Assembly: GCF_016892765.1 (NCBI RefSeq)
Contig: NZ_JAFEMD010000019.1
Span: 1 to 64,000, forward strand
Length of the DNA stretch: 64,000 nt
From: Microvirga arvi
GTDB lineage: Bacteria; Pseudomonadota; Alphaproteobacteria; Rhizobiales; Beijerinckiaceae
Direction of reading: 5' to 3'
Shown: in pieces, positions 1 through 64,000 of the stretch
Layout of the letters: each line of letters starts with the position of its first letter
How positions within the stretch are numbered: position 1 is the stretch's first letter
Translations under genes and position numbers: made by a program
The notes under the pieces: generated by a model
The model's input: only the letters and a program-made list of their open reading frames with translations
What the model was told of the DNA's origin: nothing
Databases searched by the model: none

Positions 1-75
1 GCAGCCTGATCCTGCCGGACAGGCTCAACCCGATCACTCTCTGACGCTGAATGTCAGATCAAATGCCGACTACTA

Positions 76-103
76 CAGGGTTCGAGTCCCAGCGCGCTCA
101 CCA
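76..103 (+). other. tRNA 3'-end-like fragment (T-arm plus CCA)
   Basis: A GGGTTCGAGTCCC T-arm core is followed by an acceptor-like stretch ending in CCA. The T-stem has one mismatch, and no matching 5' acceptor strand or D-arm is visible in the 75 bases before it. It is therefore probably a partial tRNA 3' end, as left by integration at a tRNA gene, or a chance match. Confidence 0.25.
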
Positions 104-394
104 TCTCAAACCCTTAACCGGCAAGGGTTTTATCGCTTTCTTGCGTCTGCAGTCTTGCAGCTGCCTTTCTCTCGGGTAACGCCACGGGTAACAGCAGACG
201 AAATTCGGACAACCGGCGCCAGTCCAGCCATAGTTTGAGTTGGGTAGACGAACGTCTGCAGCTGCGCGATGAGCTGACCTTCACACAGCCACGCTTAAAG
301 GCGGTTCTTGACCCACAAGCGACATTCAGCGATTTCCATATGGAAGCTCCGCTTCGCAAGCCCTTGCCGTGGTGCTGCTCGCTTGGAGGCTTCT

Positions 395-1288
395 TCAGCG
401 CGCTTCGTCGCCAGCCCAGCGTGTGCGCAGCAGGTTCAGGAACTGCTGCGCTGAAGGGGTCAGCGCCGCGTCGCGGAACCAAATGATCGACATGGTCTTG
501 CGCACCTTCCAGTAGGGCACCGGGATGATGACAAGCGCACCGGCCTGGAGCTCATCCTGGATAGCAAAGCGACTGCATCCAGCAATGCCATAGCCGTGCC
601 GCACTGCGATCTTGATCGCTTCCCAGGACGGCAGCTCAAGCCGCCGCTTCGGGGTGATCCCGAGGTCAACACACGCAGCCTCCACAACCAGCCGGGTCGA
701 TGAGCCCTCCTCGCGTGAGATCCATGTGAGAGCCTCCAGTTCCTCCCGCGTCGGCTTCCTGCCGCGGAACTGCGGTGGCCCAACAATGACGATCTCATCC
801 TCAACCAGGGGCTCGGCCTCGATCTCCGGCGCCGCCACGAACCCTCCGACCACCCCGAATTCGGCCCGATGGCCTCGCAACAGTTCGACTGCCTTCGCCG
901 AGGTCGCCAGTTCAAGGACGACCCGCATACCAGGATAGCGCTGCTGGAACTCGGCGATGACGTCCGTCAGGAGATATGTTCCCGTATTGCCCGATCCAAC
1001 TATCGTCAGAACTCCCGAACCAGGCTTGCTGAACTCGCTCAGGCCGCGGGCGGCCTGAGCCAGGATTGCTTCGGCGCGTAACAGATGGTTGGCGAGGAAC
1101 TCCCCGGCAGGGGTGAGGGCGCCGCCGCGGGCCTGACGCTCGACCAGAACAGCCCCGATCTCATCCTCAAGGTCGGCAATGTGCTTCGACACAGCGGGCT
1201 GGCTGATCCGCAGTTCCTGTGCCGCCCCTGAGAACGAGCGCAGTCGGGCGAACGCCGCAAGGGCCCGCAGTCGTGCTTCCAGTCTCAT
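395..1288 (-). CDS. LysR-family transcriptional regulator
   Basis: This 297-residue protein has the usual LysR length. Residues about 4-64 form the N-terminal winged helix-turn-helix, with the recognition segment SQPAVSKHIADLE, and residues about 90-290 form the periplasmic-binding-protein-like effector domain. LysR proteins bind upstream of a divergent or nearby gene and respond to a small ligand. The gene is divergent from the rhodanese gene at 1524, with about 235 bases between the starts, so that gene is the obvious candidate target (inference). The ligand cannot be read from the sequence. The ATG start at 1288 places the HTH at the normal distance; the ribosome binding site is weak. Confidence 0.9.
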   Translation of the reverse strand: MRLEARLRALAAFARLRSFSGAAQELRISQPAVSKHIADLEDEIGAVLVERQARGGALTPAGEFLANHLLRAEAILAQAARGLSEFSKPGSGVLTIVGSGNTGTYLLTDVIAEFQQRYPGMRVVLELATSAKAVELLRGHRAEFGVVGGFVAAPEIEAEPLVEDEIVIVGPPQFRGRKPTREELEALTWISREEGSSTRLVVEAACVDLGITPKRRLELPSWEAIKIAVRHGYGIAGCSRFAIQDELQAGALVIIPVPYWKVRKTMSIIWFRDAALTPSAQQFLNLLRTRWAGDEAR

Positions 1289-1523
1289 AACCTAAACTTA
1301 TATCAAGCTGGCCAATTATGTATTTTCGTACTGCGGACCCATCCGGTAAGCAAGAGGCAGAAGACGTTACATGGCTGCCCTGCCCAAGTTCCCAGTTCGA
1401 CATCCAGGAGCAGCGACTTGGCCCACCTTTAACGGCCATCCCACACGCTCGCAGCAGGCTGGGAACACCGTTTGTATCTCGACCTGAAGCGACGATCCCC
1501 ATCCTCTCACGGAGGTATTCGCA

Positions 1524-2324
1524 ATGTCCTCATGGTCTCACCAAGCTCTCAAGCCTGTTCTGATCAGTGCTCTGGTCCCAATGCTTGGAATGGTCGCACT
1601 CTCAACGGGTCCATCTTCTGCTCAGACGTCGCCCGACATCATGAAGGCGACCCTGTCTCAGCCGAACGACAAGACGCCAGAGGTCGCAACCGATGAGTTG
1701 CGCCGGATCTTGGCCGACAAGAGCACCGTCGTCTTTGACGCCAGACCGCAAATGGAGTTCGCGATCAGCCATATTCCTGGAGCCGTGAATGTCTCGCCCA
1801 AGGCAGGCGTGCCGATGTCAGTTTACGTATCGGATGTTGCGGAGATCGGGCGGGTGCTGGGCGACAGGAAGGATGCCCCCATTGTGCTCTACTGCAACGG
1901 GCCATTCTGCGGAAAGAGCAAGCGTCTGGCTGAGGAACTGGTTGCGGCAGGCTACACGAGCGTGCGGCGTTATCAGCTCGGGATCCCGGTCTGGCGGGCA
2001 CTGATCGGCGTGACGCAAATCGCGCCCGAGGGCATCCGGTACATCCGGGAGGGCGACAAGACAGCGGTGTTCTTCGACGCGCGCTCCCTCGAGGAGTTCA
2101 AGGCCGGCACCATGACAGGCGCCCGCCATCTGCCCAAGGCCGAGGTGTCCAAGGCCAAGGACGACGGACGGCTGCCGATGGAGGACCATGCCACCCGCAT
2201 CGTGGTGTTCGGGGCCGATGCAGGGCAGGCGCGCGACGTGGCCGAGGAGATCGCCAGGAACGCGTTCCACAACGTCAGCTTCTACGCCGGCTCTCTGACG
2301 GACCTGAAGCTCGCCCAGAACTGA
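1524..2324 (+). CDS. exported tandem-rhodanese protein
   Basis: The protein has 266 residues. Residues 1-34 look like a Sec signal peptide ending in SSAQT, so the product should be periplasmic. Two rhodanese folds follow: residues about 52-155, with the active-site-like loop YCNGPFCGK (Cys124 and Cys129), and residues about 165-262, whose corresponding loop (VVFGADAGQ) has no cysteine. A catalytic plus an inactive domain is common in tandem rhodaneses, though usually the C-terminal domain is the active one, so the order here is reversed. Rhodaneses move sulfane sulfur or act as thiol-redox proteins. A GGAGG lies 8 bases before the ATG. LysR is divergent upstream. Confidence 0.85.
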   Translation: MSSWSHQALKPVLISALVPMLGMVALSTGPSSAQTSPDIMKATLSQPNDKTPEVATDELRRILADKSTVVFDARPQMEFAISHIPGAVNVSPKAGVPMSVYVSDVAEIGRVLGDRKDAPIVLYCNGPFCGKSKRLAEELVAAGYTSVRRYQLGIPVWRALIGVTQIAPEGIRYIREGDKTAVFFDARSLEEFKAGTMTGARHLPKAEVSKAKDDGRLPMEDHATRIVVFGADAGQARDVAEEIARNAFHNVSFYAGSLTDLKLAQN

Positions 2325-2516
2325 GACGTGCCATTGCCGATAAAGGGCTTGGCCCATCGCTGTATGTAGCTGCGGTTTTGCCGCTGCGGCTTCATTTGTG
2401 GATCATGCATCCCTGCCGCAGTCCGACGTGCAGGTCAGGCCCAGGGCTTGGCCCCTCGCATTCCTTTGCCGATCTCCGGATGAGGAGTAGAGTTGGCGGA
2501 GCATATGGAGGATGCC

Positions 2517-3560
2517 ATGAAGAGCAATTCCGCCAGCTTGCCCCATGTGCAGGATCAAGGATCCCGGAGCCGCCGCCAGGTTCTCAAGAGCCTGGGCGGG
2601 CTGGTGAGCCTGCCCTTCCTCGCCAGAATGGGGTCCGCATCCGCACAAGCCTCCACACCACGCATCGGCTTTCTGTCCGTTCCCCCTCAAGGGCACTCAC
2701 CCGTCTTCGGGGCGTTCCAGGACGGATTGCGCAGCCGCGGCTATGTTCCCGGACAGAACGTCGTCCTCGAATGGCGCGGCGCGGACGGAAAGGATGAACG
2801 GCTCCCGCAACTCGCCACCGAGCTGGTCAACGCAGGCGTGAACGTGATCGTGGCGGAGACCTATCCGGCCATCGTTGCTGCCAGGAACGCGACCGGTACG
2901 GTGCCGATCGTCATGGCCGTCAGCAGCGACCCGGTCGAAACCGGTCTCGTGGAAAGCCTCTCGAAGCCGGGCGGCAACATCACGGGGCTCACGACCCTGT
3001 CCACTCACCTGAACGGCAAGCGCCTTCAGTTGCTCAAAGAGGCTTTCCCGGGCATGAAGCGGCTCGCGCTGGTCTGGGCTTCCCTGGCTGCGCCGGACAA
3101 GGCGCCGGGGATCAGGGAGGCGCAACGCGTGGCGCAGGAATTGGGCCTTGAGATCCAGTACTTCGAGATCCGCAAGAGCGACGATTGGGAAGAGGCGATC
3201 CGGGCCGTGGCCAAGGCCCCGACGCCACCCGACACGGTGTTCCAGCTCTGCGATCCGGTCACCCTCAGCCGGCGCAAGGCGCTGGTCGACTTCGCGGCCA
3301 GGACCGGCCTGCCGTCCATGTACGAGATGCGGGAGTACGTCGTCGAGGGCGGCTTGATGGCCTACGGCCCGAGCCTCGCCACCATGGGCCGCCGCTCGGC
3401 TGACTATGTTGACAGGATCCTCAAGGGAGCCAGGCCAAGCGATCTGCCGGTCGAGCAGCCGACCAAGCTCGAACTGGCCATCAACCAGGCGACCGCAAGG
3501 GCGATCAACCTCGACCTGCCGCAAAGCCTGCTTGCCTGGGCCGACGAACTGATCGAGTAG
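2517..3560 (+). CDS. ABC transporter substrate-binding protein, PF04392 type
   Basis: This is a 347-residue exported binding protein of the ABC_sub_bind family. A twin-arginine-like signal (SRSRRQVLKSLGG) and an AXA site near ASAQA predict export; the mature part starts around TPRIGFLS. The family binds small ligands, often of unknown identity, for ABC import. The ATG at 2517 has GGAGG five bases upstream and is preferred over the upstream TTG at 2493. No permease or ATPase gene is adjacent, so it is an orphan binding protein whose transporter must be encoded elsewhere. Confidence 0.85.
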   Translation: MKSNSASLPHVQDQGSRSRRQVLKSLGGLVSLPFLARMGSASAQASTPRIGFLSVPPQGHSPVFGAFQDGLRSRGYVPGQNVVLEWRGADGKDERLPQLATELVNAGVNVIVAETYPAIVAARNATGTVPIVMAVSSDPVETGLVESLSKPGGNITGLTTLSTHLNGKRLQLLKEAFPGMKRLALVWASLAAPDKAPGIREAQRVAQELGLEIQYFEIRKSDDWEEAIRAVAKAPTPPDTVFQLCDPVTLSRRKALVDFAARTGLPSMYEMREYVVEGGLMAYGPSLATMGRRSADYVDRILKGARPSDLPVEQPTKLELAINQATARAINLDLPQSLLAWADELIE

Positions 3561-3773
3561 GAAGCGTCTTCATCCCGCAGGAGGGAGCCTTGCCGGCGTG
3601 AGGCCGCCCGTCGGGGGCGATGCCGAACACCGCATCTCCTCGTCGACGTCCTTGAGGCGACGTCTAGCACGCTGCGGATAGCGGTAGCGTGCGGCTGTGC
3701 CAACAGTGCTACAATCAGTCTGACACCTGTGCCGACCTTGCCTGAAGGGCCGGTCGGCACGCAGGAGACAACA

Positions 3774-4406
3774 ATGGCGGACACACGAGAGGGACACTGG
3801 GACACCGTCTACACCACCAAGGCGGACGAGGCGGTCAGTTGGTATCAGCCTGTACCAGAAACCTCGCTGCGCCTGATCCGCGCCTGCCACCTGCCGAAGG
3901 ACGCATCCATCCTCGACGTTGGAGCAGGGGCCTCGCGCCTGCCAGACGCTCTTCTGGGCGAGGGGTTCACCAACATCGCCGTGCTGGATGTCTCGGCCGC
4001 CGCCCTGGCAAGGACCAAGGCACGTCTCGGCGGGAAAGGGATATCTGTTCGCTTCATCGTTGCCGACGTCGCCACATGGGAGCCGGATTTTCCGGTTGAC
4101 CTCTGGCACGACCGGGCGGTCCTGCATTTCCTGACGGAGCCGCAGGATCGGGTCGCCTATGTGGATGCGCTCCGCCGCACTGTGAGGCCGGGCGGTTTTG
4201 TCCTGGTCTCGGGCTTCGCGCCGAGCGGGCCCGAGCGGTGCAGCGGGCTGCCTGTGCTGCGGGCGGACCCGGACGCGATCGCGGTCCTTCTCGGCCCCGA
4301 GTTCGAGCTGATCGAGGCCTTCGAGGAGGATCATCAGACACCATCGGGTGGTCGGCAGCGGTTCGTGTTCACCCGGTTTCGGCAACGTGGCGCCCAAGGC
4401 CAGTAA
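3774..4406 (+). CDS. class I SAM-dependent methyltransferase
   Basis: This 210-residue protein contains the SAM-binding motif I ILDVGAGASRLPDAL at residues about 46-61, an acidic end of strand 2 (VLDVSAAAL), and the later motif DLWHDRAVLHFLTEPQDR typical of thiopurine/Tellurite-resistance-like small methyltransferases. The substrate is not known. The ATG at 3774 with AGGAG upstream is preferred to the in-frame GTG at 3729. It stands alone, about 210 bases after the binding-protein gene, with no clear operon partner. Confidence 0.85.
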   Translation: MADTREGHWDTVYTTKADEAVSWYQPVPETSLRLIRACHLPKDASILDVGAGASRLPDALLGEGFTNIAVLDVSAAALARTKARLGGKGISVRFIVADVATWEPDFPVDLWHDRAVLHFLTEPQDRVAYVDALRRTVRPGGFVLVSGFAPSGPERCSGLPVLRADPDAIAVLLGPEFELIEAFEEDHQTPSGGRQRFVFTRFRQRGAQGQ

Positions 4407-4709
4407 CGTCGCAGGTTGCATTGTCACGCGCCCGTGAGGCCGCGGCGCTTTCCATCGACCTTCCCCGCGTTGATGATCCGATCGAGATGTTGCCCCAGGC
4501 CTGACGGCCAATCTCGCCCCGCTTATCGTCACCTCTGATGGAACCCAGCAACTTGACCCAGCGACAAGGGCAGCAACGTCAACTTTTGGCACTCCTGAGA
4601 CGTAAGCACTTGGACCGTCATGAGGCGAGAAGCGGACCTTCATTGGATCCGCTCTACGTTACACTTTGGACCCCAACGGACCTTCCAAGGTGCGCGTGAG
4701 AGCAAGTAA
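4407..4709. other. intergenic region, no gene seen
   Basis: About 300 bases between the methyltransferase stop and the left end of the IS630-type element. Six-frame reading gives only short open stretches with no family resemblance or ribosome binding site. Confidence 0.6.
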
Positions 4710-5870
4710 TACCAATCGGCACTGATGCTCATGCATTGGCCCAGTCGCGCAGGCCGATGGACATGATGGTCCAAGGCTGCGCGACGAGCTTGTTCCAAGC
4801 CGCGCAGCAGTGATCGAGGATGTCGGTGTAGGAGGTGAACACCCGGTTGGAGAGCCAGTTCTCCCGCAGATACTGCCAGATGTTCTCGACCGGATTCAGC
4901 TCAGGCGCTTTCGCCGGTAGTGGCAGAAGCGTGATGTTCGATGGCACCTGCAGCTTGCGCGAGACGTGCCAGCCCGCCTGATCGAGCAGCAGCACGGCGT
5001 GAGCCCCGGGCGCCACCGCTTGCGAGATCTCAGCCAGATGCAGCGTCATCGCCTCGGTCGTGCAGCGCGGCAGCACCAGGCCGGCGGCTTTGCCTTCAGC
5101 CGGGCAGATCGCCCCGAAGATATAGGTCGAGGCCGTCCTCAAATCCCGCGGCGGCGAGGGACGGGTGCCGCGCTTAGCCCAGCGCCGGGTGATCTTGTTC
5201 TTCTGGCCGATCCGCGCCTCGTCGGCAAACCAGATCTCTAGCGGCTTGCCAGCGGCCTCGCTGGCTGCGATTTCCGCCAGACGCGCGGGAAGCTCTTTTT
5301 AAAAACCGCCACTGCGGCCTCGCTCTTGGCATGATGGCGCGGGCGGGCCGAGAGCTTGCGGTAGCCCAGCGCCCGCAGCTCGCGGCCCAGGGTCGTCTGG
5401 CTCACCCCAATCCGGAACTCGTCCCAGAGCCACTGCACCAGATCCTCCAGCCGCCAGCGCACCACGCCATGGACAGCAGGAATGGGGCCGCTCTCCACCA
5501 GGGCCAGCAAGGCCTCCCGGTGGCAGGCACTCAGCCTGCAGACATTCCCCGGCGCCTTGCCGTCGACCAGGCCGTCGGGCCCATGGGCGTTGAACCGCAC
5601 CACCCAATCCCGCACCGTCTGCAGCCCGACCCCGCCGAGCCGCGCCGCCTTGGTCCGCGTGCCGCCGTCGTAGATCTCGGCCAGCGCCAGCAATCGTCGG
5701 CTTTGTCCCGCATTCCGTGTCGCCTTGGCCAGAGCCCGCAGCCGGGGCGCATCATAATCCTGGCGAAGCTCGATCCCTGGGCGCATGGCGAACCTCCTGC
5801 TCGCCAGCATGGAATCAGACATGCGCCCAGCGGGAAACCCCAAATGAGTCAGCCTTCATGCCGCTTGGTA
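4710..5870 (-). mobile_element. IS630-family insertion sequence
   Basis: The element is about 1.16 kb. Its ends are imperfect inverted repeats: left TACCAATCGGCA, right (read inward) TACCAAGCGGCA, with further similarity beyond. TA lies at both outer edges, as expected for IS630/Tc1-type TA target duplication. It encodes the split transposase at 4729-5843. The similar ends suggest a complete element, but the transposase is frameshifted. Confidence 0.8.
4729..5843 (-). pseudogene. IS630 transposase, two frames joined at a T5A5 run
   Basis: The N-terminal frame (5843 to about 5238) has a helix-turn-helix segment (TRTKAARLGGVGLQTVRDW) and continues into RELRALGYRKLSARPRHHAKSEAAVAVFKK. The C-terminal frame resumes as LPARLAEIAASEAAG, IWFADEARIGQ and ends with LLDQAGWH and ELNPVENIWQYLR, the IS630 DDE catalytic motifs. 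The frames meet at a TTTTTAAAAAG run near 5290-5300 on the minus strand; one extra A would restore FKKELPARLAEI. This may be a one-base loss or, as known for some IS630 members, a programmed frameshift. The sequence alone does not decide between them. Confidence 0.8.
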
Positions 5871-5983
5871 TAATAGCAACCTCTGGGCTGCACTACAGCC
5901 GACATGCTGCTGGATCAGCCAAACTACTTATAATCTAAGCTTGATGCTGACTATCACTGGCGTGTGGATCCAATGAGCTATGA

Positions 5984-6205
5984 AGTAAGCTATCAATATG
6001 CGACCTCAGGCAGCGGTATGGCTCGTCCTTCCTGCTGGCTGTAGGGAGTGCTGCTGCTACGCTCGATCAAGGCACGGCAGCATGTCCTATCACCATTCGT
6101 GCAAACCCATCTTTGAAGGCCTTGATCGAGGCTACGACCGTTGACACCTTGGTCGCGAAGGATAGGCTCAAGTTCGTTGAACTAATCGACGACTCGTGGG
6201 TCTAA
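5984..6205 (+). pseudogene. remnant of a small exported protein gene
   Basis: One frame is open from 5984 to a TAA at 6203-6205 and reads like a short exported protein: a hydrophobic stretch SSFLLAVGSAAATL, then a Cys-Pro start of a mature part, ending in KDRLKFVELIDDSWV. The frame has no ATG, GTG or TTG. An ATG at about 6018 lies in the neighbouring frame just before the hydrophobic part, so a start lost by frameshift is plausible. It lies beside the IS630 element. No family is recognised, and it could be chance. Confidence 0.3.
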
Positions 6206-6286
6206 TCACAATAGAGCAGGCTGGATTGGGCCGTTTTCAAGCCCAGCCGTCAACCTGAGCAAAGCGTGTCAGGAGGCATACTTGCC

Positions 6287-6718
6287 ATGGTGACCAGACG
6301 AACTCTCCTCACAGCCGCCCTGGCGGCCGGACTTCTTCCAAAAGCGGGCTTAGCTGCGACCAGGATCCGCATGGGCGAACTCTATAATCACGACGGGTCC
6401 TTCTCTCCACGGGCAGATGAGCTGAAGGGGACACGCATTGCCATGCAGGGTTTCATGGCACCCCATCTGAAGGTCGACTCCGACTTCTTCATCTTGTCGA
6501 ACACACCGGTTGAGACCTGCCCCTTCTGTGCATCGGAGGGTGAATGGATCGACTCGATCGTGTTCGTGCGCATGCGCGCCAAGCAGGAGATGGCTGCGCC
6601 TGGAACACTCATCCTGGTGCAGGGAACGCTCGAGGTTGGTCCTGCGATTGACCCGACGACTGGCTTCGTCAGTAAGGTCAGGTTGACAGACGCAGTCTTC
6701 CAGAGGGCGGGTGCGTGA
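6287..6718 (+). CDS. exported DUF3299-like protein with CPFC motif
   Basis: This 143-residue protein starts with a Tat-like signal (TRRTLLTAALAAGLLPKAGLA). The mature part has the pattern GTRIAMQGFMAPH, FFILSNTPVETCPFCASEGEW and ends LTDAVFQRAGA. The layout resembles DUF3299 proteins that accompany small FtsX-type ABC transporters; the CPFC pair could bind metal or a thiol (inference). The ATG at 6287 follows AGGAGG. The stop overlaps the GTG of the next gene, so the three genes at 6287-8666 form an operon. Confidence 0.75.
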   Translation: MVTRRTLLTAALAAGLLPKAGLAATRIRMGELYNHDGSFSPRADELKGTRIAMQGFMAPHLKVDSDFFILSNTPVETCPFCASEGEWIDSIVFVRMRAKQEMAAPGTLILVQGTLEVGPAIDPTTGFVSKVRLTDAVFQRAGA

Positions 6719-7449
6719 GCCCGCATGACGCTGAGGTCGGGCTTTCAGTCTTCCAGCTTGAGGTTTCCTTCTGCGACGCGACCGGCGACCGGTTCAATGC
6801 TCTGTCCGGCGTCACTGCACAGTTCAAACCCGGTCAAATTACTGCCATTGTCGGCCCATCGGGTTCTGGAAAAACGACCCTCCTGCATTGCATCGCGGGC
6901 ATTCTCGTCCCGCGTTCAGGCGAGATCCGTCATGGTGGCGTGATCGTCAGCTCCTTAGGGGAGAGCGCTCGTGACACATGGCGGCGTCACAACTGCGGAA
7001 TGGTGTTCCAGGATTTTCGCCTCATCGACGAACTCACCGTGCTCGAGAATGTCACAACGCCGGCGCTGTTCGGTCACTATCGGGTTCCTTCAATCCTGCG
7101 CGAACGGGCCCGCACGCTTACTCGCGATTTCGGATTGCTGGAGCGTTCCGTTCCGACGTCGCGTCTGTCCCGTGGCGAGCGGCAGCGGGTTGCCATTGCC
7201 CGCGCTCTCCTGATGGACCCCGCGATCATCCTCGCGGACGAACCGACCGCCAGCCTCGATCGCGCAAATGCCGCCTCGGTCGCCAAGACCCTTGAGGGCC
7301 TCGCCGGACAGGGGAAGGCTGTCGTATGTGTCACTCATGATGACCTGCTCGTTTCCCGGGCACACGAAGTGATTTCATTGAAGGCTGGGCGGATGGGCCC
7401 GCCTGCTGTGGATCCTTTCGTTGGGCTCCGAGCGGGAGACCTCGCATGA
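6715..7449 (+). CDS. ABC transporter ATP-binding protein, LolD/MacB type
   Basis: The ATPase has 244 residues: Walker A GPSGSGKTT (about 47-55), Q-loop region FQDFRLIDE, signature LSRGERQRVAIARAL, Walker B IILADEPTASLD and the H-loop CVTHD. The TVLENV segment and the pairing with an FtsX-like permease put it in the LolD/MacB/FtsE group, which work mechanically on periplasmic partners rather than forming a classic import channel. It starts with GTG overlapping the previous stop by 4 bases and overlaps the permease start by 4 bases, so translation is likely coupled. Confidence 0.92.
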   Translation: MSPHDAEVGLSVFQLEVSFCDATGDRFNALSGVTAQFKPGQITAIVGPSGSGKTTLLHCIAGILVPRSGEIRHGGVIVSSLGESARDTWRRHNCGMVFQDFRLIDELTVLENVTTPALFGHYRVPSILRERARTLTRDFGLLERSVPTSRLSRGERQRVAIARALLMDPAIILADEPTASLDRANAASVAKTLEGLAGQGKAVVCVTHDDLLVSRAHEVISLKAGRMGPPAVDPFVGLRAGDLA

Positions 7450-8666
7450 ATCCTTGGCCCATTGTACGTGCGTTCCTCGTCCGGCATCGCTGGGCCGCCC
7501 TCGCATTCGTCTTCCTTGTTGCAGCAGGTGTCAGCCTTGCGGTAGCGCTCATCTCGCAAGAGCGGGCCTTGCGCACCGGCAGCGCCCGTGCGGCCGACCG
7601 CTTCGATCTGATCGTGGCAGCCCCCGGGAGCCAAACCGATGTCTTGCTTACCGCTGTGTTTCTGCGCCCTGGAACGACCAAATTGCTCCCGCCAGAAGTA
7701 ACGGCGCGCCTCTTAAATGACAAACGGGCAGTGTTTGTGGCTCCAATCGGCTTCGGAGACAGCCACCGCGGCGCTCCCATTGTTGGAACAACAAGCCAGC
7801 TCGTCATTCATTTATCGAACGAATTGCAGGAAGGCCGAGTTTTCGCCCGTCGAGAGGAGGCGGTTGTGGGAGCTGCCTCGCCCATGAAGGTCGGGGAGAC
7901 TTTCCGACCGACGCACGGCATCCCACGCGACGGCAATCCGGAGGAAGACACCGATCCTCACGAGCATGGTTCAATGATCACGGTCGTAGGCCGGATGAAG
8001 CCGACAGGCTCGCCGTGGGATAGCGCCATCATGCTGCCGGTCGAGCACGTATGGCAGCTCCATTCACTCCCTGATGGCCACGAGGAAGGCAGCGAAGCGG
8101 TCGGCCCGCCCTTCGATCCTACCCGGACGCCCGGCGTCCCGGCAGCCGTGGTTAGACCTACTACGATCGCCGCCGCATATCAGCTTCGCAATGCCTATAC
8201 GACCAACGAGTCCATGGCGTTCTTTCCCGCCGAAGCGCTGACCCGTCTCTACTCTGTGATGGGCGACTTGCGCCAGCTCATGAGCCTGCTCGCCATCGTC
8301 ACACAAGCGCTGGTCTTGATGGCCATCGTGATGGGTGTGCTATTATTGTTTCGGTTTCTCGTACCACAGCTCATCACCTTAAGAGCTCTGGGCGCTCCTC
8401 GGCTCTTCATTGCTGCCATTGCTTGGGGCTTTACCGCCACGTTGGTGCTCGCCGGTGTGGTGCTCGGCCTTGTGGCCGGATATGGGCTCTCATACGGAGT
8501 AAGCCAGTGGCTTGCCGCTGATACAGGCGTGGAGCTTACCCCGACACTCGCCTCAAGCGAGTACCTCATCGCAGTCAGCATACTAGCTACAGGATGGATC
8601 TTGGCTCTTCTGCCCGCATACGTTGTTCAGCGACGATCGCTCGCGATGTCCCTCGCGGAGAGCTAA
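7446..8666 (+). CDS. FtsX/MacB-like ABC permease with His-rich loop
   Basis: The protein has 406 residues. One membrane helix at about 17-37 is followed by a large periplasmic domain (about 40-275) and three helices at about 279-305, 320-350 and 373-393, the FtsX/MacB topology. The periplasmic domain contains acid/His-rich stretches (EEDTDPHEHG at about residue 160-175, LHSLPDGHEEGSEAVG at about 205-220) that could bind zinc or another metal. The same gene set (exported DUF3299-like protein, ATPase, FtsX-like permease) is known from zinc-linked operons such as Vibrio zrg; a metal role here is inferred only. Confidence 0.88.
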   Translation: MNPWPIVRAFLVRHRWAALAFVFLVAAGVSLAVALISQERALRTGSARAADRFDLIVAAPGSQTDVLLTAVFLRPGTTKLLPPEVTARLLNDKRAVFVAPIGFGDSHRGAPIVGTTSQLVIHLSNELQEGRVFARREEAVVGAASPMKVGETFRPTHGIPRDGNPEEDTDPHEHGSMITVVGRMKPTGSPWDSAIMLPVEHVWQLHSLPDGHEEGSEAVGPPFDPTRTPGVPAAVVRPTTIAAAYQLRNAYTTNESMAFFPAEALTRLYSVMGDLRQLMSLLAIVTQALVLMAIVMGVLLLFRFLVPQLITLRALGAPRLFIAAIAWGFTATLVLAGVVLGLVAGYGLSYGVSQWLAADTGVELTPTLASSEYLIAVSILATGWILALLPAYVVQRRSLAMSLAES

Positions 8667-8738
8667 ACAAAGCTCCCGCTCATTTGCCTTTTCCATCTGT
8701 GCTGATCCCAGCACAGAACAACCAGGAGGAAGTAATCG

Positions 8739-10034
8739 ATGCATTCGGCTCTAAGGAAACTGAAACACGCTCTGGTGGTCGGAACTTTGATTGCAGGCCC
8801 GGCCATTGCTCAGGACGTTGCACCAGCGCACACCGAGACCGTGAAGCGCATCATGGACAGCCAATCCTTCAAAACGGCCGTCGACGCGCTCCAGAAGGAC
8901 CATGACCGCTGGATCAGCGAGGTCATCAAGCTGACCGAGATCCCCGCTCCGCCCTTCAAGGAGCAGGAGCGGGCCAAGGCTTACATGGAGATGTTCAAGA
9001 CTCATGGCCTGAGCGACGTCGAGCTCGACGAGGAAGGCAACGCCATTGGCGTGCGAAAGGGCACCGGAGGAGGTCCGCTGGTGGTGGTGTCCGCCCACCT
9101 CGACACCGTCTTTCCCGAGGGAACGGACGTCAAGGTCAAGCGGGACGGCACCCGCTTGGCGGCCCCAGGGGTCGGCGACGACAGCGCTGGACTCGCCACC
9201 CTGCTCAGCATCGTCCGCGCGATGGATGCCGCCGGGATCAAGACGAAGAGCGACATCGTCTTCCTGGGCGACGTCGGAGAGGAAGGCCTCGGCGACCTGC
9301 GCGGCGTGCGCTACTTCTTCACCAAGGGCAAGTACAAGGACCAGGTCAAGTACTTCTACTCGCTCGATGGCAGCAGCACGACTCGCCTCACGAACTGCGG
9401 CGTCGGGTCGAAGCGCTATCGGGTGACCTACAAGGGCCCCGGCGGGCACAGCTTCGGTGCCTTCGGCCTCGTCAATCCTATGGCGGCGATGGCTCAGACA
9501 GTGGTCGAGATGTACAAGATCCAGACCCCGACCAAGCCGAAGACCACCTACTCGGCAAGTGTGACGCAGGGGGGGACCTCGGTTAATTCGATCCCGAACG
9601 AGGTCTGGATGGAGTTCGACATGCGCTCCGAGGATGCCAAGGAGCTCGAGCGCCTGGAGAAGCGCTTCCTCGCGATCGTGAACCAGTCCCTGGAGACGGA
9701 GAACTTCGCCCGGTCGATCAAGGAAGGATCGATCACGGCGGACATCAAACTCGTGGGTGACAGGCCTGCGGGGCGGACGGACGAGAAGACGGATCTCGTG
9801 CAACTCACGACGGCCGCCTTCCTGGCGAACGGGAGCAAGCCGACCTATGAGTGCGGCTCGACCGACTCGAACATGCCCATGAGCTTGGGCATACCGGCGG
9901 TCACGATCCCCCGCGTTGCCAAGGCGGATCGCTCCCACTCGCTTGATGAGTGGATCGACACCGATCCGGAGAGCAACCACACGGTAAAGAAGACGATCCT
10001 GACTACCGTGCTGGCGGTCTCTGGGGCTCAATGA
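8739..10034 (+). CDS. exported M20-family metallopeptidase
   Basis: This 431-residue protein has a signal peptide (residues 1-25, cut near AIAQD). The di-zinc M20 ligands are visible: SAHLDTV (His120, Asp122), GVGDDSAGL (Asp147/148), and the catalytic pair EE181-182 in GDVGEEGLGD. The lid/dimerisation domain includes GPGGHSFGAFG. M20 enzymes hydrolyse amide bonds of di- or tripeptides or N-acyl amino acids; an exported member would act in the periplasm. A GGAGG precedes the ATG. The gene is followed by a 14-bp hairpin and faces another exported M20-type gene at 10689-12299. Confidence 0.9.
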   Translation: MHSALRKLKHALVVGTLIAGPAIAQDVAPAHTETVKRIMDSQSFKTAVDALQKDHDRWISEVIKLTEIPAPPFKEQERAKAYMEMFKTHGLSDVELDEEGNAIGVRKGTGGGPLVVVSAHLDTVFPEGTDVKVKRDGTRLAAPGVGDDSAGLATLLSIVRAMDAAGIKTKSDIVFLGDVGEEGLGDLRGVRYFFTKGKYKDQVKYFYSLDGSSTTRLTNCGVGSKRYRVTYKGPGGHSFGAFGLVNPMAAMAQTVVEMYKIQTPTKPKTTYSASVTQGGTSVNSIPNEVWMEFDMRSEDAKELERLEKRFLAIVNQSLETENFARSIKEGSITADIKLVGDRPAGRTDEKTDLVQLTTAAFLANGSKPTYECGSTDSNMPMSLGIPAVTIPRVAKADRSHSLDEWIDTDPESNHTVKKTILTTVLAVSGAQ

Positions 10035-10039
10035 TGAAT

Positions 10040-10073
10040 GGGCTGGACCGGGCACTTGCGCCCGGTCCAGCCC
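10040..10073 (+). terminator. strong hairpin after the M20 peptidase gene
   Basis: A perfect 14-bp stem (GGGCTGGACCGGGC paired with GCCCGGTCCAGCCC) with a 6-base loop starts 6 bases after the stop codon. No T-run follows, so it is a transcript-end or stabilising hairpin rather than a textbook rho-independent terminator. Confidence 0.6.
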
Positions 10074-10614
10074 ATGGCTAGTTGGCCCTCGTTGCCGGAT
10101 CCTGTTCACCGCGTTGGTAAACTTGGAGCACATCGACATGGCAACAGGCGCGTCCAGGGTTCTGGCCATGCTGGCCACCGGACATTGAGGGTTGATGTAT
10201 GTCTGGGAGTTGCCGACCATGTTGACGACGTTGAATGCCACTCTGGCCCAATAGGCTACGATCAACGGCTTGCCACTGTCCTGGACGGGGAAGAACTGCC
10301 AAAACGTGCCTCCTTATGCCTCGGGGTGAACACGAGCGCCACCGTCGTACCGCTGAGGGCGGCCTTCTGGCCGTCACGCTGAAGAGCGAGAAGTCATCTG
10401 CTTAGATTCCATGAGTTCTCGAAAGACCGGGAATGGCACATCTGAGACCTAACCCTGAGTACAGCTTTCCCCGCCGAAGCGGACGCTCCTGAAGGGCAGG
10501 GGATCGGCAGAGGATGACCCTAAGCCGACCTTTGTTGTTCAGATTGGAATGTGTGTTGCTGCTATGGCCTGTCTCGGCTGTTGCAGAAGGGCCCGCAACT
10601 TTGGGTAAGGGCAT
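10074..10614. other. intergenic region between convergent genes, no gene seen
   Basis: About 540 bases between the two hairpins. Short open frames on both strands (for example 10078-10377 minus) look like shadow translations without ribosome binding sites or family motifs. Confidence 0.6.
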
Positions 10615-10640
10615 GACGGCGGTCCACGGAGACCGCCGTC
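10615..10640 (-). terminator. hairpin after the convergent amidohydrolase gene
   Basis: A perfect 10-bp stem GACGGCGGTC/GACCGCCGTC with a 6-base loop lies 48 bases past the stop of the minus-strand gene. No T-run follows, so it is a probable transcript end. Confidence 0.5.
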
Positions 10641-10688
10641 GGTTGCATCATTGCGCCTCGTGAAGGGGCCTCCGTGCGGTTGCGAGTT

Positions 10689-12299
10689 TCAGTTCTTAGG
10701 TTTCTCCAGAACCGGGAACTTGATCCCCAACTGGTCGAGATACGTCGCGTACTTGGTTGGGTCGTAGTAGTACTTCTTCATCTCGGGCCGGTATCTGGCC
10801 ATGATGTCGGCGTTGAGATGGATCTGCGGCTTGTCCTCGGCCGAGATCATCGGAACGTACTTCTGGTTCTTCTGCTGCTCGTTGGCGAAATACCCCTTGG
10901 CCTGCACCAGCAGTTCCGGCTTGGACAGCAGGTCGATGGTCGTCATCGCCATCACCTTCGCCCCGGCGACGATGCCCTTGTGTGCAATGGGCGTGGCCAT
11001 CGACATGGCGTTCGCCCAGTGGTGCCCCGGCAGGTTGGGGATGTTGGACGGGTAGTTCAGCGTAATCGTCGGGACCGTCCAGGAGATGTCGCCGATGTCG
11101 TCGGATCCGCCGCTCTCGGGCTTCTCCAGCGGCGGCTCGAGCTTCTTCAGTTCCTTTGCGAGCCCTTCCTCCTTGTCCTTGACCGTGCGCTGCACGGCCT
11201 TGGCGAAGGCCTGCTCGTCCTCGGTCCACTGTGGCAGCCCAACCTGCTGGATGTTGGCATAGGCAGCATCAGCGATTGGCTTGTTGAAGTGGCGCGGTGC
11301 CGCCGTGCCGATCACCTTTCGGGTGACGGTGGTGTCCGTCATCTTGGCCGCTGCTTCCGAGATGGTGTTGGCGATGTCGAAGTTCTTACGGATGTTCGCG
11401 AAGTCCTGCTCGCGGATGAAGTACCAGACGCTGGCGACCGACGGCACGACGTTGGGCTGGTCGCCGCCATCCGGGATCACGTAGTGCGAGCGCTGCTCGG
11501 GCCGCAGGTGCTCGCGGCGCATGTTCCAGCCGATGTTCATGAGCTCGACGCCATCAAGCGCACTGCGCCCCCGCCAGGGGGCCGAGGCGGAATGGGCGGA
11601 CTCGCCGCTGTATGTGTACTCGACGGAGACCATGCCCGTGCCGCGGGGCTGGCCCCAGGTGGTCTCCAGATTGTTGCCGACATGGGTGAAGAGGACCGCG
11701 TCCACGCCGTTGAACACGCCGTCGCGGACCATGTAGGCCTTGCCCCCGAGGAGCTCCTCGGCCACGCCGGGCCAGAGCATGATGGTGCCGGGAATTTTCT
11801 CCTGCTCCATGATCTCCTTCAGGGCAAGCGCGGCAACGACGTTCAGGGCCTGGCCCGAGTTGTGCCCTTCGCCGTGCCCCGGTGCGCCTTCGATCATGGG
11901 CTCGCGGTAGGCGACGCCCGGTTTCTGGGACGCCTTCGGGATGCAGTCGATGTCGCTGCCGAATGCGATCACGGGACCGCCGGAGCCCCACTTGGCGACC
12001 CAGCCCGTTGGCAGGCCCGCAACGTTCCGCTGAACCGAGAAGCCGTTCTTCTCGAGGATGTCGGTGATGTACTTCGAGGTCTCGAACTCCTGGAACGCGA
12101 GCTCGCCGAAGCTGAAGATGGAGTCGTTCATCTCCTGGGCGAGCTTGGCGCGGGCCTCCACGCCTGCGACGGCACGCTTCTTTAGTTCCGCGATGCGCTC
12201 CACCAGCGCGGCGCTCTGGTCGGTGGTCTGGGCAAAAACAGGTGCCGAGGTTGTGAGTAACGCAGTGAGCAACAGACTGGGCAGCAAACCATGTTTCAT
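10689..12299 (-). CDS. exported M20D/AbgB-like amidohydrolase
   Basis: The protein has 536 residues. A Sec signal peptide (residues 1-23, SAPVFAQ) is followed by an M20D-type fold: FGSDIDCIPK, the metal-site segment GHGEGHNSGQALNVVAALALK, WPGVAEELLGGKAYM with the catalytic Glu pair, and YSGESAHSASAPWRGRSALDG of the lid domain. AbgB-like members hydrolyse aminobenzoyl-glutamate or related N-acyl amino acids. It is longer than typical AbgB (about 480) because of a charged segment KDKEEGLAKELKKLEPP and a C-terminal extension. GGGAGG precedes the ATG. It faces the M20 gene at 8739; both products should be periplasmic. Confidence 0.88.
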   Translation of the reverse strand: MKHGLLPSLLLTALLTTSAPVFAQTTDQSAALVERIAELKKRAVAGVEARAKLAQEMNDSIFSFGELAFQEFETSKYITDILEKNGFSVQRNVAGLPTGWVAKWGSGGPVIAFGSDIDCIPKASQKPGVAYREPMIEGAPGHGEGHNSGQALNVVAALALKEIMEQEKIPGTIMLWPGVAEELLGGKAYMVRDGVFNGVDAVLFTHVGNNLETTWGQPRGTGMVSVEYTYSGESAHSASAPWRGRSALDGVELMNIGWNMRREHLRPEQRSHYVIPDGGDQPNVVPSVASVWYFIREQDFANIRKNFDIANTISEAAAKMTDTTVTRKVIGTAAPRHFNKPIADAAYANIQQVGLPQWTEDEQAFAKAVQRTVKDKEEGLAKELKKLEPPLEKPESGGSDDIGDISWTVPTITLNYPSNIPNLPGHHWANAMSMATPIAHKGIVAGAKVMAMTTIDLLSKPELLVQAKGYFANEQQKNQKYVPMISAEDKPQIHLNADIMARYRPEMKKYYYDPTKYATYLDQLGIKFPVLEKPKN

Positions 12300-12532
12300 G
12301 AGGTCCTCCCGGGTCTTCGGATTGGCGTCAGCAAATCAGGCAACGCAACTACCATCCGATCAGATCAGGATTATCTCAGCCTCGTCGTGGAACGCACTCC
12401 AGCCATCCAACAAAAACATGGCTATCGGGGGAACTTTCGTTGAAGTCGCAAAATTAAGATGCGCTTGGCGCAGCGTCAGAGATTTCGGGCAGACGTTGGT
12501 AGGGGTAGGGCTTGAAGTGGAAGGTCGCCTTC
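12300..12532. other. intergenic region before the inverted-repeat element
   Basis: This holds the upstream region of the amidohydrolase gene. It is AT-richer than its neighbours and no gene is seen. With the repeat that follows and 12673-12964, which is also without a supported gene, about 660 bases here lack coding sequence. Confidence 0.5.
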
Positions 12533-12672
12533 TGGCCGATTTTGTTGAAAAACTCCCTGGCGCCGCTGCATGAGCCTATTGGTAGCGGCAGCGTGCGAGA
12601 TCGGGCCCAGCATCTTGTATGCTGACCACGCAAAAATCGGCAGTTCCGGACTTTTTCAACACTATCGGCACG
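12533..12672. repeat. 140-bp MITE-like element, copy A
   Basis: This 140-base sequence recurs without mismatch, inverted, at 34330-34469. Its own ends are near inverted repeats: left TTTTGTTGAAAAACTCC and, read inward from the right, TAGTGTTGAAAAAGTCC. It has no coding capacity. Short length, terminal inverted repeats and multiple copies are the signature of a MITE mobilised by a full-length element elsewhere. Confidence 0.8.
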
Positions 12673-12964
12673 AGGCAGACGAAAGCCGAATTTCTGTAAT
12701 CATAGGGTAAGCCGACCTTCATAAGGCCAAGCCCAAAGGCCTAGTTTGACCCATAAGAGACCTTCCCACACCTTCAAAGCAGGTAGTCACCGCGCCTCGG
12801 AAACACATTTACTGGCTTCACTAAGCCAGGAGTCGCGCTGGGACGATGAAAGCTGATCGACGGCAACGGCCCGCCCTTTACGTCCTTGCTCTCCCGACGC
12901 GCCCGGGTCCGATGACGGCGATGGGCCTCTTCATTATGGGACCGGACCACGCCATCGAGCGGCG

Positions 12965-13234
12965 TCATTGGCGGAAGCGCCCGGTGAGGCGGGGAACTCG
13001 ATGGTCGAGGGAGTCGGAGACCGGAAGCCTGAAGATCAGTTCGTCCGCGGCATCCATAACCTCTATGGTGTAGTCGCACGGATGCTGGCCGCACGCCGCG
13101 AGTTCGGCGCTGATGTCCCTGGCCGCGCAGAACGTCTCACGATAGGCGGTCTCCACGTCAGGAAAGTCGAGCCCGAGTTCGTCGCGGCTCAGGTCCTGGC
13201 GTGCACCCCTGACGTGAAAGAAGAAGCGAGGCAT
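12965..13234 (-). CDS. DUF6894-family small protein
   Basis: The protein has 89 residues and begins MPRFFFHVRGARQDLSRDE, the hallmark of the DUF6894 family common in Rhizobiales; LGLDFPDVETAYRE and the closing ADELIFRLPVSDSLD also fit. Function is unknown. The ATG at 13234 has AGGAG upstream and matches family starts, so the longer frame up to 13459 is rejected. A truncated relative lies at 24143-24265. Confidence 0.82.
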   Translation of the reverse strand: MPRFFFHVRGARQDLSRDELGLDFPDVETAYRETFCAARDISAELAACGQHPCDYTIEVMDAADELIFRLPVSDSLDHRVPRLTGRFRQ

Positions 13235-13494
13235 GACACTCCTTTCATTCCCAGGGCGTGTCGGACGCGCGCCATCATGATCCGCCCCTGGAGCCCCTGC
13301 ATATCGCAACGGCAGCCCCGTCGACGGGAGGGTCCAAAGGTCCGCAGCTATCCAGAATCCGGGAATGGAGCAGAGGCCGGGCCAGGGCACGGCTTCGTCC
13401 GTGTCCCAAACTGCCAACGGGAAGTCCCAAGGTATCAAGCATGCCACGGTCCGGTTCATAGACTGACGATCGACGGAACCAGCAGGAGACCGGA

Positions 13495-14025
13495 ATGCGG
13501 AAGGGAATGATCGGCGTCGTGGCGGCCATGTTCATCGTTGGCGCGCCAGTGACCCACGCACAGCAAGCCAGCTCCGGCCCGGGTGGCACGCCTGAAAGCG
13601 GACGGCTGAGCCAGGCCGAGTTCAAGATGCTGACCGACATTCGGGTCGGGGTGATCAAGGCCGCGCTGCAACTCACGCCGGAGCAGGAGAAACTCTGGCC
13701 GGCCGTGGAGGAGGCGATCCGCGCCAGAGCCGAGACGCGCTCCCGCCGACTGGCCGCGCTGGGAGAGCGCATGGACCAGCAACGCGACGTCGATCCGGTG
13801 CAGCTTTATCGCCAGCGCGCCGATGTCCTGGCGGACCGTGCGGCGGGCCTGAGAAAGCTCGCTGATGCCTGGCAGCCGCTTTACCAGAGCCTTACGCCCG
13901 ACCAGAAGACGCGGCTGCGCCTCGTGACGGCGCATGCGATCGAGGGGCTCCGGACTGCCATGGAGAACCGCCGCATGGACTCGGATGACGAGGAGGATAC
14001 CGAGCTTTGGGTGCTCCCTCGTTAA
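13495..14025 (+). CDS. Spy/CpxP-like LTXXQ protein
   Basis: This 176-residue exported protein has a signal peptide (residues 1-22, cut near THAQQ). The two LTXXQ signatures are at 60-64 (LTPEQ) and 133-137 (LTPDQ), separated by a long charged helix rich in Arg/Ala/Glu. The family includes the periplasmic chaperones Spy and CpxP. The C-terminal tail is acidic (DSDDEEDTE). An AGGAG precedes the ATG. It stands alone. Confidence 0.82.
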   Translation: MRKGMIGVVAAMFIVGAPVTHAQQASSGPGGTPESGRLSQAEFKMLTDIRVGVIKAALQLTPEQEKLWPAVEEAIRARAETRSRRLAALGERMDQQRDVDPVQLYRQRADVLADRAAGLRKLADAWQPLYQSLTPDQKTRLRLVTAHAIEGLRTAMENRRMDSDDEEDTELWVLPR

Positions 14026-14531
14026 GCGGATCAAGAAAAGCACACCTGATCGCGGGAGCAGGGACAGCGCAAGGAAGAGGATGCCCATGAACTCCCTGTA
14101 CCGTGCCGGATTGGCTTTGGGAGCTCAGCCCTGACGTCAAACTGGAGAAGGTGGCCAGAGATGACCGAAATGCCGCTATAGGGACACCCAGAAACGGGTG
14201 AAACTCTGCCGCAGACAGTGAGGTGTCCCAAAAGGTTCAGCCACTGTCTCCAACGGTCAAGCTAGCCGCTCACGAACAGGGAATGATCCGCAGCCTTGAG
14301 GCTTCCAGTTCCCGCTCCCAGACCGGGTGCCCATCCCTTCCACGATGATCGTCCGTGCTGAACCAACGGTTTGGAGACGATGTGGAAAAGGATGTCTCGG
14401 TGAGAGGGCAGTGGGACGTTCACCCGACGCCCCCCCGCACAAAGCAGCCCGGCCTGTCGGCCGGGTGACACAGGGTCGATGCGTGTCCTGGCAAGGCGCT
14501 CGGGCACCCATCGGCGGATCAAGGAGTTTCC
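14026..14531. other. intergenic region, no gene seen
   Basis: About 500 bases between the LTXXQ gene and the small lipoprotein gene. Open frames are short and without family features. GGGACAC and its reverse complement GTGTCCC occur about 45 bases apart near 14180-14228. Confidence 0.5.
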
Positions 14532-14708
14532 ATGCGGATGATCATCGCCGTGCTTGCGGTTGGTGCTTTACTGACAGGTTGCGTCTCAAGCTCCGGCTCG
14601 AACTCGCGGCCTCCGAACTACGTTTCGAGCCAGGCGACCCAATCACCGGGGGGCCGCAACGACGCCTTCGGGGGAGCGGCGATGCCGATGCGAGGCTTGC
14701 CTCGCTAA
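14532..14708 (+). CDS. small lipoprotein (58 residues)
   Basis: The gene is too short for routine gene calls but well formed: AAGGAG six bases upstream of the ATG, a lipoprotein signal MRMIIAVLAVGALLTGC with a clear LLTGC lipobox (Cys17), then a Ser/Gly/Asn-rich tail with no fold. The product is expected to be lipidated and membrane-anchored. No family is recognised; function is unknown. Confidence 0.6.
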   Translation: MRMIIAVLAVGALLTGCVSSSGSNSRPPNYVSSQATQSPGGRNDAFGGAAMPMRGLPR

Positions 14709-14734
14709 GGGCCTGTAGGCTTCTTCGCACTGCG

Positions 14735-14906
14735 GGCCGCGGGAGCGCACCACGCACAGGGTGTAGAGCCGGGCGAGGGCGGTGAGCGCAACGACGTTCG
14801 TACCATCATCGAACAGGGTCGGATGGAGCCCCGCCGTGCGGATCAGGGGATTCGGATTGAGGCTGAAACTGCGGAGAGTCGGAACAACCTCCCTGCTCGC
14901 CCCAAG
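14735..14906 (-). pseudogene. fragment of an AraC-type regulator (N-terminal domain)
   Basis: The minus frame from about 14906 reads LGASREVVPTLRSF, IRTAGLHPTLFDDGTNV and ALARLYTLCVVRSRG. It aligns without gaps to the N-terminal part of the intact AraC-family protein at 16297-17400 (LGVSKEIVPTLREL, IRAAGLDPRLFDDSMNV, ALGRLYTLCVARTG), at roughly 60 percent identity by eye. The fragment covers only about 55 residues: there is no start, HTH or continuation. It is the relic of a second regulator, in opposite orientation to the intact one. Confidence 0.7.
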
Positions 14907-14974
14907 TGGATGCAACCCAGTGGAAGGGTTGGTCGAGATTTCGCCATGGACAAGGCACTGGCAGTCCTCCGCTC

Positions 14975-15520
14975 TCACTGGGGACAGACATCCCAGAAGC
15001 CTTGGGTGCGTTGCGGATTGCTGTAGTACCAGCAATAGCCGGGAGCAGGCGGTGGCGAGGTAACGTAGGCCGTAGCGGCCGCGGCCGTCACGAAGCCCAG
15101 TGCCGCGCCGGCGGCCACGGCGGCGCCGGGACGCCACCAGTACGACGGTGGTCGATACCAGCCGCCCGCCGGCACGGGTGGCCGGTAGCCCGGCCGGGCC
15201 GCGACATTGCCCGCCGGCCCGCGCACAGCGGCCCCGCCGTAAGCCCCGCGGGCGGCAACTCCGCCCCGGGGACCACGGGCGACCGCACCACGCGGTCCGC
15301 GCGCCACAGTCCCGCCCCGTGGGCCGCGAGCGGCTGCCCGAGCATACACCAGGTCTCGGTCCTGAACGATGGTGAGCAGCGTGGGTGGGCAGTCCATCCG
15401 TGAAGTGCTCGACGGCACGGGAGTTGCCGTTGCCGGAGTTCCGGCGTCGATCAGCAATCCGATCAAGCAAGCAGGTCCGATCGTCCCAAGGAGGAACCGA
15501 CCTTGGCATTTGTTATGCAT
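14975..15520 (-). CDS. exported Gly/Ala/Arg-rich protein with YCWYYSNP motif
   Basis: This 181-residue protein has an N-terminal hydrophobic signal (GTIGPACLIGLLIDAG). A low-complexity middle repeats ARGPRGG-like units (about residues 65-110). A Trp/Tyr/Pro segment and an Ala-rich hydrophobic helix (about 130-152) follow, and the end is PGYCWYYSNPQRTQGFWDVCP, seen at the C-terminus of small exported proteins in Rhizobiales. The two terminal cysteines may form a disulfide. Function is unknown; surface association is plausible. GGGAGAGG precedes the ATG. Confidence 0.75.
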   Translation of the reverse strand: MHNKCQGRFLLGTIGPACLIGLLIDAGTPATATPVPSSTSRMDCPPTLLTIVQDRDLVYARAAARGPRGGTVARGPRGAVARGPRGGVAARGAYGGAAVRGPAGNVAARPGYRPPVPAGGWYRPPSYWWRPGAAVAAGAALGFVTAAAATAYVTSPPPAPGYCWYYSNPQRTQGFWDVCPQ

Positions 15521-16296
15521 GCGCCTCTCCCGTCAGTGCCTCACGAGCAGCAAGGAGCGGCCCCGTCGCAATCGGAACAAGGTCCGTAAAAATGTCTTCC
15601 ATGCTCGGTCTGGGACCAGCATTCTATCGGTTCACACCTCGTGCTTGACACTTCAGGACAGGTGCTTTGCAGTTTGGGACATCCAGCACAGGAGAACCCG
15701 TGCCCGTCGAGGGGCGGCTCCAGTCCTGAATCATGCGTTCCTCCGAGATCGGTCATCAGTACCGCAGGTGCCGAAGTCGCACGGTCAAGTATGAGGCAGT
15801 GGCGGGTTCCGGCTACGGCTCAAGATTACACCAGAATGCGTCTGCTGTTCTGTCAGGATTGCTGTCCCGGTTCCACGCCGATGCCCTAACGGATGTATTG
15901 GTTGATTTGACTTCGGAGTAGTTTCGCGGCCTAATGGTCATGTCTTCGGAGACCTCCAAAGTAAAGAAAACTAGATCCTGCCCTCACAACGGGCAGGTTT
16001 TTTGTATCTGATCTGCCATTTTCAGGGTTTTTCCGGTTGGCTTTAGGGTTTTTCTGATGGAACAGCTTGGTGGTTCTGATAGTCTTGTGTTGACACTTAG
16101 GGACATTATCTGCTCCAATTCGCACGAATGAAGACCATGGTCGGGCTGTTGATGGAGCCATGGTCTGATCCCAGATCTCCAGCTTGGATTGGGACTGGGG
16201 CGACGATCGCCCCAGGCACGACGGTGTGACTGAGGATGCGGGGACATCATCAGGTTGATTGCGTAAGGGCATCCGATCGACCTGCATGAGGTTCTC
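15521..16296. other. long intergenic region with terminator and repeated motif
   Basis: About 775 bases between divergent genes with no supported coding sequence. It holds two near-identical 16-mers (TTGACACTTCAGGACA at 15645 and TTGACACTTAGGGACA at 16090) and an orphan rho-independent terminator at 15977-16003. The minus-strand open frame over 15931-16659 has no motif and runs antisense into the AraC gene. Confidence 0.55.
15977..16003 (+). terminator. rho-independent terminator without an obvious gene
   Basis: A 7-bp GC-rich stem CCTGCCC/GGGCAGG with a 7-base loop is followed directly by six T residues. The nearest plus-strand gene upstream is the 14532 lipoprotein, over 1.2 kb away. This suggests an unannotated short transcript ending here. 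Confidence 0.7.
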
Positions 16297-17400
16297 ATGA
16301 AGCAAGTTGATGGCACCGAATGTCTGGCAGCAGGTGACAGCCGGCCACCAAGCCAGGGGTCCCACACTGTCCCGGCAGCAAGCGGGCGAACGCTTGCCCC
16401 AGGTTACATCCACCTCGGCGTTTCCAAAGAAATCGTACCGACCCTGCGCGAACTCGGCGTCGATCCTGATCCGGTCATCCGGGCCGCAGGACTCGACCCA
16501 CGCCTGTTCGATGACAGCATGAACGTGATCCCGTTTGCGGCCCTGGGCCGGCTCTACACCCTGTGCGTGGCCCGCACGGGCTGCGCGCATTTCGGGCTGC
16601 TGGTTGGCCGGCGGGCGAGCATCCTGTCGCTGGGCCTGGTCGGTCGCCTGATGCGGCACTCACACACCATCGGCGATGCGGTGCGCGCCCTCGCCTCGAA
16701 CCTGAGCGTCGAGGACCGGGCGGTGGTGCCGTCGCTGACGACCAGCGACGGCACGGTCCTGCTCACGTATGCGACCTATCCGGTGGAGAGCAGCAGCGTG
16801 GAGCAGATCCTCGACGCAGCCGTGGGCGTGACAGTCAACATCCTGCGGACCTTATGCGGATCGGACTGGCGGCCGAGTGAGGCTCTGTTGCCCCGGGTCG
16901 CCCCAGCGGATCAGTCGCTGTATCGGCACCATTTCCGTGCGCCGGTCCGATTCAACCAGGAAAGCGCCAGCATCGTCTTCCCGGCCCGCGATCTGGATCT
17001 GCGGATTGCCGGGGCCGATGCTCTGTTGAGGGCCATGCTGGAGGAGAAGATCCAGCGCCTGAAGGGCGATCCAGGGTCTGAGTTCTCTGACGACATTCGG
17101 CGGCTGCTGCGCACGCGGCTGACCAGCAACCGCTGTTCGGCCGACGACATCGCTGAACTGCTCGCCATGCACCGGCGCACCCTGAGCCGGCGGTTGAAGG
17201 ACAGCGGCCTGGGCTATCGGGCGATCTCGAACGAGATCCGGTTCGAGATTGCGCGTCAGTTGTTGCAGCACACTTCGGTGCCGCTGGGCGAGATTGCAGC
17301 GGCGCTGGGCTATTCGGAAGCGAGTGCCTTCACCCGCGCCTTCCGGCGCTGGTCGGGCCAGACGCCGACCGCGTGGCGGGCCAAAGGCCGTCATGAGTGA
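16297..17400 (+). CDS. AraC-family transcriptional regulator (Arabinose_bd type)
   Basis: The protein has 367 residues. Residues about 40-240 match the N-terminal effector domain of the OruR/ArgR-like AraC group. The C-terminal residues about 275-362 form the double HTH: CSADDIAELLAMHRRTLSRRLKD, then ISNEIRFEIARQLLQ and LGEIAAALGYSEASAFTRAFRRWSG. Such regulators usually control a neighbouring metabolic or virulence gene. Directly downstream lie a small exported protein and an aminotransferase/alcohol dehydrogenase pair; a link is inference. The first 40 residues are not conserved, so the true start may be later. A decayed relative is at 14735-14906. Confidence 0.88.
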   Translation: MKQVDGTECLAAGDSRPPSQGSHTVPAASGRTLAPGYIHLGVSKEIVPTLRELGVDPDPVIRAAGLDPRLFDDSMNVIPFAALGRLYTLCVARTGCAHFGLLVGRRASILSLGLVGRLMRHSHTIGDAVRALASNLSVEDRAVVPSLTTSDGTVLLTYATYPVESSSVEQILDAAVGVTVNILRTLCGSDWRPSEALLPRVAPADQSLYRHHFRAPVRFNQESASIVFPARDLDLRIAGADALLRAMLEEKIQRLKGDPGSEFSDDIRRLLRTRLTSNRCSADDIAELLAMHRRTLSRRLKDSGLGYRAISNEIRFEIARQLLQHTSVPLGEIAAALGYSEASAFTRAFRRWSGQTPTAWRAKGRHE

Positions 17401-17474
17401 CGCCCCGGCGACCTAAATCGTCAAGGGATCATCGCCGCACTGGCCATGTCTGAACGCCAATGGGAGACCGTACC

Positions 17475-17843
17475 ATGAACCGACTGCTGGTCAGCCTTTT
17501 CCTTGCCGCGCCATTGATCCCAGTCAGCACCACGGGCATGGCGCAGTCGCAGTTCGACGGGCGCTGGACCGTCACGACCATTCCAGAGAGGGGTGCCTGT
17601 CGGAGGAAGAATCATTATGCGGTCGTGGTTGAGAATGGCGTGGCCCGCAATGCCTCAGGGCGGACGAGGACCACTGTCACTGGCGGGCTGGAGCCCAGCG
17701 GGCGCGTGCAGGCCAGCCTCCAACGTCGTGAGGCTCAGGTTGATGTGACAGGCAATCTCGCGGGGCAATCGGGTTCGGGCACATGGACCTTGGCCGGGAG
17801 GATCGACTGTTCGGGACGGTGGACCGCCGCGAAACGAGGCTGA
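17475..17843 (+). CDS. small exported protein, unknown function
   Basis: The protein has 122 residues with a Sec signal (MNRLLVSLFLAAPLIPVSTTGMAQS). The mature part begins FDGRWTVTTIPERGAC and ends GTWTLAGRIDCSGRWTA, a beta-rich pattern with two Cys likely to be paired in the periplasm. The ATG at 17475 with GGGAGA upstream is preferred over the GTG-less longer frame at 17460. No named family is recognised. It follows the AraC gene by 74 bases in the same direction. Confidence 0.68.
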   Translation: MNRLLVSLFLAAPLIPVSTTGMAQSQFDGRWTVTTIPERGACRRKNHYAVVVENGVARNASGRTRTTVTGGLEPSGRVQASLQRREAQVDVTGNLAGQSGSGTWTLAGRIDCSGRWTAAKRG

Positions 17844-18229
17844 CGCCTGAGGGCGGAGTCAATCGCGTCGAAACTCTCCTGAAGCGAGTCAAGGCTGAGG
17901 GTTAGTGCTGTCGAGCGGCGACGCTGTTCAGCGATGACCCAAATTGTTAAGGGATTGTCCCTGCCGATCAAGCACTAGGTTCTCGCCGGACTAGCATGAG
18001 GCCAGAAAGGCGGGAAAGCCGCGAGGCCCGTCCTGGTGCGAAGTGTGCCTCCCCTTGGCGAATTTCGCTATTGGTGCCTCACACGATCCGGTCCATGAGC
18101 CCTCGCCATGATCAGTGCCAAGGCCACCTGCACACTTCAGGAGGCAGGATGGGAGGCCAGGTGAGAATAGCCAACGTGAGCTCGGGTTCGTGAACGCCCG
18201 GGTTGGGGGCTCAACAAAAGGAGCCGACC
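17844..18229. other. intergenic region, no gene seen
   Basis: About 385 bases upstream of the exported aminotransferase gene. No open frame here has a ribosome binding site and recognisable features. Confidence 0.5.
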
Positions 18230-19492
18230 ATGCCGCTTTCGATCACTCGCAGGTCCATTCTCCAGCAGGCTGGTGGCGTGGCAGCTTTCGCCGCCAGCAG
18301 CGGTGCTCTCCAGAACATAGCGCGGGCACAAACCACCAATGGCGAGGATTATTGGGACCTGGTCCGTCGCCAGTTCATCTTCGCGGACACCGCCGTTCCG
18401 ATGAACTGCGCCAACCTGTGCCCGTCCTTCCAATCCGTCGCGGACAAGGTCGAGACGCTGACCCGGGTCGTCGATTATGACGTGTCCTTCAACAACCGGG
18501 CGCAGTTCAATGACACGCTGAAAGCATCACGGGCCAAGGTGGCAGCCCAGATCGGCGCGGCGCCGGACGAGATTGCACTCACCCGGAACACGTCGGAGGG
18601 CAACAGCATCATCACCAACGGCCTCAACTTCAAGCCTGGCGACGAGATCGTGATCTGGGATCAGAACCACGTCACCAACAACGAGGCCTGGGATATTCGG
18701 GCCAAACGTTTCGGATTGAAGATCATCCGGGTTGCGCTGCCGCGGGTGCCCGACAGCGATGAGCAGGTCGTGGATCTGTTCGCCAAGGCATGCACGGACC
18801 GCACGAAGGTGCTCACCTTCACCGAGGTTTCCAACGTCAGCGGGCTCAAGCTGCCGGCGAAAAAGCTGGCCGCGACGGCCCGCGACCGAGGCATCTATTG
18901 CCACGTGGATGGCGCCCAGAGCTGGGGGGCCTTGGCCCTCAATGTTCATGACACGGGTTGCGACTCCTTAGCCGCCAGCGCCCACAAGTGGTTCATGGGC
19001 CCCAAGGAAGTCGGCATTCTCTACGTCCGCAATGGGCGTGCCCCGGACATCTGGCCCAACACCATCGGCTATACCGGCGACATCAAGGTGGAGCTGGACC
19101 TCCAGAACGCACAGAAGTTCGAGACCTTGGGCCAGCGGGACGACGCGGCCGTCGCAGCCCTCGGCGAGACCGCCGATCTGCACGCGCAAATCCGCCCGGA
19201 GCGGGTTCAGGCCCGTGTCACGGAACTCGCGAGCCTCTTGAAGGCAGGGCTGAAGGATGCGGGCGCGACCCTGGTGACACCGGAGGATCCGGCGTTGAGC
19301 GGGGGCGTGGTGGTCATCGAGGTTCCGAAGGAGAACCAGAAGACGGTTGCCGATACCCTCTATACGAAGTTCGGCATCGCGGCCTCGACCTCCGGCGGAC
19401 TGCGGCTTTGCCCGCATATCTACAACACCCGCGCCCATATCCAGCGGGCTATCGACGGTGTCGCCTCCATGCGGGAACTGATCAAGGTGTAA
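18230..19492 (+). CDS. Tat-exported class V aminotransferase (isopenicillin-N epimerase-like)
   Basis: This 420-residue protein has a twin-arginine signal (ITRRSILQQAGG) cut near ARAQT. The PLP fold is intact: ALTRNTSEGNS phosphate-binding region, HVDGAQSWG (Asp227) and the Schiff-base lysine in SAHKWFMGPKE (Lys253). The group includes cysteine desulfurase-like and isopenicillin N epimerase-like enzymes. A Tat signal fits cytoplasmic cofactor loading before export. AAGGAG precedes the ATG at 18230. An alcohol dehydrogenase gene follows after 27 bases, so the two are probably co-transcribed. The substrate is unknown. Confidence 0.87.
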   Translation: MPLSITRRSILQQAGGVAAFAASSGALQNIARAQTTNGEDYWDLVRRQFIFADTAVPMNCANLCPSFQSVADKVETLTRVVDYDVSFNNRAQFNDTLKASRAKVAAQIGAAPDEIALTRNTSEGNSIITNGLNFKPGDEIVIWDQNHVTNNEAWDIRAKRFGLKIIRVALPRVPDSDEQVVDLFAKACTDRTKVLTFTEVSNVSGLKLPAKKLAATARDRGIYCHVDGAQSWGALALNVHDTGCDSLAASAHKWFMGPKEVGILYVRNGRAPDIWPNTIGYTGDIKVELDLQNAQKFETLGQRDDAAVAALGETADLHAQIRPERVQARVTELASLLKAGLKDAGATLVTPEDPALSGGVVVIEVPKENQKTVADTLYTKFGIAASTSGGLRLCPHIYNTRAHIQRAIDGVASMRELIKV

Positions 19493-19519
19493 TGCGCGGG
19501 ATCGATACGGGAGGAAGCT

Positions 19520-20542
19520 ATGGCAAGAACAATGAAGGCAGCCGTGGTGCGTCAGTTCAAGGCGCCGTTATCCATCGACGAGGTTCCGGTGCCGGAGGCT
19601 GGCCCTGGCCAGATCCTCGTCAAGATCGAGGCCTCCGGGGTATGCCACACCGACTTACATGCGGCAGATGGCGATTGGCCGGTCAAGCCCACTCCGCCTT
19701 TCATTCCGGGCCATGAAGGCGTCGGCACCGTCGCTGCGGTCGGCGCGGGCGTGACCGCAGTGAAGGAGGGGGACCGGGTCGGGGTGCCCTGGTTGCATAC
19801 GGCTTGCGGACATTGCAGACACTGTCTCGCAAGTTGGGAAACCCTGTGCGACGCACAGCAGAACACCGGCTATTCGGTCAATGGCGGCTTCGCCGAGTAC
19901 GTCCTCGCGGACCCGAACTATGTCGGGCATCTGCCCGACCGCCTCGATTGGAACACGGCTGCCCCGATCCTCTGTGCCGGCGTCACCGTCTACAAGGGGC
20001 TGAAGGAAACCGATACCAAGCCAGGCGACACCGTCGTGATCTCGGGCATCGGCGGGCTCGGCCATATTGCCGTGCAGTACGCCAAGGCAATGGGGCTCAA
20101 TGTCATCGCCGTCGACATCTCCGACGAGAAATTGGCGCTCGCGCGCGAGATGGGGGCTGACGCCATAATCAACGCGAAGACGACGGACCCTGTCGCCGAG
20201 GTGAAGGCGCTGTGCGGGGGCGCCCAGGGCGCGCTCGTGACCGCCGTCTCTCCTCAGGCCTTCAGCCAAGCGCTCGGCATGCTCGCCAAGCGGGGGACAA
20301 TGGCGCTCGTCGGGCTGCCGCCGGGCTCGTTTGCACTTGATATCTTCGACACGGTGCTGATGCGCAAGACCATCCGGGGATCGATCGTAGGCACCCGCTT
20401 GGACCTGGCGGAATGCCTGCAATTCGCGGGTGACGGCAAGGTCAAGGTTCACTACTCGCTCGAGCCTCTGGAGGCGATCAACGACATCTTCGACCGCATG
20501 CGTGACAACAGGATCGATGGTCGGGTCGTGATGACCATCTAG
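19520..20542 (+). CDS. adhP: zinc-dependent alcohol dehydrogenase
   Basis: The protein has 340 residues, the AdhP length. Catalytic zinc ligands are Cys42, His65/Glu66 (GHEGVG) and Cys152. The structural zinc cluster is Cys96, Cys99, Cys102 and Cys110 (CGHCRHC). The NAD-binding Rossmann motif is [17 protein letters not shown]. It oxidises primary alcohols such as ethanol to aldehydes with NAD, or works in reverse. GGGAGG precedes the ATG. It follows the exported aminotransferase gene by 27 bases. Confidence 0.92.
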
Positions 20543-20613
20543 CGAGGGAGAAGCAGCCAAGCCGTCACCTCGATGCATGCTGGGCTGGTGCACGGTCCGC
20601 TCCAGAGCCGATC

Positions 20614-20940
20614 TCATCGCGACATGAGATTGCGGGCGAGCATCACCGCTGCGGCATCGGGGGATCCTCCCTTGGCGGTTGGCATGAGCTTCCCGGCCTT
20701 GAGCATGAGCTCGGTCATGACGTGCAGGATCTCCTCGTCCGATTGGACCACGCTGGCGGCGTCAAAATCCTTGCGGATCTTGCTGAACACGTCGCTGCGC
20801 TTTGGATCGACCGTACCTCTGGCGAGAGCGTCTGCGTAAGTATCTGCATCCTGGCCCGTGATGCCCAACTTCTTGGCGGCCCATCGGCCGAGGAGCTTGT
20901 TGCGGATTATCGTCGTCTGCACATCGTTGGAGTTGATCAT
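20614..20940 (-). CDS. DUF1476 / ATPase zeta-subunit paralogue lacking the inhibitory N-terminus
   Basis: This 108-residue protein contains the DUF1476 core: RNKLLGRWAAKKLGITGQDADTYADAL, then DVFSKIRKDFDAA and a helical end with MTELMLKAGKLM. In alphaproteobacteria the zeta protein inhibits F1-ATPase through its first 15-20 residues. Here those are absent: the ATG at 20940 (GGAG upstream) starts only about 12 residues before RNKLLG. The C-terminus is extended by about 15 residues (GGSPDAAAVMLARNLMSR). It may be a paralogue that no longer inhibits the ATPase. It is co-directional with, and 43 bases after, the GH1 gene. Confidence 0.75.
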   Translation of the reverse strand: MINSNDVQTTIIRNKLLGRWAAKKLGITGQDADTYADALARGTVDPKRSDVFSKIRKDFDAASVVQSDEEILHVMTELMLKAGKLMPTAKGGSPDAAAVMLARNLMSR

Positions 20941-20983
20941 TCGAGTTCTCCGATCGCTGGTCATTGCACGGAAGGGAAGTCAA

Positions 20984-22333
20984 CTAGCTCCTGAGTTCCG
21001 GCTTGGTCTTCAGCTCATGGCGCAAGTACCGGCGCCAACCCTCGCGACGCCGGGCCGCCACCGGTTCATCGTACTCGCTCGGCAGCATGACCGGCACGAA
21101 CAGACAGACGCTCTGGGTCGGCAGCACCTCCCGCCACTGTGAGAGAAGCTTCTTGAACGCTACTCCCACCGGTCTGATGTTGCGATCGAGATCGTACAGT
21201 CCACGCGGGTTGACCTTGCCCCGCTGTTCACGCAAGGCGATATCCCAGTCGATCTGATCCGTGAGCGAGTACCAGGTGAAGCCGACGATGGGCACACGGT
21301 TGTTGCGCACGCGCAGGACGTTGGCCCATTGCTTCCAGAGCCAGTCAACGGCCTCGTCACCCTCGTGACCCTGGTCGAAGTTGGTCTCGGTATGCATCAC
21401 GGGCAGGCCATAGCGGTCGTGATACTGGCGTGTGATCTCGTCATAGCCGAAGACCTCGCCTGCGGGCAGGATCCCGCCGCGAGCATCCACCCGGTGCTCG
21501 TTCGAGTGATAGAAATCGTTGCCCATGATGCAGTGGTGGCGCAGGGTATTGTCCAAAAAGAAATGGTATTCTTCCCGCGTCATGCCGTTATCGAGCAGGT
21601 ACTCGTGCATGTGCGAGTTGACCGGGTACCCGTAGTTCAGGTCGAGCGACAGGAACCGTCGCGCGTTGTAGAACTCGGCGGACTTGATCGCCTGCGGATT
21701 GTCGGCGTGGAAATACTCGGTTGACTCGCTCTGGATGAAGATCGCATCCGGACGCTCGTCGAGAATGGCATACATGGCCAACACATTCGCCTTGGCCATG
21801 TGCTTGAGCGCGGTGACGAAAGCCTTATCGCTCTTCAATTGCTCGTTCCACCAGCCGAAGGCGGCCGAGAACTGGGCGCAGATGAACATCTCGTTGACCG
21901 GAGTGTAGAACTGGACCCAGGGGAAACGCTGAGCAAAGGCGCGGGCGTACTCGGCAAACAGCTCGGGGAAGTCCGGGTTCTGGAAGTCGCCGATCCAGTC
22001 CGGCACGCCGAAGTGGCACAGGTCGACGATGGGGATGATGTCACGTTCCTTCAGCCAGGCGAATGTCAGGTCGGTGAACTCCCAGTCATAGCGGCCCTGA
22101 CCGAGGAACGTCTTGTACAGCGGAGGACCGTAGCGCAGGAAGCGGATGTTCAGGTCCCCGAGGAGTTCGAAGTCCCGCTGCCACTGGTCGTAGTGACCGC
22201 ACTCCTCCATCTGGTCCCGGCGCACGCGGCCGTTCTGGATCGTGGGATAGCTGTTCTCGATGCCGGTCGCGAACAGGAAGAGTGTGACCCTGGTAGGTTG
22301 GCGGTCACCATCGCCGTGGGAAGGATCTCTCAT
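20984..22333 (-). CDS. GH1 family glycoside hydrolase
   Basis: The protein has 449 residues, normal for GH1. The barrel motifs include RDFELLGDLNIRFLRYGPPLY, DLCHFGVPDWIG, the acid/base glutamate in FYTPVNEMF (TxNE) and the nucleophile glutamate in MHTETNFD, followed by FTWYSLTDQIDWD. It has no signal peptide, so it is cytoplasmic. GH1 enzymes cleave beta-glucosides or beta-galactosides; this one is a divergent subgroup and the substrate is uncertain. The ATG at 22333 with GAGGAG upstream is chosen over the longer frame to 22525. Confidence 0.85.
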   Translation of the reverse strand: MRDPSHGDGDRQPTRVTLFLFATGIENSYPTIQNGRVRRDQMEECGHYDQWQRDFELLGDLNIRFLRYGPPLYKTFLGQGRYDWEFTDLTFAWLKERDIIPIVDLCHFGVPDWIGDFQNPDFPELFAEYARAFAQRFPWVQFYTPVNEMFICAQFSAAFGWWNEQLKSDKAFVTALKHMAKANVLAMYAILDERPDAIFIQSESTEYFHADNPQAIKSAEFYNARRFLSLDLNYGYPVNSHMHEYLLDNGMTREEYHFFLDNTLRHHCIMGNDFYHSNEHRVDARGGILPAGEVFGYDEITRQYHDRYGLPVMHTETNFDQGHEGDEAVDWLWKQWANVLRVRNNRVPIVGFTWYSLTDQIDWDIALREQRGKVNPRGLYDLDRNIRPVGVAFKKLLSQWREVLPTQSVCLFVPVMLPSEYDEPVAARRREGWRRYLRHELKTKPELRS

Positions 22334-22875
22334 GATGCTCCTCGTCGGTTTCTCAGTCGAGGCGATTGGGGTCTTCTGAGCCGGGCCTAGGGCCGCCTGC
22401 AATGAAAGACGTGCGCCAAGGCCCGACAGTGCGGCAGTGATCCTTGAGCAATAGTCTCGCCCTCTTCCAGCGGCCGCTAGTATCGCACCAATCGAGTATC
22501 CTGCTTGACCTTTTGGGTCATTCATTCGGCAAATTGTGACCGACGTCGCGGCTCGGTTCCCGACCGAGGTGCTGCCCTGGCAGACTTTGTGACTTGGTTA
22601 GGCTGATTACCGAACGTCGCCGGCCGTAACCTGTGACGACGAACGACGGAAGTGCCTGAGTTCCACGAGTTGCTGCAATGGATGCCGGACTCGGATCTTA
22701 GGCCTTTGCTCAAGGATCGAAGATCAACCTGAAAGTAAGGCAATGTATAGGTTTGATTTTGATCGCAATTCTGCTTTGCTTTCTACTATGCTTGAAGCGA
22801 AGAACGTTACTCCCTACGGTCCCATTCCAGGCCTGATGGGGCTGCCATGGCGTCCTATGAGGAGCAAAAAGGATG
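22334..22875. other. intergenic region up to the IS6 element, no gene seen
   Basis: About 540 bases. It contains the presumed promoter region of the glycosidase gene and AT-rich sequence near 22740-22800. No supported coding sequence. Confidence 0.5.
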
Positions 22876-23700
22876 GGTTCTGTCGCAAATCCGGAACACG
22901 GGCGAGAGCAGTAGATGCACCGTACTGTGCCCTTATGCGGCGAGCAGGTGAAACTGCTCCGCGAGCGACAGCTGCTGACTGCAGACATATTTCGCCTGCT
23001 GTTTACGCATCATATGGATCAACTCGATGCCACCCAAGATCACGCGGGCACTGTCAGCGGACTTGAAGCCGAGCATCGAACGAACGCGGCGTTTGACGGC
23101 GCGGTGATCCTGCTCAATGCGGTTATTGAGGTATTGGCTCTGCCGGATCCTGATCGGCTCGAGCCTGCGTCTTGAACGGTCCTGTAACCGGCTCTCGGCA
23201 TCACACGATATGATGGCTTTCCGATTGGTTTGGCTGCCGTCGATGACGACCCTCTCGGGCCGGCCGTGCCGCTTGAGCGCCTTGCGCAGGAACCTCTTGG
23301 CGGCCGTCAGATCGCGCCGTTCGCTGAACCAGAACTCGACCGTGTCGCCATGGCTGTCAAGGGCTCGGTAGAGATACGTCCATTGCCCGCGCACCTTGAT
23401 ATACGTTTCATCGACATGCCATTTCCGGCTCACGGGCCTCTTGTGTCGATTGAACCGCTGCAGCAGCTCGGGGGAGTAACGTACGACCCAGCGATGCACC
23501 GTGGCATGGTCGACGGAGATGCCCCGCTCGGCCATCATCTCTTCTAAGTTCCGCAGACTGAGATTGTAAGCCAAATACCACCGCACGCAGAGCAGGATCA
23601 CCGAGCGATCAAAATGCCTGCCCTTGAACATGCCACTCTCTTCCCTGAAGCCGAGGAGGCTATAGCTGAAACTCTGAAACAAAACGTTTGCGACACATCC
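22876..23700 (-). mobile_element. IS6-family insertion sequence 1
   Basis: The 825-base element has ends GGTTCTGTCGCAAA (left) and GGATGTGTCGCAAA (right, read inward). It holds one transposase gene. The eight bases flanking each end differ (AAAGGATG and GTATGGGG), so there is no target duplication. That is usual when IS6 elements have served in replicative cointegration or deletion. Confidence 0.82.
22933..23631 (-). CDS. IS6-family transposase
   Basis: The 232-residue protein has the IS6/IS26 layout: MFKGRHFDRSVILLCVRWYL, a helix-turn-helix around ERGISVDHATVHRWVVRYSPEL, then the DDE catalytic core with WHVDETYIKVRGQW, VVIDGS and the final NNRIEQDHRAVKRR. Length and motifs are complete, so it may be active. 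The frame remains open to 23682, but the ATG at 23631 matches family starts. Confidence 0.9.
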   Translation of the reverse strand: MFKGRHFDRSVILLCVRWYLAYNLSLRNLEEMMAERGISVDHATVHRWVVRYSPELLQRFNRHKRPVSRKWHVDETYIKVRGQWTYLYRALDSHGDTVEFWFSERRDLTAAKRFLRKALKRHGRPERVVIDGSQTNRKAIISCDAESRLQDRSRRRLEPIRIRQSQYLNNRIEQDHRAVKRRVRSMLGFKSADSARVILGGIELIHMMRKQQAKYVCSQQLSLAEQFHLLAA

Positions 23701-23767
23701 GTATGGGGCGGTAGAGCCTCACTCTGAAAAAATGCGGAGTGGCCGGGTCAACATTCCGGTCTTGATG

Positions 23768-24085
23768 TCACGCCAGTATGGGCTCAGGCGTGAACGGCGA
23801 GCGATCAACCAGCAACACCCTGGCCACTGCGCCAGCGGACCGCAACTCGCCCAAAACAAGCTTCATCGCCTCAGAGGCGGCTGCTTGCTGAGCCTGCTGT
23901 GTCGTGCGGAACTCCAGCATGGCGAACGTGTCGGGGCTTTCCTGATGAGCCGTGCGGTAGGCCATGAAGGATACCGCTCCGGGAAGTTGCAGGAGACGAG
24001 CGATCCAGTCCTGGACGTGCCGGTTGTAGTCGTTCCAGTGCTGCGTGTCGGTCGGACGATCATACTGGAGCATGACATAAGCCAT
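23768..24085 (-). CDS. small protein, probable dimeric alpha/beta-barrel fold
   Basis: This 105-residue protein starts at an ATG with AAGGAGG eight bases upstream. The pattern MAYVMLQYDRP, HVQDWIARLLQLPGAVSFMAYR, FAMLEFRTTQQAQQAA and VARVLLVDRSPF alternates strands and helices like antibiotic-monooxygenase or stress-response (Dabb) barrels. No catalytic residue can be assigned. It stands alone just beyond the right end of IS6 element 1. Confidence 0.65.
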   Translation of the reverse strand: MAYVMLQYDRPTDTQHWNDYNRHVQDWIARLLQLPGAVSFMAYRTAHQESPDTFAMLEFRTTQQAQQAAASEAMKLVLGELRSAGAVARVLLVDRSPFTPEPILA

Positions 24086-24142
24086 GGCTTTCCTCCTTGG
24101 CGTCACCGTAAACTGGTAACCACCTGACAATCTCTCGTCTCA

Positions 24143-24265
24143 TCACATGTCCTGAGCCGTTCGGAATGCCTCCAGATAGGCGGTTTCCAAAGCCGGAAGC
24201 TTAAGTCCGATCTCGTCAGGATTGAGATCCCGTGCGGTCGTGAGATGAAAATAGAAGCACGGCAT
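24143..24265 (-). pseudogene. truncated DUF6894 gene
   Basis: The minus frame from the ATG at 24265 reads MPCFYFHLTTARDLNPDEIG then LKLPALETAYLEAFRTAQDM and stops after 40 residues. It matches the first half of the DUF6894 protein at 12965-13234 (DLSRDELGLDFPDVETAYRETFCAARDI). Family members run to 75-90 residues, so this copy is cut short by the TGA at 24143-24145. It could still be expressed as a mini-protein. Confidence 0.6.
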
Positions 24266-24462
24266 CACACCTTCAATCGCGCTTCGCCCATCGCAAGACC
24301 ATTCATATCAATGTGCTGGCACCACCTGAGTTGCTGCTGGCAGGGAGAGCCTGCTTGATCTCTGGCCGAGGCACGCTGTGGTGCGCTGCGAGAAGGCCCA
24401 GTGTTCTTGATGCCAAGCAGGGTGTAAAATGCCCGTAAGAACAAGAGCGAGGGAGGCTTACC

Positions 24463-24843
24463 ATGTCATGCGTCCCGACGAACGACCCAGCGCCCCTGTC
24501 CCAACCTGATCGCGGCGCTCTGACCACAGAGATACAACGGGTGCTGGCCGCGCTGTCCGAAGTTGAAGCCCGCTACGAGAGCGACCGGGAATGCCTCAAG
24601 GGCTGGTCTGGCCCTTACGCAATCAGGGTGCGCTTCGTCGAGCATCTTGAGGCCCATCATGCCCAGGAGCGGCAGCCCCTCGTCCAGCGTCTTGCTGATC
24701 TGCATCAGCAGATCACCACGGCGGCGATGCTCCAGAGCCTGCGCAGTTCGCAGCACAAAGGTACCGAGGTCAGTAATGGCTCTGGGCGGGTGAGACCATC
24801 TCGTGGTTATCGCCCGCGTGGCTCGTCCCAATGGGGAGCATAG
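24463..24843 (+). CDS. hypothetical protein
   Basis: The protein has 126 residues and a GGGAGG ribosome binding site. The middle is helical and charged (EIQRVLAALSEVEARYESDREC, HLEAHHAQERQPLVQRLADLHQQI), a likely coiled-coil or helix bundle; the tail is Arg/Ser/Gly-rich and disordered. No family is recognised. Its 3' end overlaps a small antisense gene candidate at 24807-24941. Confidence 0.55.
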   Translation: MSCVPTNDPAPLSQPDRGALTTEIQRVLAALSEVEARYESDRECLKGWSGPYAIRVRFVEHLEAHHAQERQPLVQRLADLHQQITTAAMLQSLRSSQHKGTEVSNGSGRVRPSRGYRPRGSSQWGA

Positions 24844-24941
24844 CCCCGGTTGGTTCTGCCGTACTCCGGGACGTGGTCGTCCCGCCCACACCGCTGACCA
24901 AGGATCATCCAGGTCAAGGCATACCCGATGGCCCCTGCCAT
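24807..24941 (-). CDS. candidate 44-residue membrane protein downstream of ecfG
   Basis: Beginning at the ATG at 24941, the frame gives a hydrophobic start (MAGAIGYALTWMILG; the four codons before the ATG, ITFI, extend the hydrophobic run), then a charged tail with CGRDDHVPEYGRTNRG and HWDEPRGR. It reads like a real one-helix protein. There is no good ribosome binding site, so translation may depend on coupling to ecfG, which ends 26 bases upstream, or start further upstream. It overlaps the 24463 gene antisense by 37 bases. Confidence 0.35.
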   Translation of the reverse strand: MAGAIGYALTWMILGQRCGRDDHVPEYGRTNRGYAPHWDEPRGR

Positions 24942-24967
24942 GATGAACGTGATCTGCCGGGAGGCTG

Positions 24968-25522
24968 TTACCGGGTGCAGTTCTCCTTGAAGATCGTGGC
25001 TTTCATCACCCGATCTGCTCCGATGTCCTCCGCGCTTTCGATGCCAAGCAGATCGGCCAATCTGGTCCGGGCTCGGTTGACCCGGCTCTTGATCGTTCCA
25101 ATCCGTGCGCCGCAGATTGCAGCAGCCTCCTCGTAGGAGAACCCCTGTGGGCCCACGAGCAGAAGGGCCTCCCGCTGGTCAATGGGCAGTTGGGCTAAGG
25201 CAGCCTTCAGGTCTTCCACATCAACGTGTCCGTCCTGCTCGGGCGGGACAGCAAGGCGGGCTGCGGTGCCACCATCCGGGTCTTCCACTTCACGTCGTCT
25301 CTTCCGATAAAAGGTGTGAAACTGATTGCGCAGGATTGTGAAAAGCCAAGCTTGGATATTGGTGCCGGGTTGAAACTGATTGATGTAAGTCAGTCCGCGT
25401 ACCATCGCCTCCTGCACCAGGTCGTCGGCCTGATCGATATTGCCGGTCAGCGAAATGGCAAAAGCCCTCAACGAAGGAATGGACTGGAGCAGCCCGGCGC
25501 GAAGGTCTGGCGGCAATGTCAT
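24968..25522 (-). CDS. ecfG: EcfG-type ECF sigma factor (general stress response)
   Basis: This 184-residue protein has region sigma-2 (about 10-75, with DQADDLVQEAMVRGLTYINQF and NIQAWLFTILRNQFHTFYRKRRRE) and region sigma-4 (about 105-160, with LPIDQREALLLVGPQGFSYEEAAAICGARIGTIKSR). The wording matches the EcfG group that directs the alphaproteobacterial general stress response. Its start overlaps the stop of the NepR gene by 4 bases, the standard nepR-ecfG order. NepR should hold it inactive until phosphorylated PhyR sequesters NepR; no phyR or sensor kinase gene lies in this window. Confidence 0.9.
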   Translation of the reverse strand: MTLPPDLRAGLLQSIPSLRAFAISLTGNIDQADDLVQEAMVRGLTYINQFQPGTNIQAWLFTILRNQFHTFYRKRRREVEDPDGGTAARLAVPPEQDGHVDVEDLKAALAQLPIDQREALLLVGPQGFSYEEAAAICGARIGTIKSRVNRARTRLADLLGIESAEDIGADRVMKATIFKENCTR

Positions 25523-25719
25523 GGCTTTCCCCTAGAGGAAGGTTGACCTAGCTGCGTGATAAGGTTCAGGAGGCGGTCGGGCAGAGGCTCCTCTTCAAAC
25601 TTTCCGTACATCGCGCGAAGCTCCTCACCGAGCTTGTCTCTGATGGTCGAGAAGGTGCGCGGGTCTGTTCGAAGGAGACCCGTTCGGGAGACGGATTGGC
25701 GCTTGTCGGTCTTGCTCAT
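25519..25719 (-). CDS. nepR: NepR family anti-sigma factor
   Basis: The protein has 66 residues. The conserved NepR core is IRDKLGEELRAMYGKFEEEPLPDRLLNLITQL, about residues 27-58: two helices joined by a Pro-containing linker that clamp EcfG or PhyR. The flanks are disordered. A CAGGAG lies 8 bases before the ATG. The ATGA overlap with ecfG predicts translational coupling and balanced amounts. A second NepR-like gene is divergent at 26072. Confidence 0.88.
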   Translation of the reverse strand: MSKTDKRQSVSRTGLLRTDPRTFSTIRDKLGEELRAMYGKFEEEPLPDRLLNLITQLGQPSSRGKP

Positions 25720-26071
25720 CGTGGGAACTCCTGAGCTAAGCTCCAGTCCCAGAGGCTTAAGCGATCATCATCGCTGGTCGTGAACGATAGGGGCGTCCGA
25801 CTAAACGAGTTCTTAATGGGCGAACTCTCATAAGACGACCAGCCGCGTTCGAACTGTTGCTCAAGAGGCAAAAGCACCAGAACATTGCGACTGCGCAAGC
25901 AACCGAGAGCCCACTCCAAGGTAGTAAAAGGGTGCTGTTTTCGACGAAGCCAGACACGCTGCTCGTACAATTGCCACAAAATCCCGCTGCGTTGCACGTA
26001 AGAGACCCCCAACAGGGGCGAGCCCATAGGGGCGTTCAGTGGCTATCCGTGCCACCAGCGAGAGTGTCTCT
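25720..26071. other. divergent regulatory region, no gene seen
   Basis: About 350 bases between the start of nepR and the divergent NepR-like gene. The minus-strand open frame 25716-26027 has no recognised motif. No clear EcfG-type GGAAC-N16/17-CGTT promoter could be found by eye. Confidence 0.4.
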
Positions 26072-26284
26072 ATGCAACAAACCCTGCTCCAACGTGACGC
26101 CCCGGCAGTTGCGCTCACTCGATCCGACTCCATTCCAAGCCAAGCGCCGGGTTCCTGTGACCTTCAGCAGCTTGGAGAGCGTCTGCGGCTGACCTACGGA
26201 CCAGTGGAGGCTCCACTTCCGGCTCGGCTGGCAGAGCTTGTGGAGCGCCTCGCACGACGTGAACAAGAGAACCAGTTGGCGTAG
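26072..26284 (+). CDS. NepR-like protein
   Basis: The protein is 70 residues from the ATG at 26072 (81 from the GTG at 26039; neither start has a strong ribosome binding site). The segment LQQLGERLRLTYGPVEAPLPARLAELVERL follows the NepR core pattern seen in the neighbouring nepR product (IRDKLGEELRAMYGKFEEEPLPDRLLNLITQL), including the central PLP. It is probably a NepR paralogue that competes for EcfG or PhyR (inference). The divergent layout with nepR-ecfG supports a shared stress-response role. Confidence 0.65.
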   Translation: MQQTLLQRDAPAVALTRSDSIPSQAPGSCDLQQLGERLRLTYGPVEAPLPARLAELVERLARREQENQLA

Positions 26285-26482
26285 GTGGCGTTAACGTGTG
26301 TCCACTCGATCCGGTGGGCTGACCATTGATCAAGAGGCTACTTTGTTTCAGAAATGGGTTTCATACAGTAATTGAGACCGTAGTTGAGTTGCTTTTTGCT
26401 ACCGCCGTGGCAGCCGAAAGTGTCGCCACCTTTTTGTTCCTAATTGTCATAGGAGTTGCTTGAGAAGGTTCGGAGAACGGCC

Positions 26483-26830
26483 ATGACCGAACTTGGAACA
26501 CGTCCAATGGTGTTGTGGGACACCCTGAAGCTGTCAGCCCAACCCTTGCGTGGGCGCAGCGATATTCTGGTGGTCGCCCGGGTGGAGGTGCGTGACAGCG
26601 GGCAGAAGCGTGCTGACGAATACCGGATCAACTTTGAGATCAACCGGCATCATGGCCTCGTGTCGTATGACACGGAAGTTCTGGTGTCGGTTGTGGGAGC
26701 GGATGGCCGCCGCTGGCGGTATTCAGGACGGCGCGACCTTGTTGTGGCCGTCAAGGACCGCTTCCTCAAGACACAACTCTACAACCATGTGGCCGGTCAA
26801 CTGGGCTGGGTTCCGGCCACAAGTGCGTAG
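26483..26830 (+). CDS. hypothetical protein
   Basis: The protein has 115 residues. The ATG at 26483 has GGAG about eight bases upstream. The sequence alternates beta strands (DILVVARVEVRD, RINFEINRHHGLVSYDTEVLVSVV) and ends with an amphipathic helix KDRFLKTQLYNHVAGQLGWV. It has no signal peptide or membrane segment and no family is recognised. It sits in a run of small plus-strand genes after the NepR-like gene. Confidence 0.55.
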   Translation: MTELGTRPMVLWDTLKLSAQPLRGRSDILVVARVEVRDSGQKRADEYRINFEINRHHGLVSYDTEVLVSVVGADGRRWRYSGRRDLVVAVKDRFLKTQLYNHVAGQLGWVPATSA

Positions 26831-26865
26831 CCACCACACCCCCTGAATCAGCACGGAGGCGTGTC

Positions 26866-27249
26866 ATGCCTGAAGCACGCGTTGGTGTTCGAGTGGCTGA
26901 TGACCGGCAATCCGTGAGCGTTGAGGTTGGCCCTGTTGAAGGCCCGTCAGCACCGGTTGCCATGAACCATGAGCAATTGACCAAGACAATCGACCTTTTG
27001 GGGCAAGCACGAATGCAGATGCTGGAAGGGAAGCGGATCGAACCGCTCGACGGCACGATGGTCACCACCATCAGCAATCCCATGTGGTACGTGCAGGTGG
27101 CCGAGATTGACGGGTCGCTCCTTGCCTTCAACCACCCGGCCTATGGGCCAGTTGCCTTTGCCCTCCCTAGAGAGGATGTGGCCAAGATTGTTGGCATTCT
27201 GACGAACCATCTTGCACTTCCGATATGTCAGCCAGAGAAACCAAACTGA
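26866..27249 (+). CDS. hypothetical protein
   Basis: The protein has 127 residues. The ATG follows GGAGG by 5 bases. A helix MNHEQLTKTIDLLGQARMQML lies at about residues 33-53 and a beta-rich C-terminal half includes MWYVQVAEIDGSLLAFNHPAYGPVAFALP. It looks cytoplasmic and soluble. No family is recognised. It lies 35 bases after the preceding gene, so the two may be co-transcribed. Confidence 0.58.
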   Translation: MPEARVGVRVADDRQSVSVEVGPVEGPSAPVAMNHEQLTKTIDLLGQARMQMLEGKRIEPLDGTMVTTISNPMWYVQVAEIDGSLLAFNHPAYGPVAFALPREDVAKIVGILTNHLALPICQPEKPN

Positions 27250-27303
27250 GGCACCCGCTAGACCCCTTCCGCGTTATCTAAAGGGTTGCCGTGGGGCAGT
27301 CCG

Positions 27304-27426
27304 ATGACCAATCATGGCTTCAAATCTGTTGCCCTTCCGTTGATCGTCGCCCTTGGGCTGAGCGTCCTTGGGGTGCTGATTGCGGTCTTGGTTGGGTTTG
27401 CCTGCATGCCTATCCCTACCCCCTGA
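27304..27426 (+). CDS. candidate 40-residue single-pass membrane protein
   Basis: A short frame from the ATG at 27304 gives a basic start (MTNHGFKS), a long hydrophobic helix VALPLIVALGLSVLGVLIAV and a short Pro-rich end. A GGGG lies 8 bases before the ATG. It is 54 bases after the 26866 gene in the same direction. It resembles typical bacterial small membrane proteins, with no family match. Confidence 0.4.
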   Translation: MTNHGFKSVALPLIVALGLSVLGVLIAVLVGFACMPIPTP

Positions 27427-27516
27427 TAGTGACAATGAAGGCAGAATCGTGCGCCATGCAGTTCATTTGTCATTCGTTCTGGATTTTCCTGGTACTGAAT
27501 GGAGAAATGGGCAACG

Positions 27517-27945
27517 CTACTTGTTCGTGTTCCAGATATCGGTGGCGAGCTTCCAATCGCTTCCGACTTTCTCCCAGACCACCACATACTTGCCAGTGAT
27601 CTCCTGCGGCTGCGATCCCTTTGTCTGTAACGAGAAGGCGCCAATCTCAAGGGCTCGGTCGCTCCCCAGCGGCTTCACTTCAACGGTCGTCAGCTTGCCA
27701 TTGCCAAGCTGCTCAGCAGCACCCTTCCAGAACGCCTGAATGGCAGTCCTGCCCTTCATCATCTCGGCCCCAGGCGGCAGGATGACAGCTTCCTCAGTGT
27801 ACAGGGCAGCAACTCCTGCCGCATCGCCCGCATTGAAGGCTTGGGCAAACTTATCGCTCAGGCTCTGGATGGTGGCCTTGTCCTGTGCCATGGCAGGAAC
27901 CTGGAGGCACAGGCAAGCCGCAGCAACAATGGCCTGGATACGCAT
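27517..27945 (-). CDS. exported SnoaL/DUF4440-like protein (NTF2 fold)
   Basis: The protein has 142 residues with a Sec signal (MRIQAIVAAACLCLQVPAMAQ). The mature part shows the NTF2-like pattern IQSLSDKFAQAFNAGDAAGVAALYTEEAVILPPGAEMMKGRTAIQAFWK, and ends WEKVGSDWKLATDIWNTNK. The family includes ketosteroid isomerase-like enzymes and binding proteins; the ligand is unknown. The ATG at 27945 follows GGGAGGGAG; the longer frame to 28080 is rejected. Confidence 0.82.
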   Translation of the reverse strand: MRIQAIVAAACLCLQVPAMAQDKATIQSLSDKFAQAFNAGDAAGVAALYTEEAVILPPGAEMMKGRTAIQAFWKGAAEQLGNGKLTTVEVKPLGSDRALEIGAFSLQTKGSQPQEITGKYVVVWEKVGSDWKLATDIWNTNK

Positions 27946-28233
27946 AGCTCCCTCCCATCTTGTTTTCAGCAGCATCAGCATAGCACTGCTACAACTACAG
28001 GCCATCCAAGCTCCGCGTACCCCTTCGGGAGGAGGTGTTGCCAGAGCCAAGCTGCTCGAAGGGCAGAGAAACCTCGCCAAGAAGCGCCGCTACGCCAACC
28101 GCCACGGTTAGCTCTGTAAACACGACAATGAGAAAGGAACATTCGCGCAGAGTGTCAGAAAGGGATATAATCTTCCCAGAGTTCCCGCCGCGTCGATCTG
28201 GGCGTTCTCTCCTGCATTGCGAGGGGACCTGCG

Positions 28234-28623
28234 ATGACAAAGCTGCTCCTGGCGTTCGGCCTCTGGTGTCTGGCATTTGTGATCGCTCTTGTGGGCCTCA
28301 TCACCACCGGTCCCGGCAATCCCAATTTCACCGGCACGGTTGTTTTCGACTTCAAGCCATTCTGCCAGAACTTCATCGTTCAGACGGAAAAAGGCTTCGT
28401 GGTGCTTGAGTGGGAGGATGGCACCCTGTTCTTCGGCGAAGGCGACAGCCTCGTAGGGCCGCTCCACACCATAGGGCTTCAATCCTTGAATGTTGTGGGC
28501 CGTGGTGCGATGACAGCACGGTTCGAGACCTGGGTTCCTGATCTTGCTGCCGCCCAACAGGTGTTTCGGGAACGGTGCAACCTCCCTCCCGGTACACCTT
28601 TGGCTGGGGCCGCACGAAATTAG
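28234..28623 (+). CDS. membrane-anchored hypothetical protein
   Basis: The 129-residue protein begins with a hydrophobic helix (LLLAFGLWCLAFVIALVGLI) that could be a signal anchor. A beta-rich periplasmic part follows, with FTGTVVFDFKPFCQNFIVQTEKGFVVLEW, and a C-terminal helix with a single Cys. GAGGGG precedes the ATG. No family is recognised. It is divergent from the SnoaL-like gene. Confidence 0.58.
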   Translation: MTKLLLAFGLWCLAFVIALVGLITTGPGNPNFTGTVVFDFKPFCQNFIVQTEKGFVVLEWEDGTLFFGEGDSLVGPLHTIGLQSLNVVGRGAMTARFETWVPDLAAAQQVFRERCNLPPGTPLAGAARN

Positions 28624-29000
28624 CCCTTCAACACGGCCTCAGAAGTGCCTGTAGCTGCTGATTGACGTAGTGCTCCTGTGGCCAGTGCCCCTTGATGCTG
28701 TTTCGGAGGAAGTTCGGCTGCGACACGCCGACCTCTACAAAAAGTAATCGCCTTTGTCGGGTATCCAACAGACAGGAGCCTCAATCTTCAGTATCTCCCG
28801 GCGCGTCTTCAGCAAACAGCCAGTGGCGGGTGCCGCCGCCAACCACCTGACCTCCCACAGAGAGGATCAGGAACTGTGACATGGTCGCTGTCTGCTGAAG
28901 CAGAATAGTTTAGGGATGAACCGTTTCTTGAGAATGGACACGTGCTGAGCTTAAGCACCTGAATAAGGGTGCGGCTCAGCGCGGCCAGCCGAGGGCCGTA
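28624..29000. other. intergenic region, no gene seen
   Basis: About 375 bases with several stops in all frames. No ribosome binding site with a usable frame was found. Confidence 0.5.
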
Positions 29001-29303
29001 ATGCAGAACCAGCAGTATGTCTCGCCTGCGCTGAACCGCCTGATCGTGGGCGCAGAGCGCCCCTTTGATTTGCATGCTCTGTTGCAGAGCACGTCACGCA
29101 CCCTGTCCAATCTGGACTTTGAGCACCAGCATGAGATGCAGCGGGTGGAGCGCGGCAGGACAGATCCTGCACTGAAGAGGCAGATCACGGACAACCTGAA
29201 GCGGCGGCACCGCGAGCGGCGTCAGCCCTACTTGGCGCTGATTGCCGAACTCCAGAGCCACCTCTCGTCAGCCGTTTCGGATGAACTTCAAGCGGCGGGC
29301 TAA
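29001..29303 (+). CDS. hypothetical helical protein
   Basis: This 100-residue protein is rich in charged and polar residues and almost entirely helical by eye (LHALLQSTSRTLSNLDFEHQHEMQRVERG, KRQITDNLKRRHRERRQPYLALIAELQSHL). It is possibly a coiled coil or a small DNA-associated protein. No family is recognised. GAGGG lies before the ATG. Confidence 0.5.
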   Translation: MQNQQYVSPALNRLIVGAERPFDLHALLQSTSRTLSNLDFEHQHEMQRVERGRTDPALKRQITDNLKRRHRERRQPYLALIAELQSHLSSAVSDELQAAG

Positions 29304-29568
29304 CAGGATTTCTGCTTTGACCGGCTCATTTGTCCCTACCGAGCGGGACTTTGAAGCGCTTCTTATTGCCTGCTGTTTGGCAGTTTTCAGCGGTGTTGAA
29401 GCAAGGTTAATAATCTACGTTGATTACGGTCAAGCTTAGTCACGTTAATGTGATTGAAAGTACAGCTTAGGACTTTTGGCTGAGTGCGTTCTGTCGGGAT
29501 TCAGACAGACAGAGTTCCTGCTACTTGTTTACTTTCTCTTAACGGGAAAATCTCAGTAGGGGGCACGG

Positions 29569-30333
29569 ATGACTGCGCAGACGCTCACGCTTGTTTACAA
29601 TACCTCATCTGACACTGTCACGCCTCCTCGCAGCCCTGCGCCAGCCGTCCCAACGGCTCTGATCTGTGACAGCGCTCTTCTGCGCTCTGGACTTCAGCAC
29701 ATCCTTCGGGACACGCCGTTTGCGATTGACGAGGCAGCGTCGGTCACAGGGCCAAAGCGGCTCCAATATTGTGCCCTCAACACCGCCTTGCTTCTCATTG
29801 AAGCAACCCAGAGCACCGGGCGGGTGCTTGAGGTGATCAAGCAAGTGAGAGAGCGCTCGCCAGAGACCCTGATCGTGGCTCTGGCGGATCAGTTTGACCT
29901 CGGCTTCGTGCGGATAGCACATGAGGTGGGCGTGACCGGCTTCTGCCTAACCGGCAATGGACCTGACGTTCTGATCAAGGCGCTGGAACTGGTCATGCTG
30001 GGCGAGAATGTTCTGCCCTATGCTGTCCTACGCTCAATCATGGATGCGGCTCCCCAGAAGCTGGAACAGCCGGTTCAGGACAATACACCAGAGCCGAATC
30101 CGTCTGATCTGGAGGAGTGCAAGCTGTCGGCACGGGAGACACAGATCCTGGGTTGCCTGCGGGAGGGAGCGCCCAACAAGCTCATTGCCCGCAAGTTCGA
30201 TGTGACTGAGGCGACAGTGAAGGTTCATGTCAAAGCGATCCTGCGCAAAATCGGCGCGGCGAACCGCACTCAAGCGGCCATGTGGGCGTCTCAGCGCCTG
30301 CCGAGAACAGGAGTATCTGACCTGAATGTCTGA
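29569..30333 (+). CDS. LuxR/NarL-type regulator with degenerate receiver domain
   Basis: The protein has 254 residues. Residues about 28-150 have the outline of a response-regulator receiver, but the phosphorylation site position reads TALLLIEATQ, with Glu instead of Asp. The conserved Lys is also not visible (GFCLTGNG where GYLLK is usual). The C-terminal GerE HTH is intact: LSARETQILGCLREGAPNKLIARKFDVTEATVKVHVKAILRKIG. A phosphorylation-independent, perhaps constitutively active, regulator is likely. It overlaps the next gene by 8 bases. Confidence 0.82.
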   Translation: MTAQTLTLVYNTSSDTVTPPRSPAPAVPTALICDSALLRSGLQHILRDTPFAIDEAASVTGPKRLQYCALNTALLLIEATQSTGRVLEVIKQVRERSPETLIVALADQFDLGFVRIAHEVGVTGFCLTGNGPDVLIKALELVMLGENVLPYAVLRSIMDAAPQKLEQPVQDNTPEPNPSDLEECKLSARETQILGCLREGAPNKLIARKFDVTEATVKVHVKAILRKIGAANRTQAAMWASQRLPRTGVSDLNV

Positions 30334-30826
30334 GACATCGCCGATGAAGATTGCTGTTGGAGATGAGGTTCGCGTTCACTTCCATCCTCCCGGTTCATGG
30401 AAGAGCTTTTTCGAGGGGCTGGTCAGGCGAGTTGATGTGCCATCGGCGGAAGGGCGCTTCTTCGTCGTGGAGGTCACGCACGAAGTCATCCTTGACCGTG
30501 AGCACCGGATCAGGCCCGGTTTCCAGGACTACGTTCGGTACGAATGTCGGAACGACTTTCCAGGTCGGATCGAGGTGTTGTCCGCGACAAAACTTGATGT
30601 CGAGCGGGAGGGTACGCCTCGTTCCACAACAGCCGAGACACCAGAGGCGGAAGCGCAAGACGCTCACGAGCAACAAGCACCTCAAGCAGACCTCTGCCGT
30701 GAATCCGAGGTTGAGCTACCAGTCGAAGTGAAGGCTGATGACGAACAATTTCACGTCCATCTTGAACATGAGCCTGTCCGCAAGCAGACTGGCCTGATAA
30801 CCGCGCTGTTCGGGCGAAAGAAGTAG
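30326..30826 (+). CDS. hypothetical protein with acidic tail
   Basis: The protein has 166 residues. An N-terminal beta-rich domain (about 1-95: VGDEVRVHFHPPGSWKSFFEGLVRRVDV, GRFFVVEVTHEVILDREHRIRPGFQDYVRYECRNDFPGRIEVL) looks like an SH3/barrel fold. A long acidic low-complexity linker follows, then a basic end TALFGRKK. The start overlaps the LuxR-type gene by 8 bases, so the two are probably translated together. No family is recognised. Confidence 0.6.
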   Translation: MSETSPMKIAVGDEVRVHFHPPGSWKSFFEGLVRRVDVPSAEGRFFVVEVTHEVILDREHRIRPGFQDYVRYECRNDFPGRIEVLSATKLDVEREGTPRSTTAETPEAEAQDAHEQQAPQADLCRESEVELPVEVKADDEQFHVHLEHEPVRKQTGLITALFGRKK

Positions 30827-31236
30827 CCGCCCTCGACACCAGCAGCTTGCTCATCCTCAGTCTTCAGGTGGGTTCAAGCATTTTGCATGACATTTACCAA
30901 AGCAGCTTGCTTCGCCTGCAAGGGTGAGCAAAGGGCTTGATGGATCGGCTCTGCCACCTTGATGGCCTGCACGCCACCGCCTCCTGTGACCACGACCTCC
31001 TCGTTGAGCGCTTCGGAGTTGGTCAGTGGTGTTCCAGCATCCTATCCTTTGGAGGTGTGGCTCGATCTCAACAGTAACCTGCCGTCTGACACCCCGCTCC
31101 AGAATCTACCTTGTTCCGTGCTCCTTCCGCTGACAGCCTGTTCAAAAGGGCTAGGAAGACAGGCGGGTGGGACATGGAGCGGTGTCATCGAAGCGGCCTG
31201 ACCACCCCTGACAAGGGACGAGCGACCCGCAGAGCA
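30827..31236. other. intergenic region, no gene seen
   Basis: About 410 bases upstream of the transglutaminase-like gene. The frame of that gene stays open back to 31111, but the extra N-terminus has no protein-like features. Confidence 0.45.
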
Positions 31237-31845
31237 ATGAAGGTGGGCCTTCTGCTCGCCACTCTCATGGTCGGCTATGGGGCTGAACCAGCTTCCGCCA
31301 CGTCGCTTTCTGCTTTCGTCAACCAGACCCTTCAGCCTGCCGGTTGGGCGGGTCCGACCCCTGCCTGGATCGAGTTCTGCCAGCGACAGCCTCAGGAGTG
31401 TGCAGTTGATCTCTCCGAACCTGACATGATCGCGCTCGATCAGCAGACCTGGGACACCATCGTTCAGATTAATGAAGAGGTGAATGGGACTATCCTCTCT
31501 GTTGCCGATCAGGATCACTGGGGTGTGGTGGACCGGTGGGATTATCCGGATGATGGGCTGGGTGACTGCGAGGACATCCAGTTGCTCAAGCGCAAGCTCC
31601 TGGTCGAAGCTGGTCTGCCGCGACGAGCCCTGCGAATGACGGTCGCCATCGACGAGCAAGGTGCAGGACACGCCGTCTTGATGGTGAGGTCCGACTTTGG
31701 TGACTTCATCCTCGACAACAAGAAGGACGCGGTTCTGTCCTGGCAGGAGACGGGCTACGGCTACGTCAAGCGAGAGGGAAGCGACAGCCTAGATTGGGTT
31801 TGGCTCGGGGATCAGACTGCGCTAGTCGTCACCGCCAACAGGTAG
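31237..31845 (+). CDS. exported transglutaminase-like cysteine peptidase (BTLCP)
   Basis: The protein has 202 residues from the ATG at 31237, where a signal peptide begins (MKVGLLLATLMVGYGAEPASA); an ATG at 31174 in frame is an alternative. The BTLCP core is clear: ALDQQTWDTIVQINEEVNGTI, WDYPDDGLGDCEDIQLLKRKLL with the catalytic Cys, GHAVLMVRSDFGDFILDN with His and Asp, and VLSWQETGYGYVKR. In other bacteria members (LapG) cleave surface adhesins under cyclic-di-GMP control. No LapD-like gene is adjacent. Confidence 0.85.
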   Translation: MKVGLLLATLMVGYGAEPASATSLSAFVNQTLQPAGWAGPTPAWIEFCQRQPQECAVDLSEPDMIALDQQTWDTIVQINEEVNGTILSVADQDHWGVVDRWDYPDDGLGDCEDIQLLKRKLLVEAGLPRRALRMTVAIDEQGAGHAVLMVRSDFGDFILDNKKDAVLSWQETGYGYVKREGSDSLDWVWLGDQTALVVTANR

Positions 31846-31976
31846 AAGGCAGAACCACGTCCAACGTGCTCACTGTCAGTAGGGCTGGTCTCCGGTGCCG
31901 TTGCACGCCTCCATTGCCTTGATTTCGCCTCATCAGGGGATAGGCTGAGCGAATATGCTTTGGACATAAGGACCAG

Positions 31977-32240
31977 ATGAGTACCATCACTCTTGTCGTT
32001 GACAAGCGAGAGTTGAGTACAATCCGCGCGGCGCTCCTCCTCCTGCAAGAGCAAATTGATGCGCTTCCCGAAGATCTCGCCGAGATGATGTGCGAGCACG
32101 GTCCTCCAATAAGTGCGACCGAGATCGACAACTTCATTAGTCGCGTAGGCAAGGGTCAGGAGGAGCCCCTCCGTCTTGAGGTCCTGGCTGAGGTCGAGCG
32201 GTTCCAAGGCGGCTTTCGCCGCGAAGCAAATGGTCCATAG
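31977..32240 (+). CDS. hypothetical protein
   Basis: The protein has 87 residues with AAGGA upstream of the ATG. It is predominantly helical (ELSTIRAALLLLQEQIDALPEDLAEMM, LRLEVLAEVERFQGGFRRE). No signal and no family recognised. It is convergent with the CPSGYHTSG-repeat gene, whose stop lies 6 bases away. Confidence 0.5.
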   Translation: MSTITLVVDKRELSTIRAALLLLQEQIDALPEDLAEMMCEHGPPISATEIDNFISRVGKGQEEPLRLEVLAEVERFQGGFRREANGP

Positions 32241-32246
32241 CAAGTC

Positions 32247-32570
32247 TCACCGGGACGATAGGCAGTACGCCCCGCTGGTATGATAACCGCTCGGGCAGGC
32301 TCCTGTTTTCGGGAGAGCGTGTCGGGCACCCTCATAGCCGAGGCAGTAGTCACCCGAGGTGTGATAGCCTGAAGGGCAGGAGCCGACTTTCGGCAAAGCG
32401 GGACGGGCTGCTCTTTCCCTAGAGTTCGGAATACAGGCGCTGCCGCTCGTGTGATAGCCAGATGGGCACGTCCCGACCTTGGGAAGAGCCTGTGCGATGG
32501 CGGATATTGGAAGTGGCAGAAACATCGTCAGACACACTGCAATGATCCGGTGGCTTGTCATGCTCTGCAT
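32247..32570 (-). CDS. exported protein with three ALPK-CPSGYHTSG repeats
   Basis: The protein has 107 residues. A signal peptide (residues about 4-28, ending ISAIAQ) is followed by three near-identical units of the form ALPKxGxCPSGYHTSGxxC, separated by short basic linkers. Each unit has two Cys, giving six in all and suggesting small disulfide-closed loops. The repeat type occurs in exported Rhizobiales proteins of unknown role. The start is either 32570 or the ATG at 32561. Confidence 0.72.
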   Translation of the reverse strand: MQSMTSHRIIAVCLTMFLPLPISAIAQALPKVGTCPSGYHTSGSACIPNSRERAARPALPKVGSCPSGYHTSGDYCLGYEGARHALPKTGACPSGYHTSGAYCLSSR

Positions 32571-32633
32571 ATCACCGACCTCGGCGCTCAGGAGACGTTC
32601 TCGCAACGATCATCATAAGATAGAGGTCGCTGC

Positions 32634-32993
32634 TCAAGGTTGAAGCGATGAAATATATAACTCTTCGTCGAAGGCGACCTTATCGTCCATGTTCCAGAAC
32701 GCTACGGCAAGAAGCTCTCGGCGCGTCACTCGGCTTCCTATCTCGTTCTCAACGAGGAAGCTTCTAACCTGATCTTGGCGGGAGGGACGCACGAACGCGA
32801 AGTCATCTGCAAAATCAACATCCTCGCCGAACGCAAATCTAAAATGAAGAAGATCAGCATCATGCCGAAAGCCCAGCATGAGCACCGGCCCAGACAGAAG
32901 CTCACAGTTCCGGAGATGACGGTCATGGATGATATCTATGACTTCCGCAGCAGTGAGATCATAGGCGTACACGGCAGGGGGTGAGATTTTCAT
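32634..32993 (-). CDS. hypothetical protein
   Basis: The protein has 119 residues from the ATG at 32993 (AAGGA upstream). Segments AAEVIDIIHDRHLRNCELLSGPVLMLGF, LLHFRFAFGEDVDFADDFAFV and ELLAVAFWNMDDKVAFDEELY suggest a compact alpha/beta cytoplasmic protein. No family is recognised. It lies 13 bases after the gene at 33007-33555 and is probably co-transcribed with it. Confidence 0.55.
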   Translation of the reverse strand: MKISPPAVYAYDLTAAEVIDIIHDRHLRNCELLSGPVLMLGFRHDADLLHFRFAFGEDVDFADDFAFVRPSRQDQVRSFLVENEIGSRVTRRELLAVAFWNMDDKVAFDEELYISSLQP

Positions 32994-33006
32994 GAGTTCC
33001 TTCTGC

Positions 33007-33555
33007 TCACACCAAAATTGGCACCGGTTCGAGAAACTTGTTTTTCCTCGGTGAGAAGCGCGGCTCAATCAGTACCGGTGTGCGACGTGGCCAGATTGTC
33101 AGCTTCCGGTGCTGGTACCGGAATTGATCTTGTCCGTCGTTCCAGATCACGAGAGGACCCACTGCTTCGTAGATGCGACCGCGAAGGACTGTTTGATCGG
33201 TTTGACGTAAGATGATTGGCCATCGCCCGCCGAGTGCAATCTCAACTTCGGCCTTTGTAAGCGCATCGAGCGTTATGACCCCACGGACCCAACTGTCCTG
33301 AGAGAGCCACACGTATAGCCCGACCGACCTCCAATAGCTGCTTGATCGGCGGCGATGGTCCATCCAATTACGGATCTCGATGCGCCAACACCAGAAGGCA
33401 GCCAACGAGGGAAGGGCAGCGTCGATTTCAATGGCCAACAGGTTTCGAGGGTTCGTGGCCAGGATTCGCCGAGCAACCCTGTTGCTATATCGTCGAGCGC
33501 ATCGCTCGCACGTAATCAATGAGCATTGGTTCTCAGAGCAGCACTTCCTCGTCAT
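33007..33555 (-). CDS. hypothetical protein with N-terminal Cys cluster
   Basis: The protein has 182 residues. Five Cys lie near the start (CCSENQCSLITCERCARRYS), a possible zinc-binding ribbon. The middle is Trp/Arg-rich (WCWRIEIRNWMDHRRR, YWRSVGLYVWL) and is followed by VRGVITLDALTKAEVEIALGGRWPIILR. It may be a nucleic-acid-binding protein of accessory DNA, but no family is firmly recognised. The ribosome binding site is weak and the start uncertain. Confidence 0.5.
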   Translation of the reverse strand: MTRKCCSENQCSLITCERCARRYSNRVARRILATNPRNLLAIEIDAALPSLAAFWCWRIEIRNWMDHRRRSSSYWRSVGLYVWLSQDSWVRGVITLDALTKAEVEIALGGRWPIILRQTDQTVLRGRIYEAVGPLVIWNDGQDQFRYQHRKLTIWPRRTPVLIEPRFSPRKNKFLEPVPILV

Positions 33556-33807
33556 GGAGTATTTATCAGCGCGGGCTGTTCCAGTTGACCTGACTATCCA
33601 TCAGCACGGCTTATCGCTTTCAGCACCGATTGGAGCTTCCACGCGACCAACAATTCCCACACGACCAAGCTCAAGGGGAATCGGAAGTACAACCAGACGG
33701 CATGGCTGATCACCTCAGCCGGAAAGCGGTGGCGGGCATAGCGGGGATGACGGGTGTTCTTCATCCCTCGCCTATGCCCCGATCCGGTCACCCCTTGGTT
33801 AATTTGA

Positions 33808-34010
33808 CGGTGCCCGCCAACGTGCTGCTCACCCGGGTGGCCAAGTGGTCGGCGCTGAAGGCGTGGGGTCTCAGGCTGGCCAAGCGCAGCGGACTGCGCA
33901 AAGCCAAGGTTGCCGTCGCGCGCAAGCTTGCCGTCATTCTGCACCGGATGTGGATGGATGGCACGGACTTCCGCTGGTCATCACAGGAGGCCGCCCAACA
34001 AGCAGCATGA
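33808..34010 (+). pseudogene. C-terminal fragment of an IS110-family transposase
   Basis: The frame ending at 34010 reads [52 protein letters not shown]. This is the C-terminal end of IS110/IS1111 transposases. The catalytic DEDD domain and the rest are missing, so it is a relic of a lost element. Confidence 0.75.
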
Positions 34011-34329
34011 AAGTTTAACTGGATTCCCGCCAACCCGCGGGAAGCAAGGTTCCTGCCGGGACGTTGGCGTTGGTGAGATCGCCCCAGGCTTTGCGAGGCC
34101 CTCTTGGGCCAAGCGCGCTTCACACATTGATCCACCAGCGTCATCTGACGCCATCATGCGGAAGGCCTGTCCTTACCGCGGAGAGAACCCTGGACCCGGC
34201 AAGGACGCTCACAGAGAGCTTGATCTCAGGCCCGGAATTAGAGAACCCTCGGTCACGTCCTGCCCTTCAGCATAGCCGTGTAAAGGTCCGCTGACCCTGC
34301 GCAACCAGACGTTCGGCTTACTTCGGCTC
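34011..34329. other. intergenic region, no gene seen
   Basis: About 320 bases between the IS110 remnant and repeat copy B. Open frames here have no ribosome binding site or family features. Confidence 0.45.
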
Positions 34330-34469
34330 CGTGCCGATAGTGTTGAAAAAGTCCGGAACTGCCGATTTTTGCGTGGTCAGCATACAAGATGCTGGGCCCG
34401 ATCTCGCACGCTGCCGCTACCAATAGGCTCATGCAGCGGCGCCAGGGAGTTTTTCAACAAAATCGGCCA
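34330..34469. repeat. 140-bp MITE-like element, copy B
   Basis: It is the exact reverse complement of 12533-12672 over all 140 bases. The terminal inverted repeats TAGTGTTGAAAAAGTCC and TTTTGTTGAAAAACTCC are kept. Perfect identity implies recent movement or gene conversion. The pair could support inversion of the 21.7 kb between them. Confidence 0.82.
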
Positions 34470-34980
34470 AGAGACGACATTCGTGATTAGCCAGAACACC
34501 ATTCTCCGGCAGCCAAGGGATACGACACGTGCTTCCAAGAAGCCAGTGGATGGAAGTAGGCCACCCTCAAAGCTCGGACTTTCTCCATCACAAGGCATGC
34601 AAACTCTTAAGGATAAGCAAATGACCTCTGTGGTCGACATGCACCGCTGAAGGGCGCAGGCTCAAGCCTGGTCCTCGCGGTTTTGCGACCGAACCACGAA
34701 CTGGCCCCGCCTTGTCCACGTGAGACTGGAGTTCTTACGTGGTGCCACAATCCCGCGACAGGTGGCTACACCGTCGCCCGCGATTGCCGCTTGTGTGAGT
34801 TCCGTAAGTGTTCAGTGAGTCCGTCGACTCTGCCTTGTGCCACGGCAAGCCACCCCGAAGGGCTTCTTGACCCTTGGGGGGACGAGGTCGGCCCAAACAA
34901 CCTGCTCTGGGGCAATTGAGCCTCGGCAGGGACGCAGAGCGGCAAGACAGCTCCGCGTTACTGGATTGATGGAGACAGCA
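34470..34980. other. intergenic region, no gene seen
   Basis: About 510 bases before the molybdoenzyme gene. The open frames 34369-34650 and 34683-34919 lack protein-like composition. Confidence 0.45.
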
Positions 34981-36144
34981 ATGCAATCCGATCACCTTCT
35001 CCGCCGCGACTTTCTCACCTACGGCAGTGCCGCCTTCGCCGGGCTGACGGTTCTCCGCTCCTCCCTCGCCCGCGCGTTCCCGGCTCGCCCTGGCGAGGAG
35101 GTCATCCGGTGGGCTGACCAGCCGCCGCCCGTTCCTGATGCGGCCTCCGGCGTTGTCCAGAACCTGCCCAAGTGGGAGGACCTGAACACCTGGTTGACGC
35201 CGAACGAGCAGTTCTTCAGCGTTGCCCACTACAATCGCCCCGTGATTGATGAGAAGTCCTGGGCTCTTGAGATCAGCGGGTCAGTCGCGCGCCCGCTCCG
35301 GCTGACACTCGGCGACATCAAGGCTCGCCCCCGGCGCGAGGTTACTTTCACCCTCGAATGCTCCGGCAATCATGGTTTTCCCTGGTTGACCTCCGCAGTT
35401 GGCAACGCCCGATGGGCCGGCACGCCCCTGGCGCCGATCCTGGAGGAAGCGCAGGTGCGCGGCGGTCGGGAAGTGGTCTTCTTCGGCAGCGATGCCGGCG
35501 AGGAGCAGGTGCGTGATGTCAAGGTACGGCAGAACTTCGCCCGCAGCATGTCGCTTGCTGATGCCATGAGCAGCGACAGCATCCTGGCTTACGAAATGAA
35601 CGGGGCTCCCCTGCCTCAGCCCAACGGATTCCCGTTACGTCTGATTGCCCCCGGCTGGTACGGAGTTGCTAACGTTAAATGGCTCGACCGCATCGAGGTG
35701 CACGACACCCCGTTCATGGGCCGCTTCATGGCTCGGGACTACGTGACCCTGCGGGAGGAGCAGCGGGACGGAACGGTGGTGGGGATTGAGACCTCCGTTG
35801 GGCGGGACCGGCTCAAGTCGGCACCGGCTAGGGTGACCCGCCAGGGCGGTCAGTACCGCATCATCGGGATGGCGTGGGGTGCGCCCATCGCCAAGGTGGA
35901 GGTCCAGATTGACGATGGTCCCTGGATGGCGGCCAGCATCGATCGGAGCGAGGAGGCGGACCATGCCTGGCGGGTCTGGTCGGTTGATTGGGAACGCCCG
36001 TCACCGGGTGAGCATCGCATCACCTCCAGGGCAGTAGATTTCCAGGGGAACGTTCAACCGGCGATGACTGACTCGGGGATTGCCAACAAGCGAACTTACT
36101 GGGAGAGCAACGGCCAGGTGACGCGCCGAGTGCAGGTGAGTTGA
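34981..36144 (+). CDS. Tat-exported sulfite-oxidase-family molybdopterin oxidoreductase
   Basis: The protein has 387 residues. The twin-arginine signal LRRDFLTYGSAAFAG predicts folded export after cofactor loading. The molybdopterin domain (about 70-265) carries the Mo-ligating cysteine in FTLECSGNHGF and the SGSVARPLRLTLGDI and NGFPLRLIAPGWYG motifs. The dimerisation domain (about 275-380) includes IIGMAWGAPIAKVEVQIDDGPW. The family oxidises sulfite in the periplasm; a paired cytochrome is usual but none is adjacent. The ATG at 34981 has GGAG upstream. Confidence 0.9.
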   Translation: MQSDHLLRRDFLTYGSAAFAGLTVLRSSLARAFPARPGEEVIRWADQPPPVPDAASGVVQNLPKWEDLNTWLTPNEQFFSVAHYNRPVIDEKSWALEISGSVARPLRLTLGDIKARPRREVTFTLECSGNHGFPWLTSAVGNARWAGTPLAPILEEAQVRGGREVVFFGSDAGEEQVRDVKVRQNFARSMSLADAMSSDSILAYEMNGAPLPQPNGFPLRLIAPGWYGVANVKWLDRIEVHDTPFMGRFMARDYVTLREEQRDGTVVGIETSVGRDRLKSAPARVTRQGGQYRIIGMAWGAPIAKVEVQIDDGPWMAASIDRSEEADHAWRVWSVDWERPSPGEHRITSRAVDFQGNVQPAMTDSGIANKRTYWESNGQVTRRVQVS

Positions 36145-36733
36145 GGACATCGCGTTGTGGTCATGGTAGAGGTCACACATAACCCTATTACCAGGCGAAC
36201 AGGCGCAGCAATTTCTCATTATGAGCCTGACTCGACTCGCCCGGCGGCGATGGGCTTCGGCATGCCAAATCAGTCGGCAGGTTAGGCGTGCCCCAGCCGC
36301 GAGCAAGCCGTGATCGGTGCAAGGCAATGCTGCATGCAGCAAAGCAATAGCAGCCTCATCCGGCCATGCCGTATAGCAGATGGCCTTGGCCTCGAGCGAC
36401 GTCCCGGAATGTCGCCTCTAGGCAAACGTCCACCTTCCGGCCGCTCAACGAAGGTCGGCTTGTGAGCGCTAAAGCGGACCAAGCTCTTTCGTCCGTGGAG
36501 TGCCAATAAGAGACATTCGCCTGGTTACCTTGGACCTGCCCCTACCACGCGCTCCAGCTCTGTCGCGCTGCTGGCTGGAGCGTCGGGCCTTTCAGTGGAC
36601 GCACCACGGGCGGCTTCGAGATGACTTCACAACCTAGAAAATCAAAGAGCTTTCTGTCACCCTCGATGCGAGAAGGTCTGAAGCACTGGCGCGTGGAACT
36701 ATAAACAGCGAACTTGCCGCCAATACAGCTTAC
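36145..36733. other. intergenic region, no clear gene
   Basis: About 590 bases. From 36638 to the small frame at 36734 the same reading frame is open and protein-like (LSVTLDARRSEALARG, INSELAANTAY) but has no start codon, so the small membrane protein that follows may be the end of a longer decayed gene. Confidence 0.4.
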
Positions 36734-36883
36734 ATGCACGAATGCAGAACCGAAATCAGTACGCTCGACCACGACCTCGGTGACAGAGAGTTCAACGTCT
36801 TGAGGAACACCACAGAGGCGCTCCTCTGGATCGCCTACGCTCTCTTCTTCGTAGGTGTGTTTAGTGTGGTTTTGTCAGCCTGA
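36734..36883 (+). CDS. candidate small membrane protein or gene remnant
   Basis: The 49-residue frame from the ATG at 36734 has a polar N-terminal half (TEISTLDHDLGDREFNVLRN) and a C-terminal membrane helix ALLWIAYALFFVGVFSVVL. No ribosome binding site is seen. The open frame extends about 30 codons upstream without a start, after a TAG at 36635. Either a small tail-anchored protein or the 3' end of a broken gene. Confidence 0.3.
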   Translation: MHECRTEISTLDHDLGDREFNVLRNTTEALLWIAYALFFVGVFSVVLSA

Positions 36884-36919
36884 TTTGCCGAAGCAATATC
36901 AGGATAATCAGAGCTTAAT

Positions 36920-37074
36920 AATCTGAAGGCCCCTATCTGCGGGAGGCGATGCCAGATCCCCCATGGGCACCTGACCCCGCCGAAGCCCCAGTAGCTACAC
37001 CGGGGGTTACCGCAGACGACAATGGGAGCCTGGGTAATCCCAGCTACCTGATAGTCCTCGACACCGTTCCTTGA
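36920..37074. repeat. diverged repeat, copy 1
   Basis: This stretch aligns along its length, at roughly 65-70 percent by eye, with 39946-40104. Shared blocks include the start AATCT..AA.GCCC, GATCCCCC/AATCCCCC, AGCTACACCGGGG, ACCGCAGAC and the final TTGAGC. The two copies are in direct orientation and flank the genes at 37137-39899. The nature of the sequence is unknown. Confidence 0.6.
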
Positions 37075-37136
37075 GCTTCCCATATAAGGCCCTCAAGTTC
37101 CGCTAGACCCCCTGCCTATCTGAAAGGTGGCCGAAG

Positions 37137-37730
37137 TCAGTTGGCGTAGCCGCATGCGCTCTGGAACATGCCAAGCACCTGGAAGATGAACGCATCCCCG
37201 TCATTGTTGCTGGTTCTTGTGTGAAGGTACAGGGCTTGAACGTTGTAGGCCTCTCCTTCCAAGGCTCCCAAGCATGAGGCACGCTCGTGCGCACCCCGGC
37301 CAAACTGCTGCGCATGCACAAGCTCATGGGCGAGATAGCTGCGGGCGAGCGGTGTGGCAGGATTCAGATCTTGTACCATCAGGATCTCACGGGTCGCGGC
37401 GACGTAAACGGCAGCGAGAGTTTCTCCATGAGACTTCCTGGCCACTGCCGATGGAACAAGCGCATTCAACACCTCTGCCGGGGCAGAGCGTACACAAACC
37501 TCCGGCACTTGCGAGCGTGTTTCCTCCGCGACGAACTGAGTGACCTCATTGATCCACTCGCCATCCAAGCATCCCTCCGGCGTCTCCGCACGAACTGGCG
37601 CGTAGTCGAGCATTGGCGAGACAAGCAGGATGCCGCAGGTTATGAGCGCGCCAGCAAAGGCCTGTGTGCGCGGGGCCCTCTTGGAGCTGTGGTGCGTGTG
37701 TGGGTGTCTGATTAGACGAGCTTTCTCCAC
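37137..37730 (-). CDS. exported HExxH protein (putative metallopeptidase)
   Basis: The protein has 197 residues from a GTG with GGGAGGG upstream. A hydrophobic signal segment (FAGALITCGILLVSPML) is followed by a domain with LARSYLAHELVHAQQFGRGAHERASC: HELVH is an HExxH zinc-binding motif, and the later LEGEAYNVQALYLH could supply the third ligand Glu. Four Cys are spread over the mature part. A small periplasmic peptidase is likely but not shown; no named family is assigned. Confidence 0.68.
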   Translation of the reverse strand: MEKARLIRHPHTHHSSKRAPRTQAFAGALITCGILLVSPMLDYAPVRAETPEGCLDGEWINEVTQFVAEETRSQVPEVCVRSAPAEVLNALVPSAVARKSHGETLAAVYVAATREILMVQDLNPATPLARSYLAHELVHAQQFGRGAHERASCLGALEGEAYNVQALYLHTRTSNNDGDAFIFQVLGMFQSACGYAN

Positions 37731-37904
37731 TTTATGAACCCTCCCTCTGAGCCGGTGGGATTCTGCGACCTTTGCGTTAGACCGCCGTTAGGGCTGAGGG
37801 AGGCCAGCGTTAGTCGGGCGTTAGAGCTATACCCCCTGCCATTGCGGCTAACCATTCGCTGGTGCTAGACTGTTGTGCGCATCCACAGCGCTCGAGGGTC
37901 AGCC
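37731..37904. promoter_or_regulatory. divergent promoter region of the HExxH and BTAD genes
   Basis: The 174 bases separate the divergent starts. Local repeats of GTTAG/CGTTAG (37786-37825) are noticeable and could be operator half-sites. No consensus promoter was assigned. Confidence 0.3.
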
Positions 37905-39899
37905 ATGACGAAACTCGAGATCGCACTGCTTGGCGGGCTTCGCCTGCGACATCCCGATCGCGGGGATGTCGAACTCGCAAGTCAAAAGGGAGGGCTGCTG
38001 CTTGCGCTTCTGGCCTACGTACCTGGCAAGAAGTATCGACGGGAGACTGTTCAGGATCTGCTGTGGCCCGGCTCCGATCTGCCGCACGCGCAAGGCAATC
38101 TGAGGTTTGCCCTCCACCAGATCAGGAAGGACCTGGAAGAAGGTGAGCGGATCCTCCTCAGCGACAGCCACTCGGTGTGGCTGGACCCCGACCGTGTCTC
38201 CGTTGATGTGGCGCGCTTTGAGGCCCTCGCGCGAGAAGGAACCCTCAAAGCGCTCAGCGAGGCTTGCGAACTTTACCTAGGCGATCTTATGCCCAACGCG
38301 GACGCAAGCGCTGAGTACGAAGACTGGCTCCTGCCGGAGAGGGAGCGTTTGCGCGAAATAGCTCAATCAGCCTTCTGGAATCTCTTCTCTCTCAGGTTGT
38401 GGCGCGGCGAGGTGGCAGAAGCCAAGCACTGTGCCAAACGCTACCTCGGGATCGACCCCTACTGCGAGCGCATGCACGCCGCCCTGATACGGCTGCACAT
38501 GAACCAAGGCGAACACGCTCTCGCAGTCGGGCGTTACGGGCAGCTCCGCGCCCTTCTGGCACGTGATTTCCAGATCAGACCTGGGGCAGAGGTCGAACAA
38601 CTCGGGCGCACTGTAAGCCAGTCGGGTGGCCGCTCTGCCGCTGAGCCCTTCAATGCTGCCTGGGTTCTTGGTCGCAGCGACGCGTCCTTCGATGGCAAAC
38701 CCCTTGTTGCGGTTCTGCCGTTGCGGGATCTTTCGGAGGACCAAACGCTGGGCAGTTTGCCGGCAGCGCTGACGGAAGATGTTATCGGGGATCTCGCGCG
38801 TTTCCGCCGGCTCGCGGTGCTTGCTCGACATACATCGTTCGCCCTCCTGCAAGAACCGGACATAGAAGGAAGGCTGCGACAACTGGGGGCTCGATATACG
38901 GTCGAGGGCAGTGTCCGTCGCACCGGCAACCGGTTGAGCGTCACGGTGCGGCTCGTTGACAATGCTTCACTGCGCCACGTGTGGAGCGAGCGATTCCAAG
39001 GAGACTGGCAGGAGCTGCCTTCGTTTCAGGAAGAGGCTGCCAAAGCGATTGTCGCCAGCATCCCGGTGCAGGTGGAGCAAGCCGAGTTGGAGAGGGTGCG
39101 CCACAGAGAGATCCACTCGCTGACAGCTTATGAGCATTGCCTACGTGGACGGGAGTACGAGCGCTCGACCAACTACAGTTCACACGCGAAGGCGCTCGAG
39201 TGTTTTAGCCGTGCGCTCGAGCAAGATCCGAACTCGGCTGCAGCGTATTGCGGCTTGGCTGTCTGCCACATCGCGACAGGCGGGATTGCGCCCCGGGAGG
39301 AGGAAGAGCGGCGGGAGAAAGCCATCGGTTATGCACGGCAGGCGATTGAACTTGATCCGCTCGACCCGCAGGGTCACTGGCTACTCGGGATGTTCCTACA
39401 GATGAGGCGCGACTTCGGAGGGGCCCGTCTCCATTTAGATCGTGCCGTTCTGCTCAGCCCTGGCGATGTAGAGACCCTCGGCTACACTGGCCTCGAGTAT
39501 GCCTACGCCGGAGATCCAAGCCGGGGTATCGAGCAGGCAGAGCGCTCGATCAAGCTGAACCCATTCTACCCGGCTGTTTCTGTCGAGCAGATGGGCAAAG
39601 CGTGCTTCATCGGGCGCAAGTACGAGGAGGCGCTTTTCTGGCTTCGCCAGTCGCCGGACCGGATCAGAACTAACCGGGGTTGGCTAGCCGCCGCAGCAGC
39701 CTATGCCGGCCAGACAGAGGAGGCCGCCATGCACGCTCAGCTTATGCGCGAGACCCTTTATCAGCACCTCGGGCCGGAGCAACTGCAGGCTATTGGCGGT
39801 CCAATCGCATGGCTGCGGATCCCTGCACGCTTTCAAAGTCCGGCTGACCTGGAGCATTATGAGCATGGCTTGGAGATGGCAGGCCTCGCCAGCACATAG
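37905..39899 (+). CDS. BTAD/TolB-like/TPR transcriptional regulator
   Basis: The 664-residue protein has an OmpR-like winged helix (about 1-95: MTKLEIALLGGLRLRHPD, LRFALHQIRKDLEEG), a BTAD helical domain (about 95-240, with AYEDWLL-type EYEDWLLPERERLREIAQSAF and RMHAALIRLHMNQGEHALAVGRYGQL), a TolB-like region (about 265-385: LVAVLPLRDLSEDQTLG, YTVEGSVRRTGNRLSVTVRLVD) and TPR repeats to the end. Such proteins are found in Rhizobiales as regulators fused to adenylate-cyclase-type TPR modules, but no cyclase domain is present here. GAGGG precedes the ATG at 37905. The target is unknown. Confidence 0.83.
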   Translation: MTKLEIALLGGLRLRHPDRGDVELASQKGGLLLALLAYVPGKKYRRETVQDLLWPGSDLPHAQGNLRFALHQIRKDLEEGERILLSDSHSVWLDPDRVSVDVARFEALAREGTLKALSEACELYLGDLMPNADASAEYEDWLLPERERLREIAQSAFWNLFSLRLWRGEVAEAKHCAKRYLGIDPYCERMHAALIRLHMNQGEHALAVGRYGQLRALLARDFQIRPGAEVEQLGRTVSQSGGRSAAEPFNAAWVLGRSDASFDGKPLVAVLPLRDLSEDQTLGSLPAALTEDVIGDLARFRRLAVLARHTSFALLQEPDIEGRLRQLGARYTVEGSVRRTGNRLSVTVRLVDNASLRHVWSERFQGDWQELPSFQEEAAKAIVASIPVQVEQAELERVRHREIHSLTAYEHCLRGREYERSTNYSSHAKALECFSRALEQDPNSAAAYCGLAVCHIATGGIAPREEEERREKAIGYARQAIELDPLDPQGHWLLGMFLQMRRDFGGARLHLDRAVLLSPGDVETLGYTGLEYAYAGDPSRGIEQAERSIKLNPFYPAVSVEQMGKACFIGRKYEEALFWLRQSPDRIRTNRGWLAAAAAYAGQTEEAAMHAQLMRETLYQHLGPEQLQAIGGPIAWLRIPARFQSPADLEHYEHGLEMAGLAST

Positions 39900-39945
39900 A
39901 ACGTGTTTCGCCAGCGAAAGTAGTCTCAGATGTGCTCGCTGGAAA

Positions 39946-40104
39946 AATCTCAAAGCCCTTTCCTGCGGGGCAGCGGGGCCAAATCCCCCGTGGAACACCC
40001 CCAAGCCGCTTGACGACCCCGGCAGCTACACCGGGGTCACCGCAGACAGCGGCGGGGTCCTGCGTATCCCTATCGACCTGACGACCCACAACGCCTGTTC
40101 TTGA
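39946..40104. repeat. diverged repeat, copy 2
   Basis: Direct-orientation partner of 36920-37074. In one frame both copies end at the same stop with similar peptides (PNPPW ... YTGVTAD versus PDPPW ... TPGVTAD), so they might be 3' ends of a duplicated small gene rather than a structural DNA repeat. Confidence 0.6.
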
Positions 40105-40506
40105 GCGGCCACCATGCCCAAGGTCCGCTGCCTCACGCTATCTTGAGCTTTGGCTGAAAGCTAACTTTAGCAATGCTGCCCTTGGAGCGAGCGGGTGAAG
40201 AAGGATCGGCGACGCCACCTTCCGACCCCTCCTGCCTGGTCCCGAACACCAAGGGATTGCCGCATCTCCAAGGCGGAGAAACCATAGCCGGCTTTGAGGA
40301 TCCTAGCAGCAGGGCGATTATCCCGCCCGTAAGACGAAGGCCGGCAGTGCGCCCGTCTGCCGAGCGGGGCAGAGCGGTTAAAGGTCCGCAAATCCGCCGA
40401 CCCCAGTCGCCAAAGGAGTTGTGTCGCGGAGCCGGGCCTATGGATTTGGGGCCAACCGGATCAATCGCTCTGACAGCCATGTGTCCCACCCTCAGGATGG
40501 TCCGAA
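40105..40506. other. intergenic region, no gene seen
   Basis: About 400 bases up to IS6 element 2. The minus frame 40133-40489 is open but has no recognised motif; it may be transposon-derived. Confidence 0.4.
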
Positions 40507-41348
40507 GGGTTCCGTTGCAACCCCCGACATAGGTCGAGCGATGGCCAGAGGTGAACTCAGGTTAGGCAGCAGCGCTGAACAGAGCAGCAATGAAGTCCCT
40601 CTGGGCCTTCATGTCGTTCGCGGGTGCGCTCACAATCTGGTCTTTTCGGATCATTGCGATAGCCTCGTAGCCTGCAATCGTCCGTGAGGCTGTTACGAAG
40701 CTCTTGAAGCTCAGCGCCGGTCTGACCAGCCGCTTGATGCGCCGGTGATCCTGCTCGACGATGTTGTTCAGGAACTTCACCTGCCGGAGTTTCGCAAAGT
40801 GCCAGAGCTCTCCAGCCCGCTTCATGGCTTTGGTCGCAATAGGGTAAGCGGCATTCTTATCGACCGTGATGGTCCGCGGATTGACCGTATGGGGCTGCTT
40901 CAAGGCCTTCCGGAAGAAGCGCCGAGCGGCAGCCGCATCCCGCCTGGGTGAAAGCAGAAAATCGATGGTCTGCCCGGCAGCATCGACGGCACGATACAGG
41001 TACACCCATTCGCCCTTTATCCGAATGTATGTTTCGTCCACGCGCCAGGAGCCATTGGTCATCCGCAGGTGCGGACGAATGCGCTTGTCGAGTTCAGGAG
41101 CATAGGCCTGGATCCAGCGGAACAAGGTTGTATGGTCCACCTTAACGCCGCGGTCCGCAAACATCCGCTCAAGATCACGATAGCTGATGGGGAACTGCGG
41201 ATACCAGCGCACCGCCCATAGGATGATCTCCGCCGTGAACTGCCGACCCTGGAACGGGTTCTTCTTACCTGCCATCACCATGAGCCCCTCTCAACCCTAT
41301 CCCGTCATAGCTTGGGTGGTGGGAAGCTTCAAAGCTGCAACAGAACCC
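40507..41348 (-). mobile_element. IS6-family insertion sequence 2
   Basis: The 842-base element has ends GGGTTCCGTTGCAACC (left) and GGGTTCTGTTGCAGC (right, read inward). Flanking octamers GGTCCGAA and GTTCAGGG differ, so there is no target duplication. Its right end interrupts an IS630-type transposase gene whose other half is not found to the left, so DNA was lost on that side. It is distinct in sequence from IS6 element 1. Confidence 0.82.
40562..41281 (-). CDS. IS6-family transposase
   Basis: The protein has 239 residues. The IS6 motifs are complete: [27 protein letters not shown], the [52 protein letters not shown] and the final [24 protein letters not shown] precedes the ATG. It is likely functional as judged from the intact DDE residues. 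Confidence 0.9.
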
Positions 41349-41942
41349 GTTCAGGGCGGCAAACGGTGTGGTGGTGCCATGGCGCTTGTGGTCGTGGGTC
41401 ATGGTCTCGAGGCGGCCCTTCTTGAGCGGCAGACCGGGCTGGGTGCGGTAGAGCGTCTGGATCTGGCTCTTCTCGTCTACCGAGAGCACGATGGCATGCG
41501 CCGGTGGGTTGACGTAGAGCCCGACCACGTCTCTGAGCTTCTCAGCGAACTTGGGATCGTTGGAGAGCTTGAACTGGCGATAGCGATGCGGCTGGAGGCC
41601 GTGAGCCCGCCAGATGCGCCGTACGGCACTGGCGCTGATCCCGGTCTGCTCGGCCATCATGGCGGCGGTCCAACGGGTGGCCTCGGCCGGAGGGTCGGAC
41701 AGCGTCGGGTTGACCACCCGCTCGGCAATATCAGGCCGAGCGGCTTGACCCGGGACGGGCGGGTCTTGTCGCGCAACAACCCGTCAACGCCCTCGTGCAT
41801 GAAGCGCTCCTGCCCGCGTCAGACGCAGGTTTCGGAGGTGCCGGTCTGGCGCATGATCTCGGCCGTGCCGACGCCATCGGCGCTCAGCAGCACGATGGCG
41901 GCCCGCCAGACATGCTTCTGGGCCGTGTTCCGGTTGCCGGAA
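41349..41942 (-). pseudogene. IS630-type transposase remnant, cut by IS6 element 2
   Basis: Read on the minus strand from about 41942, the N-terminal part lies in shifted frames (an HTH segment ending [19 protein letters not shown] can be pieced together). It continues as [37 protein letters not shown] and [27 protein letters not shown], a typical IS630 DDE segment. It ends in [10 protein letters not shown] exactly where the IS6 end begins at 41348. The C-terminal third is gone. This IS630 is unrelated in sequence to the one at 4.7 kb. Confidence 0.75.
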
Positions 41943-42245
41943 CAGAACCAGATCCAGCCCCAGAAGCCTCAGGTCCGAGCCGATCAGACCTTCCGTTTGG
42001 CGGAGCGCCAGCCGGAACATCGCCCGAAGCGTCAACGCCGTCCTGATCGCCAGAGTGGAGTAGTGTGGCTGGCCGCCCGGTGTCGTGCGGGGCTCGGCCT
42101 GCCAGGCGGCAATCGCCTCATCGGAGAACCAGAGCGTCAGACTTCCCCGCTGGTGCAGGGCTGCATCGTACTCGGCCCAGTTGGTCACCCAGTACCGCTG
42201 CCTGGGGATGTGGTGACGGCGAGCGGCATGAGCCTTGAAGGGCAT
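41943..42245 (-). pseudogene. N-terminal fragment of an IS5-family transposase
   Basis: From the ATG at 42245 the frame reads MPFKAHAARRHHIPRQRYWV, DEAIAAWQAEPRTTPGGQ, YSTLAIRTALTLRAMFRLALRQTEGLIGS and LRLLGLDL, the standard N-terminal 100 residues of IS5-group transposases. It then passes into IS630-derived sequence. The outer end of the IS5 element is probably near 42280 (GAGGCCCGTCGCC read inward). Confidence 0.75.
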
Positions 42246-42538
42246 GGCGGGGGTCTTTGTTTAAAAGGCGACGGGCCTCTATGATATCCAGCCTGGGTTA
42301 CCAACTCGCTCCTCCATGCAACAAGGCGGCAATAGCACCAAAGTGCAAACGGCTGGCCCACACCGATCGTTGTGCATGAATGATGGGTCGTCCTTAAGTT
42401 TCGGGTTGAAGAATATTCCAGCCTTTGCCACCATCGGTAAAACTGCGCCCTTAGAGGCTTGAGGGACATAACATATCGATTGGGTGTCAGCGAGCCAGCG
42501 CTCCTACAGCCAACAGATATGATGGGGGGATAAGGAAA

Positions 42539-44008
42539 ATGGTGAAATGCGTTCTTCTCGCAGAGTTTATGCACGAGACGAACACGTTCAGTGTTCAGCT
42601 AACTGATGAGAGCGCATTTAGGAATTGCAGCTACTATCAGGATGAGGACATCATCCCCGCCTTTAGAGGAACACATACGTCGATCGGCTCCGCATTCGAA
42701 GCTGCCGAAAAGTTCCAATGGAAGCTCGTTCATCCCGTCGCCGCTTCTGCCAATCCGTCCGGTCGCGTCACCGATGACTGTTTCGAGACGATTACGAAGC
42801 TCATCCTTGATGCCTGTGATGAAGTGGATGGGATCCTGCTTCACCTCCATGGATCGATGTCCACGCAGAGCCATGATGATGGCGAGGGCGAATTGCTGGC
42901 CCGCATCCGCTCACGCGTCGGCTCCCGCGTCCCGATTGTCGCGGTTCTCGACCTGCATGCGACCGTCACGCAGCGCATGGCCGATAATTCCAATGCGCTT
43001 ATCTCTTACCGGACTTATCCTCACATTGATCAGTACGAGCGCACGTGGCAGGCTGCCGAACTCCTGGAAAGGGCAATGACAGGAGAGCTGACACCGAAGG
43101 TGGCGCTGGCCCGGCGGCCTATCCTGTACGCCCTGGATGGAGGCCGCACGACCTCGCCTCCTATGATGGAGCTGCTGCGCCGCGGCGATGAGATCGAGAC
43201 CGCTGGGCAGGCTCTCGTGGTCAGCGTTCAGGCCGGTTTCTCGTCTGCCGACGTCCATGACATCGGCCCTTCAATCGCCGTAACGGGCAATGAGCTGCCT
43301 GCGGCGCAGGCCATTGCCGAACAACTCATGGACTATGTGTGGGAGCAGCGGACGTTCTCGTCCATTCATTTCACGCCGCTGGACGAGGCCATCGCGAAGG
43401 CGAAGGTTGGCACCGGTTCGGGCAAGCCTCTTGTCATTTCCGACTATTCCGACAATCCGGGATCGGGAGCCTATGGAGACGCCACCAATCTGCTCAAGGC
43501 CGTGCTTGATGCCGATCTGCAGAACGCTGGCTTTCATGCCATCCACGATCCCGAGGCTGTTCTACAGGCACAGGCTGCGGGTGTGGGCAATCGCGTGACA
43601 TTGCTGCTCGGTGGCAAAACCGATCCGACTATGGGTGGCGGACCGATTGAGGTCACAGGCCATGTTGCGGCCATTACTGATGGCAGCTTCATCGCCTATG
43701 GGCCCATGGGCGGCGGAGCGCGGCGCAATTACGGCCTGAGCCTTCTCCTGCGTGTTGGCGGAGTTGAGATCATCGTGATCAGCCACAACGGGCAGGCCAA
43801 TGATCTCGGACAGTTCACGTCACTAGGTGTCGACCCGACGCGAAAGTCAACTCTGATCGTGAAGTCGATGCAGCACTTCCGGGCCGCGTTTGAGCCGATT
43901 GCCCGAGAGGTTATTGAGGTCGATACGGGAGCTCTATCAACGAGGAACTTCACGGAACGGCCCTATCGCAAGATCAGACGCCCGATTTGGCCTCTGGATG
44001 CAATTTGA
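42539..44008 (+). CDS. M81-family metallopeptidase (MlrC-like)
   Basis: This 489-residue protein has the two-domain MlrC layout: an N-terminal DUF1485 domain (about 1-290) with LAEFMHETNTFS, DGILLHLHGSM, DLHATVT and YRTYPHIDQYERTWQAAELL, and a C-terminal MlrC domain (about 300-485) with ISDYSDNPGSGAYGDATNLL. MlrC acts late in microcystin breakdown; M81 relatives are common near peptide or opine transporters. It is cytoplasmic, with no signal. It is upstream of dppBCDF in the same direction, suggesting that it cleaves imported peptides or amides (inference). GGATAAGGA precedes the ATG. Confidence 0.9.
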   Translation: MVKCVLLAEFMHETNTFSVQLTDESAFRNCSYYQDEDIIPAFRGTHTSIGSAFEAAEKFQWKLVHPVAASANPSGRVTDDCFETITKLILDACDEVDGILLHLHGSMSTQSHDDGEGELLARIRSRVGSRVPIVAVLDLHATVTQRMADNSNALISYRTYPHIDQYERTWQAAELLERAMTGELTPKVALARRPILYALDGGRTTSPPMMELLRRGDEIETAGQALVVSVQAGFSSADVHDIGPSIAVTGNELPAAQAIAEQLMDYVWEQRTFSSIHFTPLDEAIAKAKVGTGSGKPLVISDYSDNPGSGAYGDATNLLKAVLDADLQNAGFHAIHDPEAVLQAQAAGVGNRVTLLLGGKTDPTMGGGPIEVTGHVAAITDGSFIAYGPMGGGARRNYGLSLLLRVGGVEIIVISHNGQANDLGQFTSLGVDPTRKSTLIVKSMQHFRAAFEPIAREVIEVDTGALSTRNFTERPYRKIRRPIWPLDAI

Positions 44009-44236
44009 TCGTCCGACTAAGACTATGAGCGGAATGGGGATTTGCCTTAATAAGCGCATCAAGCTCCTCAATCGGAGAAATTATTGTGTTGCCAATAGTT
44101 GATATTGTCTTGCAGAACGGTTCTATCGGGTGTGATTGAGGTGATTGCTATATGGCAACTGGGCCAAGCCTCGGGATGCACTGCAAGTCCTGATGTTCGC
44201 GAACCCTGTGTTGCGAGCGCCAGGTTGGAGTCTTGA

Positions 44237-45172
44237 ATGATTTCTTTCGTCCTGCGGCGCCTGCTGCAAATGGTTCCGATTGTCCTGTCTATTGCTGCCG
44301 TCATCTTTCTGATGTTCAGCGTGATTCCGGGCACCTTCGTATCGAGCATGAACGACGACGGCCGCAGCGTCATGGACGCCGAAGTTGCGGCTCGAATTAA
44401 CAAAGAGTTTGGGCTGGACGATCCTGTTTACATCCGGTTCGGCAAGTACGTAGGCCAGCTTGCGACACTCGATCTCGGAACCTCGTTCCGGACGCGCCAA
44501 CCGGTCACGACGGTCTTGGCGGACCGAATGTGGCCAACCGCGCAGCTTGCCCTCGCTTCCATGCTGTTTGCCATCGTCTTCGGTGTCCCGCTCGGTTTTA
44601 TCGCCGCTCTGCGACAGGGAAGCTGGATCGATACGATTTCAATGGTCAGCGCCGTGTCGGGTCTGTCGCTCCCGAAATTCTGGCTGGGCCTGATGCTGAT
44701 GTACATCTTTGCCCTTGTGCTCGGCTGGCTGCCAAGCTTCGGCTACGGGGATGGCGGCATACGCTACCTGATCCTGCCGTCGATTGCCCTCGGCGTTGCA
44801 CCAATGGCGCTTCTGGCGCGCACGACACGGGCCACGGTGCTCGAAATCATGAATGCCGATTTCGTGCGAACCGCCCGGGCCAAGGGAATGAGCGAGGCTC
44901 GCGTGGTGCAATGGCATCTGACGCGGAACGCTCTCGTCATCGTCCTCACCACCATCGGCCTGCAGTTTGGCACCGTCATCGGGCAGGCCGTCGTCGTCGA
45001 GAAGCTCTTCGCCTGGCCAGGACTGGGATCCTTGCTCGTCGACAGCGTCACATTGAGGGACATCCCTGTCGTGCAGGGGGCAATCTTAGTGATCGTCCTC
45101 TTCTTTCTCCTGATCAACACCCTCGTCGATGTCGTCTGCGCGATTATCGACCCGCGCATCAAGTACACCTGA
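44237..45172 (+). CDS. dppB: peptide ABC transporter permease, DppB type
   Basis: The 311-residue inner-membrane protein has about six helices. The first is at residues 9-30 (LLQMVPIVLSIAAVIFLMF), followed by the large periplasmic loop usual in DppB, and the EAA-type loop VRTARAKGMSEARVVQWHLTRNAL that contacts the ATPases. A GGAG lies before the ATG. It starts the dppBCDF set; the 228 bases since the M81 gene could hold a promoter. Confidence 0.93.
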   Translation: MISFVLRRLLQMVPIVLSIAAVIFLMFSVIPGTFVSSMNDDGRSVMDAEVAARINKEFGLDDPVYIRFGKYVGQLATLDLGTSFRTRQPVTTVLADRMWPTAQLALASMLFAIVFGVPLGFIAALRQGSWIDTISMVSAVSGLSLPKFWLGLMLMYIFALVLGWLPSFGYGDGGIRYLILPSIALGVAPMALLARTTRATVLEIMNADFVRTARAKGMSEARVVQWHLTRNALVIVLTTIGLQFGTVIGQAVVVEKLFAWPGLGSLLVDSVTLRDIPVVQGAILVIVLFFLLINTLVDVVCAIIDPRIKYT

Positions 45173-45181
45173 GGGGACGAC

Positions 45182-46003
45182 ATGAAGATCAGAGCCAATC
45201 TCCTGATCGGAGGATTTCTCTTTGCCGCCGTGGTGATCGCAGGATCCCTTGCACCTTGGCTTGCTCATACCGATCCGGTCATGGATGCGGACCTGCTCTA
45301 TGCGGAGGAGCCGCCGGGAGCCGCGTTCTGGTTTGGCACGGATGCGCAGGGGCGCGATATCTACAGCCGGGTTCTCTACGGGGCGCGGATTTCGCTCACC
45401 GTCGGGATCATCTCGCAGCTCATCAACACGGTGATCGGAGCCTGCCTCGGGGTGTCCGCCGGATATTGGGGCGGGTGGTGGGATGATTTCGTGAGTGGCT
45501 TGACCAACATGATGCTGGCCATTCCGTCTCTCATCTTTGCCCTCGCAATCATGGCGATCCTCAATCCAGGGCTGACCAGTCTGCTGATTGCACTCGGCCT
45601 CACCAACTGGTCTTTCACCTGCCGCCTTGCCCGCGCCTCGACCCTGTCACTCAAGAGCCAGGGATACGTCCAGGCGGCGAAGGTCCTGGGCTACAGCGAC
45701 GTGCGCATCATGCTGACACAGCTTCTGCCCAATATGCTCGGCCCCATCATCGTTATCGGCACTCTCGGCATGGGCGGTGCGGTTCTTGCCGAGGCTGCTC
45801 TCTCCTTTCTTGGTCTCGGCATCCGCCCGCCGTTCCCGAGCTGGGGCAGCATGCTGTCCGATGCGCGGGATCAGATCACCACGGCGCCCTGGATTTCGAT
45901 CTTCCCCGGCCTTGCAATCTTCGTCACGGTTCTTGGCTTGAACCTGCTCGGCGACGGCCTTCGCGACATTCTCGATCCTCAATCGCGGAGCCGACGGGCA
46001 TGA
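45182..46003 (+). CDS. dppC: peptide ABC transporter permease, DppC type
   Basis: The 273-residue partner of DppB has an N-terminal helix (LLIGGFLFAAVVIAGSLAPWL), the DppC hallmark FWFGTDAQGRDIYSRVLYGARISL, four further helices and the EAA loop SLKSQGYVQAAKVLGYSDVRIMLTQLLPN. It lies 9 bases after dppB and overlaps dppD by 4 bases. Confidence 0.93.
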   Translation: MKIRANLLIGGFLFAAVVIAGSLAPWLAHTDPVMDADLLYAEEPPGAAFWFGTDAQGRDIYSRVLYGARISLTVGIISQLINTVIGACLGVSAGYWGGWWDDFVSGLTNMMLAIPSLIFALAIMAILNPGLTSLLIALGLTNWSFTCRLARASTLSLKSQGYVQAAKVLGYSDVRIMLTQLLPNMLGPIIVIGTLGMGGAVLAEAALSFLGLGIRPPFPSWGSMLSDARDQITTAPWISIFPGLAIFVTVLGLNLLGDGLRDILDPQSRSRRA

Positions 46004-46980
46004 CAGGACAGGCGCTTCTTGAGGTAGAGGGTCTCCGTATCGATCTGTCCGTCAACGGCCGGAGGTATCCGGCGGTGCAGGATGTCTCGTTCAGCATCAG
46101 GCGCGGAGAGACGTTCGGTCTGGTAGGTGAGTCCGGATGCGGTAAGAGCATCACCGCTCTTGCCCTGATCGGTCTGCTGAGAAATCCCCTCAGCATTGCA
46201 GGCGGCAGCATACGTTTCGATGGGCAGGAGCTGCGGGATCTGTCGCCGGGCGGCATGCGCAAGCTGCGGGGCAGCCGGATCTCGATGATCTTTCAGGAGC
46301 CGATGACGGCCCTCAATCCGCTGTCGCCGGTCGGGCGACAGATTGCCGAGATGTTCGTGCTTCACAAGGGTGCGAACTGGAGGGAGGCGGAGCGCCAGGC
46401 GGTGGAGGCCCTCGCAAGGGTCCGGGTGCCCGCACCGGAGCGGCGCGTAAAGGATTTCCCGCATCAGCTCTCGGGCGGCATGCGGCAGCGCGTCATGATC
46501 GCCATGGCGCTGGTTTGCGGGCCCGATCTCCTGTTGGCGGACGAGCCGACGACAGCGCTCGACGTGACGGTCCAGGCCGAGATCCTCGACCTGATCCGGG
46601 AGCTTTCCGCAGCGCAGGGGACCGCGGTTTTCATGATCAGCCACGATCTCGGGCTTATTGCCAACATGTGCCAGAACGTCGGAGTCATGTATGCCGGTCG
46701 CTTGGTCGAGCAGCGCGCTGCCGACAGCATATTCCTAGCTCCGAGGCATCCATATACGCAGGGGCTCCTCGCCTCGCTCCCGCTTCTAGGAGCCCGCTCC
46801 AAGTTTGGCCGCAAGAAGCTTAAGGAGATCGAAGGCGTGGTGCCTCCTGTCGTGGCTTTTCCAACCGGCTGCCGGTTCAACCCCCGCTGCCATGCCGCGA
46901 CCGATCTCTGTCGAGCCGAAGATCCTGTTGTGACGCCGCTTCCCGACAGCGGTCTCGTACGGTGCCATTATCATGACTGA
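46000..46980 (+). CDS. dppD: peptide ABC transporter ATPase, DppD type
   Basis: The ATPase has 326 residues. Walker A is GESGCGKS, the Q-loop ISMIFQEPMTALNPL, the signature LSGGMRQRVMIAMAL, Walker B LLLADEPTTALDV and the H-loop MISHDLG. The C-terminal oligopeptide-transporter domain contains the FNPRCHAATDLC cysteines that in this family can hold an iron-sulfur cluster. It overlaps dppC by 4 bases and dppF by 8 bases. Confidence 0.94.
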   Translation: MTGQALLEVEGLRIDLSVNGRRYPAVQDVSFSIRRGETFGLVGESGCGKSITALALIGLLRNPLSIAGGSIRFDGQELRDLSPGGMRKLRGSRISMIFQEPMTALNPLSPVGRQIAEMFVLHKGANWREAERQAVEALARVRVPAPERRVKDFPHQLSGGMRQRVMIAMALVCGPDLLLADEPTTALDVTVQAEILDLIRELSAAQGTAVFMISHDLGLIANMCQNVGVMYAGRLVEQRAADSIFLAPRHPYTQGLLASLPLLGARSKFGRKKLKEIEGVVPPVVAFPTGCRFNPRCHAATDLCRAEDPVVTPLPDSGLVRCHYHD

Positions 46981-47986
46981 CACTTCCAACGACACGATCC
47001 TGAAGGTCGAAAACCTCGCGGTTCATTTTCCGGTTGGGCGAGGGCTCCTCGGAGGATCGCGGCGGTTCGTGCATGCTGTGGACGGGGTCGACCTGGAATT
47101 GAAGCGAGGCGAGTGCTTTGGTCTCGTCGGCGAGTCTGGCTGTGGCAAGTCGACTTTGGCACTCTCCATCCTCGGCCTGCAGGCGCCGACGCGCGGCCGT
47201 GTGGTTGTTGATGGGCACGAGGTCGGCACGGCGGGGAGGGACCGGAAGACGAGGGCGCGGATCACGCAAATGGTATTCCAGGACCCATATTCCTCGCTCA
47301 ACCCGCGTCAGACGGTGCGGAGGACGCTCGAGACTCCTCTGCGCCTACACGGCATCACGGCAAAGAGCGAGATCGACGGGAGGATCGGCGACATGCTGGC
47401 GCGCGTCGGCCTGCGGCCAGAGGCTGCAGAGCGCTACCCGCACGAGTTTTCCGGCGGACAGCGACAGCGGATCGGAATTGCGCGCGCCCTTATCCTCGAG
47501 CCGAAGATCGTCGTTCTGGATGAGCCGGTTTCCGCACTGGATGTCTCCATCCGAGCCCAGATCATCAACCTGCTTCTCGAACTTAAGGAGACGCTCGGTC
47601 TCTCATATATCATGATCAGCCACGATCTCGGCGTGGTCGAGCACATGAGCGATCGGGTCGCCGTTATGTATCTCGGCCGCATCGTCGAGAGCGGCCCATG
47701 GAACACGATTTTCACGCAGCCTGGGCATCCCTACACGCGGGCGCTCATCGCGGCGATCCCCGATCCGTTCAAACGAAGCAGCGGCACCAAGATCACCGGC
47801 GAGATCCCGAACCCGCTCAGTCCGCCGACAGGCTGCGGTTTTCACCCCCGATGCCCGGAAGCGCGGGACATCTGCCGGACGCCCCCAGCGCCAGCGCTCG
47901 AAAATCGGGGAGGGGAGCACCACGTCCGGTGCCGGAGAGTCGACGAGATTGCCATCCCAGATGGTTTGGCAACAGCCGTAGGCTGA
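46973..47986 (+). CDS. dppF: peptide ABC transporter ATPase, DppF type
   Basis: The ATPase has 337 residues. Walker A is GESGCGKST, the Q-loop MVFQDPYSSLNPR, the signature FSGGQRQRIGIARAL, Walker B IVVLDEPVSALDV and the H-loop MISHDLGVV. The C-terminal domain holds FHPRCPEARDIC. With DppD it powers the DppBC channel. A hairpin terminator follows at 48087. Confidence 0.94.
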   Translation: MTDTSNDTILKVENLAVHFPVGRGLLGGSRRFVHAVDGVDLELKRGECFGLVGESGCGKSTLALSILGLQAPTRGRVVVDGHEVGTAGRDRKTRARITQMVFQDPYSSLNPRQTVRRTLETPLRLHGITAKSEIDGRIGDMLARVGLRPEAAERYPHEFSGGQRQRIGIARALILEPKIVVLDEPVSALDVSIRAQIINLLLELKETLGLSYIMISHDLGVVEHMSDRVAVMYLGRIVESGPWNTIFTQPGHPYTRALIAAIPDPFKRSSGTKITGEIPNPLSPPTGCGFHPRCPEARDICRTPPAPALENRGGEHHVRCRRVDEIAIPDGLATAVG

Positions 47987-48086
47987 GCGGCAGATCACTT
48001 CCGGAGCCGCAGAGCTGACCTTGGAGCATGTTGCGGCGAAGTGGATCCGGTTCGCCGTCAATAAAGCGGCGAGAAATAGAAGAGGG

Positions 48087-48114
48087 CTGTTTCCATCAAC
48101 ATGGAAACAGTTTT
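48087..48114 (+). terminator. rho-independent terminator after dppF
   Basis: A perfect 10-bp stem CTGTTTCCAT/ATGGAAACAG with a 4-base loop is followed by TTTT. It lies 100 bases after the dppF stop and 43 bases before the GGT-like ATG, so it may end the dpp transcript or attenuate read-through into the next gene. Confidence 0.7.
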
Positions 48115-48156
48115 ACGCTGCAACCTCCGCGCGCAGCTGTTTCAGCGAGTGTCTTC

Positions 48157-49902
48157 ATGAATGCTCAGCCTCCCAATCCAGGTCTTAGTCTCGGGGCCAC
48201 GGGCGCTCACCGTCCGACGCTGCTGGGTACCCTGCATATGGCCGTGTCCGGGCATTATGCAGCCTCCCATGCCGCGTTTGCAATTCTCGAAGCCGGAGGC
48301 AATGCGGTGGATGCTGGGGTTGCCGCTGGCATTGTTCTGGCTGTGGTTCAGTGCGATCTGGTCAACTTTGCCGGCGTCGCGCCGATCATCCTGTATGACA
48401 GCAAGACTGCATCGATTCACACGATAGCGGGACTGGGGCCATGGCCTCGGCGCACGGATGTGCAGGTGTTTCGACGCGAGTACGGCGGCAGAATCCCGCA
48501 CGGGATCTTCCGCAGCGTCGTTCCCGGAGCGCCGTCAGCCTGGATCACGGCTTTGCAGCGCTTCGGAACCATGAGCTTCGGCGAAGTTGCATCCGCAGCC
48601 ATCAGGTTCGCCTGCAACGGTTTCCCGATGTACCCATTGCTCGCCGATATGATTGCCCTTCATGAGAATGACTACAGGCGCTGGCCGTCGAATGCGTCCG
48701 TCTTCTTGCCGCAGGGGCGTCCTCCTCGGACAGGGGAGATTTTCGTCCAGCGGGACCTTGCAGGAACGCTTCAGTATCTCGCCGATGAAGAGCGCTCAGC
48801 TTCGTCGCGCGGCCGCGATGCGGGATTGGAGGCCGCGCATGCAGCATTCTACCGGGGTGATATCGCGGCTGCCATCGATCATTTTTTCCGGCAGGAGGGG
48901 GGCTGGCTGCAGGCCGACGATCTGAAGGAGTTCACCGCACCGGTCGAGCCTGCCGTCATGCGCTCCTTTGCAGGCGTCGATCTGCATGTCTGCGGACCCT
49001 GGACTCAGGGGCCGGTGCTCTTGCAGGCCCTTGGTCTGCTCGATCCCGGCGATCTTCGCCGGCTGGAGCACAATTCCCCGCAATACATCCATGCCGTCGT
49101 GGAAGCGCTCAAGCTGTCCTTTGCGGACCGGGAGCGCTATTACGGGGATCCGCAGACGATCCATGTGCCTCTCGGGATGCTGCTCTCGGACAAGAACCGA
49201 ATGACCCGGCGTTCGATGATCGATCCTGACCGCGCCGCTCCCGGCCTGCCGGTCCCGTCTGGCTCCGGTGCGCATTTGCCGGATTTGGCTGCCGCATCCG
49301 GACAGCCGGGCCCCCCAGGCGATACGTCGTTCGTCTGTGTCGTAGATCGTCATGGCAATGCATTTGCCGCAACACCCAGCGATACATCCTATGATTCCGT
49401 CATGGTGCCCGGCACCGGGCTGTGTCCTTCCTCGCGCGGCTCTCAAGGATACACGGATCCGGCCCATCCCGGGTATATCAACCCCGGTCGACGCCCGCGC
49501 CTCACGTGCAATCCGGCTCTTGCGATCAAGGAAGGCGAGTGGATCATGCCATTCGGAACACCGGGCGGCGACGTGCAGTGCCAGGCCATGCTGCAGGTCT
49601 TCCTTAACCGCGTCATCTTCGGGCACGATCTCCAGGTTGCCGTCGAGGCACCGCGCTTTGCCACATACAGTTTTCCGAACTCGTTTGATCCGCACGATTA
49701 CTTCCCGGCCCGATTGGCTCTCGAGGGGCGTTTTCCCACCACGGTCGGAACCGACCTACGGGCCAAGGGACACGATGTTCATTGCTGGCCGGACTGGACA
49801 TGGCTCGCGGGGGCAGTCTGCGCCGCGTCGACGGATGTATCTACCGGAGTTCATGCTGGAGCCGCGGACCCCCGGCGGGCTTCCTATGCGGTCGGGTGGT
49901 AA
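48157..49902 (+). CDS. gamma-glutamyltransferase-like Ntn hydrolase
   Basis: The proenzyme has 581 residues from the ATG at 48157; the open frame extends back to 48028, but that part contains the terminator hairpin. Large-subunit motifs are GHYAASHAAFAILEAGGNAVDAG, NFAGVAPIILYD and VVPGAPSAW. The small subunit should begin at Thr390 (GDTSFVCVVDRHGNAF), followed by MPFGTPGGDVQCQA, the GGT substrate-binding loop. No signal peptide is seen, so it is probably cytoplasmic. Linked to a dipeptide importer and an M81 peptidase, it likely processes imported gamma-glutamyl or related amides (inference). Confidence 0.88.
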   Translation: MNAQPPNPGLSLGATGAHRPTLLGTLHMAVSGHYAASHAAFAILEAGGNAVDAGVAAGIVLAVVQCDLVNFAGVAPIILYDSKTASIHTIAGLGPWPRRTDVQVFRREYGGRIPHGIFRSVVPGAPSAWITALQRFGTMSFGEVASAAIRFACNGFPMYPLLADMIALHENDYRRWPSNASVFLPQGRPPRTGEIFVQRDLAGTLQYLADEERSASSRGRDAGLEAAHAAFYRGDIAAAIDHFFRQEGGWLQADDLKEFTAPVEPAVMRSFAGVDLHVCGPWTQGPVLLQALGLLDPGDLRRLEHNSPQYIHAVVEALKLSFADRERYYGDPQTIHVPLGMLLSDKNRMTRRSMIDPDRAAPGLPVPSGSGAHLPDLAAASGQPGPPGDTSFVCVVDRHGNAFAATPSDTSYDSVMVPGTGLCPSSRGSQGYTDPAHPGYINPGRRPRLTCNPALAIKEGEWIMPFGTPGGDVQCQAMLQVFLNRVIFGHDLQVAVEAPRFATYSFPNSFDPHDYFPARLALEGRFPTTVGTDLRAKGHDVHCWPDWTWLAGAVCAASTDVSTGVHAGAADPRRASYAVGW

Positions 49903-49946
49903 CCGACCGGCGCACCTGCTCAGTCATGCGCTGTCTCCAAGGAAAA

Positions 49947-49977
49947 CATCCCGGCACCTCTGGAAGATGCCGGGATG
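49947..49977. terminator. bidirectional hairpin between convergent genes
   Basis: A perfect 10-bp stem CATCCCGGCA/TGCCGGGATG with an 11-base loop lies between the GGT-like gene and the oppositely directed binding-protein gene. On the minus strand GTTTTCC follows the stem, so it may serve both transcripts. Confidence 0.6.
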
Positions 49978-50013
49978 AAAGTCAGTCGGTTCAACCGTAC
50001 TGGACTGCCGCCG

Positions 50014-51603
50014 TTATTTGGCAGCGGGTGAGGTTTCGTCCACCCACAGATCCTCATAGTTCTGGAACGCAAGCTCCGTTGCGTTCGGCTGCAAGCCCTT
50101 GAGCCAAGGCTGATAAGCCATGACGGCCTTGTTGTAGTTGAAGAACCACATCGGAGCCTCTTCCTGGATGATCGCATTCGCCTTCTTCAGGTACTCGACC
50201 CTCTTGCCTGGATCCCGCTCGTCTCCCGCCTGGTCCAGCAACTTGTCGACTTCTGCGTTCTTGAATGCGGTATAATTACAGGCCGACTGGGGAGTAGCCG
50301 AGTGGAAGCACTTCAGCGATCCAAGCGGATCAGGGCCGGACGTATTCGACCAGATGTAGGCCTGATACTCGCCCTTGCTGACGATGCCTGCAAGAACGGA
50401 TCCCTCCACAGGCTTGATCTTCGCCTTAATCCCGACCTTCTCGAGCATCGGAATGACAGCCTCGACTATGGGGACACCCCAGCTCTCATTCGGGGTCGCC
50501 GTCCACTCGAACTCGAAGCCGCCGGAGTAGCCGGCGTCAGCAAGCAGCTTCTTGGCCTTCTCCGGATCATACGTATACGGCTTCAAGGACTTGTCATAGG
50601 CGGGTGACGACAGAGGAAGCCAGCTTGTGGCTCGGTAGGCCTTATTCTTGTTGAGACGCTTGATGATAAGATCTGCGTCAATGGCGTGGTTGACCGCCTG
50701 TCGAACACGCTTGTCGGTAAAAGGCTTGAAATTGGGATTCATGCCCATGATCCGGGTATAAACCTCCGGTACCTCGAGAATGCCTTTGGAGAGCTCAGGA
50801 TCGGCCTGATAGGCGACATATTGCGCTGGCCCGAGAATCGAGACGTCGATTTCCTTGTTGCGGAAAGCAACGTCGCGCGCGGATGCTTCACCCATGGTCG
50901 AGATCACGATTTTGTCGGCATGAGGCTTGCCCGGCTTGTAGAACTTCTCCCAGCGCTCTGCGACAAACCGGGATCCCGGTACATGCTCGACAAACTTGAA
51001 GGGTCCAAGTCCAATCGGTTTGATCACGAAGGACTCTTTGACCGCTTCATCCGCAGGATAGATGGATGTTGCTGCCGTCCTGAGATAAAAACCGGGATCA
51101 ACACGCTCTGTGAGAGCCATCTCCAAGGTATGGTCGTCAATCTTCCTGAGACCTGAAATTTCCCTAGCCTGTCCCTTCTCGACCTCGACGGCTCCCTTGA
51201 TGATGCGGACGAAGCGCGCGCCCGGATATGCTTTGGCACCATCCATGATGCGCGTGAACGACCATATGATATCATCGGCGGTCATCTTCCGGCCGTGATG
51301 GAAATAGGCGTCATCCCGCAGCTTGTAGGTGTAGGTCAGTCCATCTTCGGAGATATCGACCGATTTGGCGAGTTCCAGAACCGGCTGGTTATTAGTGGCA
51401 TCCCAGTTGTACAGCGAGCGGTGAATTGCCTTGGCGTAAATCTCGTCCTGGGCGCGGTGCGAGGTGTGAATGTCAAGGCTCGAAAAGCTTGAACCGTAGG
51501 GTGCCGAGAAGCGGATTGTGCCACCGTTGCGCGGCGTTTCAGCGTAAGCGTAGGTGCTGATTGCCAGAGTAAGTGCAGTCGAGATAGCTAGTTTCGCGAG
51601 CAA
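50014..51603 (-). CDS. dppA: peptide ABC transporter substrate-binding protein (SBP_bac_5)
   Basis: The protein has 529 residues starting at a TTG (51603) with GGGAGG six bases upstream. This start gives a clean Sec signal (LLAKLAISTALTLAISTYAYA) and is preferred to the longer frame to 51726. SBP_bac_5 motifs include YNWDATNNQPVLELAKSVDISEDGLTYTYKLRDDAYFHHG, VRQAVNHAIDADLII and the late EYLKKANAIIQEEAPMWFF. It is probably the periplasmic receptor for DppBCDF, though convergently transcribed and therefore separately regulated. Confidence 0.9.
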   Translation of the reverse strand: MLAKLAISTALTLAISTYAYAETPRNGGTIRFSAPYGSSFSSLDIHTSHRAQDEIYAKAIHRSLYNWDATNNQPVLELAKSVDISEDGLTYTYKLRDDAYFHHGRKMTADDIIWSFTRIMDGAKAYPGARFVRIIKGAVEVEKGQAREISGLRKIDDHTLEMALTERVDPGFYLRTAATSIYPADEAVKESFVIKPIGLGPFKFVEHVPGSRFVAERWEKFYKPGKPHADKIVISTMGEASARDVAFRNKEIDVSILGPAQYVAYQADPELSKGILEVPEVYTRIMGMNPNFKPFTDKRVRQAVNHAIDADLIIKRLNKNKAYRATSWLPLSSPAYDKSLKPYTYDPEKAKKLLADAGYSGGFEFEWTATPNESWGVPIVEAVIPMLEKVGIKAKIKPVEGSVLAGIVSKGEYQAYIWSNTSGPDPLGSLKCFHSATPQSACNYTAFKNAEVDKLLDQAGDERDPGKRVEYLKKANAIIQEEAPMWFFNYNKAVMAYQPWLKGLQPNATELAFQNYEDLWVDETSPAAK

Positions 51604-51911
51604 ATCAAATCCTCCCAGATTTCTAAAGCCGCAAAGCGCAACGGGGATCTTGCGCTCGCAGAATGACAGCACTCCAGTTGTCACGGCCGTTAGCACCGAA
51701 GCGCTCCCCGTGTGTCTCTTTGACAACTGGTAGATCCTGAACCTCGGATCACCTATCGAAGCGTAAGGCCCTCAATCAGACTGTCAAGCTATAGCCACTG
51801 CCCGTGGAGCTCAGGGCAGAGATTGAGCCAAAAGGTGTCAACTGGGATGCGGATTGACCGTGTTGCATGGATCGTCTGGTGAACGCACTGGGCCCACCCC
51901 GTGCCTGTAGT
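51604..51911. promoter_or_regulatory. upstream region of the binding-protein gene
   Basis: About 308 bases without a gene. It must hold the promoter of the minus-strand dppA-like gene; no operator was recognised. Confidence 0.4.
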
Positions 51912-52390
51912 TTAGGCGATGCGGACGGACGTCGGGCGTCCGAGCTCAAGCATACGGTTCAAGGCATGAATGGCAATGGATATTTCGGTCGCGCGACGCT
52001 GATCCGTCCGTGACCGCAACGCATCCCCGATCACCCGTTTGAAGCGGCTGATGGCGGTTTCCACCAAAGCCCGGCGCGTGTACCCGGACCGCTTCTGCCA
52101 GGCCACACGTCCATGCTCAGCGATGCCGTGGAGATGCCGATCTCGCTCGGTCGAAGTGCTCTCCGCCATGTCGCTCGGTACCGCCGTTGATCGAGGTGGA
52201 ACGATCACGTGAGCCTCAGGATGACGCTCGGCTACGCTACCGTAGATGCCCTCCTGATCGTAAGCTCCATCGCCTGTAAATGAGGCGAGTGGACTGAGAT
52301 CTGATCGAGCAAAGGCTCAACCTGCGAGCCATCATCGACGTCGCTCGTGGTCAATTCGAATCCGAGATCTGGAAAGCACCGTCCTTCTAT
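51912..52390 (-). pseudogene. C-terminal part of an IS5-family transposase, frameshifted
   Basis: The intact C-terminal frame (52208-51912) reads VIVPPRSTAVPS, ERDRHLHGIAEHGRVAWQKRSGY, RALVETAISRFKRVIGDALRSRT and ends ALNRMLELGRPTSVRIA. Upstream, FTGDGAYDQEGIYGSVAERHPEAH lies in frame with it, but LTTSDVDDGSQVEPLLDQIS is in another frame, so a frameshift is present near 52295. The N-terminal half is missing and the remains abut the asparaginase 3' end. It is the same transposase family as the fragment at 41943-42245. Confidence 0.8.
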
Positions 52391-52417
52391 TTGTTCCAGT
52401 CTCGGCAGCCAAATCGC

Positions 52418-53416
52418 CTATCCGTGCAACAAGGCGGCATAGCGGGTGAATTGATCCAAAAGCGCCTCGCTATCGTAGCCTGCGCCAAGCAGCAGGGACA
52501 ACAGTAACCGGGCCTTTAGACCCCCAATATCGCCGCCGTTGATGAGACCGCGGCCGATCAGGTCGATCTCTGAGCCCGGGAAGCCGTAGGTGCGTGAGCA
52601 TACCGGGCCTGCTGTGATCCGCGTGCTCAAGATTACGGGCAAGGTACCGGCCAACTCTTCGAGAGCAGGCACTACAGAGGCTGGAACATGCCCCACACCC
52701 ATGGCCTCGATGACAACTCCTCGGTAACCAAGCGCGGGCAGGGTGGGGAGCAACCTACCGTCATCTCCAAGAGCGATGATGATGAGGGCCACGGGGGCTT
52801 CGTCTCCGTCTACGCCATTCGGAATGGCAGGGCGGCGGACAATCCTGGTGAGGATGCGCGCTTCACCTTCGACAACATATCCCAGCGGTCCCGCTCCGGG
52901 TGACTGGAATGCGGACGGCAACACGGTGCTGATCTTCTGCACGAACCGGGCGGCGTGAATAGTGTCGTTGAGGACGACGAGAGTGCCGAGCCCGCGCGCA
53001 GCCCCCGACGCTGCGGTGATGACGCCCGCGAGCAGATTGGCCGGTCCGTCCGCTCCTGGCGCCTCCGCTCCACGCATTGCGCCGAGCACCACTACAGGCT
53101 TGTCGCTGTCGACCAGCAGGTCGAGCACGAAAGCAGTCTCCTCGATAGTATCTGTTCCCTGGACGACGATGGCGCCGCTGCAATCACCCTGCAGACGCTC
53201 ATTGAGCATTCGAGCGATCTCGCGCAAGTGGGCGAGGGACAGAGAGGCGCCCGGCAGGCGGAACGGAGACAGAGCCTCGATCTCGGCCACCTTCGCAAGG
53301 GCAGGGATGGCGCGAACAAGGTCCTCTCCGGTCAGCGTCGGCACGATGCCTCCCGCGGCGCCCGAGGTCATGGTGATCGTGCCGCCAAGCGACACGAGGA
53401 GCACTTTTGGAAGCAT
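52418..53416 (-). CDS. L-asparaginase family amidohydrolase
   Basis: This 332-residue protein has the two asparaginase signatures: SLGGTITMTS, with the nucleophile Thr13, and VVQGTDTIEETAF, with Thr88 and Asp89. No signal peptide is seen, so it is cytoplasmic. It hydrolyses asparagine or a related amide to the acid and ammonia. As the last gene of the eleven-gene unit (19 bases after the deacetylase), it may release ammonia from a pathway amide rather than from asparagine itself (inference). Confidence 0.88.
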   Translation of the reverse strand: MLPKVLLVSLGGTITMTSGAAGGIVPTLTGEDLVRAIPALAKVAEIEALSPFRLPGASLSLAHLREIARMLNERLQGDCSGAIVVQGTDTIEETAFVLDLLVDSDKPVVVLGAMRGAEAPGADGPANLLAGVITAASGAARGLGTLVVLNDTIHAARFVQKISTVLPSAFQSPGAGPLGYVVEGEARILTRIVRRPAIPNGVDGDEAPVALIIIALGDDGRLLPTLPALGYRGVVIEAMGVGHVPASVVPALEELAGTLPVILSTRITAGPVCSRTYGFPGSEIDLIGRGLINGGDIGGLKARLLLSLLLGAGYDSEALLDQFTRYAALLHG

Positions 53417-53435
53417 GGTCGCTGTCCCTTCCAGC

Positions 53436-54326
53436 CTACTTTGCCTGCGCCTTGTACCAGTCGAGGATCTCGGCTCCAGTCCACATCACCACGTCGTCAT
53501 GGCTGAGGATATGGTCGTACAAGGCTTCCAGATATTTGATCCGATGCGGCGCACCGGTCAGATACGGATGGATGGAAATCGCCATCACCCGGGGGATATC
53601 CTTGCCTTCGAGGTAGAGGCGATCGAATTGGTCACGCCCGCGGCGGAAGATCTCATCCGACGGCGATTGCTGGATCGCAGTCATGACCACATCATTGATC
53701 TCAACTGTGTAGGGGACCGAAACAATTTCACCGGCGCGGGTGCGAAGCGATACGGGCTGGTCGTCCAGAACCCAGTCGGCAACGTATTCGATGCCCGCCT
53801 CGGCCAGGAGATCGAGTGTCTCGTCAGTCTCCGTCAGTCCCGGACTTTCCCAGCCACGCGGTGGGCGGCCAGTAAACCTCGCAATGGCATCGATGGTGTC
53901 GGCGATAGCTGCTTTCTGATCCTCGACCCGGTGCATGGGCTGCTGCACGAAGCCATGACCCATGAAATCCCAGCCCTCGTCTAGCGCTGCCTGGCAAGCC
54001 TGGGGGTAGAGATCGATGCAGGTGCCGTTGACGGCAAGGCTCGCCTTAAGCCCACGAGATGATAACGCTTCATGGAAGCGCCAGAAGCCGACCCGCATGC
54101 CGTACTCGTGCCAGGCCCAGTTCGGCACGTCCGGCAGCAGCGGTTGGCCCATCGGCGGCGGCAGCACCGTCCGGGGCATGGGGCCGGTCGGGCGCCAGTT
54201 CTCGATATTGACGATGGTCCACACCGCGACACGGGCATTGCCCGGCAGCGCGAGTCGCCTGCGCTGCGTGATGGGCTGATAGTCCAGACGCCCGCGCAGC
54301 GAATGTCCGCTTCCTGTATCAGTCAT
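53436..54326 (-). CDS. PuuE-like polysaccharide-deacetylase-family hydrolase 1
   Basis: The protein has 296 residues from an ATG with AGGAGG upstream. The NodB-type barrel shows VNIENWRP, WAWHEYGMRVGFWRFHEAL, WDFMGHGFVQQPMH, PRGWESPGLTETDETLDLLAEAG and ISIHPYLTGAPHRIKYL, the pattern of the PuuE allantoinase group, which acts on small N-containing compounds rather than sugars. No signal peptide. A paralogue at 61495-62382 belongs to the same unit. Function is inferred only at the level of C-N hydrolysis. Confidence 0.85.
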   Translation of the reverse strand: MTDTGSGHSLRGRLDYQPITQRRRLALPGNARVAVWTIVNIENWRPTGPMPRTVLPPPMGQPLLPDVPNWAWHEYGMRVGFWRFHEALSSRGLKASLAVNGTCIDLYPQACQAALDEGWDFMGHGFVQQPMHRVEDQKAAIADTIDAIARFTGRPPRGWESPGLTETDETLDLLAEAGIEYVADWVLDDQPVSLRTRAGEIVSVPYTVEINDVVMTAIQQSPSDEIFRRGRDQFDRLYLEGKDIPRVMAISIHPYLTGAPHRIKYLEALYDHILSHDDVVMWTGAEILDWYKAQAK

Positions 54327-54339
54327 GTGCAAGCTCCTC

Positions 54340-55329
54340 CTAAGCTTCGCCCAGGAGCGAGAGAGCCGTGCGCCCTGCAATCTGCGCACGTTGCTCGTCC
54401 GTCAGCCCAGGTGCATCCGCTATGGTCTTCACCGGGTCTTCGTCACCCATGTCAAAGGGGGCGTCTGTTCCGAGAAAGACGTGTTCCGCTCCGACGAGAT
54501 CCGCCAAAAAGGTCAGCGCTTTTGGCTCGAACACAACGCTATCGAAATAGAACCGGCGCAGCAGGTCGAGGGGCGAGGTCTGCGACTTCGCGCGTGTCTC
54601 GCTACGAACCTTGTGACCGTGGGCGAGGCGTCCGATCTGATAGGGCGCGAACCCACCGCCATGCGCTAGGCCGATCTTCAAATCTGGAAGCTCGTCCAAG
54701 GTGCCGCTATACATCAAGTCGGCGACCATCAGGGTGGTCTCCAGAGGATTGCCGATCAGGTTGGTGAGGTAATAGTCCTCCAGCCCTGACTTGTTGCCGA
54801 TGTAATAGGGATGGGCCAAGATGAAGATGCCAAGCTCGGAGGCCCGCTTCAGCACTGGACGGAAGCGCTGATCGCTGAGCTTCACTCCCTCGATACCAGT
54901 TCCGATTTCGACTGAACGGAAGCCATGGACCTCTACGATGCGTTCGAGCTCCGCTATGGCGTCATCGGGATGCTGCATCGGCAGAATTCCCATGCCTCGA
55001 AAGCGATCTTTGCGGATAGCCACGAAATCAGCGACGCCGTCATTGACCAGGCTCGTTACCTTGACGGCTAGATCACGGTCGGCCCAATAGGTGAAGGTCG
55101 GCGGTGCCGGGGAGAGAACGGAAATATCAATCCCCTTTCGATCCATGGCCGCGAGCTTGGCTTCGGGTTGGGTGAACTCCGCAAACAGCGGATAGGCATA
55201 ACCTTGATCATGCACGACCTTGCGGTCGCTGCCTGTCCCGATGATGCGGGCCTTCAGGCGTGCAGGGTCGTTCTCGATGGCTGCAACGAAGGCTGTCGGA
55301 ATGACGTGGCTGTGAAAGTCGATGTTCAT
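54340..55329 (-). CDS. ACMSD-like amidohydrolase
   Basis: The protein has 329 residues. The metal-binding HxH is near the N-terminus (IDFHSHVIP); later His ligands are in ILAHPYYIGN and LAHGGGFAPYQIGR, and the terminal Asp in LGTDAPFDMG. The group includes aminocarboxymuconate-semialdehyde decarboxylase and related decarboxylases or hydrolases. The gene lies 6 bases after the aldehyde dehydrogenase gene, a pairing seen in aminomuconate-semialdehyde type pathways; this is suggestive only. Confidence 0.86.
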   Translation of the reverse strand: MNIDFHSHVIPTAFVAAIENDPARLKARIIGTGSDRKVVHDQGYAYPLFAEFTQPEAKLAAMDRKGIDISVLSPAPPTFTYWADRDLAVKVTSLVNDGVADFVAIRKDRFRGMGILPMQHPDDAIAELERIVEVHGFRSVEIGTGIEGVKLSDQRFRPVLKRASELGIFILAHPYYIGNKSGLEDYYLTNLIGNPLETTLMVADLMYSGTLDELPDLKIGLAHGGGFAPYQIGRLAHGHKVRSETRAKSQTSPLDLLRRFYFDSVVFEPKALTFLADLVGAEHVFLGTDAPFDMGDEDPVKTIADAPGLTDEQRAQIAGRTALSLLGEA

Positions 55330-55335
55330 GGGGAG

Positions 55336-56832
55336 TTAGCTGTACCTTTTGATCTGGTTGTCATCCTCATACCAATCGAAGACCGCGTCGGAGAGGTTGA
55401 CGATGATGTTCTGGATCTGCGTGTATTCCTCGTAAGCGACAAGACCGTTCTCTCGTCCGATGCCGCTCATCTTGAAGCCGCCCCAAGGCGAGGCAGGATC
55501 GATCCGGTGGTGATCGTTGATCCATGTGATCCCGCTCTCAAGCTGATGAGCGACCCGGTGGGCACGCGCCACGTCCCGTGTCCAGATGCTGGTGGCGAGG
55601 CCGAACTCCGTGCCATTGGCGATGGCGATCGCCTCCTCCTCGGTGTCGAAGGGGATGACGCAGACAACAGGGCCGAAGATCTCCTCCTGGGCGATGCGCA
55701 TATCCGGTTTCACGTCCGTGAAGATCGTCGGCAGAAGATAATAACCGCTCGCGAATGACTCGCCCTCGGGACGGCACCCGCCATAGGCGAGCGTCGCGCC
55801 TTCATCGATGCCGATGCGGACATAGCTCTCTACCATATCGCGCTGCTTCTTGGAGACCATCGGCCCTACCTGTGTGGTTTCGAGCTGCGGGTCGCCGAGT
55901 CTGAGGCGGCCTGTCCGCTCAACAAGCTGCGCCACCACCTCGTCATGGATCGAGCGGTGCACGATCAAGCGTGCGCCCTGCACGCAAGTCTGGCCTGTTG
56001 CGATGAAGGATGCGAACAACGTGGCGGCCACTGCGCGCTTCGTGTCGGTATCCGGAAAGACGATGACGGCTGCCTTGCCTCCGAGCTCAGCCGCCACCTT
56101 TACGAGGTTCTTGCCCGCGATGGAAGCAACGGCCTTGCCGGTTTCAGTCCCACCCGTCAGGTCGATCTTGCGAATGCGAGGATGTGAGGACAGGGCAAGG
56201 CCAGCTGTGGCGCCAAAGCCCGGAACCACATTGTAAACCCCGTCCGGAACGCCGGCTTCCTTCAACACTTCCCCGAGGATGAGGGGCGTGATCGGGGCGA
56301 GCTCGGACGGTTTGACCACCATCGTGTTCCCGGCGGCAAGGGACGGTGCGACCTTCTTGGTGAGAATGAGAAGTGGGTGGTTCCACGGTGTAACATGCCC
56401 GACCACTCCGAGCGGCACGCGTCGGGTGTAGTTCAAGTAATGACCGGCGAACGGGGGCACGGTATCCTCATGGGTCCGCGCAACGGCACCGAAATAGGAA
56501 AACCATTCCGGCAGACGGGAAAGCTGGGCCGCCATCTCCCGGCGAGAACGTCCGATCTGGTCGATCTCGATGGTGACGAGCTCTGGCAGGCGGCGCTTCA
56601 GGATCTCTGTGGCGCGATTCATGATGTCGCCACGCTCGGCGCCTGTCAGAGCCGACCATACAGAGAAGGCCCTCTCCGCCGCCTTGATGGCGATCTCGAT
56701 GTCCTCGGCCGCCCCTTCGGCGACTTCGGCAATGACGGAACCGTCCTTCGGATTCTCGACAGGGAAGGTACGGCCGGAAACGGCAGGATGGTAGTCTCCC
56801 TCAATGTAGAGACCCCATGTTCGAACTGTCAC
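55336..56832 (-). CDS. aldehyde dehydrogenase (NAD(P)-dependent)
   Basis: The protein has 498 residues from a GTG at 56832 with AGGAG seven bases upstream. Catalytic residues are present: Asn151 (TPWNHP), Glu249 (AAELGGK) and Cys283 (GQTCVQGAR). The subgroup resembles betaine-aldehyde, 5-carboxymethyl-2-hydroxymuconate semialdehyde and related dehydrogenases. It converts an aldehyde intermediate to an acid. It is central in the minus-strand unit, between livF and the amidohydrolase gene. Confidence 0.92.
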   Translation of the reverse strand: MTVRTWGLYIEGDYHPAVSGRTFPVENPKDGSVIAEVAEGAAEDIEIAIKAAERAFSVWSALTGAERGDIMNRATEILKRRLPELVTIEIDQIGRSRREMAAQLSRLPEWFSYFGAVARTHEDTVPPFAGHYLNYTRRVPLGVVGHVTPWNHPLLILTKKVAPSLAAGNTMVVKPSELAPITPLILGEVLKEAGVPDGVYNVVPGFGATAGLALSSHPRIRKIDLTGGTETGKAVASIAGKNLVKVAAELGGKAAVIVFPDTDTKRAVAATLFASFIATGQTCVQGARLIVHRSIHDEVVAQLVERTGRLRLGDPQLETTQVGPMVSKKQRDMVESYVRIGIDEGATLAYGGCRPEGESFASGYYLLPTIFTDVKPDMRIAQEEIFGPVVCVIPFDTEEEAIAIANGTEFGLATSIWTRDVARAHRVAHQLESGITWINDHHRIDPASPWGGFKMSGIGRENGLVAYEEYTQIQNIIVNLSDAVFDWYEDDNQIKRYS

Positions 56833-56863
56833 TTCAGTGCTCCTAAGGAAATAGGGTGGCCAA

Positions 56864-57568
56864 TCAGTGGACACCCAGGAAGCGCATCAGCGGGCTCTGG
56901 TCGTTGCGGACCTCCGCAGCGCTGACTTCGTGAACAACCTTGCCGGTCTCGAGAACATACAAGCGGTCGGCGACCGCCAGCGCGCTGTAGAGGTTTTGCT
57001 CAACCAGCAGAATCCCAAGTCCAGTCTTGCCAAGATTGGCGATAATGGTCTCAAGATGCTGGACCATGACTGGTGCCAGGCCTTCCGAGGGCTCATCCAT
57101 AAGCACGAGCTCGGGATCAATCATGAGCGCTCGTCCGACGGCGAGCATCTGGCGCTCGCCTCCAGACAATTGGTTGCCGCGATGACTCCGGCGCTCGGCC
57201 AGACGAGGGAACATCTCGAACACGCGGTCGACCGTCCATCCTTCCTTGACACTGGCGGCCTTCAGCATAGTCAGATGCTCTGTCACGCTTAGAGAGGGGA
57301 AGAGCCTCCGGCCCTGAGGCACCAGCGCTATTCGACGCTTGGCGACCTCATGGGGGGAGAGACCGAGCAGTTCCTCGCCCTTCCAAAGCAATGAGCCTGT
57401 CTTTACCTGCGGCTGTGCAAGTCGCATGATTGAACGTATGAGCGTGGTCTTGCCCATGCCATTACGGCCGAGGAGCGCAACGACCTCGCCGGGCTTCACA
57501 TGAAGCGTCGTGCCATGCAGCACGTGCGCGTCGCCGTAGAAACTATGGAGGTTTTTAACCTCAAGCAT
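56864..57568 (-). CDS. livF: branched-chain amino acid-type ABC ATPase, LivF
   Basis: The protein has 234 residues, LivF length. Walker A is GRNGMGKTT, the signature LSGGERQMLAVGRAL, Walker B LVLMDEPSEGLAPV and the ending VEQN. The ATG at 57568 overlaps the livG stop by 8 bases, so the two ATPases are translationally coupled. Confidence 0.93.
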   Translation of the reverse strand: MLEVKNLHSFYGDAHVLHGTTLHVKPGEVVALLGRNGMGKTTLIRSIMRLAQPQVKTGSLLWKGEELLGLSPHEVAKRRIALVPQGRRLFPSLSVTEHLTMLKAASVKEGWTVDRVFEMFPRLAERRSHRGNQLSGGERQMLAVGRALMIDPELVLMDEPSEGLAPVMVQHLETIIANLGKTGLGILLVEQNLYSALAVADRLYVLETGKVVHEVSAAEVRNDQSPLMRFLGVH

Positions 57569-58319
57569 GATCGCGTGCCTTTCCGAGATACACATCCTGC
57601 ACGCGTTGATTGGCGCTGATGCTCTCCGGCGTTCCCTCAGCCAGCAATTGACCGTTGTTAAGGCATGTAACGTAGTCCACCAGCCTGAGAACGAGATCCA
57701 TGTCGTGCTCGATCAAAACCATGGTCAGGTCGCGGGGGAGCGCACGGATAATATCCGAGACAATGATGCGCTCCGATGGAGACAGGCCTGCGGCAGGCTC
57801 ATCCAGGAGTAGCAACTTTGGCCTCGTGACCAACGCCATCGCCATCTCCAGCTGGCGCTGCTCGCCGTAAGACAATTCGTGCACCTCAACCGAGTTTCGC
57901 TCGCCGAGCCGAGAGATGGCTAGCGCTGACATAACCCGTTCCTCTTCCTCCGCCGACAGGCGTGCGGAGCCAAAGAGAGAAAACTTGCCGGGTCCGGTGC
58001 CGCGCAGGGCAAGCTGCATGTTCTCGGCAACGGTAAGACGCGGAAACAGATTGGTGATTTGGAATGTCCGGCTCATTCCCATCCGTGCACGTAGATGCGC
58101 AGGCTTTGTTGTGACGGTCGCTCCTTCAAAGATGATGCGTCCGGACGTTGGTGGATTTACGCCGGTGATCGCGTTGAATAGCGTCGTCTTACCCGCGCCG
58201 TTCGGTCCGATAATCGCCCGGCGCTCGCCGCCCTTCACTGAGATCGACACATCGTCGACTGCCTTCAGAGCTCCGAAGGCGACAACGACGTTTTCTAAGA
58301 CAAGCGCGGGTTGTGACAC
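57561..58319 (-). CDS. livG: branched-chain amino acid-type ABC ATPase, LivG
   Basis: The protein has 252 residues from the GTG at 58319; the frame is open to a TTG at 58358. Walker A is GPNGAGKTT, the MSRTFQITNLFPRLTV segment is typical of LivG, the signature region reads LSYGEQRQLEMAMAL, and Walker B is LLLLDEPAAGLSP. It pairs with LivF to drive LivHM. Confidence 0.93.
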   Translation of the reverse strand: MSQPALVLENVVVAFGALKAVDDVSISVKGGERRAIIGPNGAGKTTLFNAITGVNPPTSGRIIFEGATVTTKPAHLRARMGMSRTFQITNLFPRLTVAENMQLALRGTGPGKFSLFGSARLSAEEEERVMSALAISRLGERNSVEVHELSYGEQRQLEMAMALVTRPKLLLLDEPAAGLSPSERIIVSDIIRALPRDLTMVLIEHDMDLVLRLVDYVTCLNNGQLLAEGTPESISANQRVQDVYLGKARDHA

Positions 58320-58390
58320 GTTACAGCTCTTCAATGGAACGATTCTGGAGCGGGGCAATTGCCTTCCCCGCTCCCGTGCAAAGGCTTTGC

Positions 58391-59650
58391 TTACTTCTTG
58401 ATGCCCTGGTAGTCGCGTGAGAAAGGCGGCGACTTGAGGTATTCCTCGGGCTTATATGTCCAGAACTGAGAGACGTTCGGATATGTTTCAATCGGCACGT
58501 TCCAGTACTTGCCGTCGGCATTTTTCTGGACCTTGCGGATATAGACGTCATAGACCGGGTTACCGAATTCGTCGAAACGCACCGGACGGCCGAGCGGCGA
58601 GTTGGCAAGCTGGCTGTTCAGCACGGCATCGATGAAGGCGTCGCGGTTGGAGATGTCGCCGTTGAGCTTCTCGATCACTTGGCCTACCCACATCGCGCCG
58701 GAGTAGTGCGAGAAACCATACAGGGACGGCAGCTTGCCGTACTTTTCTGAGTAGGCTTTGACGAACTTCTGGGTGTCAGGGTTGTCAGAGCCTTCCGCAA
58801 AGTGAGCGGAGGAGATGATGCCCTCGCATTCCGGGCCCATGGTGCGGATCACCGATTGGTCGGTGAAGTTTTGCGCGCCGAGGAGCGGAATATTCCCCTT
58901 CAGGCCGAAATCGGAATATTGCTTCAGGAACCGCGTGGCGTCGGCTCCAAGCTCCATGGCAAAGATCGCGTCCACGTTCATATTCGCGAGCTGGCCGATA
59001 TAGGGGCTGAAATCTGCGGTGTTCAGCGGGTTCCAGAGCTGGCCCACGATTTGGCCTCCGCCTTGGGTGAACACCTGCGCAAAGCCAGCGCACTGCTCAT
59101 GGCCGAAGCTGTAGTCCTGTGCAATGGTTGCGATCCGCTTGTACCCCTGCTTGAGCGCCCAGTCGGCAAGTGGGCGAGGCATCTGGCTGGCGGTATAGCC
59201 TGCAACGCGGATGACGTTCCGCACCCGGTCGCGCTGCGTCAGATCGTCAGCGGCAATGACCGGGATGAAGTACGGAACGCCGTTGGTCTTGACGTAGTTG
59301 GCGACCGCAAGGCCGGTATTGGCAAGCAGGTTGCCGAATAGGAAATCGACTTTGGCTTGCTCCACTAAGCGGCGAGCCTTCTGAAGCGCCGTATCAGGGT
59401 TGCCAGCATCATCTTCCTCGATGATCTCAATCGCTCGGCCGGCAACGGACTTGCCTTTTTCCTGCCAGTACATATTGAAGCCTTCGACGATCTCGCGACC
59501 GCCGGCTGCGACGACGCCACTGAGCGGGGCCATCAATCCGATCCGGATCGGACCTGACTGGGCGCGTGCCACGAACGGGGCCGATATCGTGCCTGTCGTT
59601 GTTGCCGCCAGCGCGAGACCGGATGTCTTCAGAAACTGTCTGCGATCCAT
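58391..59650 (-). CDS. Liv-type ABC substrate-binding protein, Tat signal
   Basis: The protein has 419 residues. Instead of a plain Sec signal it has a twin-arginine one (MDRRQFLKTSGLALAATTTG) cut near ARAQS. The mature part is a Peripla_BP_6 fold: IRIGLMAPLSGVVAAGGREIVEGFNMYWQEKG, DDAGNPDTALQKARRLVEQ and YSFGHEQCAGF. It is the receptor for LivHMGF. Such binding proteins in catabolic clusters often take aromatic acids, amides or urea derivatives rather than leucine. Encoded between livM and livG. Confidence 0.9.
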   Translation of the reverse strand: MDRRQFLKTSGLALAATTTGTISAPFVARAQSGPIRIGLMAPLSGVVAAGGREIVEGFNMYWQEKGKSVAGRAIEIIEEDDAGNPDTALQKARRLVEQAKVDFLFGNLLANTGLAVANYVKTNGVPYFIPVIAADDLTQRDRVRNVIRVAGYTASQMPRPLADWALKQGYKRIATIAQDYSFGHEQCAGFAQVFTQGGGQIVGQLWNPLNTADFSPYIGQLANMNVDAIFAMELGADATRFLKQYSDFGLKGNIPLLGAQNFTDQSVIRTMGPECEGIISSAHFAEGSDNPDTQKFVKAYSEKYGKLPSLYGFSHYSGAMWVGQVIEKLNGDISNRDAFIDAVLNSQLANSPLGRPVRFDEFGNPVYDVYIRKVQKNADGKYWNVPIETYPNVSQFWTYKPEEYLKSPPFSRDYQGIKK

Positions 59651-59668
59651 GGCTTTCCCTCTTTTCGA

Positions 59669-60631
59669 TTATGGTTTTATTCGATTTTTCTTCCATCCAG
59701 AACGGAAGAACTTGCTCGCTGCACCGAGAATGCCCTCGGGGGCGAAAATCATGGTGCCGATGAACATGAAGCCGAGAACCATCGGCCAGCGAGGTGTGAA
59801 ATCGCTGACGAAGTTCTCAAGAAGAATGATGGCGGCGGAGCCCACGAAAGCGCCGAATAGGGTGCCGATGCCGCCGACAATCGCCATCAGGAGTCCTTCG
59901 ACGGATTGTGACAACTGCACTGTCGATGGGCTGACGAAGTTGTTGAACAAGGCGTAAAGCGCGCCGGCAACTCCGGCAAATATGCCGGTGATGGTGAACG
60001 CGATGAACATGTGGGAGGCCGTGCTATATCCGAGACTGCTCATCCGGCTTTCACTATCGCGAATGCCCCGTAACGTGAGTCCGAATGGTGACTGCACGAA
60101 GCGCCAGATGATGAAGCTAAAAATCAGCACCGTAACGAGCGTGGTATAAAAGAAGACCAGCGGATCGGCGATGATTTCAGGCCGGCCTACGCCGCGAATG
60201 CCGTTTTCTCCGCCCGTCACACTCGTCCATCGCAGGCAGACGCCCCAGACAATCATACCGAGTGCCAGCGTCAGCAACAGGAAATATACGCCGCTGACCC
60301 GGACGGCGAGCAGGGCGAAGACCGAAGCAAGCATCGTGGCCGCCAATACACCCAACAGCAACGCAATCCATGGCGATCCTCCAGCCACAGAGATCCAGTA
60401 GATCACAATATACGTGGAAGCGCCGAAGATAGCACCATGACCGAGGGAGGTGCGCCCTGCATAGCCTGCCAGTACGTCGATGGACATGGCAAGCAGCGCA
60501 AAGATCAGGATCTCATTAGCGACGCTGATCTGGTAGCTTGAGGCGAATAGGGGCAACGCGCCGAAGATGATCAGGATCGAGGCGAGAGCCGGGATTGGTA
60601 TGCGACGTTGAGGGCTATAAGCGGACGCCAT
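59669..60631 (-). CDS. livM: branched-chain amino acid-type ABC permease, LivM
   Basis: The protein has 320 residues from the ATG at 60631, which overlaps the livH stop by one base (TGATG). About eight to ten membrane helices, with the LivM motifs LLAMSIDVLAGYAGRTSLGHGAIFG and LRGIRDSESRMSSLGY. The longer frame to 61156 is an artefact of the overlapping livH region. Confidence 0.92.
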   Translation of the reverse strand: MASAYSPQRRIPIPALASILIIFGALPLFASSYQISVANEILIFALLAMSIDVLAGYAGRTSLGHGAIFGASTYIVIYWISVAGGSPWIALLLGVLAATMLASVFALLAVRVSGVYFLLLTLALGMIVWGVCLRWTSVTGGENGIRGVGRPEIIADPLVFFYTTLVTVLIFSFIIWRFVQSPFGLTLRGIRDSESRMSSLGYSTASHMFIAFTITGIFAGVAGALYALFNNFVSPSTVQLSQSVEGLLMAIVGGIGTLFGAFVGSAAIILLENFVSDFTPRWPMVLGFMFIGTMIFAPEGILGAASKFFRSGWKKNRIKP

Positions 60632-61491
60632 CAGGCAGCCCTCCCGAACAATCCAAGCGGGCGAAATGCGAGGATCGCCGCCATAGGACCGAAGATGACG
60701 AAATAGGCGAGTTCGGGGAACATCACCTGGCCGATCGAATTGAGGAGACCGACGAGGAGCGCGCCGACGGCAGCACCAACGAGGCTGCCCCGCCCGCCGA
60801 TGATGACCACAGCCAGAGAGAATACGAGAATTTCTGCGTCGGCCGTCGGGTAAAGGGTAAGGAAGGCTCCGCCCACTGCGCCGCCCAACCCCGCCAGGGA
60901 AGCGCCGAGCATGAAGGTCGCGAGGAAGACCCTGCGGATATTGATTCCCATGGCTTCGACCATCTCGGCGTCGTCCACTCCCGCGCGGATGAGCGCGCCG
61001 AGACGGGTGCGGTTGAGCAGAAGCCAGAGCGCCAGGAACACGACCAGACCGAGAACGAGCACAAACAGCCGGTACTTCGGATAAAACCCGCCGCCGACCC
61101 GAACCGCGCCGCGGAGCATCTCCGGGACAGGCATCGAAAAAGTGTCGCCGCCCCATATGACGAGGGCGAGATCGTTGAGCACAAAGGCGACACCAAGGGT
61201 CAGCAGGACCTGACGCAGCTCGAAGCCACGCACGAAACGCAAGAGCCCCAGATCAAGGACCACCCCCATCAACGCCACGCAAAGCATTGAGGACAGGACT
61301 CCGAGCGCGAAGTTGCCGGTCATTCCGGTGACGGAATAAGCAATATAACCGCCGAAGAGATAGAGTGCGCCGTGGGCTAGATTGACGATCCGCAGCAGCC
61401 CGAAGATCAGGGTAAAACCCGAAGCAACGATGAACAGAAGGGCTGCGAATGTTAGCCCATTGAGAATTTGGATGAGATTGAGGCCGGACAA
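60631..61491 (-). CDS. livH: branched-chain amino acid-type ABC permease, LivH
   Basis: The protein has 286 residues from a TTG start 3 bases after the deacetylase-2 stop. Membrane helices fill the sequence; hallmark segments are GFTLIFGLLRIVNLAHGALYLFGGYIAY near the N-terminus and LGASLAGLGGAVGG. The tight spacing on both sides supports one transcript. Confidence 0.92.
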   Translation of the reverse strand: MSGLNLIQILNGLTFAALLFIVASGFTLIFGLLRIVNLAHGALYLFGGYIAYSVTGMTGNFALGVLSSMLCVALMGVVLDLGLLRFVRGFELRQVLLTLGVAFVLNDLALVIWGGDTFSMPVPEMLRGAVRVGGGFYPKYRLFVLVLGLVVFLALWLLLNRTRLGALIRAGVDDAEMVEAMGINIRRVFLATFMLGASLAGLGGAVGGAFLTLYPTADAEILVFSLAVVIIGGRGSLVGAAVGALLVGLLNSIGQVMFPELAYFVIFGPMAAILAFRPLGLFGRAA

Positions 61492-61494
61492 GAC

Positions 61495-62382
61495 TCAGTA
61501 CCCTTTAAGGGCGTCGGGACGCTGGCTGAGATACCAGTCGTGGATCTGCTCGCCGGTCCAGAACACGACGTCGGGGAGGCGACTGATCTTTTCCAGAATG
61601 CGCCGAAAGTGCTTGGCTCGGTGCGGGGCGCCCATGATGTAGGGGTGAACTACAAGCGCCATTACGCGCGCAGAATTGGCGCTATCGTGATAGAGCTGCT
61701 CGAATTGATCCATCGCCCGATCGTGGTACTCGGTTGCCTTATGATGTTGAATCAACATCATGGCGACGTCATTGCATTCCTGCGTGTAGGGAATGTTGAC
61801 GATGGGCTTGGTGCGGGTCTTGAGAACGACCGGCTCATCGTCGAGAACCCAGTCGCATACATATTCGAAGCCTTCCTCGACGAGGAGATCGGGGGTTTCC
61901 CAGGTTTCAGTCAATCCCGGTCCGAGCCAGCCGCGGGGTGCCTTGCCGGTGAAGGTTTTGATGGCCTCCGCAGTCTTGCGAATATCCTCGCGCTCGTCGG
62001 GGACCTTCTGCATGTTCTTCTGGCCGAAGCCATGGCCCATGAACTCCCAGCCCCGATCAAGAGCTGCGCGGGAAATGGCCTCGTAGGTGGCGATGGCCTT
62101 GCCGTTGATAGCAAGAACGGCCTTGATGCCGTGATTGTCGAGGTCCTCGAGAATGCGCCAAAACCCAACACGGTTGCCATACTCGTGCCAGGCCCAGTTC
62201 GGAATATCCGGTGAGGGAGAGCCGCCCGCAGGTGGTGTCAACACCGTACGAGGCATGGTTTCCTTTGGGTCCCATTCTTCGATGTTGACGATCACCCATA
62301 CCACCATCCGAGCCTTGCCCGGCAGTTTCAGGGGAGGGCGTTCGGTAATGGCTGAGTATGTGATGCGTTCGGTTGGCAGCAT
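61495..62382 (-). CDS. PuuE-like polysaccharide-deacetylase-family hydrolase 2
   Basis: The protein has 295 residues and is a paralogue of the 53436-54326 product over its full length: VNIEEWDPKETMPRTVLTPP, WAWHEYGNRVGFWRILEDL, WEFMGHGFGQKNMQ, PRGWLGPGLTETWETPDLLVEEG and LVVHPYIMGAPHRAKHF. The two copies have diverged clearly, so they probably act on different intermediates or chain forms. It starts 4 bases after the FAH gene stop. Confidence 0.85.
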   Translation of the reverse strand: MLPTERITYSAITERPPLKLPGKARMVVWVIVNIEEWDPKETMPRTVLTPPAGGSPSPDIPNWAWHEYGNRVGFWRILEDLDNHGIKAVLAINGKAIATYEAISRAALDRGWEFMGHGFGQKNMQKVPDEREDIRKTAEAIKTFTGKAPRGWLGPGLTETWETPDLLVEEGFEYVCDWVLDDEPVVLKTRTKPIVNIPYTQECNDVAMMLIQHHKATEYHDRAMDQFEQLYHDSANSARVMALVVHPYIMGAPHRAKHFRRILEKISRLPDVVFWTGEQIHDWYLSQRPDALKGY

Positions 62383-62386
62383 GACA

Positions 62387-63082
62387 TTACGCCTTCTTAG
62401 GACCGATGGAGAACGAGAAGGGCGCCAAGCCCTCGACGGTAGCAACGAGACGATCGCCGGGAACGATCGGCCCGACCCCGGCGGGTGTGCCTGTCATGAT
62501 GAGGTCGCCAGGCTCCAGGCTGTACTGTGTCGAGAGGTTTGCGATGATTTCGGGTGTGTTCCAGATCATCTGCCGGAGGTCAGCACGCTGGCGCTCCTCG
62601 TCGTTGACGCTGAGGGTGATGCTGCCTTCGAGCCGGTGTCCGACGGAATCTACGGGGTGCAGAGGGCCGCACGGCGCCGAATGATCGAAGGATTTTCCGA
62701 TTTCCCACGGGAGACCCTTCTTGAAGGACTCGCGCTGACGGTCACGGCGGGTCAGGTCTATGCCTGCGGCATATCCAAAAACAACGTCCAGCGCTTCGGC
62801 AACAGGAATGTTGCGCGCGCTCTTACCGATGGCTGCGACCAGCTCAACCTCGTACTGGAAGTCCTCTGTGGCCGGCGGGTAGGGAACAACCTCACCCTCG
62901 GAAACGATGGAGTCGGTCGGCTTCTGGAAGAAGAATGGCAGATCCCGCTCGTCGCCCTCCTTCATCTCACGAATATGCTCCACATAGTTGCGGCCTACGC
63001 AATAAATGCGGCGCACCGGGAAGCGGTCTTCACTACCGATGATGGCGAGTGTCGTGACACTGTGAGGAAAAACCAGAGCCAT
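62387..63082 (-). CDS. fumarylacetoacetate hydrolase family protein
   Basis: The protein has 231 residues, like fumarylpyruvate hydrolase and YcgM-type proteins. FAH motifs: IYCVGRNYVEHIREM, PFFFQKPTDSIV, the metal-binding YEVELVAAIGK (Glu-x-Glu) and IMTGTPAGVGPIVPGD. The family hydrolyses or decarboxylates 3-oxo acids at the end of ring-cleavage pathways. It is the first gene of the minus-strand unit, divergent from the GntR-type regulator. Confidence 0.9.
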   Translation of the reverse strand: MALVFPHSVTTLAIIGSEDRFPVRRIYCVGRNYVEHIREMKEGDERDLPFFFQKPTDSIVSEGEVVPYPPATEDFQYEVELVAAIGKSARNIPVAEALDVVFGYAAGIDLTRRDRQRESFKKGLPWEIGKSFDHSAPCGPLHPVDSVGHRLEGSITLSVNDEERQRADLRQMIWNTPEIIANLSTQYSLEPGDLIMTGTPAGVGPIVPGDRLVATVEGLAPFSFSIGPKKA

Positions 63083-63221
63083 TTCAGGGAGCGGCCATAC
63101 TTAAGGGGCGTGGCGTGATCCTGCGCATGGTTTGTTCTCCTGTTCCAGGGGCCACTCAGGCGGCTAACCCGAGCTTTATGACAACGGAAGGCTACATCCA
63201 TTTGGACCCCAGTCAAGAAGG

Positions 63222-63233
63222 AATGTATACATT
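63222..63233. promoter_or_regulatory. perfect 12-bp palindrome, probable GntR operator
   Basis: AATGTATACATT lies in the 280-base region between the catabolic unit (first ATG at 63082) and the divergent GntR/FCD gene (GTG at 63363). TGTATACA-centred palindromes are common FCD-family operators. It is well placed to control both directions. Confidence 0.6.
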
Positions 63234-63362
63234 TCACTTAAGGATTAGAGATCCGCTACGGCACGGTTGGAGAAGCCCTATCGCAAAGCGATCCATTTAA
63301 AGGGAGGTGCAAAAGGGATTGTCACGTAGTAAGTTAGCCACAAACAGCTCAGGAAGATACCA

Positions 63363-64000
63363 GTGCATTCACAGAGTGACCTTCAGGACGGCGCCCGCAC
63401 GGGTGAGTTGGACGCCCCGACGCGAAGTGTATCCATTACCGAGCAATTGCGATGCGGAATCCTCGCTGGTGACTTTCAGCCCGGCGAACGAATCTATGAG
63501 GTCAATCTCTCAGAGAAGCTGAAGGTATCTCGCACTCCCATACGGGCCGCGCTCCAATCTCTCGCGGGCGAGGGGCTGCTCAGGCATATCCCCAATCGAG
63601 GCTATTATGTTCAGGAATTCTCGGTTGATGAGATCGTTCAGGCTTACGAGATCCGGGCAACCCTTGAGGGTCTGTGCGCCAAGCGCGCTGCACAGCTTGG
63701 GCTGAATGCGGAGGATCGCGACATCATAGAGAGGGCTTTGCGTGAAGGAGATTTGCTTCTGCAGAAGGAAGAACTCTCTGCTGACGACCGTAGCATCTAT
63801 GGCGAAATAAACGCCGCCTTTCACAGCGCCATACACAGGGCCGGGCAATCGCGCATGCTGCGTGACATGCTCCGAGTGTCCCAGCAGGTCGCCCCGTCAT
63901 CGCATCGCAATGTTATCGCCTTCGAACTCCGGGATGTCCGCCGCCGACATGACGATCATCACCGCATCTACGAGTCCATCCTGTATCGTGATGGAGGCCG
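63363..64000 (+). CDS. GntR-family (FCD) transcriptional regulator, cut by window end
   Basis: The frame is open from the GTG at 63363 (AGGAAG upstream) to the end of the window, giving 212 residues so far. The winged HTH spans about 20-85: ITEQLRCGILAGDFQPGERI, VNLSEKLKVSRTPIRAALQSL, GEGLLRHIPNRGYYVQEF. The FCD effector domain follows, with AYEIRATLEGLCAKRAAQ and NAAFHSAIHRAGQ; His residues in this domain usually bind a metal that holds a carboxylate ligand. It is divergent from the eleven-gene unit and is its likely repressor (inference). Confidence 0.88.
   Translation, partial: MHSQSDLQDGARTGELDAPTRSVSITEQLRCGILAGDFQPGERIYEVNLSEKLKVSRTPIRAALQSLAGEGLLRHIPNRGYYVQEFSVDEIVQAYEIRATLEGLCAKRAAQLGLNAEDRDIIERALREGDLLLQKEELSADDRSIYGEINAAFHSAIHRAGQSRMLRDMLRVSQQVAPSSHRNVIAFELRDVRRRHDDHHRIYESILYRDGG

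Follow-up and report, generated by a model that had tools for sequence, protein, structure and literature searches.

A modular operon of Microvirga arvi with two PuuE-like putative hydrolases and a possible role in nitrogen heterocycle breakdown

Which compound would be imported and degraded by an operon that combines a Liv-type transporter, two PuuE-like proteins, a FAH-family enzyme, an aldehyde dehydrogenase (ALDH), an ACMSD-like amidohydrolase and an asparaginase-family protein? The question is raised by a 64,000-nt stretch of Microvirga arvi DNA (hereafter, the window), in which eleven genes run from 63082 to 52418 on the minus strand (table 1). An earlier note had read them as one uptake and breakdown unit for a nitrogen-containing ring or amide compound, matching no described pathway. 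Our data support a single unit and, as probable, that class of substrate. Searches of the open-access PMC literature (PMC9304392, PMC3084791, PMC6219798 and PMC10967932 included) listed no matching catabolic operon and no gene-for-gene equivalent.

Table 1. Features of the operon and its upstream region (window coordinates).
Feature	Coordinates	Strand	Remarks
GntR/FCD transcription regulator gene	63363..63998	+	Divergent; runs off window end
Perfect palindrome AATGTATACATT	63222..63233	none	Between regulator gene and operon
FAH, acylpyruvate/fumarylpyruvate-hydrolase-like enzyme, 231 aa	62387..63082	-	Pfam FAA_hydrolase, 194 bits
PuuE1, NodB-fold PuuE-like putative hydrolase, 295 aa	61495..62382	-	Pfam Polysacc_deac_1
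LivH-type permease	60631..61491	-	Pfam BPD_transp_2, 129 bits
LivM-type permease	59669..60631	-	Pfam BPD_transp_2, 126 bits
Binding protein, HAAT family, TAT-like signal	58391..59650	-	Pfam Peripla_BP_6, 267 bits
LivG-type ATPase	57561..58319	-	Pfam ABC_tran and BCA_ABC_TP_C; start chosen by judgement
LivF-type ATPase	56864..57568	-	Pfam ABC_tran
ALDH, 498 aa	55336..56832	-	Pfam Aldedh, 552 bits
ACMSD-like amidohydrolase-2 protein without ACMSD Arg and Trp	54340..55329	-	Pfam Amidohydro_2
PuuE2, second PuuE-like putative hydrolase, 296 aa	53436..54326	-	Pfam; start ATG 54326
Asparaginase-family amidohydrolase, 332 aa	52418..53416	-	Pfam Asparaginase, 174 bits

Operon structure and conserved core

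Every reading frame is open and belongs to the family named, and the gene list, single strand and gap sizes given earlier are borne out by Pfam families and coordinates. With the best-judged starts, successive gaps from FAH to asparaginase measure 4, 3, -1, 18, 71, -8, 31, 6, 13 and 19 bases, nine of the ten being under 35 bases and the maximum 71; the PuuE2 start used for this spacing was re-set to the ATG at 54326, downstream of an AGGAGG. There are two short overlaps (1 and 8 bases), and the "several" of the earlier note would require alternative upstream starts (TTG at 62445 for PuuE1, GTG at 54389 for PuuE2). Neither sigma-70-like promoters (3 vs. 5.1 in shuffles) nor terminators (11 vs. 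10.0) are in excess between positions 50000 and 64000, and an Rfam search at gathering scores gave no match anywhere in the window.

The joint presence of two permeases, two ATPases and a binding protein places the transporter in the Liv/HAAT family. Every match shown to the NCBIfam Liv (LivHMGF, branched-chain amino acid) and Urt (urea) models falls below cut-off, the best scores of all five proteins being those with urea-transporter models. The binding protein carries a TAT-like signal (TIGR01409, 19.4 bits, cut-off 16.7), and its nearest solved structures are 4zpj, 4ey3 and 4evq.

Related loci were drawn from a biased sample, the best 80 of 591 reported, with genes called by a codon-score script that leaves the starts in relatives approximate. 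Of 54 long-flank loci, 45 have FAH immediately upstream of PuuE1, among them two on actinobacterial plasmids (L089, L092) and one on a contig with the label Acidobacteria (L076); the Liv transporter is present in 29 of the 54. An ALDH or ACMSD orthologue lies within the cluster at 14 loci of alpha- and beta-proteobacteria. In 12 of them, whichever of the eleven genes are present share one strand and run as in the window; the other two (L011, L026) are rearranged. The search for the same gene order elsewhere, proposed in the earlier note, thus found collinear relatives, and given these 12 loci the shared order exceeds chance. Asparaginase is present in only three of the 14. Locus L012, from the culturable environmental bacterium Aquamicrobium aerolatum DSM 21857, carries the full set. 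The unit is real but modular: its conserved core is FAH-PuuE1, usually with the Liv transporter, and ALDH, the ACMSD-like protein, PuuE2 and especially asparaginase are accessories. The eleven genes are confirmed in the window, but the conserved unit is smaller. Since these four modules are optional, they do not define the substrate.

The distribution is patchy. In G007, a genome of the same genus, the genes from FAH to ACMSD come in identical order, with 79% DNA identity over 8,958 aligned bases and different surroundings; neither PuuE2 nor asparaginase was found in the 3 kb that follow. A true orthologue (94%) occurs in one of 36 further genomes from the genus, and two of 384 other genomes in the class sample match at E 1e-100, both just 55-56% identical. 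Flanking genes vary from locus to locus. According to record titles and sources, the carriers come from soil, plants, sludge and fresh water.

PuuE1 is accompanied by none of FAH, Liv, ALDH/ACMSD, type-B PuuE2 or MFS in 17 of 86 anchored loci, a count that depends on chosen identity thresholds and includes several short contigs; PuuE1 can therefore occur without FAH. At the one stand-alone locus scanned (L032), PuuE1 is surrounded by genes for F-ATPase subunits and for CynX-like, SMR and EamA transporters, an uninformative setting, and the seven genes scanned downstream of PuuE1 at L059 form an unrelated cell-division/cell-wall cluster. Such modularity would also suit two pathways sharing a transcript, with FAH-PuuE1-Liv as the functional unit and ALDH, ACMSD-like protein, PuuE2 and asparaginase acting independently: the modules are found separately, asparaginase is rare and G007 lacks PuuE2. 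Against this stands the order in those 12 collinear loci, where ALDH, ACMSD-like and PuuE2 genes, when present, follow the Liv genes as in the window, and we consider two pathways quite improbable. A link between PuuE2 and asparaginase is weak; the Mesorhizobium asparaginase near a PuuE2 relative is 33% identical to that of the window.

The PuuE-like proteins and FAH

By Pfam family and predicted fold, both PuuE-like proteins belong to the PuuE subgroup of the NodB/CE4-like fold. The structure closest to the PuuE1 model (pLDDT 83) is the PuuE allantoinase 3cl6 (E 6e-19, TM 0.81), which shares with it the fold, the aligned N-x-E-E, H-G and PYT-x-x-x-ND motifs and the absence of the second zinc histidine, but differs in that identity over the fold alignment is 26% and HP replaces HC near the end. 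Neither PuuE1 (111.2 bits) nor PuuE2 (124.6 bits) reaches the PuuE allantoinase cut-off (NCBIfam TIGR03212, 424.6 bits), and a genuine PuuE-UraD fusion (the C33 protein, 561.6 bits) is encoded elsewhere in the genome, next to a hydroxyisourate hydrolase gene; on these two grounds the allantoin pathway is rejected. Unlike PuuE allantoinase, the PuuE-like genes of the window lie outside any purine operon.

The earlier note had called both proteins deacetylases. HpPgdA (3qbu), a metal-binding relative whose zinc ligands were taken from PMC3084791, is a weaker match than PuuE (51.9 vs. 81.9 bits), and its second zinc histidine aligns with Gln121, invariant across a 15-row alignment; the two zinc histidines of the metal-dependent CE4 deacetylase motif are thus not both present. 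True deacylases, acting on an N-acyl amino compound and leaving the rest to asparaginase and ALDH, would agree with the Polysacc_deac_1 match, but Gln121 and a small-ring hydrolase as nearest fold make them very hard to credit. Sugar deacetylation is rejected on the fold neighbours and the missing histidine. Because the proteins are PuuE-like in fold and motif, with 3cl6 nearest, ring opening appears likelier than deacetylation, and the likeliest role of PuuE1 and PuuE2 is to open cyclic amides or imides by hydrolysis. The Aspergillus cyclic imidase HxnM, which PMC9304392 groups beside HpPgdA and PuuE, shares the NodB fold with the PuuE-like proteins (a likeness by description only), and in that fungus, according to the same paper, an amide hydrolase acts after the ring-opening step.

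In a tree of 71 chosen rows, PuuE1 falls within a clade of 39 (support 95/92) from Pseudomonadota, Acidobacteriota-labelled contigs and two actinobacterial plasmids, and PuuE2 and its type-B equivalent form a separate clade of 28 (98/92). A PHROGs search gave no match for either protein.

FAH belongs to its superfamily by the FAA_hydrolase match and the conserved E-x-E and D residues (E78, E80 and D109, which we take to be metal-related, in at least 97% of 53 alignment rows). Its nearest solved structures are 6j5y (237.5 bits) and 4maq, a "putative fumarylpyruvate hydrolase" (233.5 bits), aligned over almost the full length with about half of the residues identical as judged by eye. The apparent likeness to such enzymes is not accompanied by any gentisate gene among the window's eleven.

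Accessory enzymes and other lineages

The ACMSD-like protein matches human ACMSD with 189 bits and keeps the zinc ligands (human His6, His8, His174 and Asp291): its His173 and Asp289 are present in all 12 close rows, and His6 and His8 in 11, the remaining row having a gap. Like ACMSD (4igm, 2hbv), it also retains the His and the intruding Arg. It differs at the essential Arg (human 47, Pseudomonas 51), where the ungapped Pseudomonas alignment places Tyr46 and the gapped human one Pro47, each invariant in the 12 rows, and at Trp191/Trp194, replaced by Asn190 in all 12. As stated in PMC11650718, ACMSD needs this Arg and Trp, and R51A abolishes its activity. A lower kynurenine-type route, in which ACMSD, a semialdehyde dehydrogenase and a FAH-family enzyme process 2-amino-3-carboxymuconate semialdehyde, could also draw on ALDH, which scores 453.5 bits with the hydroxymuconic semialdehyde dehydrogenase model (cut-off 693) and reaches the cut-off of none of its 25 best NCBIfam models. 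Yet the residues indispensable to ACMSD are replaced, no oxygenase, ring-cleaving or other, is encoded among the eleven genes, and two PuuE proteins would be left unexplained. The kynurenine/ACMS pathway is rejected on active-site residues, such a route is most improbable, and the semialdehyde decarboxylation suggested earlier becomes unlikely for a kynurenine-pathway compound.

Asparaginase scores 184.2 bits, below the type II L-asparaginase cut-off (NCBIfam TIGR00520, 314.3), and keeps Thr13, Thr88, Asp89 and Lys161, presumably the catalytic residues, in four of four rows. Amide hydrolases vary over the 54 long-flank loci (isochorismatase 19, AtzE-type 15, asparaginase 2), and PuuE1 and FAH stay. 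In other lineages the accessories are replaced or supplemented by a C-C hydrolase, isochorismatase, aldolase or AtzE-type amidase; at three loci without FAH (L072, L073, L078), the gene before PuuE1 encodes a C-C hydrolase resembling DHPON hydrolase. In the genome of the window itself, the type-B C-C hydrolase found no match, an empty result of little weight, and the type-B isochorismatase three weak partial ones. Small type-B ORFs before the amidase look AtzG-like by eye, but the two scanned had no Pfam match.

These relatives bear on ureide or pyrimidine catabolism, in which PuuE1 and PuuE2 would open a ureido-bearing ring of the hydantoin, dihydropyrimidine or barbiturate kind, as PuuE opens allantoin, and amidases would remove the carbamoyl nitrogen. 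Besides allantoinase as nearest fold and the urea-like transporter scores, several sub-cut-off matches point this way: the type-B isochorismatase is best with biuret hydrolase (75.8/370) and RutB (67.7/378) models, AtzE-family models rank second and fourth for the type-B amidase, and loci of Variovorax and Streptomyces also encode an Amidohydro_1 protein whose matches are deaminase-like. But the PuuE-like proteins score far below the allantoinase cut-off in a genome with a true fusion, and to our knowledge ureide routes hold no FAH, DHPON-like hydrolase, ALDH or HpaI-type aldolase; both the ureide substrate and these steps seem unlikely. The AtzE-like amidase of type-B relatives recalls the cyanuric acid operon AtzDGEHF (described in PMC6219798), but the window has no AtzE, and neither cyanuric acid hydrolase nor allophanate hydrolase is among the recurrent modules identified.

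Regulation and proposed pathway

The divergent regulator matches Pfam GntR (54.8 bits) and FCD (48.8 bits), and its orthologue is present at 35 of the 54 long-flank loci. The palindrome AATGTATACATT is probably its operator. Across 42 GntR-operon intergenic regions, the window counted, at least 10 of the 12 letters are kept in 24, at least 11 in 14 and all 12 in seven, and 18 fall under 10. At up to one mismatch it has a single site in the 6.46-Mb genome, the operon's own (a backwards control pattern likewise has one); hence no further regulon genes were found, and a genome-wide regulon was dropped.

The locus is somewhat more probably than not, as judged from sequence, a horizontally spread and locally regulated catabolic operon for import of a nitrogen heterocycle, hydrolytic ring opening and chain cleavage by FAH. 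The regulator would sit on AATGTATACATT until released by a pathway compound, and the transporter would import a small, probably carboxylated, nitrogen heterocycle. Judging by family, fold and motif, the substrate of PuuE1 may be a cyclic imide or lactam, in whose ring it would hydrolyse one C-N bond. FAH resembles fumarylpyruvate-hydrolase-like proteins and keeps its position beside PuuE1, which suggests that it might then split an acylpyruvate-type C-C bond in the chain, or hydrate or decarboxylate an equivalent keto acid. The accessory branch may serve a more substituted substrate: an aldehyde would be oxidised to the acid, a carboxylate lost or moved, another ring opened and ammonia set free from the half-amide that results. 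In the imide/half-amide route of Blastobacter and Pseudomonas, ring opening is likewise followed by half-amide hydrolysis; the proposed route resembles it by description, but the window adds FAH, ALDH and the ACMSD-like protein. Kynurenate, isonicotinate/citrazinate, dihydroxypyridine, alkylmaleimide, pyridone and thiamine-pyrimidine were weighed as substrates and none was singled out.

A bolder reading, which we advance tentatively, is that PuuE1 and PuuE2 define new clades of NodB-fold hydrolases that lack the full zinc triad and open an N-heterocyclic acid directly, so that Pseudomonadota, Acidobacteriota and Actinomycetota would share an oxygenase-free route, from ring hydrolysis to acylpyruvate-type C-C cleavage, for a heterocycle common in nature. 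The binding protein, the regulator with its candidate site and the two ring-opening candidates offer handles on the operon. A hydrolase set sharing transporter and regulator recurs across bacteria, and identifying its substrate would name two enzyme clades now annotated "polysaccharide deacetylase", put right an ACMSD-like annotation and indicate how a nitrogen ring might be exploited by bacteria without recourse to an oxygenase.

Organization and conservation of the operon

The operon is real, conserved and modular. The gene families assigned in the earlier note were borne out for all eleven genes, all on the minus strand, and the successive intergenic gaps, computed with the start codons chosen here, are 4, 3, -1, 18, 71, -8, 31, 6, 13 and 19 bases.

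Coordinates of the operon and related features (L, loci in other genomes or elsewhere in the own genome; C, own-genome contigs)
Feature	Coordinates	Strand	Content
GntR/FCD gene	window, from 63363	divergent	continues beyond window end
Palindrome	window 63222-63233
Operon	window 63082-52418	-	FAH, PuuE1, LivH, LivM, binding protein, LivG, LivF, ALDH, ACMSD-like, PuuE2, asparaginase
Separate uptake unit next to the operon	window 42539-51726		MlrC/M81 protein, peptide-type ABC transporter, gamma-glutamyltranspeptidase-like gene, convergent family-5 binding protein
IS6-type (IS6/IS240) transposase	window 40562-41281		DDE_Tnp_IS240, 150 bits
Acuticoccus mangrovi, second divergent set	L059:599-4372		ACMSD-like, isochorismatase, C-C hydrolase, 50% PuuE relative; adjoins TRAP-type transporter genes and FAH-PuuE1
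Mesorhizobium plasmid	L094:7385-12921		PuuE2 relative (59%), asparaginase-family, tartrate-dehydrogenase-like and enolase-superfamily genes, SDR
C33	L097:5554-7349		PuuE-UraD fusion adjoining hydroxyisourate hydrolase
C148	L096:6190-7098		PuuE-like protein
C180	L095:5776-16424		LivHMGF, isochorismatase-like gene, two tandem PuuE-like proteins, LeuC, LeuD; divergent methylisocitrate-lyase/PEP-mutase-family gene and binding protein

Scanning genome contigs with PuuE1 returned at least 591 relatives, of which the best 80 were retained, a sample skewed to close relatives. With five plasmid loci and one same-genus locus, these make up 86 anchored loci; a sixth plasmid locus (L094) has a PuuE2 relative only and was left out of the counts. 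Among the 54 loci with long flanks (at least 5 kb upstream and at least 9 kb downstream), FAH lies immediately upstream of PuuE1 in 45, GntR is present in 35, and the five Liv genes are each found in 29. The 3' end seen in the window (type A) consists of ALDH (7 loci), the ACMSD-like gene (8), PuuE2 (6) and sometimes asparaginase (2). The alternative set of other lineages (type B) often begins with a DHPON-hydrolase-like C-C hydrolase (18), isochorismatase (19) and HpcH/HpaI aldolase (9), sometimes with OsmC, and frequently ends with an AtzE-type amidase (15) and its own ACMSD-like gene (10); a type-B PuuE2 occurs in 19 loci. The solved structure nearest to this C-C hydrolase is 2,6-dihydroxypseudooxynicotine hydrolase (2jbw, 90 bits). 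Both kinds of module are mixed in L016 and L020.

Minimal loci hold FAH, PuuE1 and an MFS transporter (MFS in 17 of the 54), with a TauE/SafE-like gene added in Variovorax, Cupriavidus, Streptomyces and Arthrobacter records and an Amidohydro_1 protein in the first three. By our identity thresholds, and with some contigs short, FAH, Liv, ALDH/ACMSD, type-B PuuE2 and MFS genes were all absent in 17 of the 86 loci. The gene order that the earlier note had suggested seeking elsewhere was kept, for the genes present, in 12 of the 14 loci that carry an ALDH or ACMSD-like gene, and was rearranged in two (L011, L026).

In L072, L073 and L078 the C-C hydrolase occupies the position of FAH. We infer that the core of the system consists of PuuE1-catalysed ring opening together with cleavage of a C-C bond, and that nitrogen release would be the job of whichever amidase is available.

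PuuE1 also stands without FAH in ten loci (L032, L033, L054, L055, L066, L069, L070, L075, L085, L087), where gene clustering places at least one transporter gene nearby and, except in the short L033, F-ATPase genes; gene families were scanned in L032 only. The asparaginase of the Mesorhizobium plasmid is only 33% identical to that of the window.

Probable ring openers, accompanying enzymes and likely substrate class

PuuE1 and PuuE2 share 54% identity. In a tree of 71 chosen rows, 39 PuuE1 rows, drawn from Pseudomonadota, contigs labelled Acidobacteria and two plasmids of actinobacteria, form one clade (95/92), and 28 rows of the PuuE2 kind form a separate clade (98/92); because of long branches, the positions of further paralogues from the own genome are uncertain. 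Modelled from a 15-row alignment, PuuE1 (mean pLDDT 83, residues 45-59 poor) was closest to PuuE allantoinase 3cl6 (E 6e-19, TM 0.81), followed by 1z7a, 3s6o, 3rxz and 3qbu.

Allantoin itself was rejected as the substrate on two grounds: PuuE1 and PuuE2 score 111.2 and 124.6 bits with the allantoinase model TIGR03212 (cut-off 424.6), and the genome has a 561.6-bit PuuE fused to UraD on C33, likely the organism's real allantoin route. The PuuE-like protein of C148 scores 386 bits with the same model, and its gene seems to lie within a peptide-type ABC transporter cluster. The chemistry of the C180 locus would suit breakdown of an alkyl-maleimide, running from the imide through a half-amide, a maleate-type and a malate-type compound to pyruvate. 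Plasmids of Sphingomonas and Acidiphilium also carry its isochorismatase-PuuE-PuuE-LeuC-LeuD block, there accompanied by HMG-CoA lyase and CaiB genes; Comamonas has the block without LeuCD.

FAH matched 6j5y (237.5 bits) and 4maq (233.5 bits). The nearest structures to the binding protein were 4zpj, 4ey3 and 4evq, the last two of which we take to be hydroxybenzoate binders; none of the papers listed by a literature search on binding-protein ligands carries either code. The asparaginase retains Thr13, Thr88, Asp89 and Lys161, residues with catalytic roles in asparaginases, in all four rows.

In the ACMSD-like protein, His223, Arg234 and the zinc-binding His and Asp residues are all retained. 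Where ACMSD has its essential Arg, the alignment gives Tyr46 (ungapped, against Pseudomonas ACMSD) or Pro47 (gapped, against human ACMSD); neither residue varies among the 12 close rows, and no Arg occurs anywhere from 44 to 48 in these rows. The position of ACMSD Trp191/194 is Asn190 in all 12; twelve more distant relatives have an uninformative gap at the Arg column and, without exception, Asn at the Trp column. In ACMSD, as given in a portion of PMC11650718, R51A abolished activity and W194A lowered kcat 26-fold.

A passage of PMC10967932 describes PuuE as non-metal-dependent. The ion ligands of HpPgdA are Asp14, His86 and His90 in an excerpt of PMC3084791; the second His of this set lines up with PuuE1 Gln121, which does not vary across the 15 rows. 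In Aspergillus, the HpPgdA relative HxnM is the proposed opener of 3-hydroxypiperidine-2,6-dione, according to a section of PMC9304392. On balance, we lean towards a small N-heterocycle, probably a carboxylated one, whose ring contains a hydrolysable amide or imide, as the substrate class; a ureide or pyrimidine is its strongest rival. The component families are already known, and their combination had no match in the literature searched.

Probable regulation and spread

The palindrome AATGTATACATT was scored in the intergenic regions between GntR and operon, 42 counting that of the window. At least 10 of its 12 letters matched in 24 regions (shuffle p <=0.03 each), at least 11 in 14 and all 12 in 7, counts that are descriptive and not a test, the motif having been picked after inspecting the same regions. 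The other 18 scored below 10, many at the level of shuffles, and five of the 18 carry the related AGTGAATACACT. At one mismatch or fewer, the own genome has this site only, which is not itself evidence because a backwards control pattern also has a single site. GntR is likely a dedicated local regulator, with the palindrome as its putative binding site.

At E 1e-100, PuuE1 was found in 3 of 385 class genomes including its own, the other two being just 55-56% identical, and at E 1e-90 the ACMSD-like protein was found in its own genome only. A 94% PuuE1 orthologue occurs in one of 36 other genus genomes (G007), whose operon has different surrounding genes compared with the window. PuuE2 and asparaginase are absent from the 3 kb downstream of that operon, and no second PuuE match was found in G007 at E 1e-80; therefore it has no close PuuE2 elsewhere. 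The IS6-type transposase is a possible mark of an acquired region. Together with the patchy distribution and differing surroundings, it fits horizontal spread of the operon.
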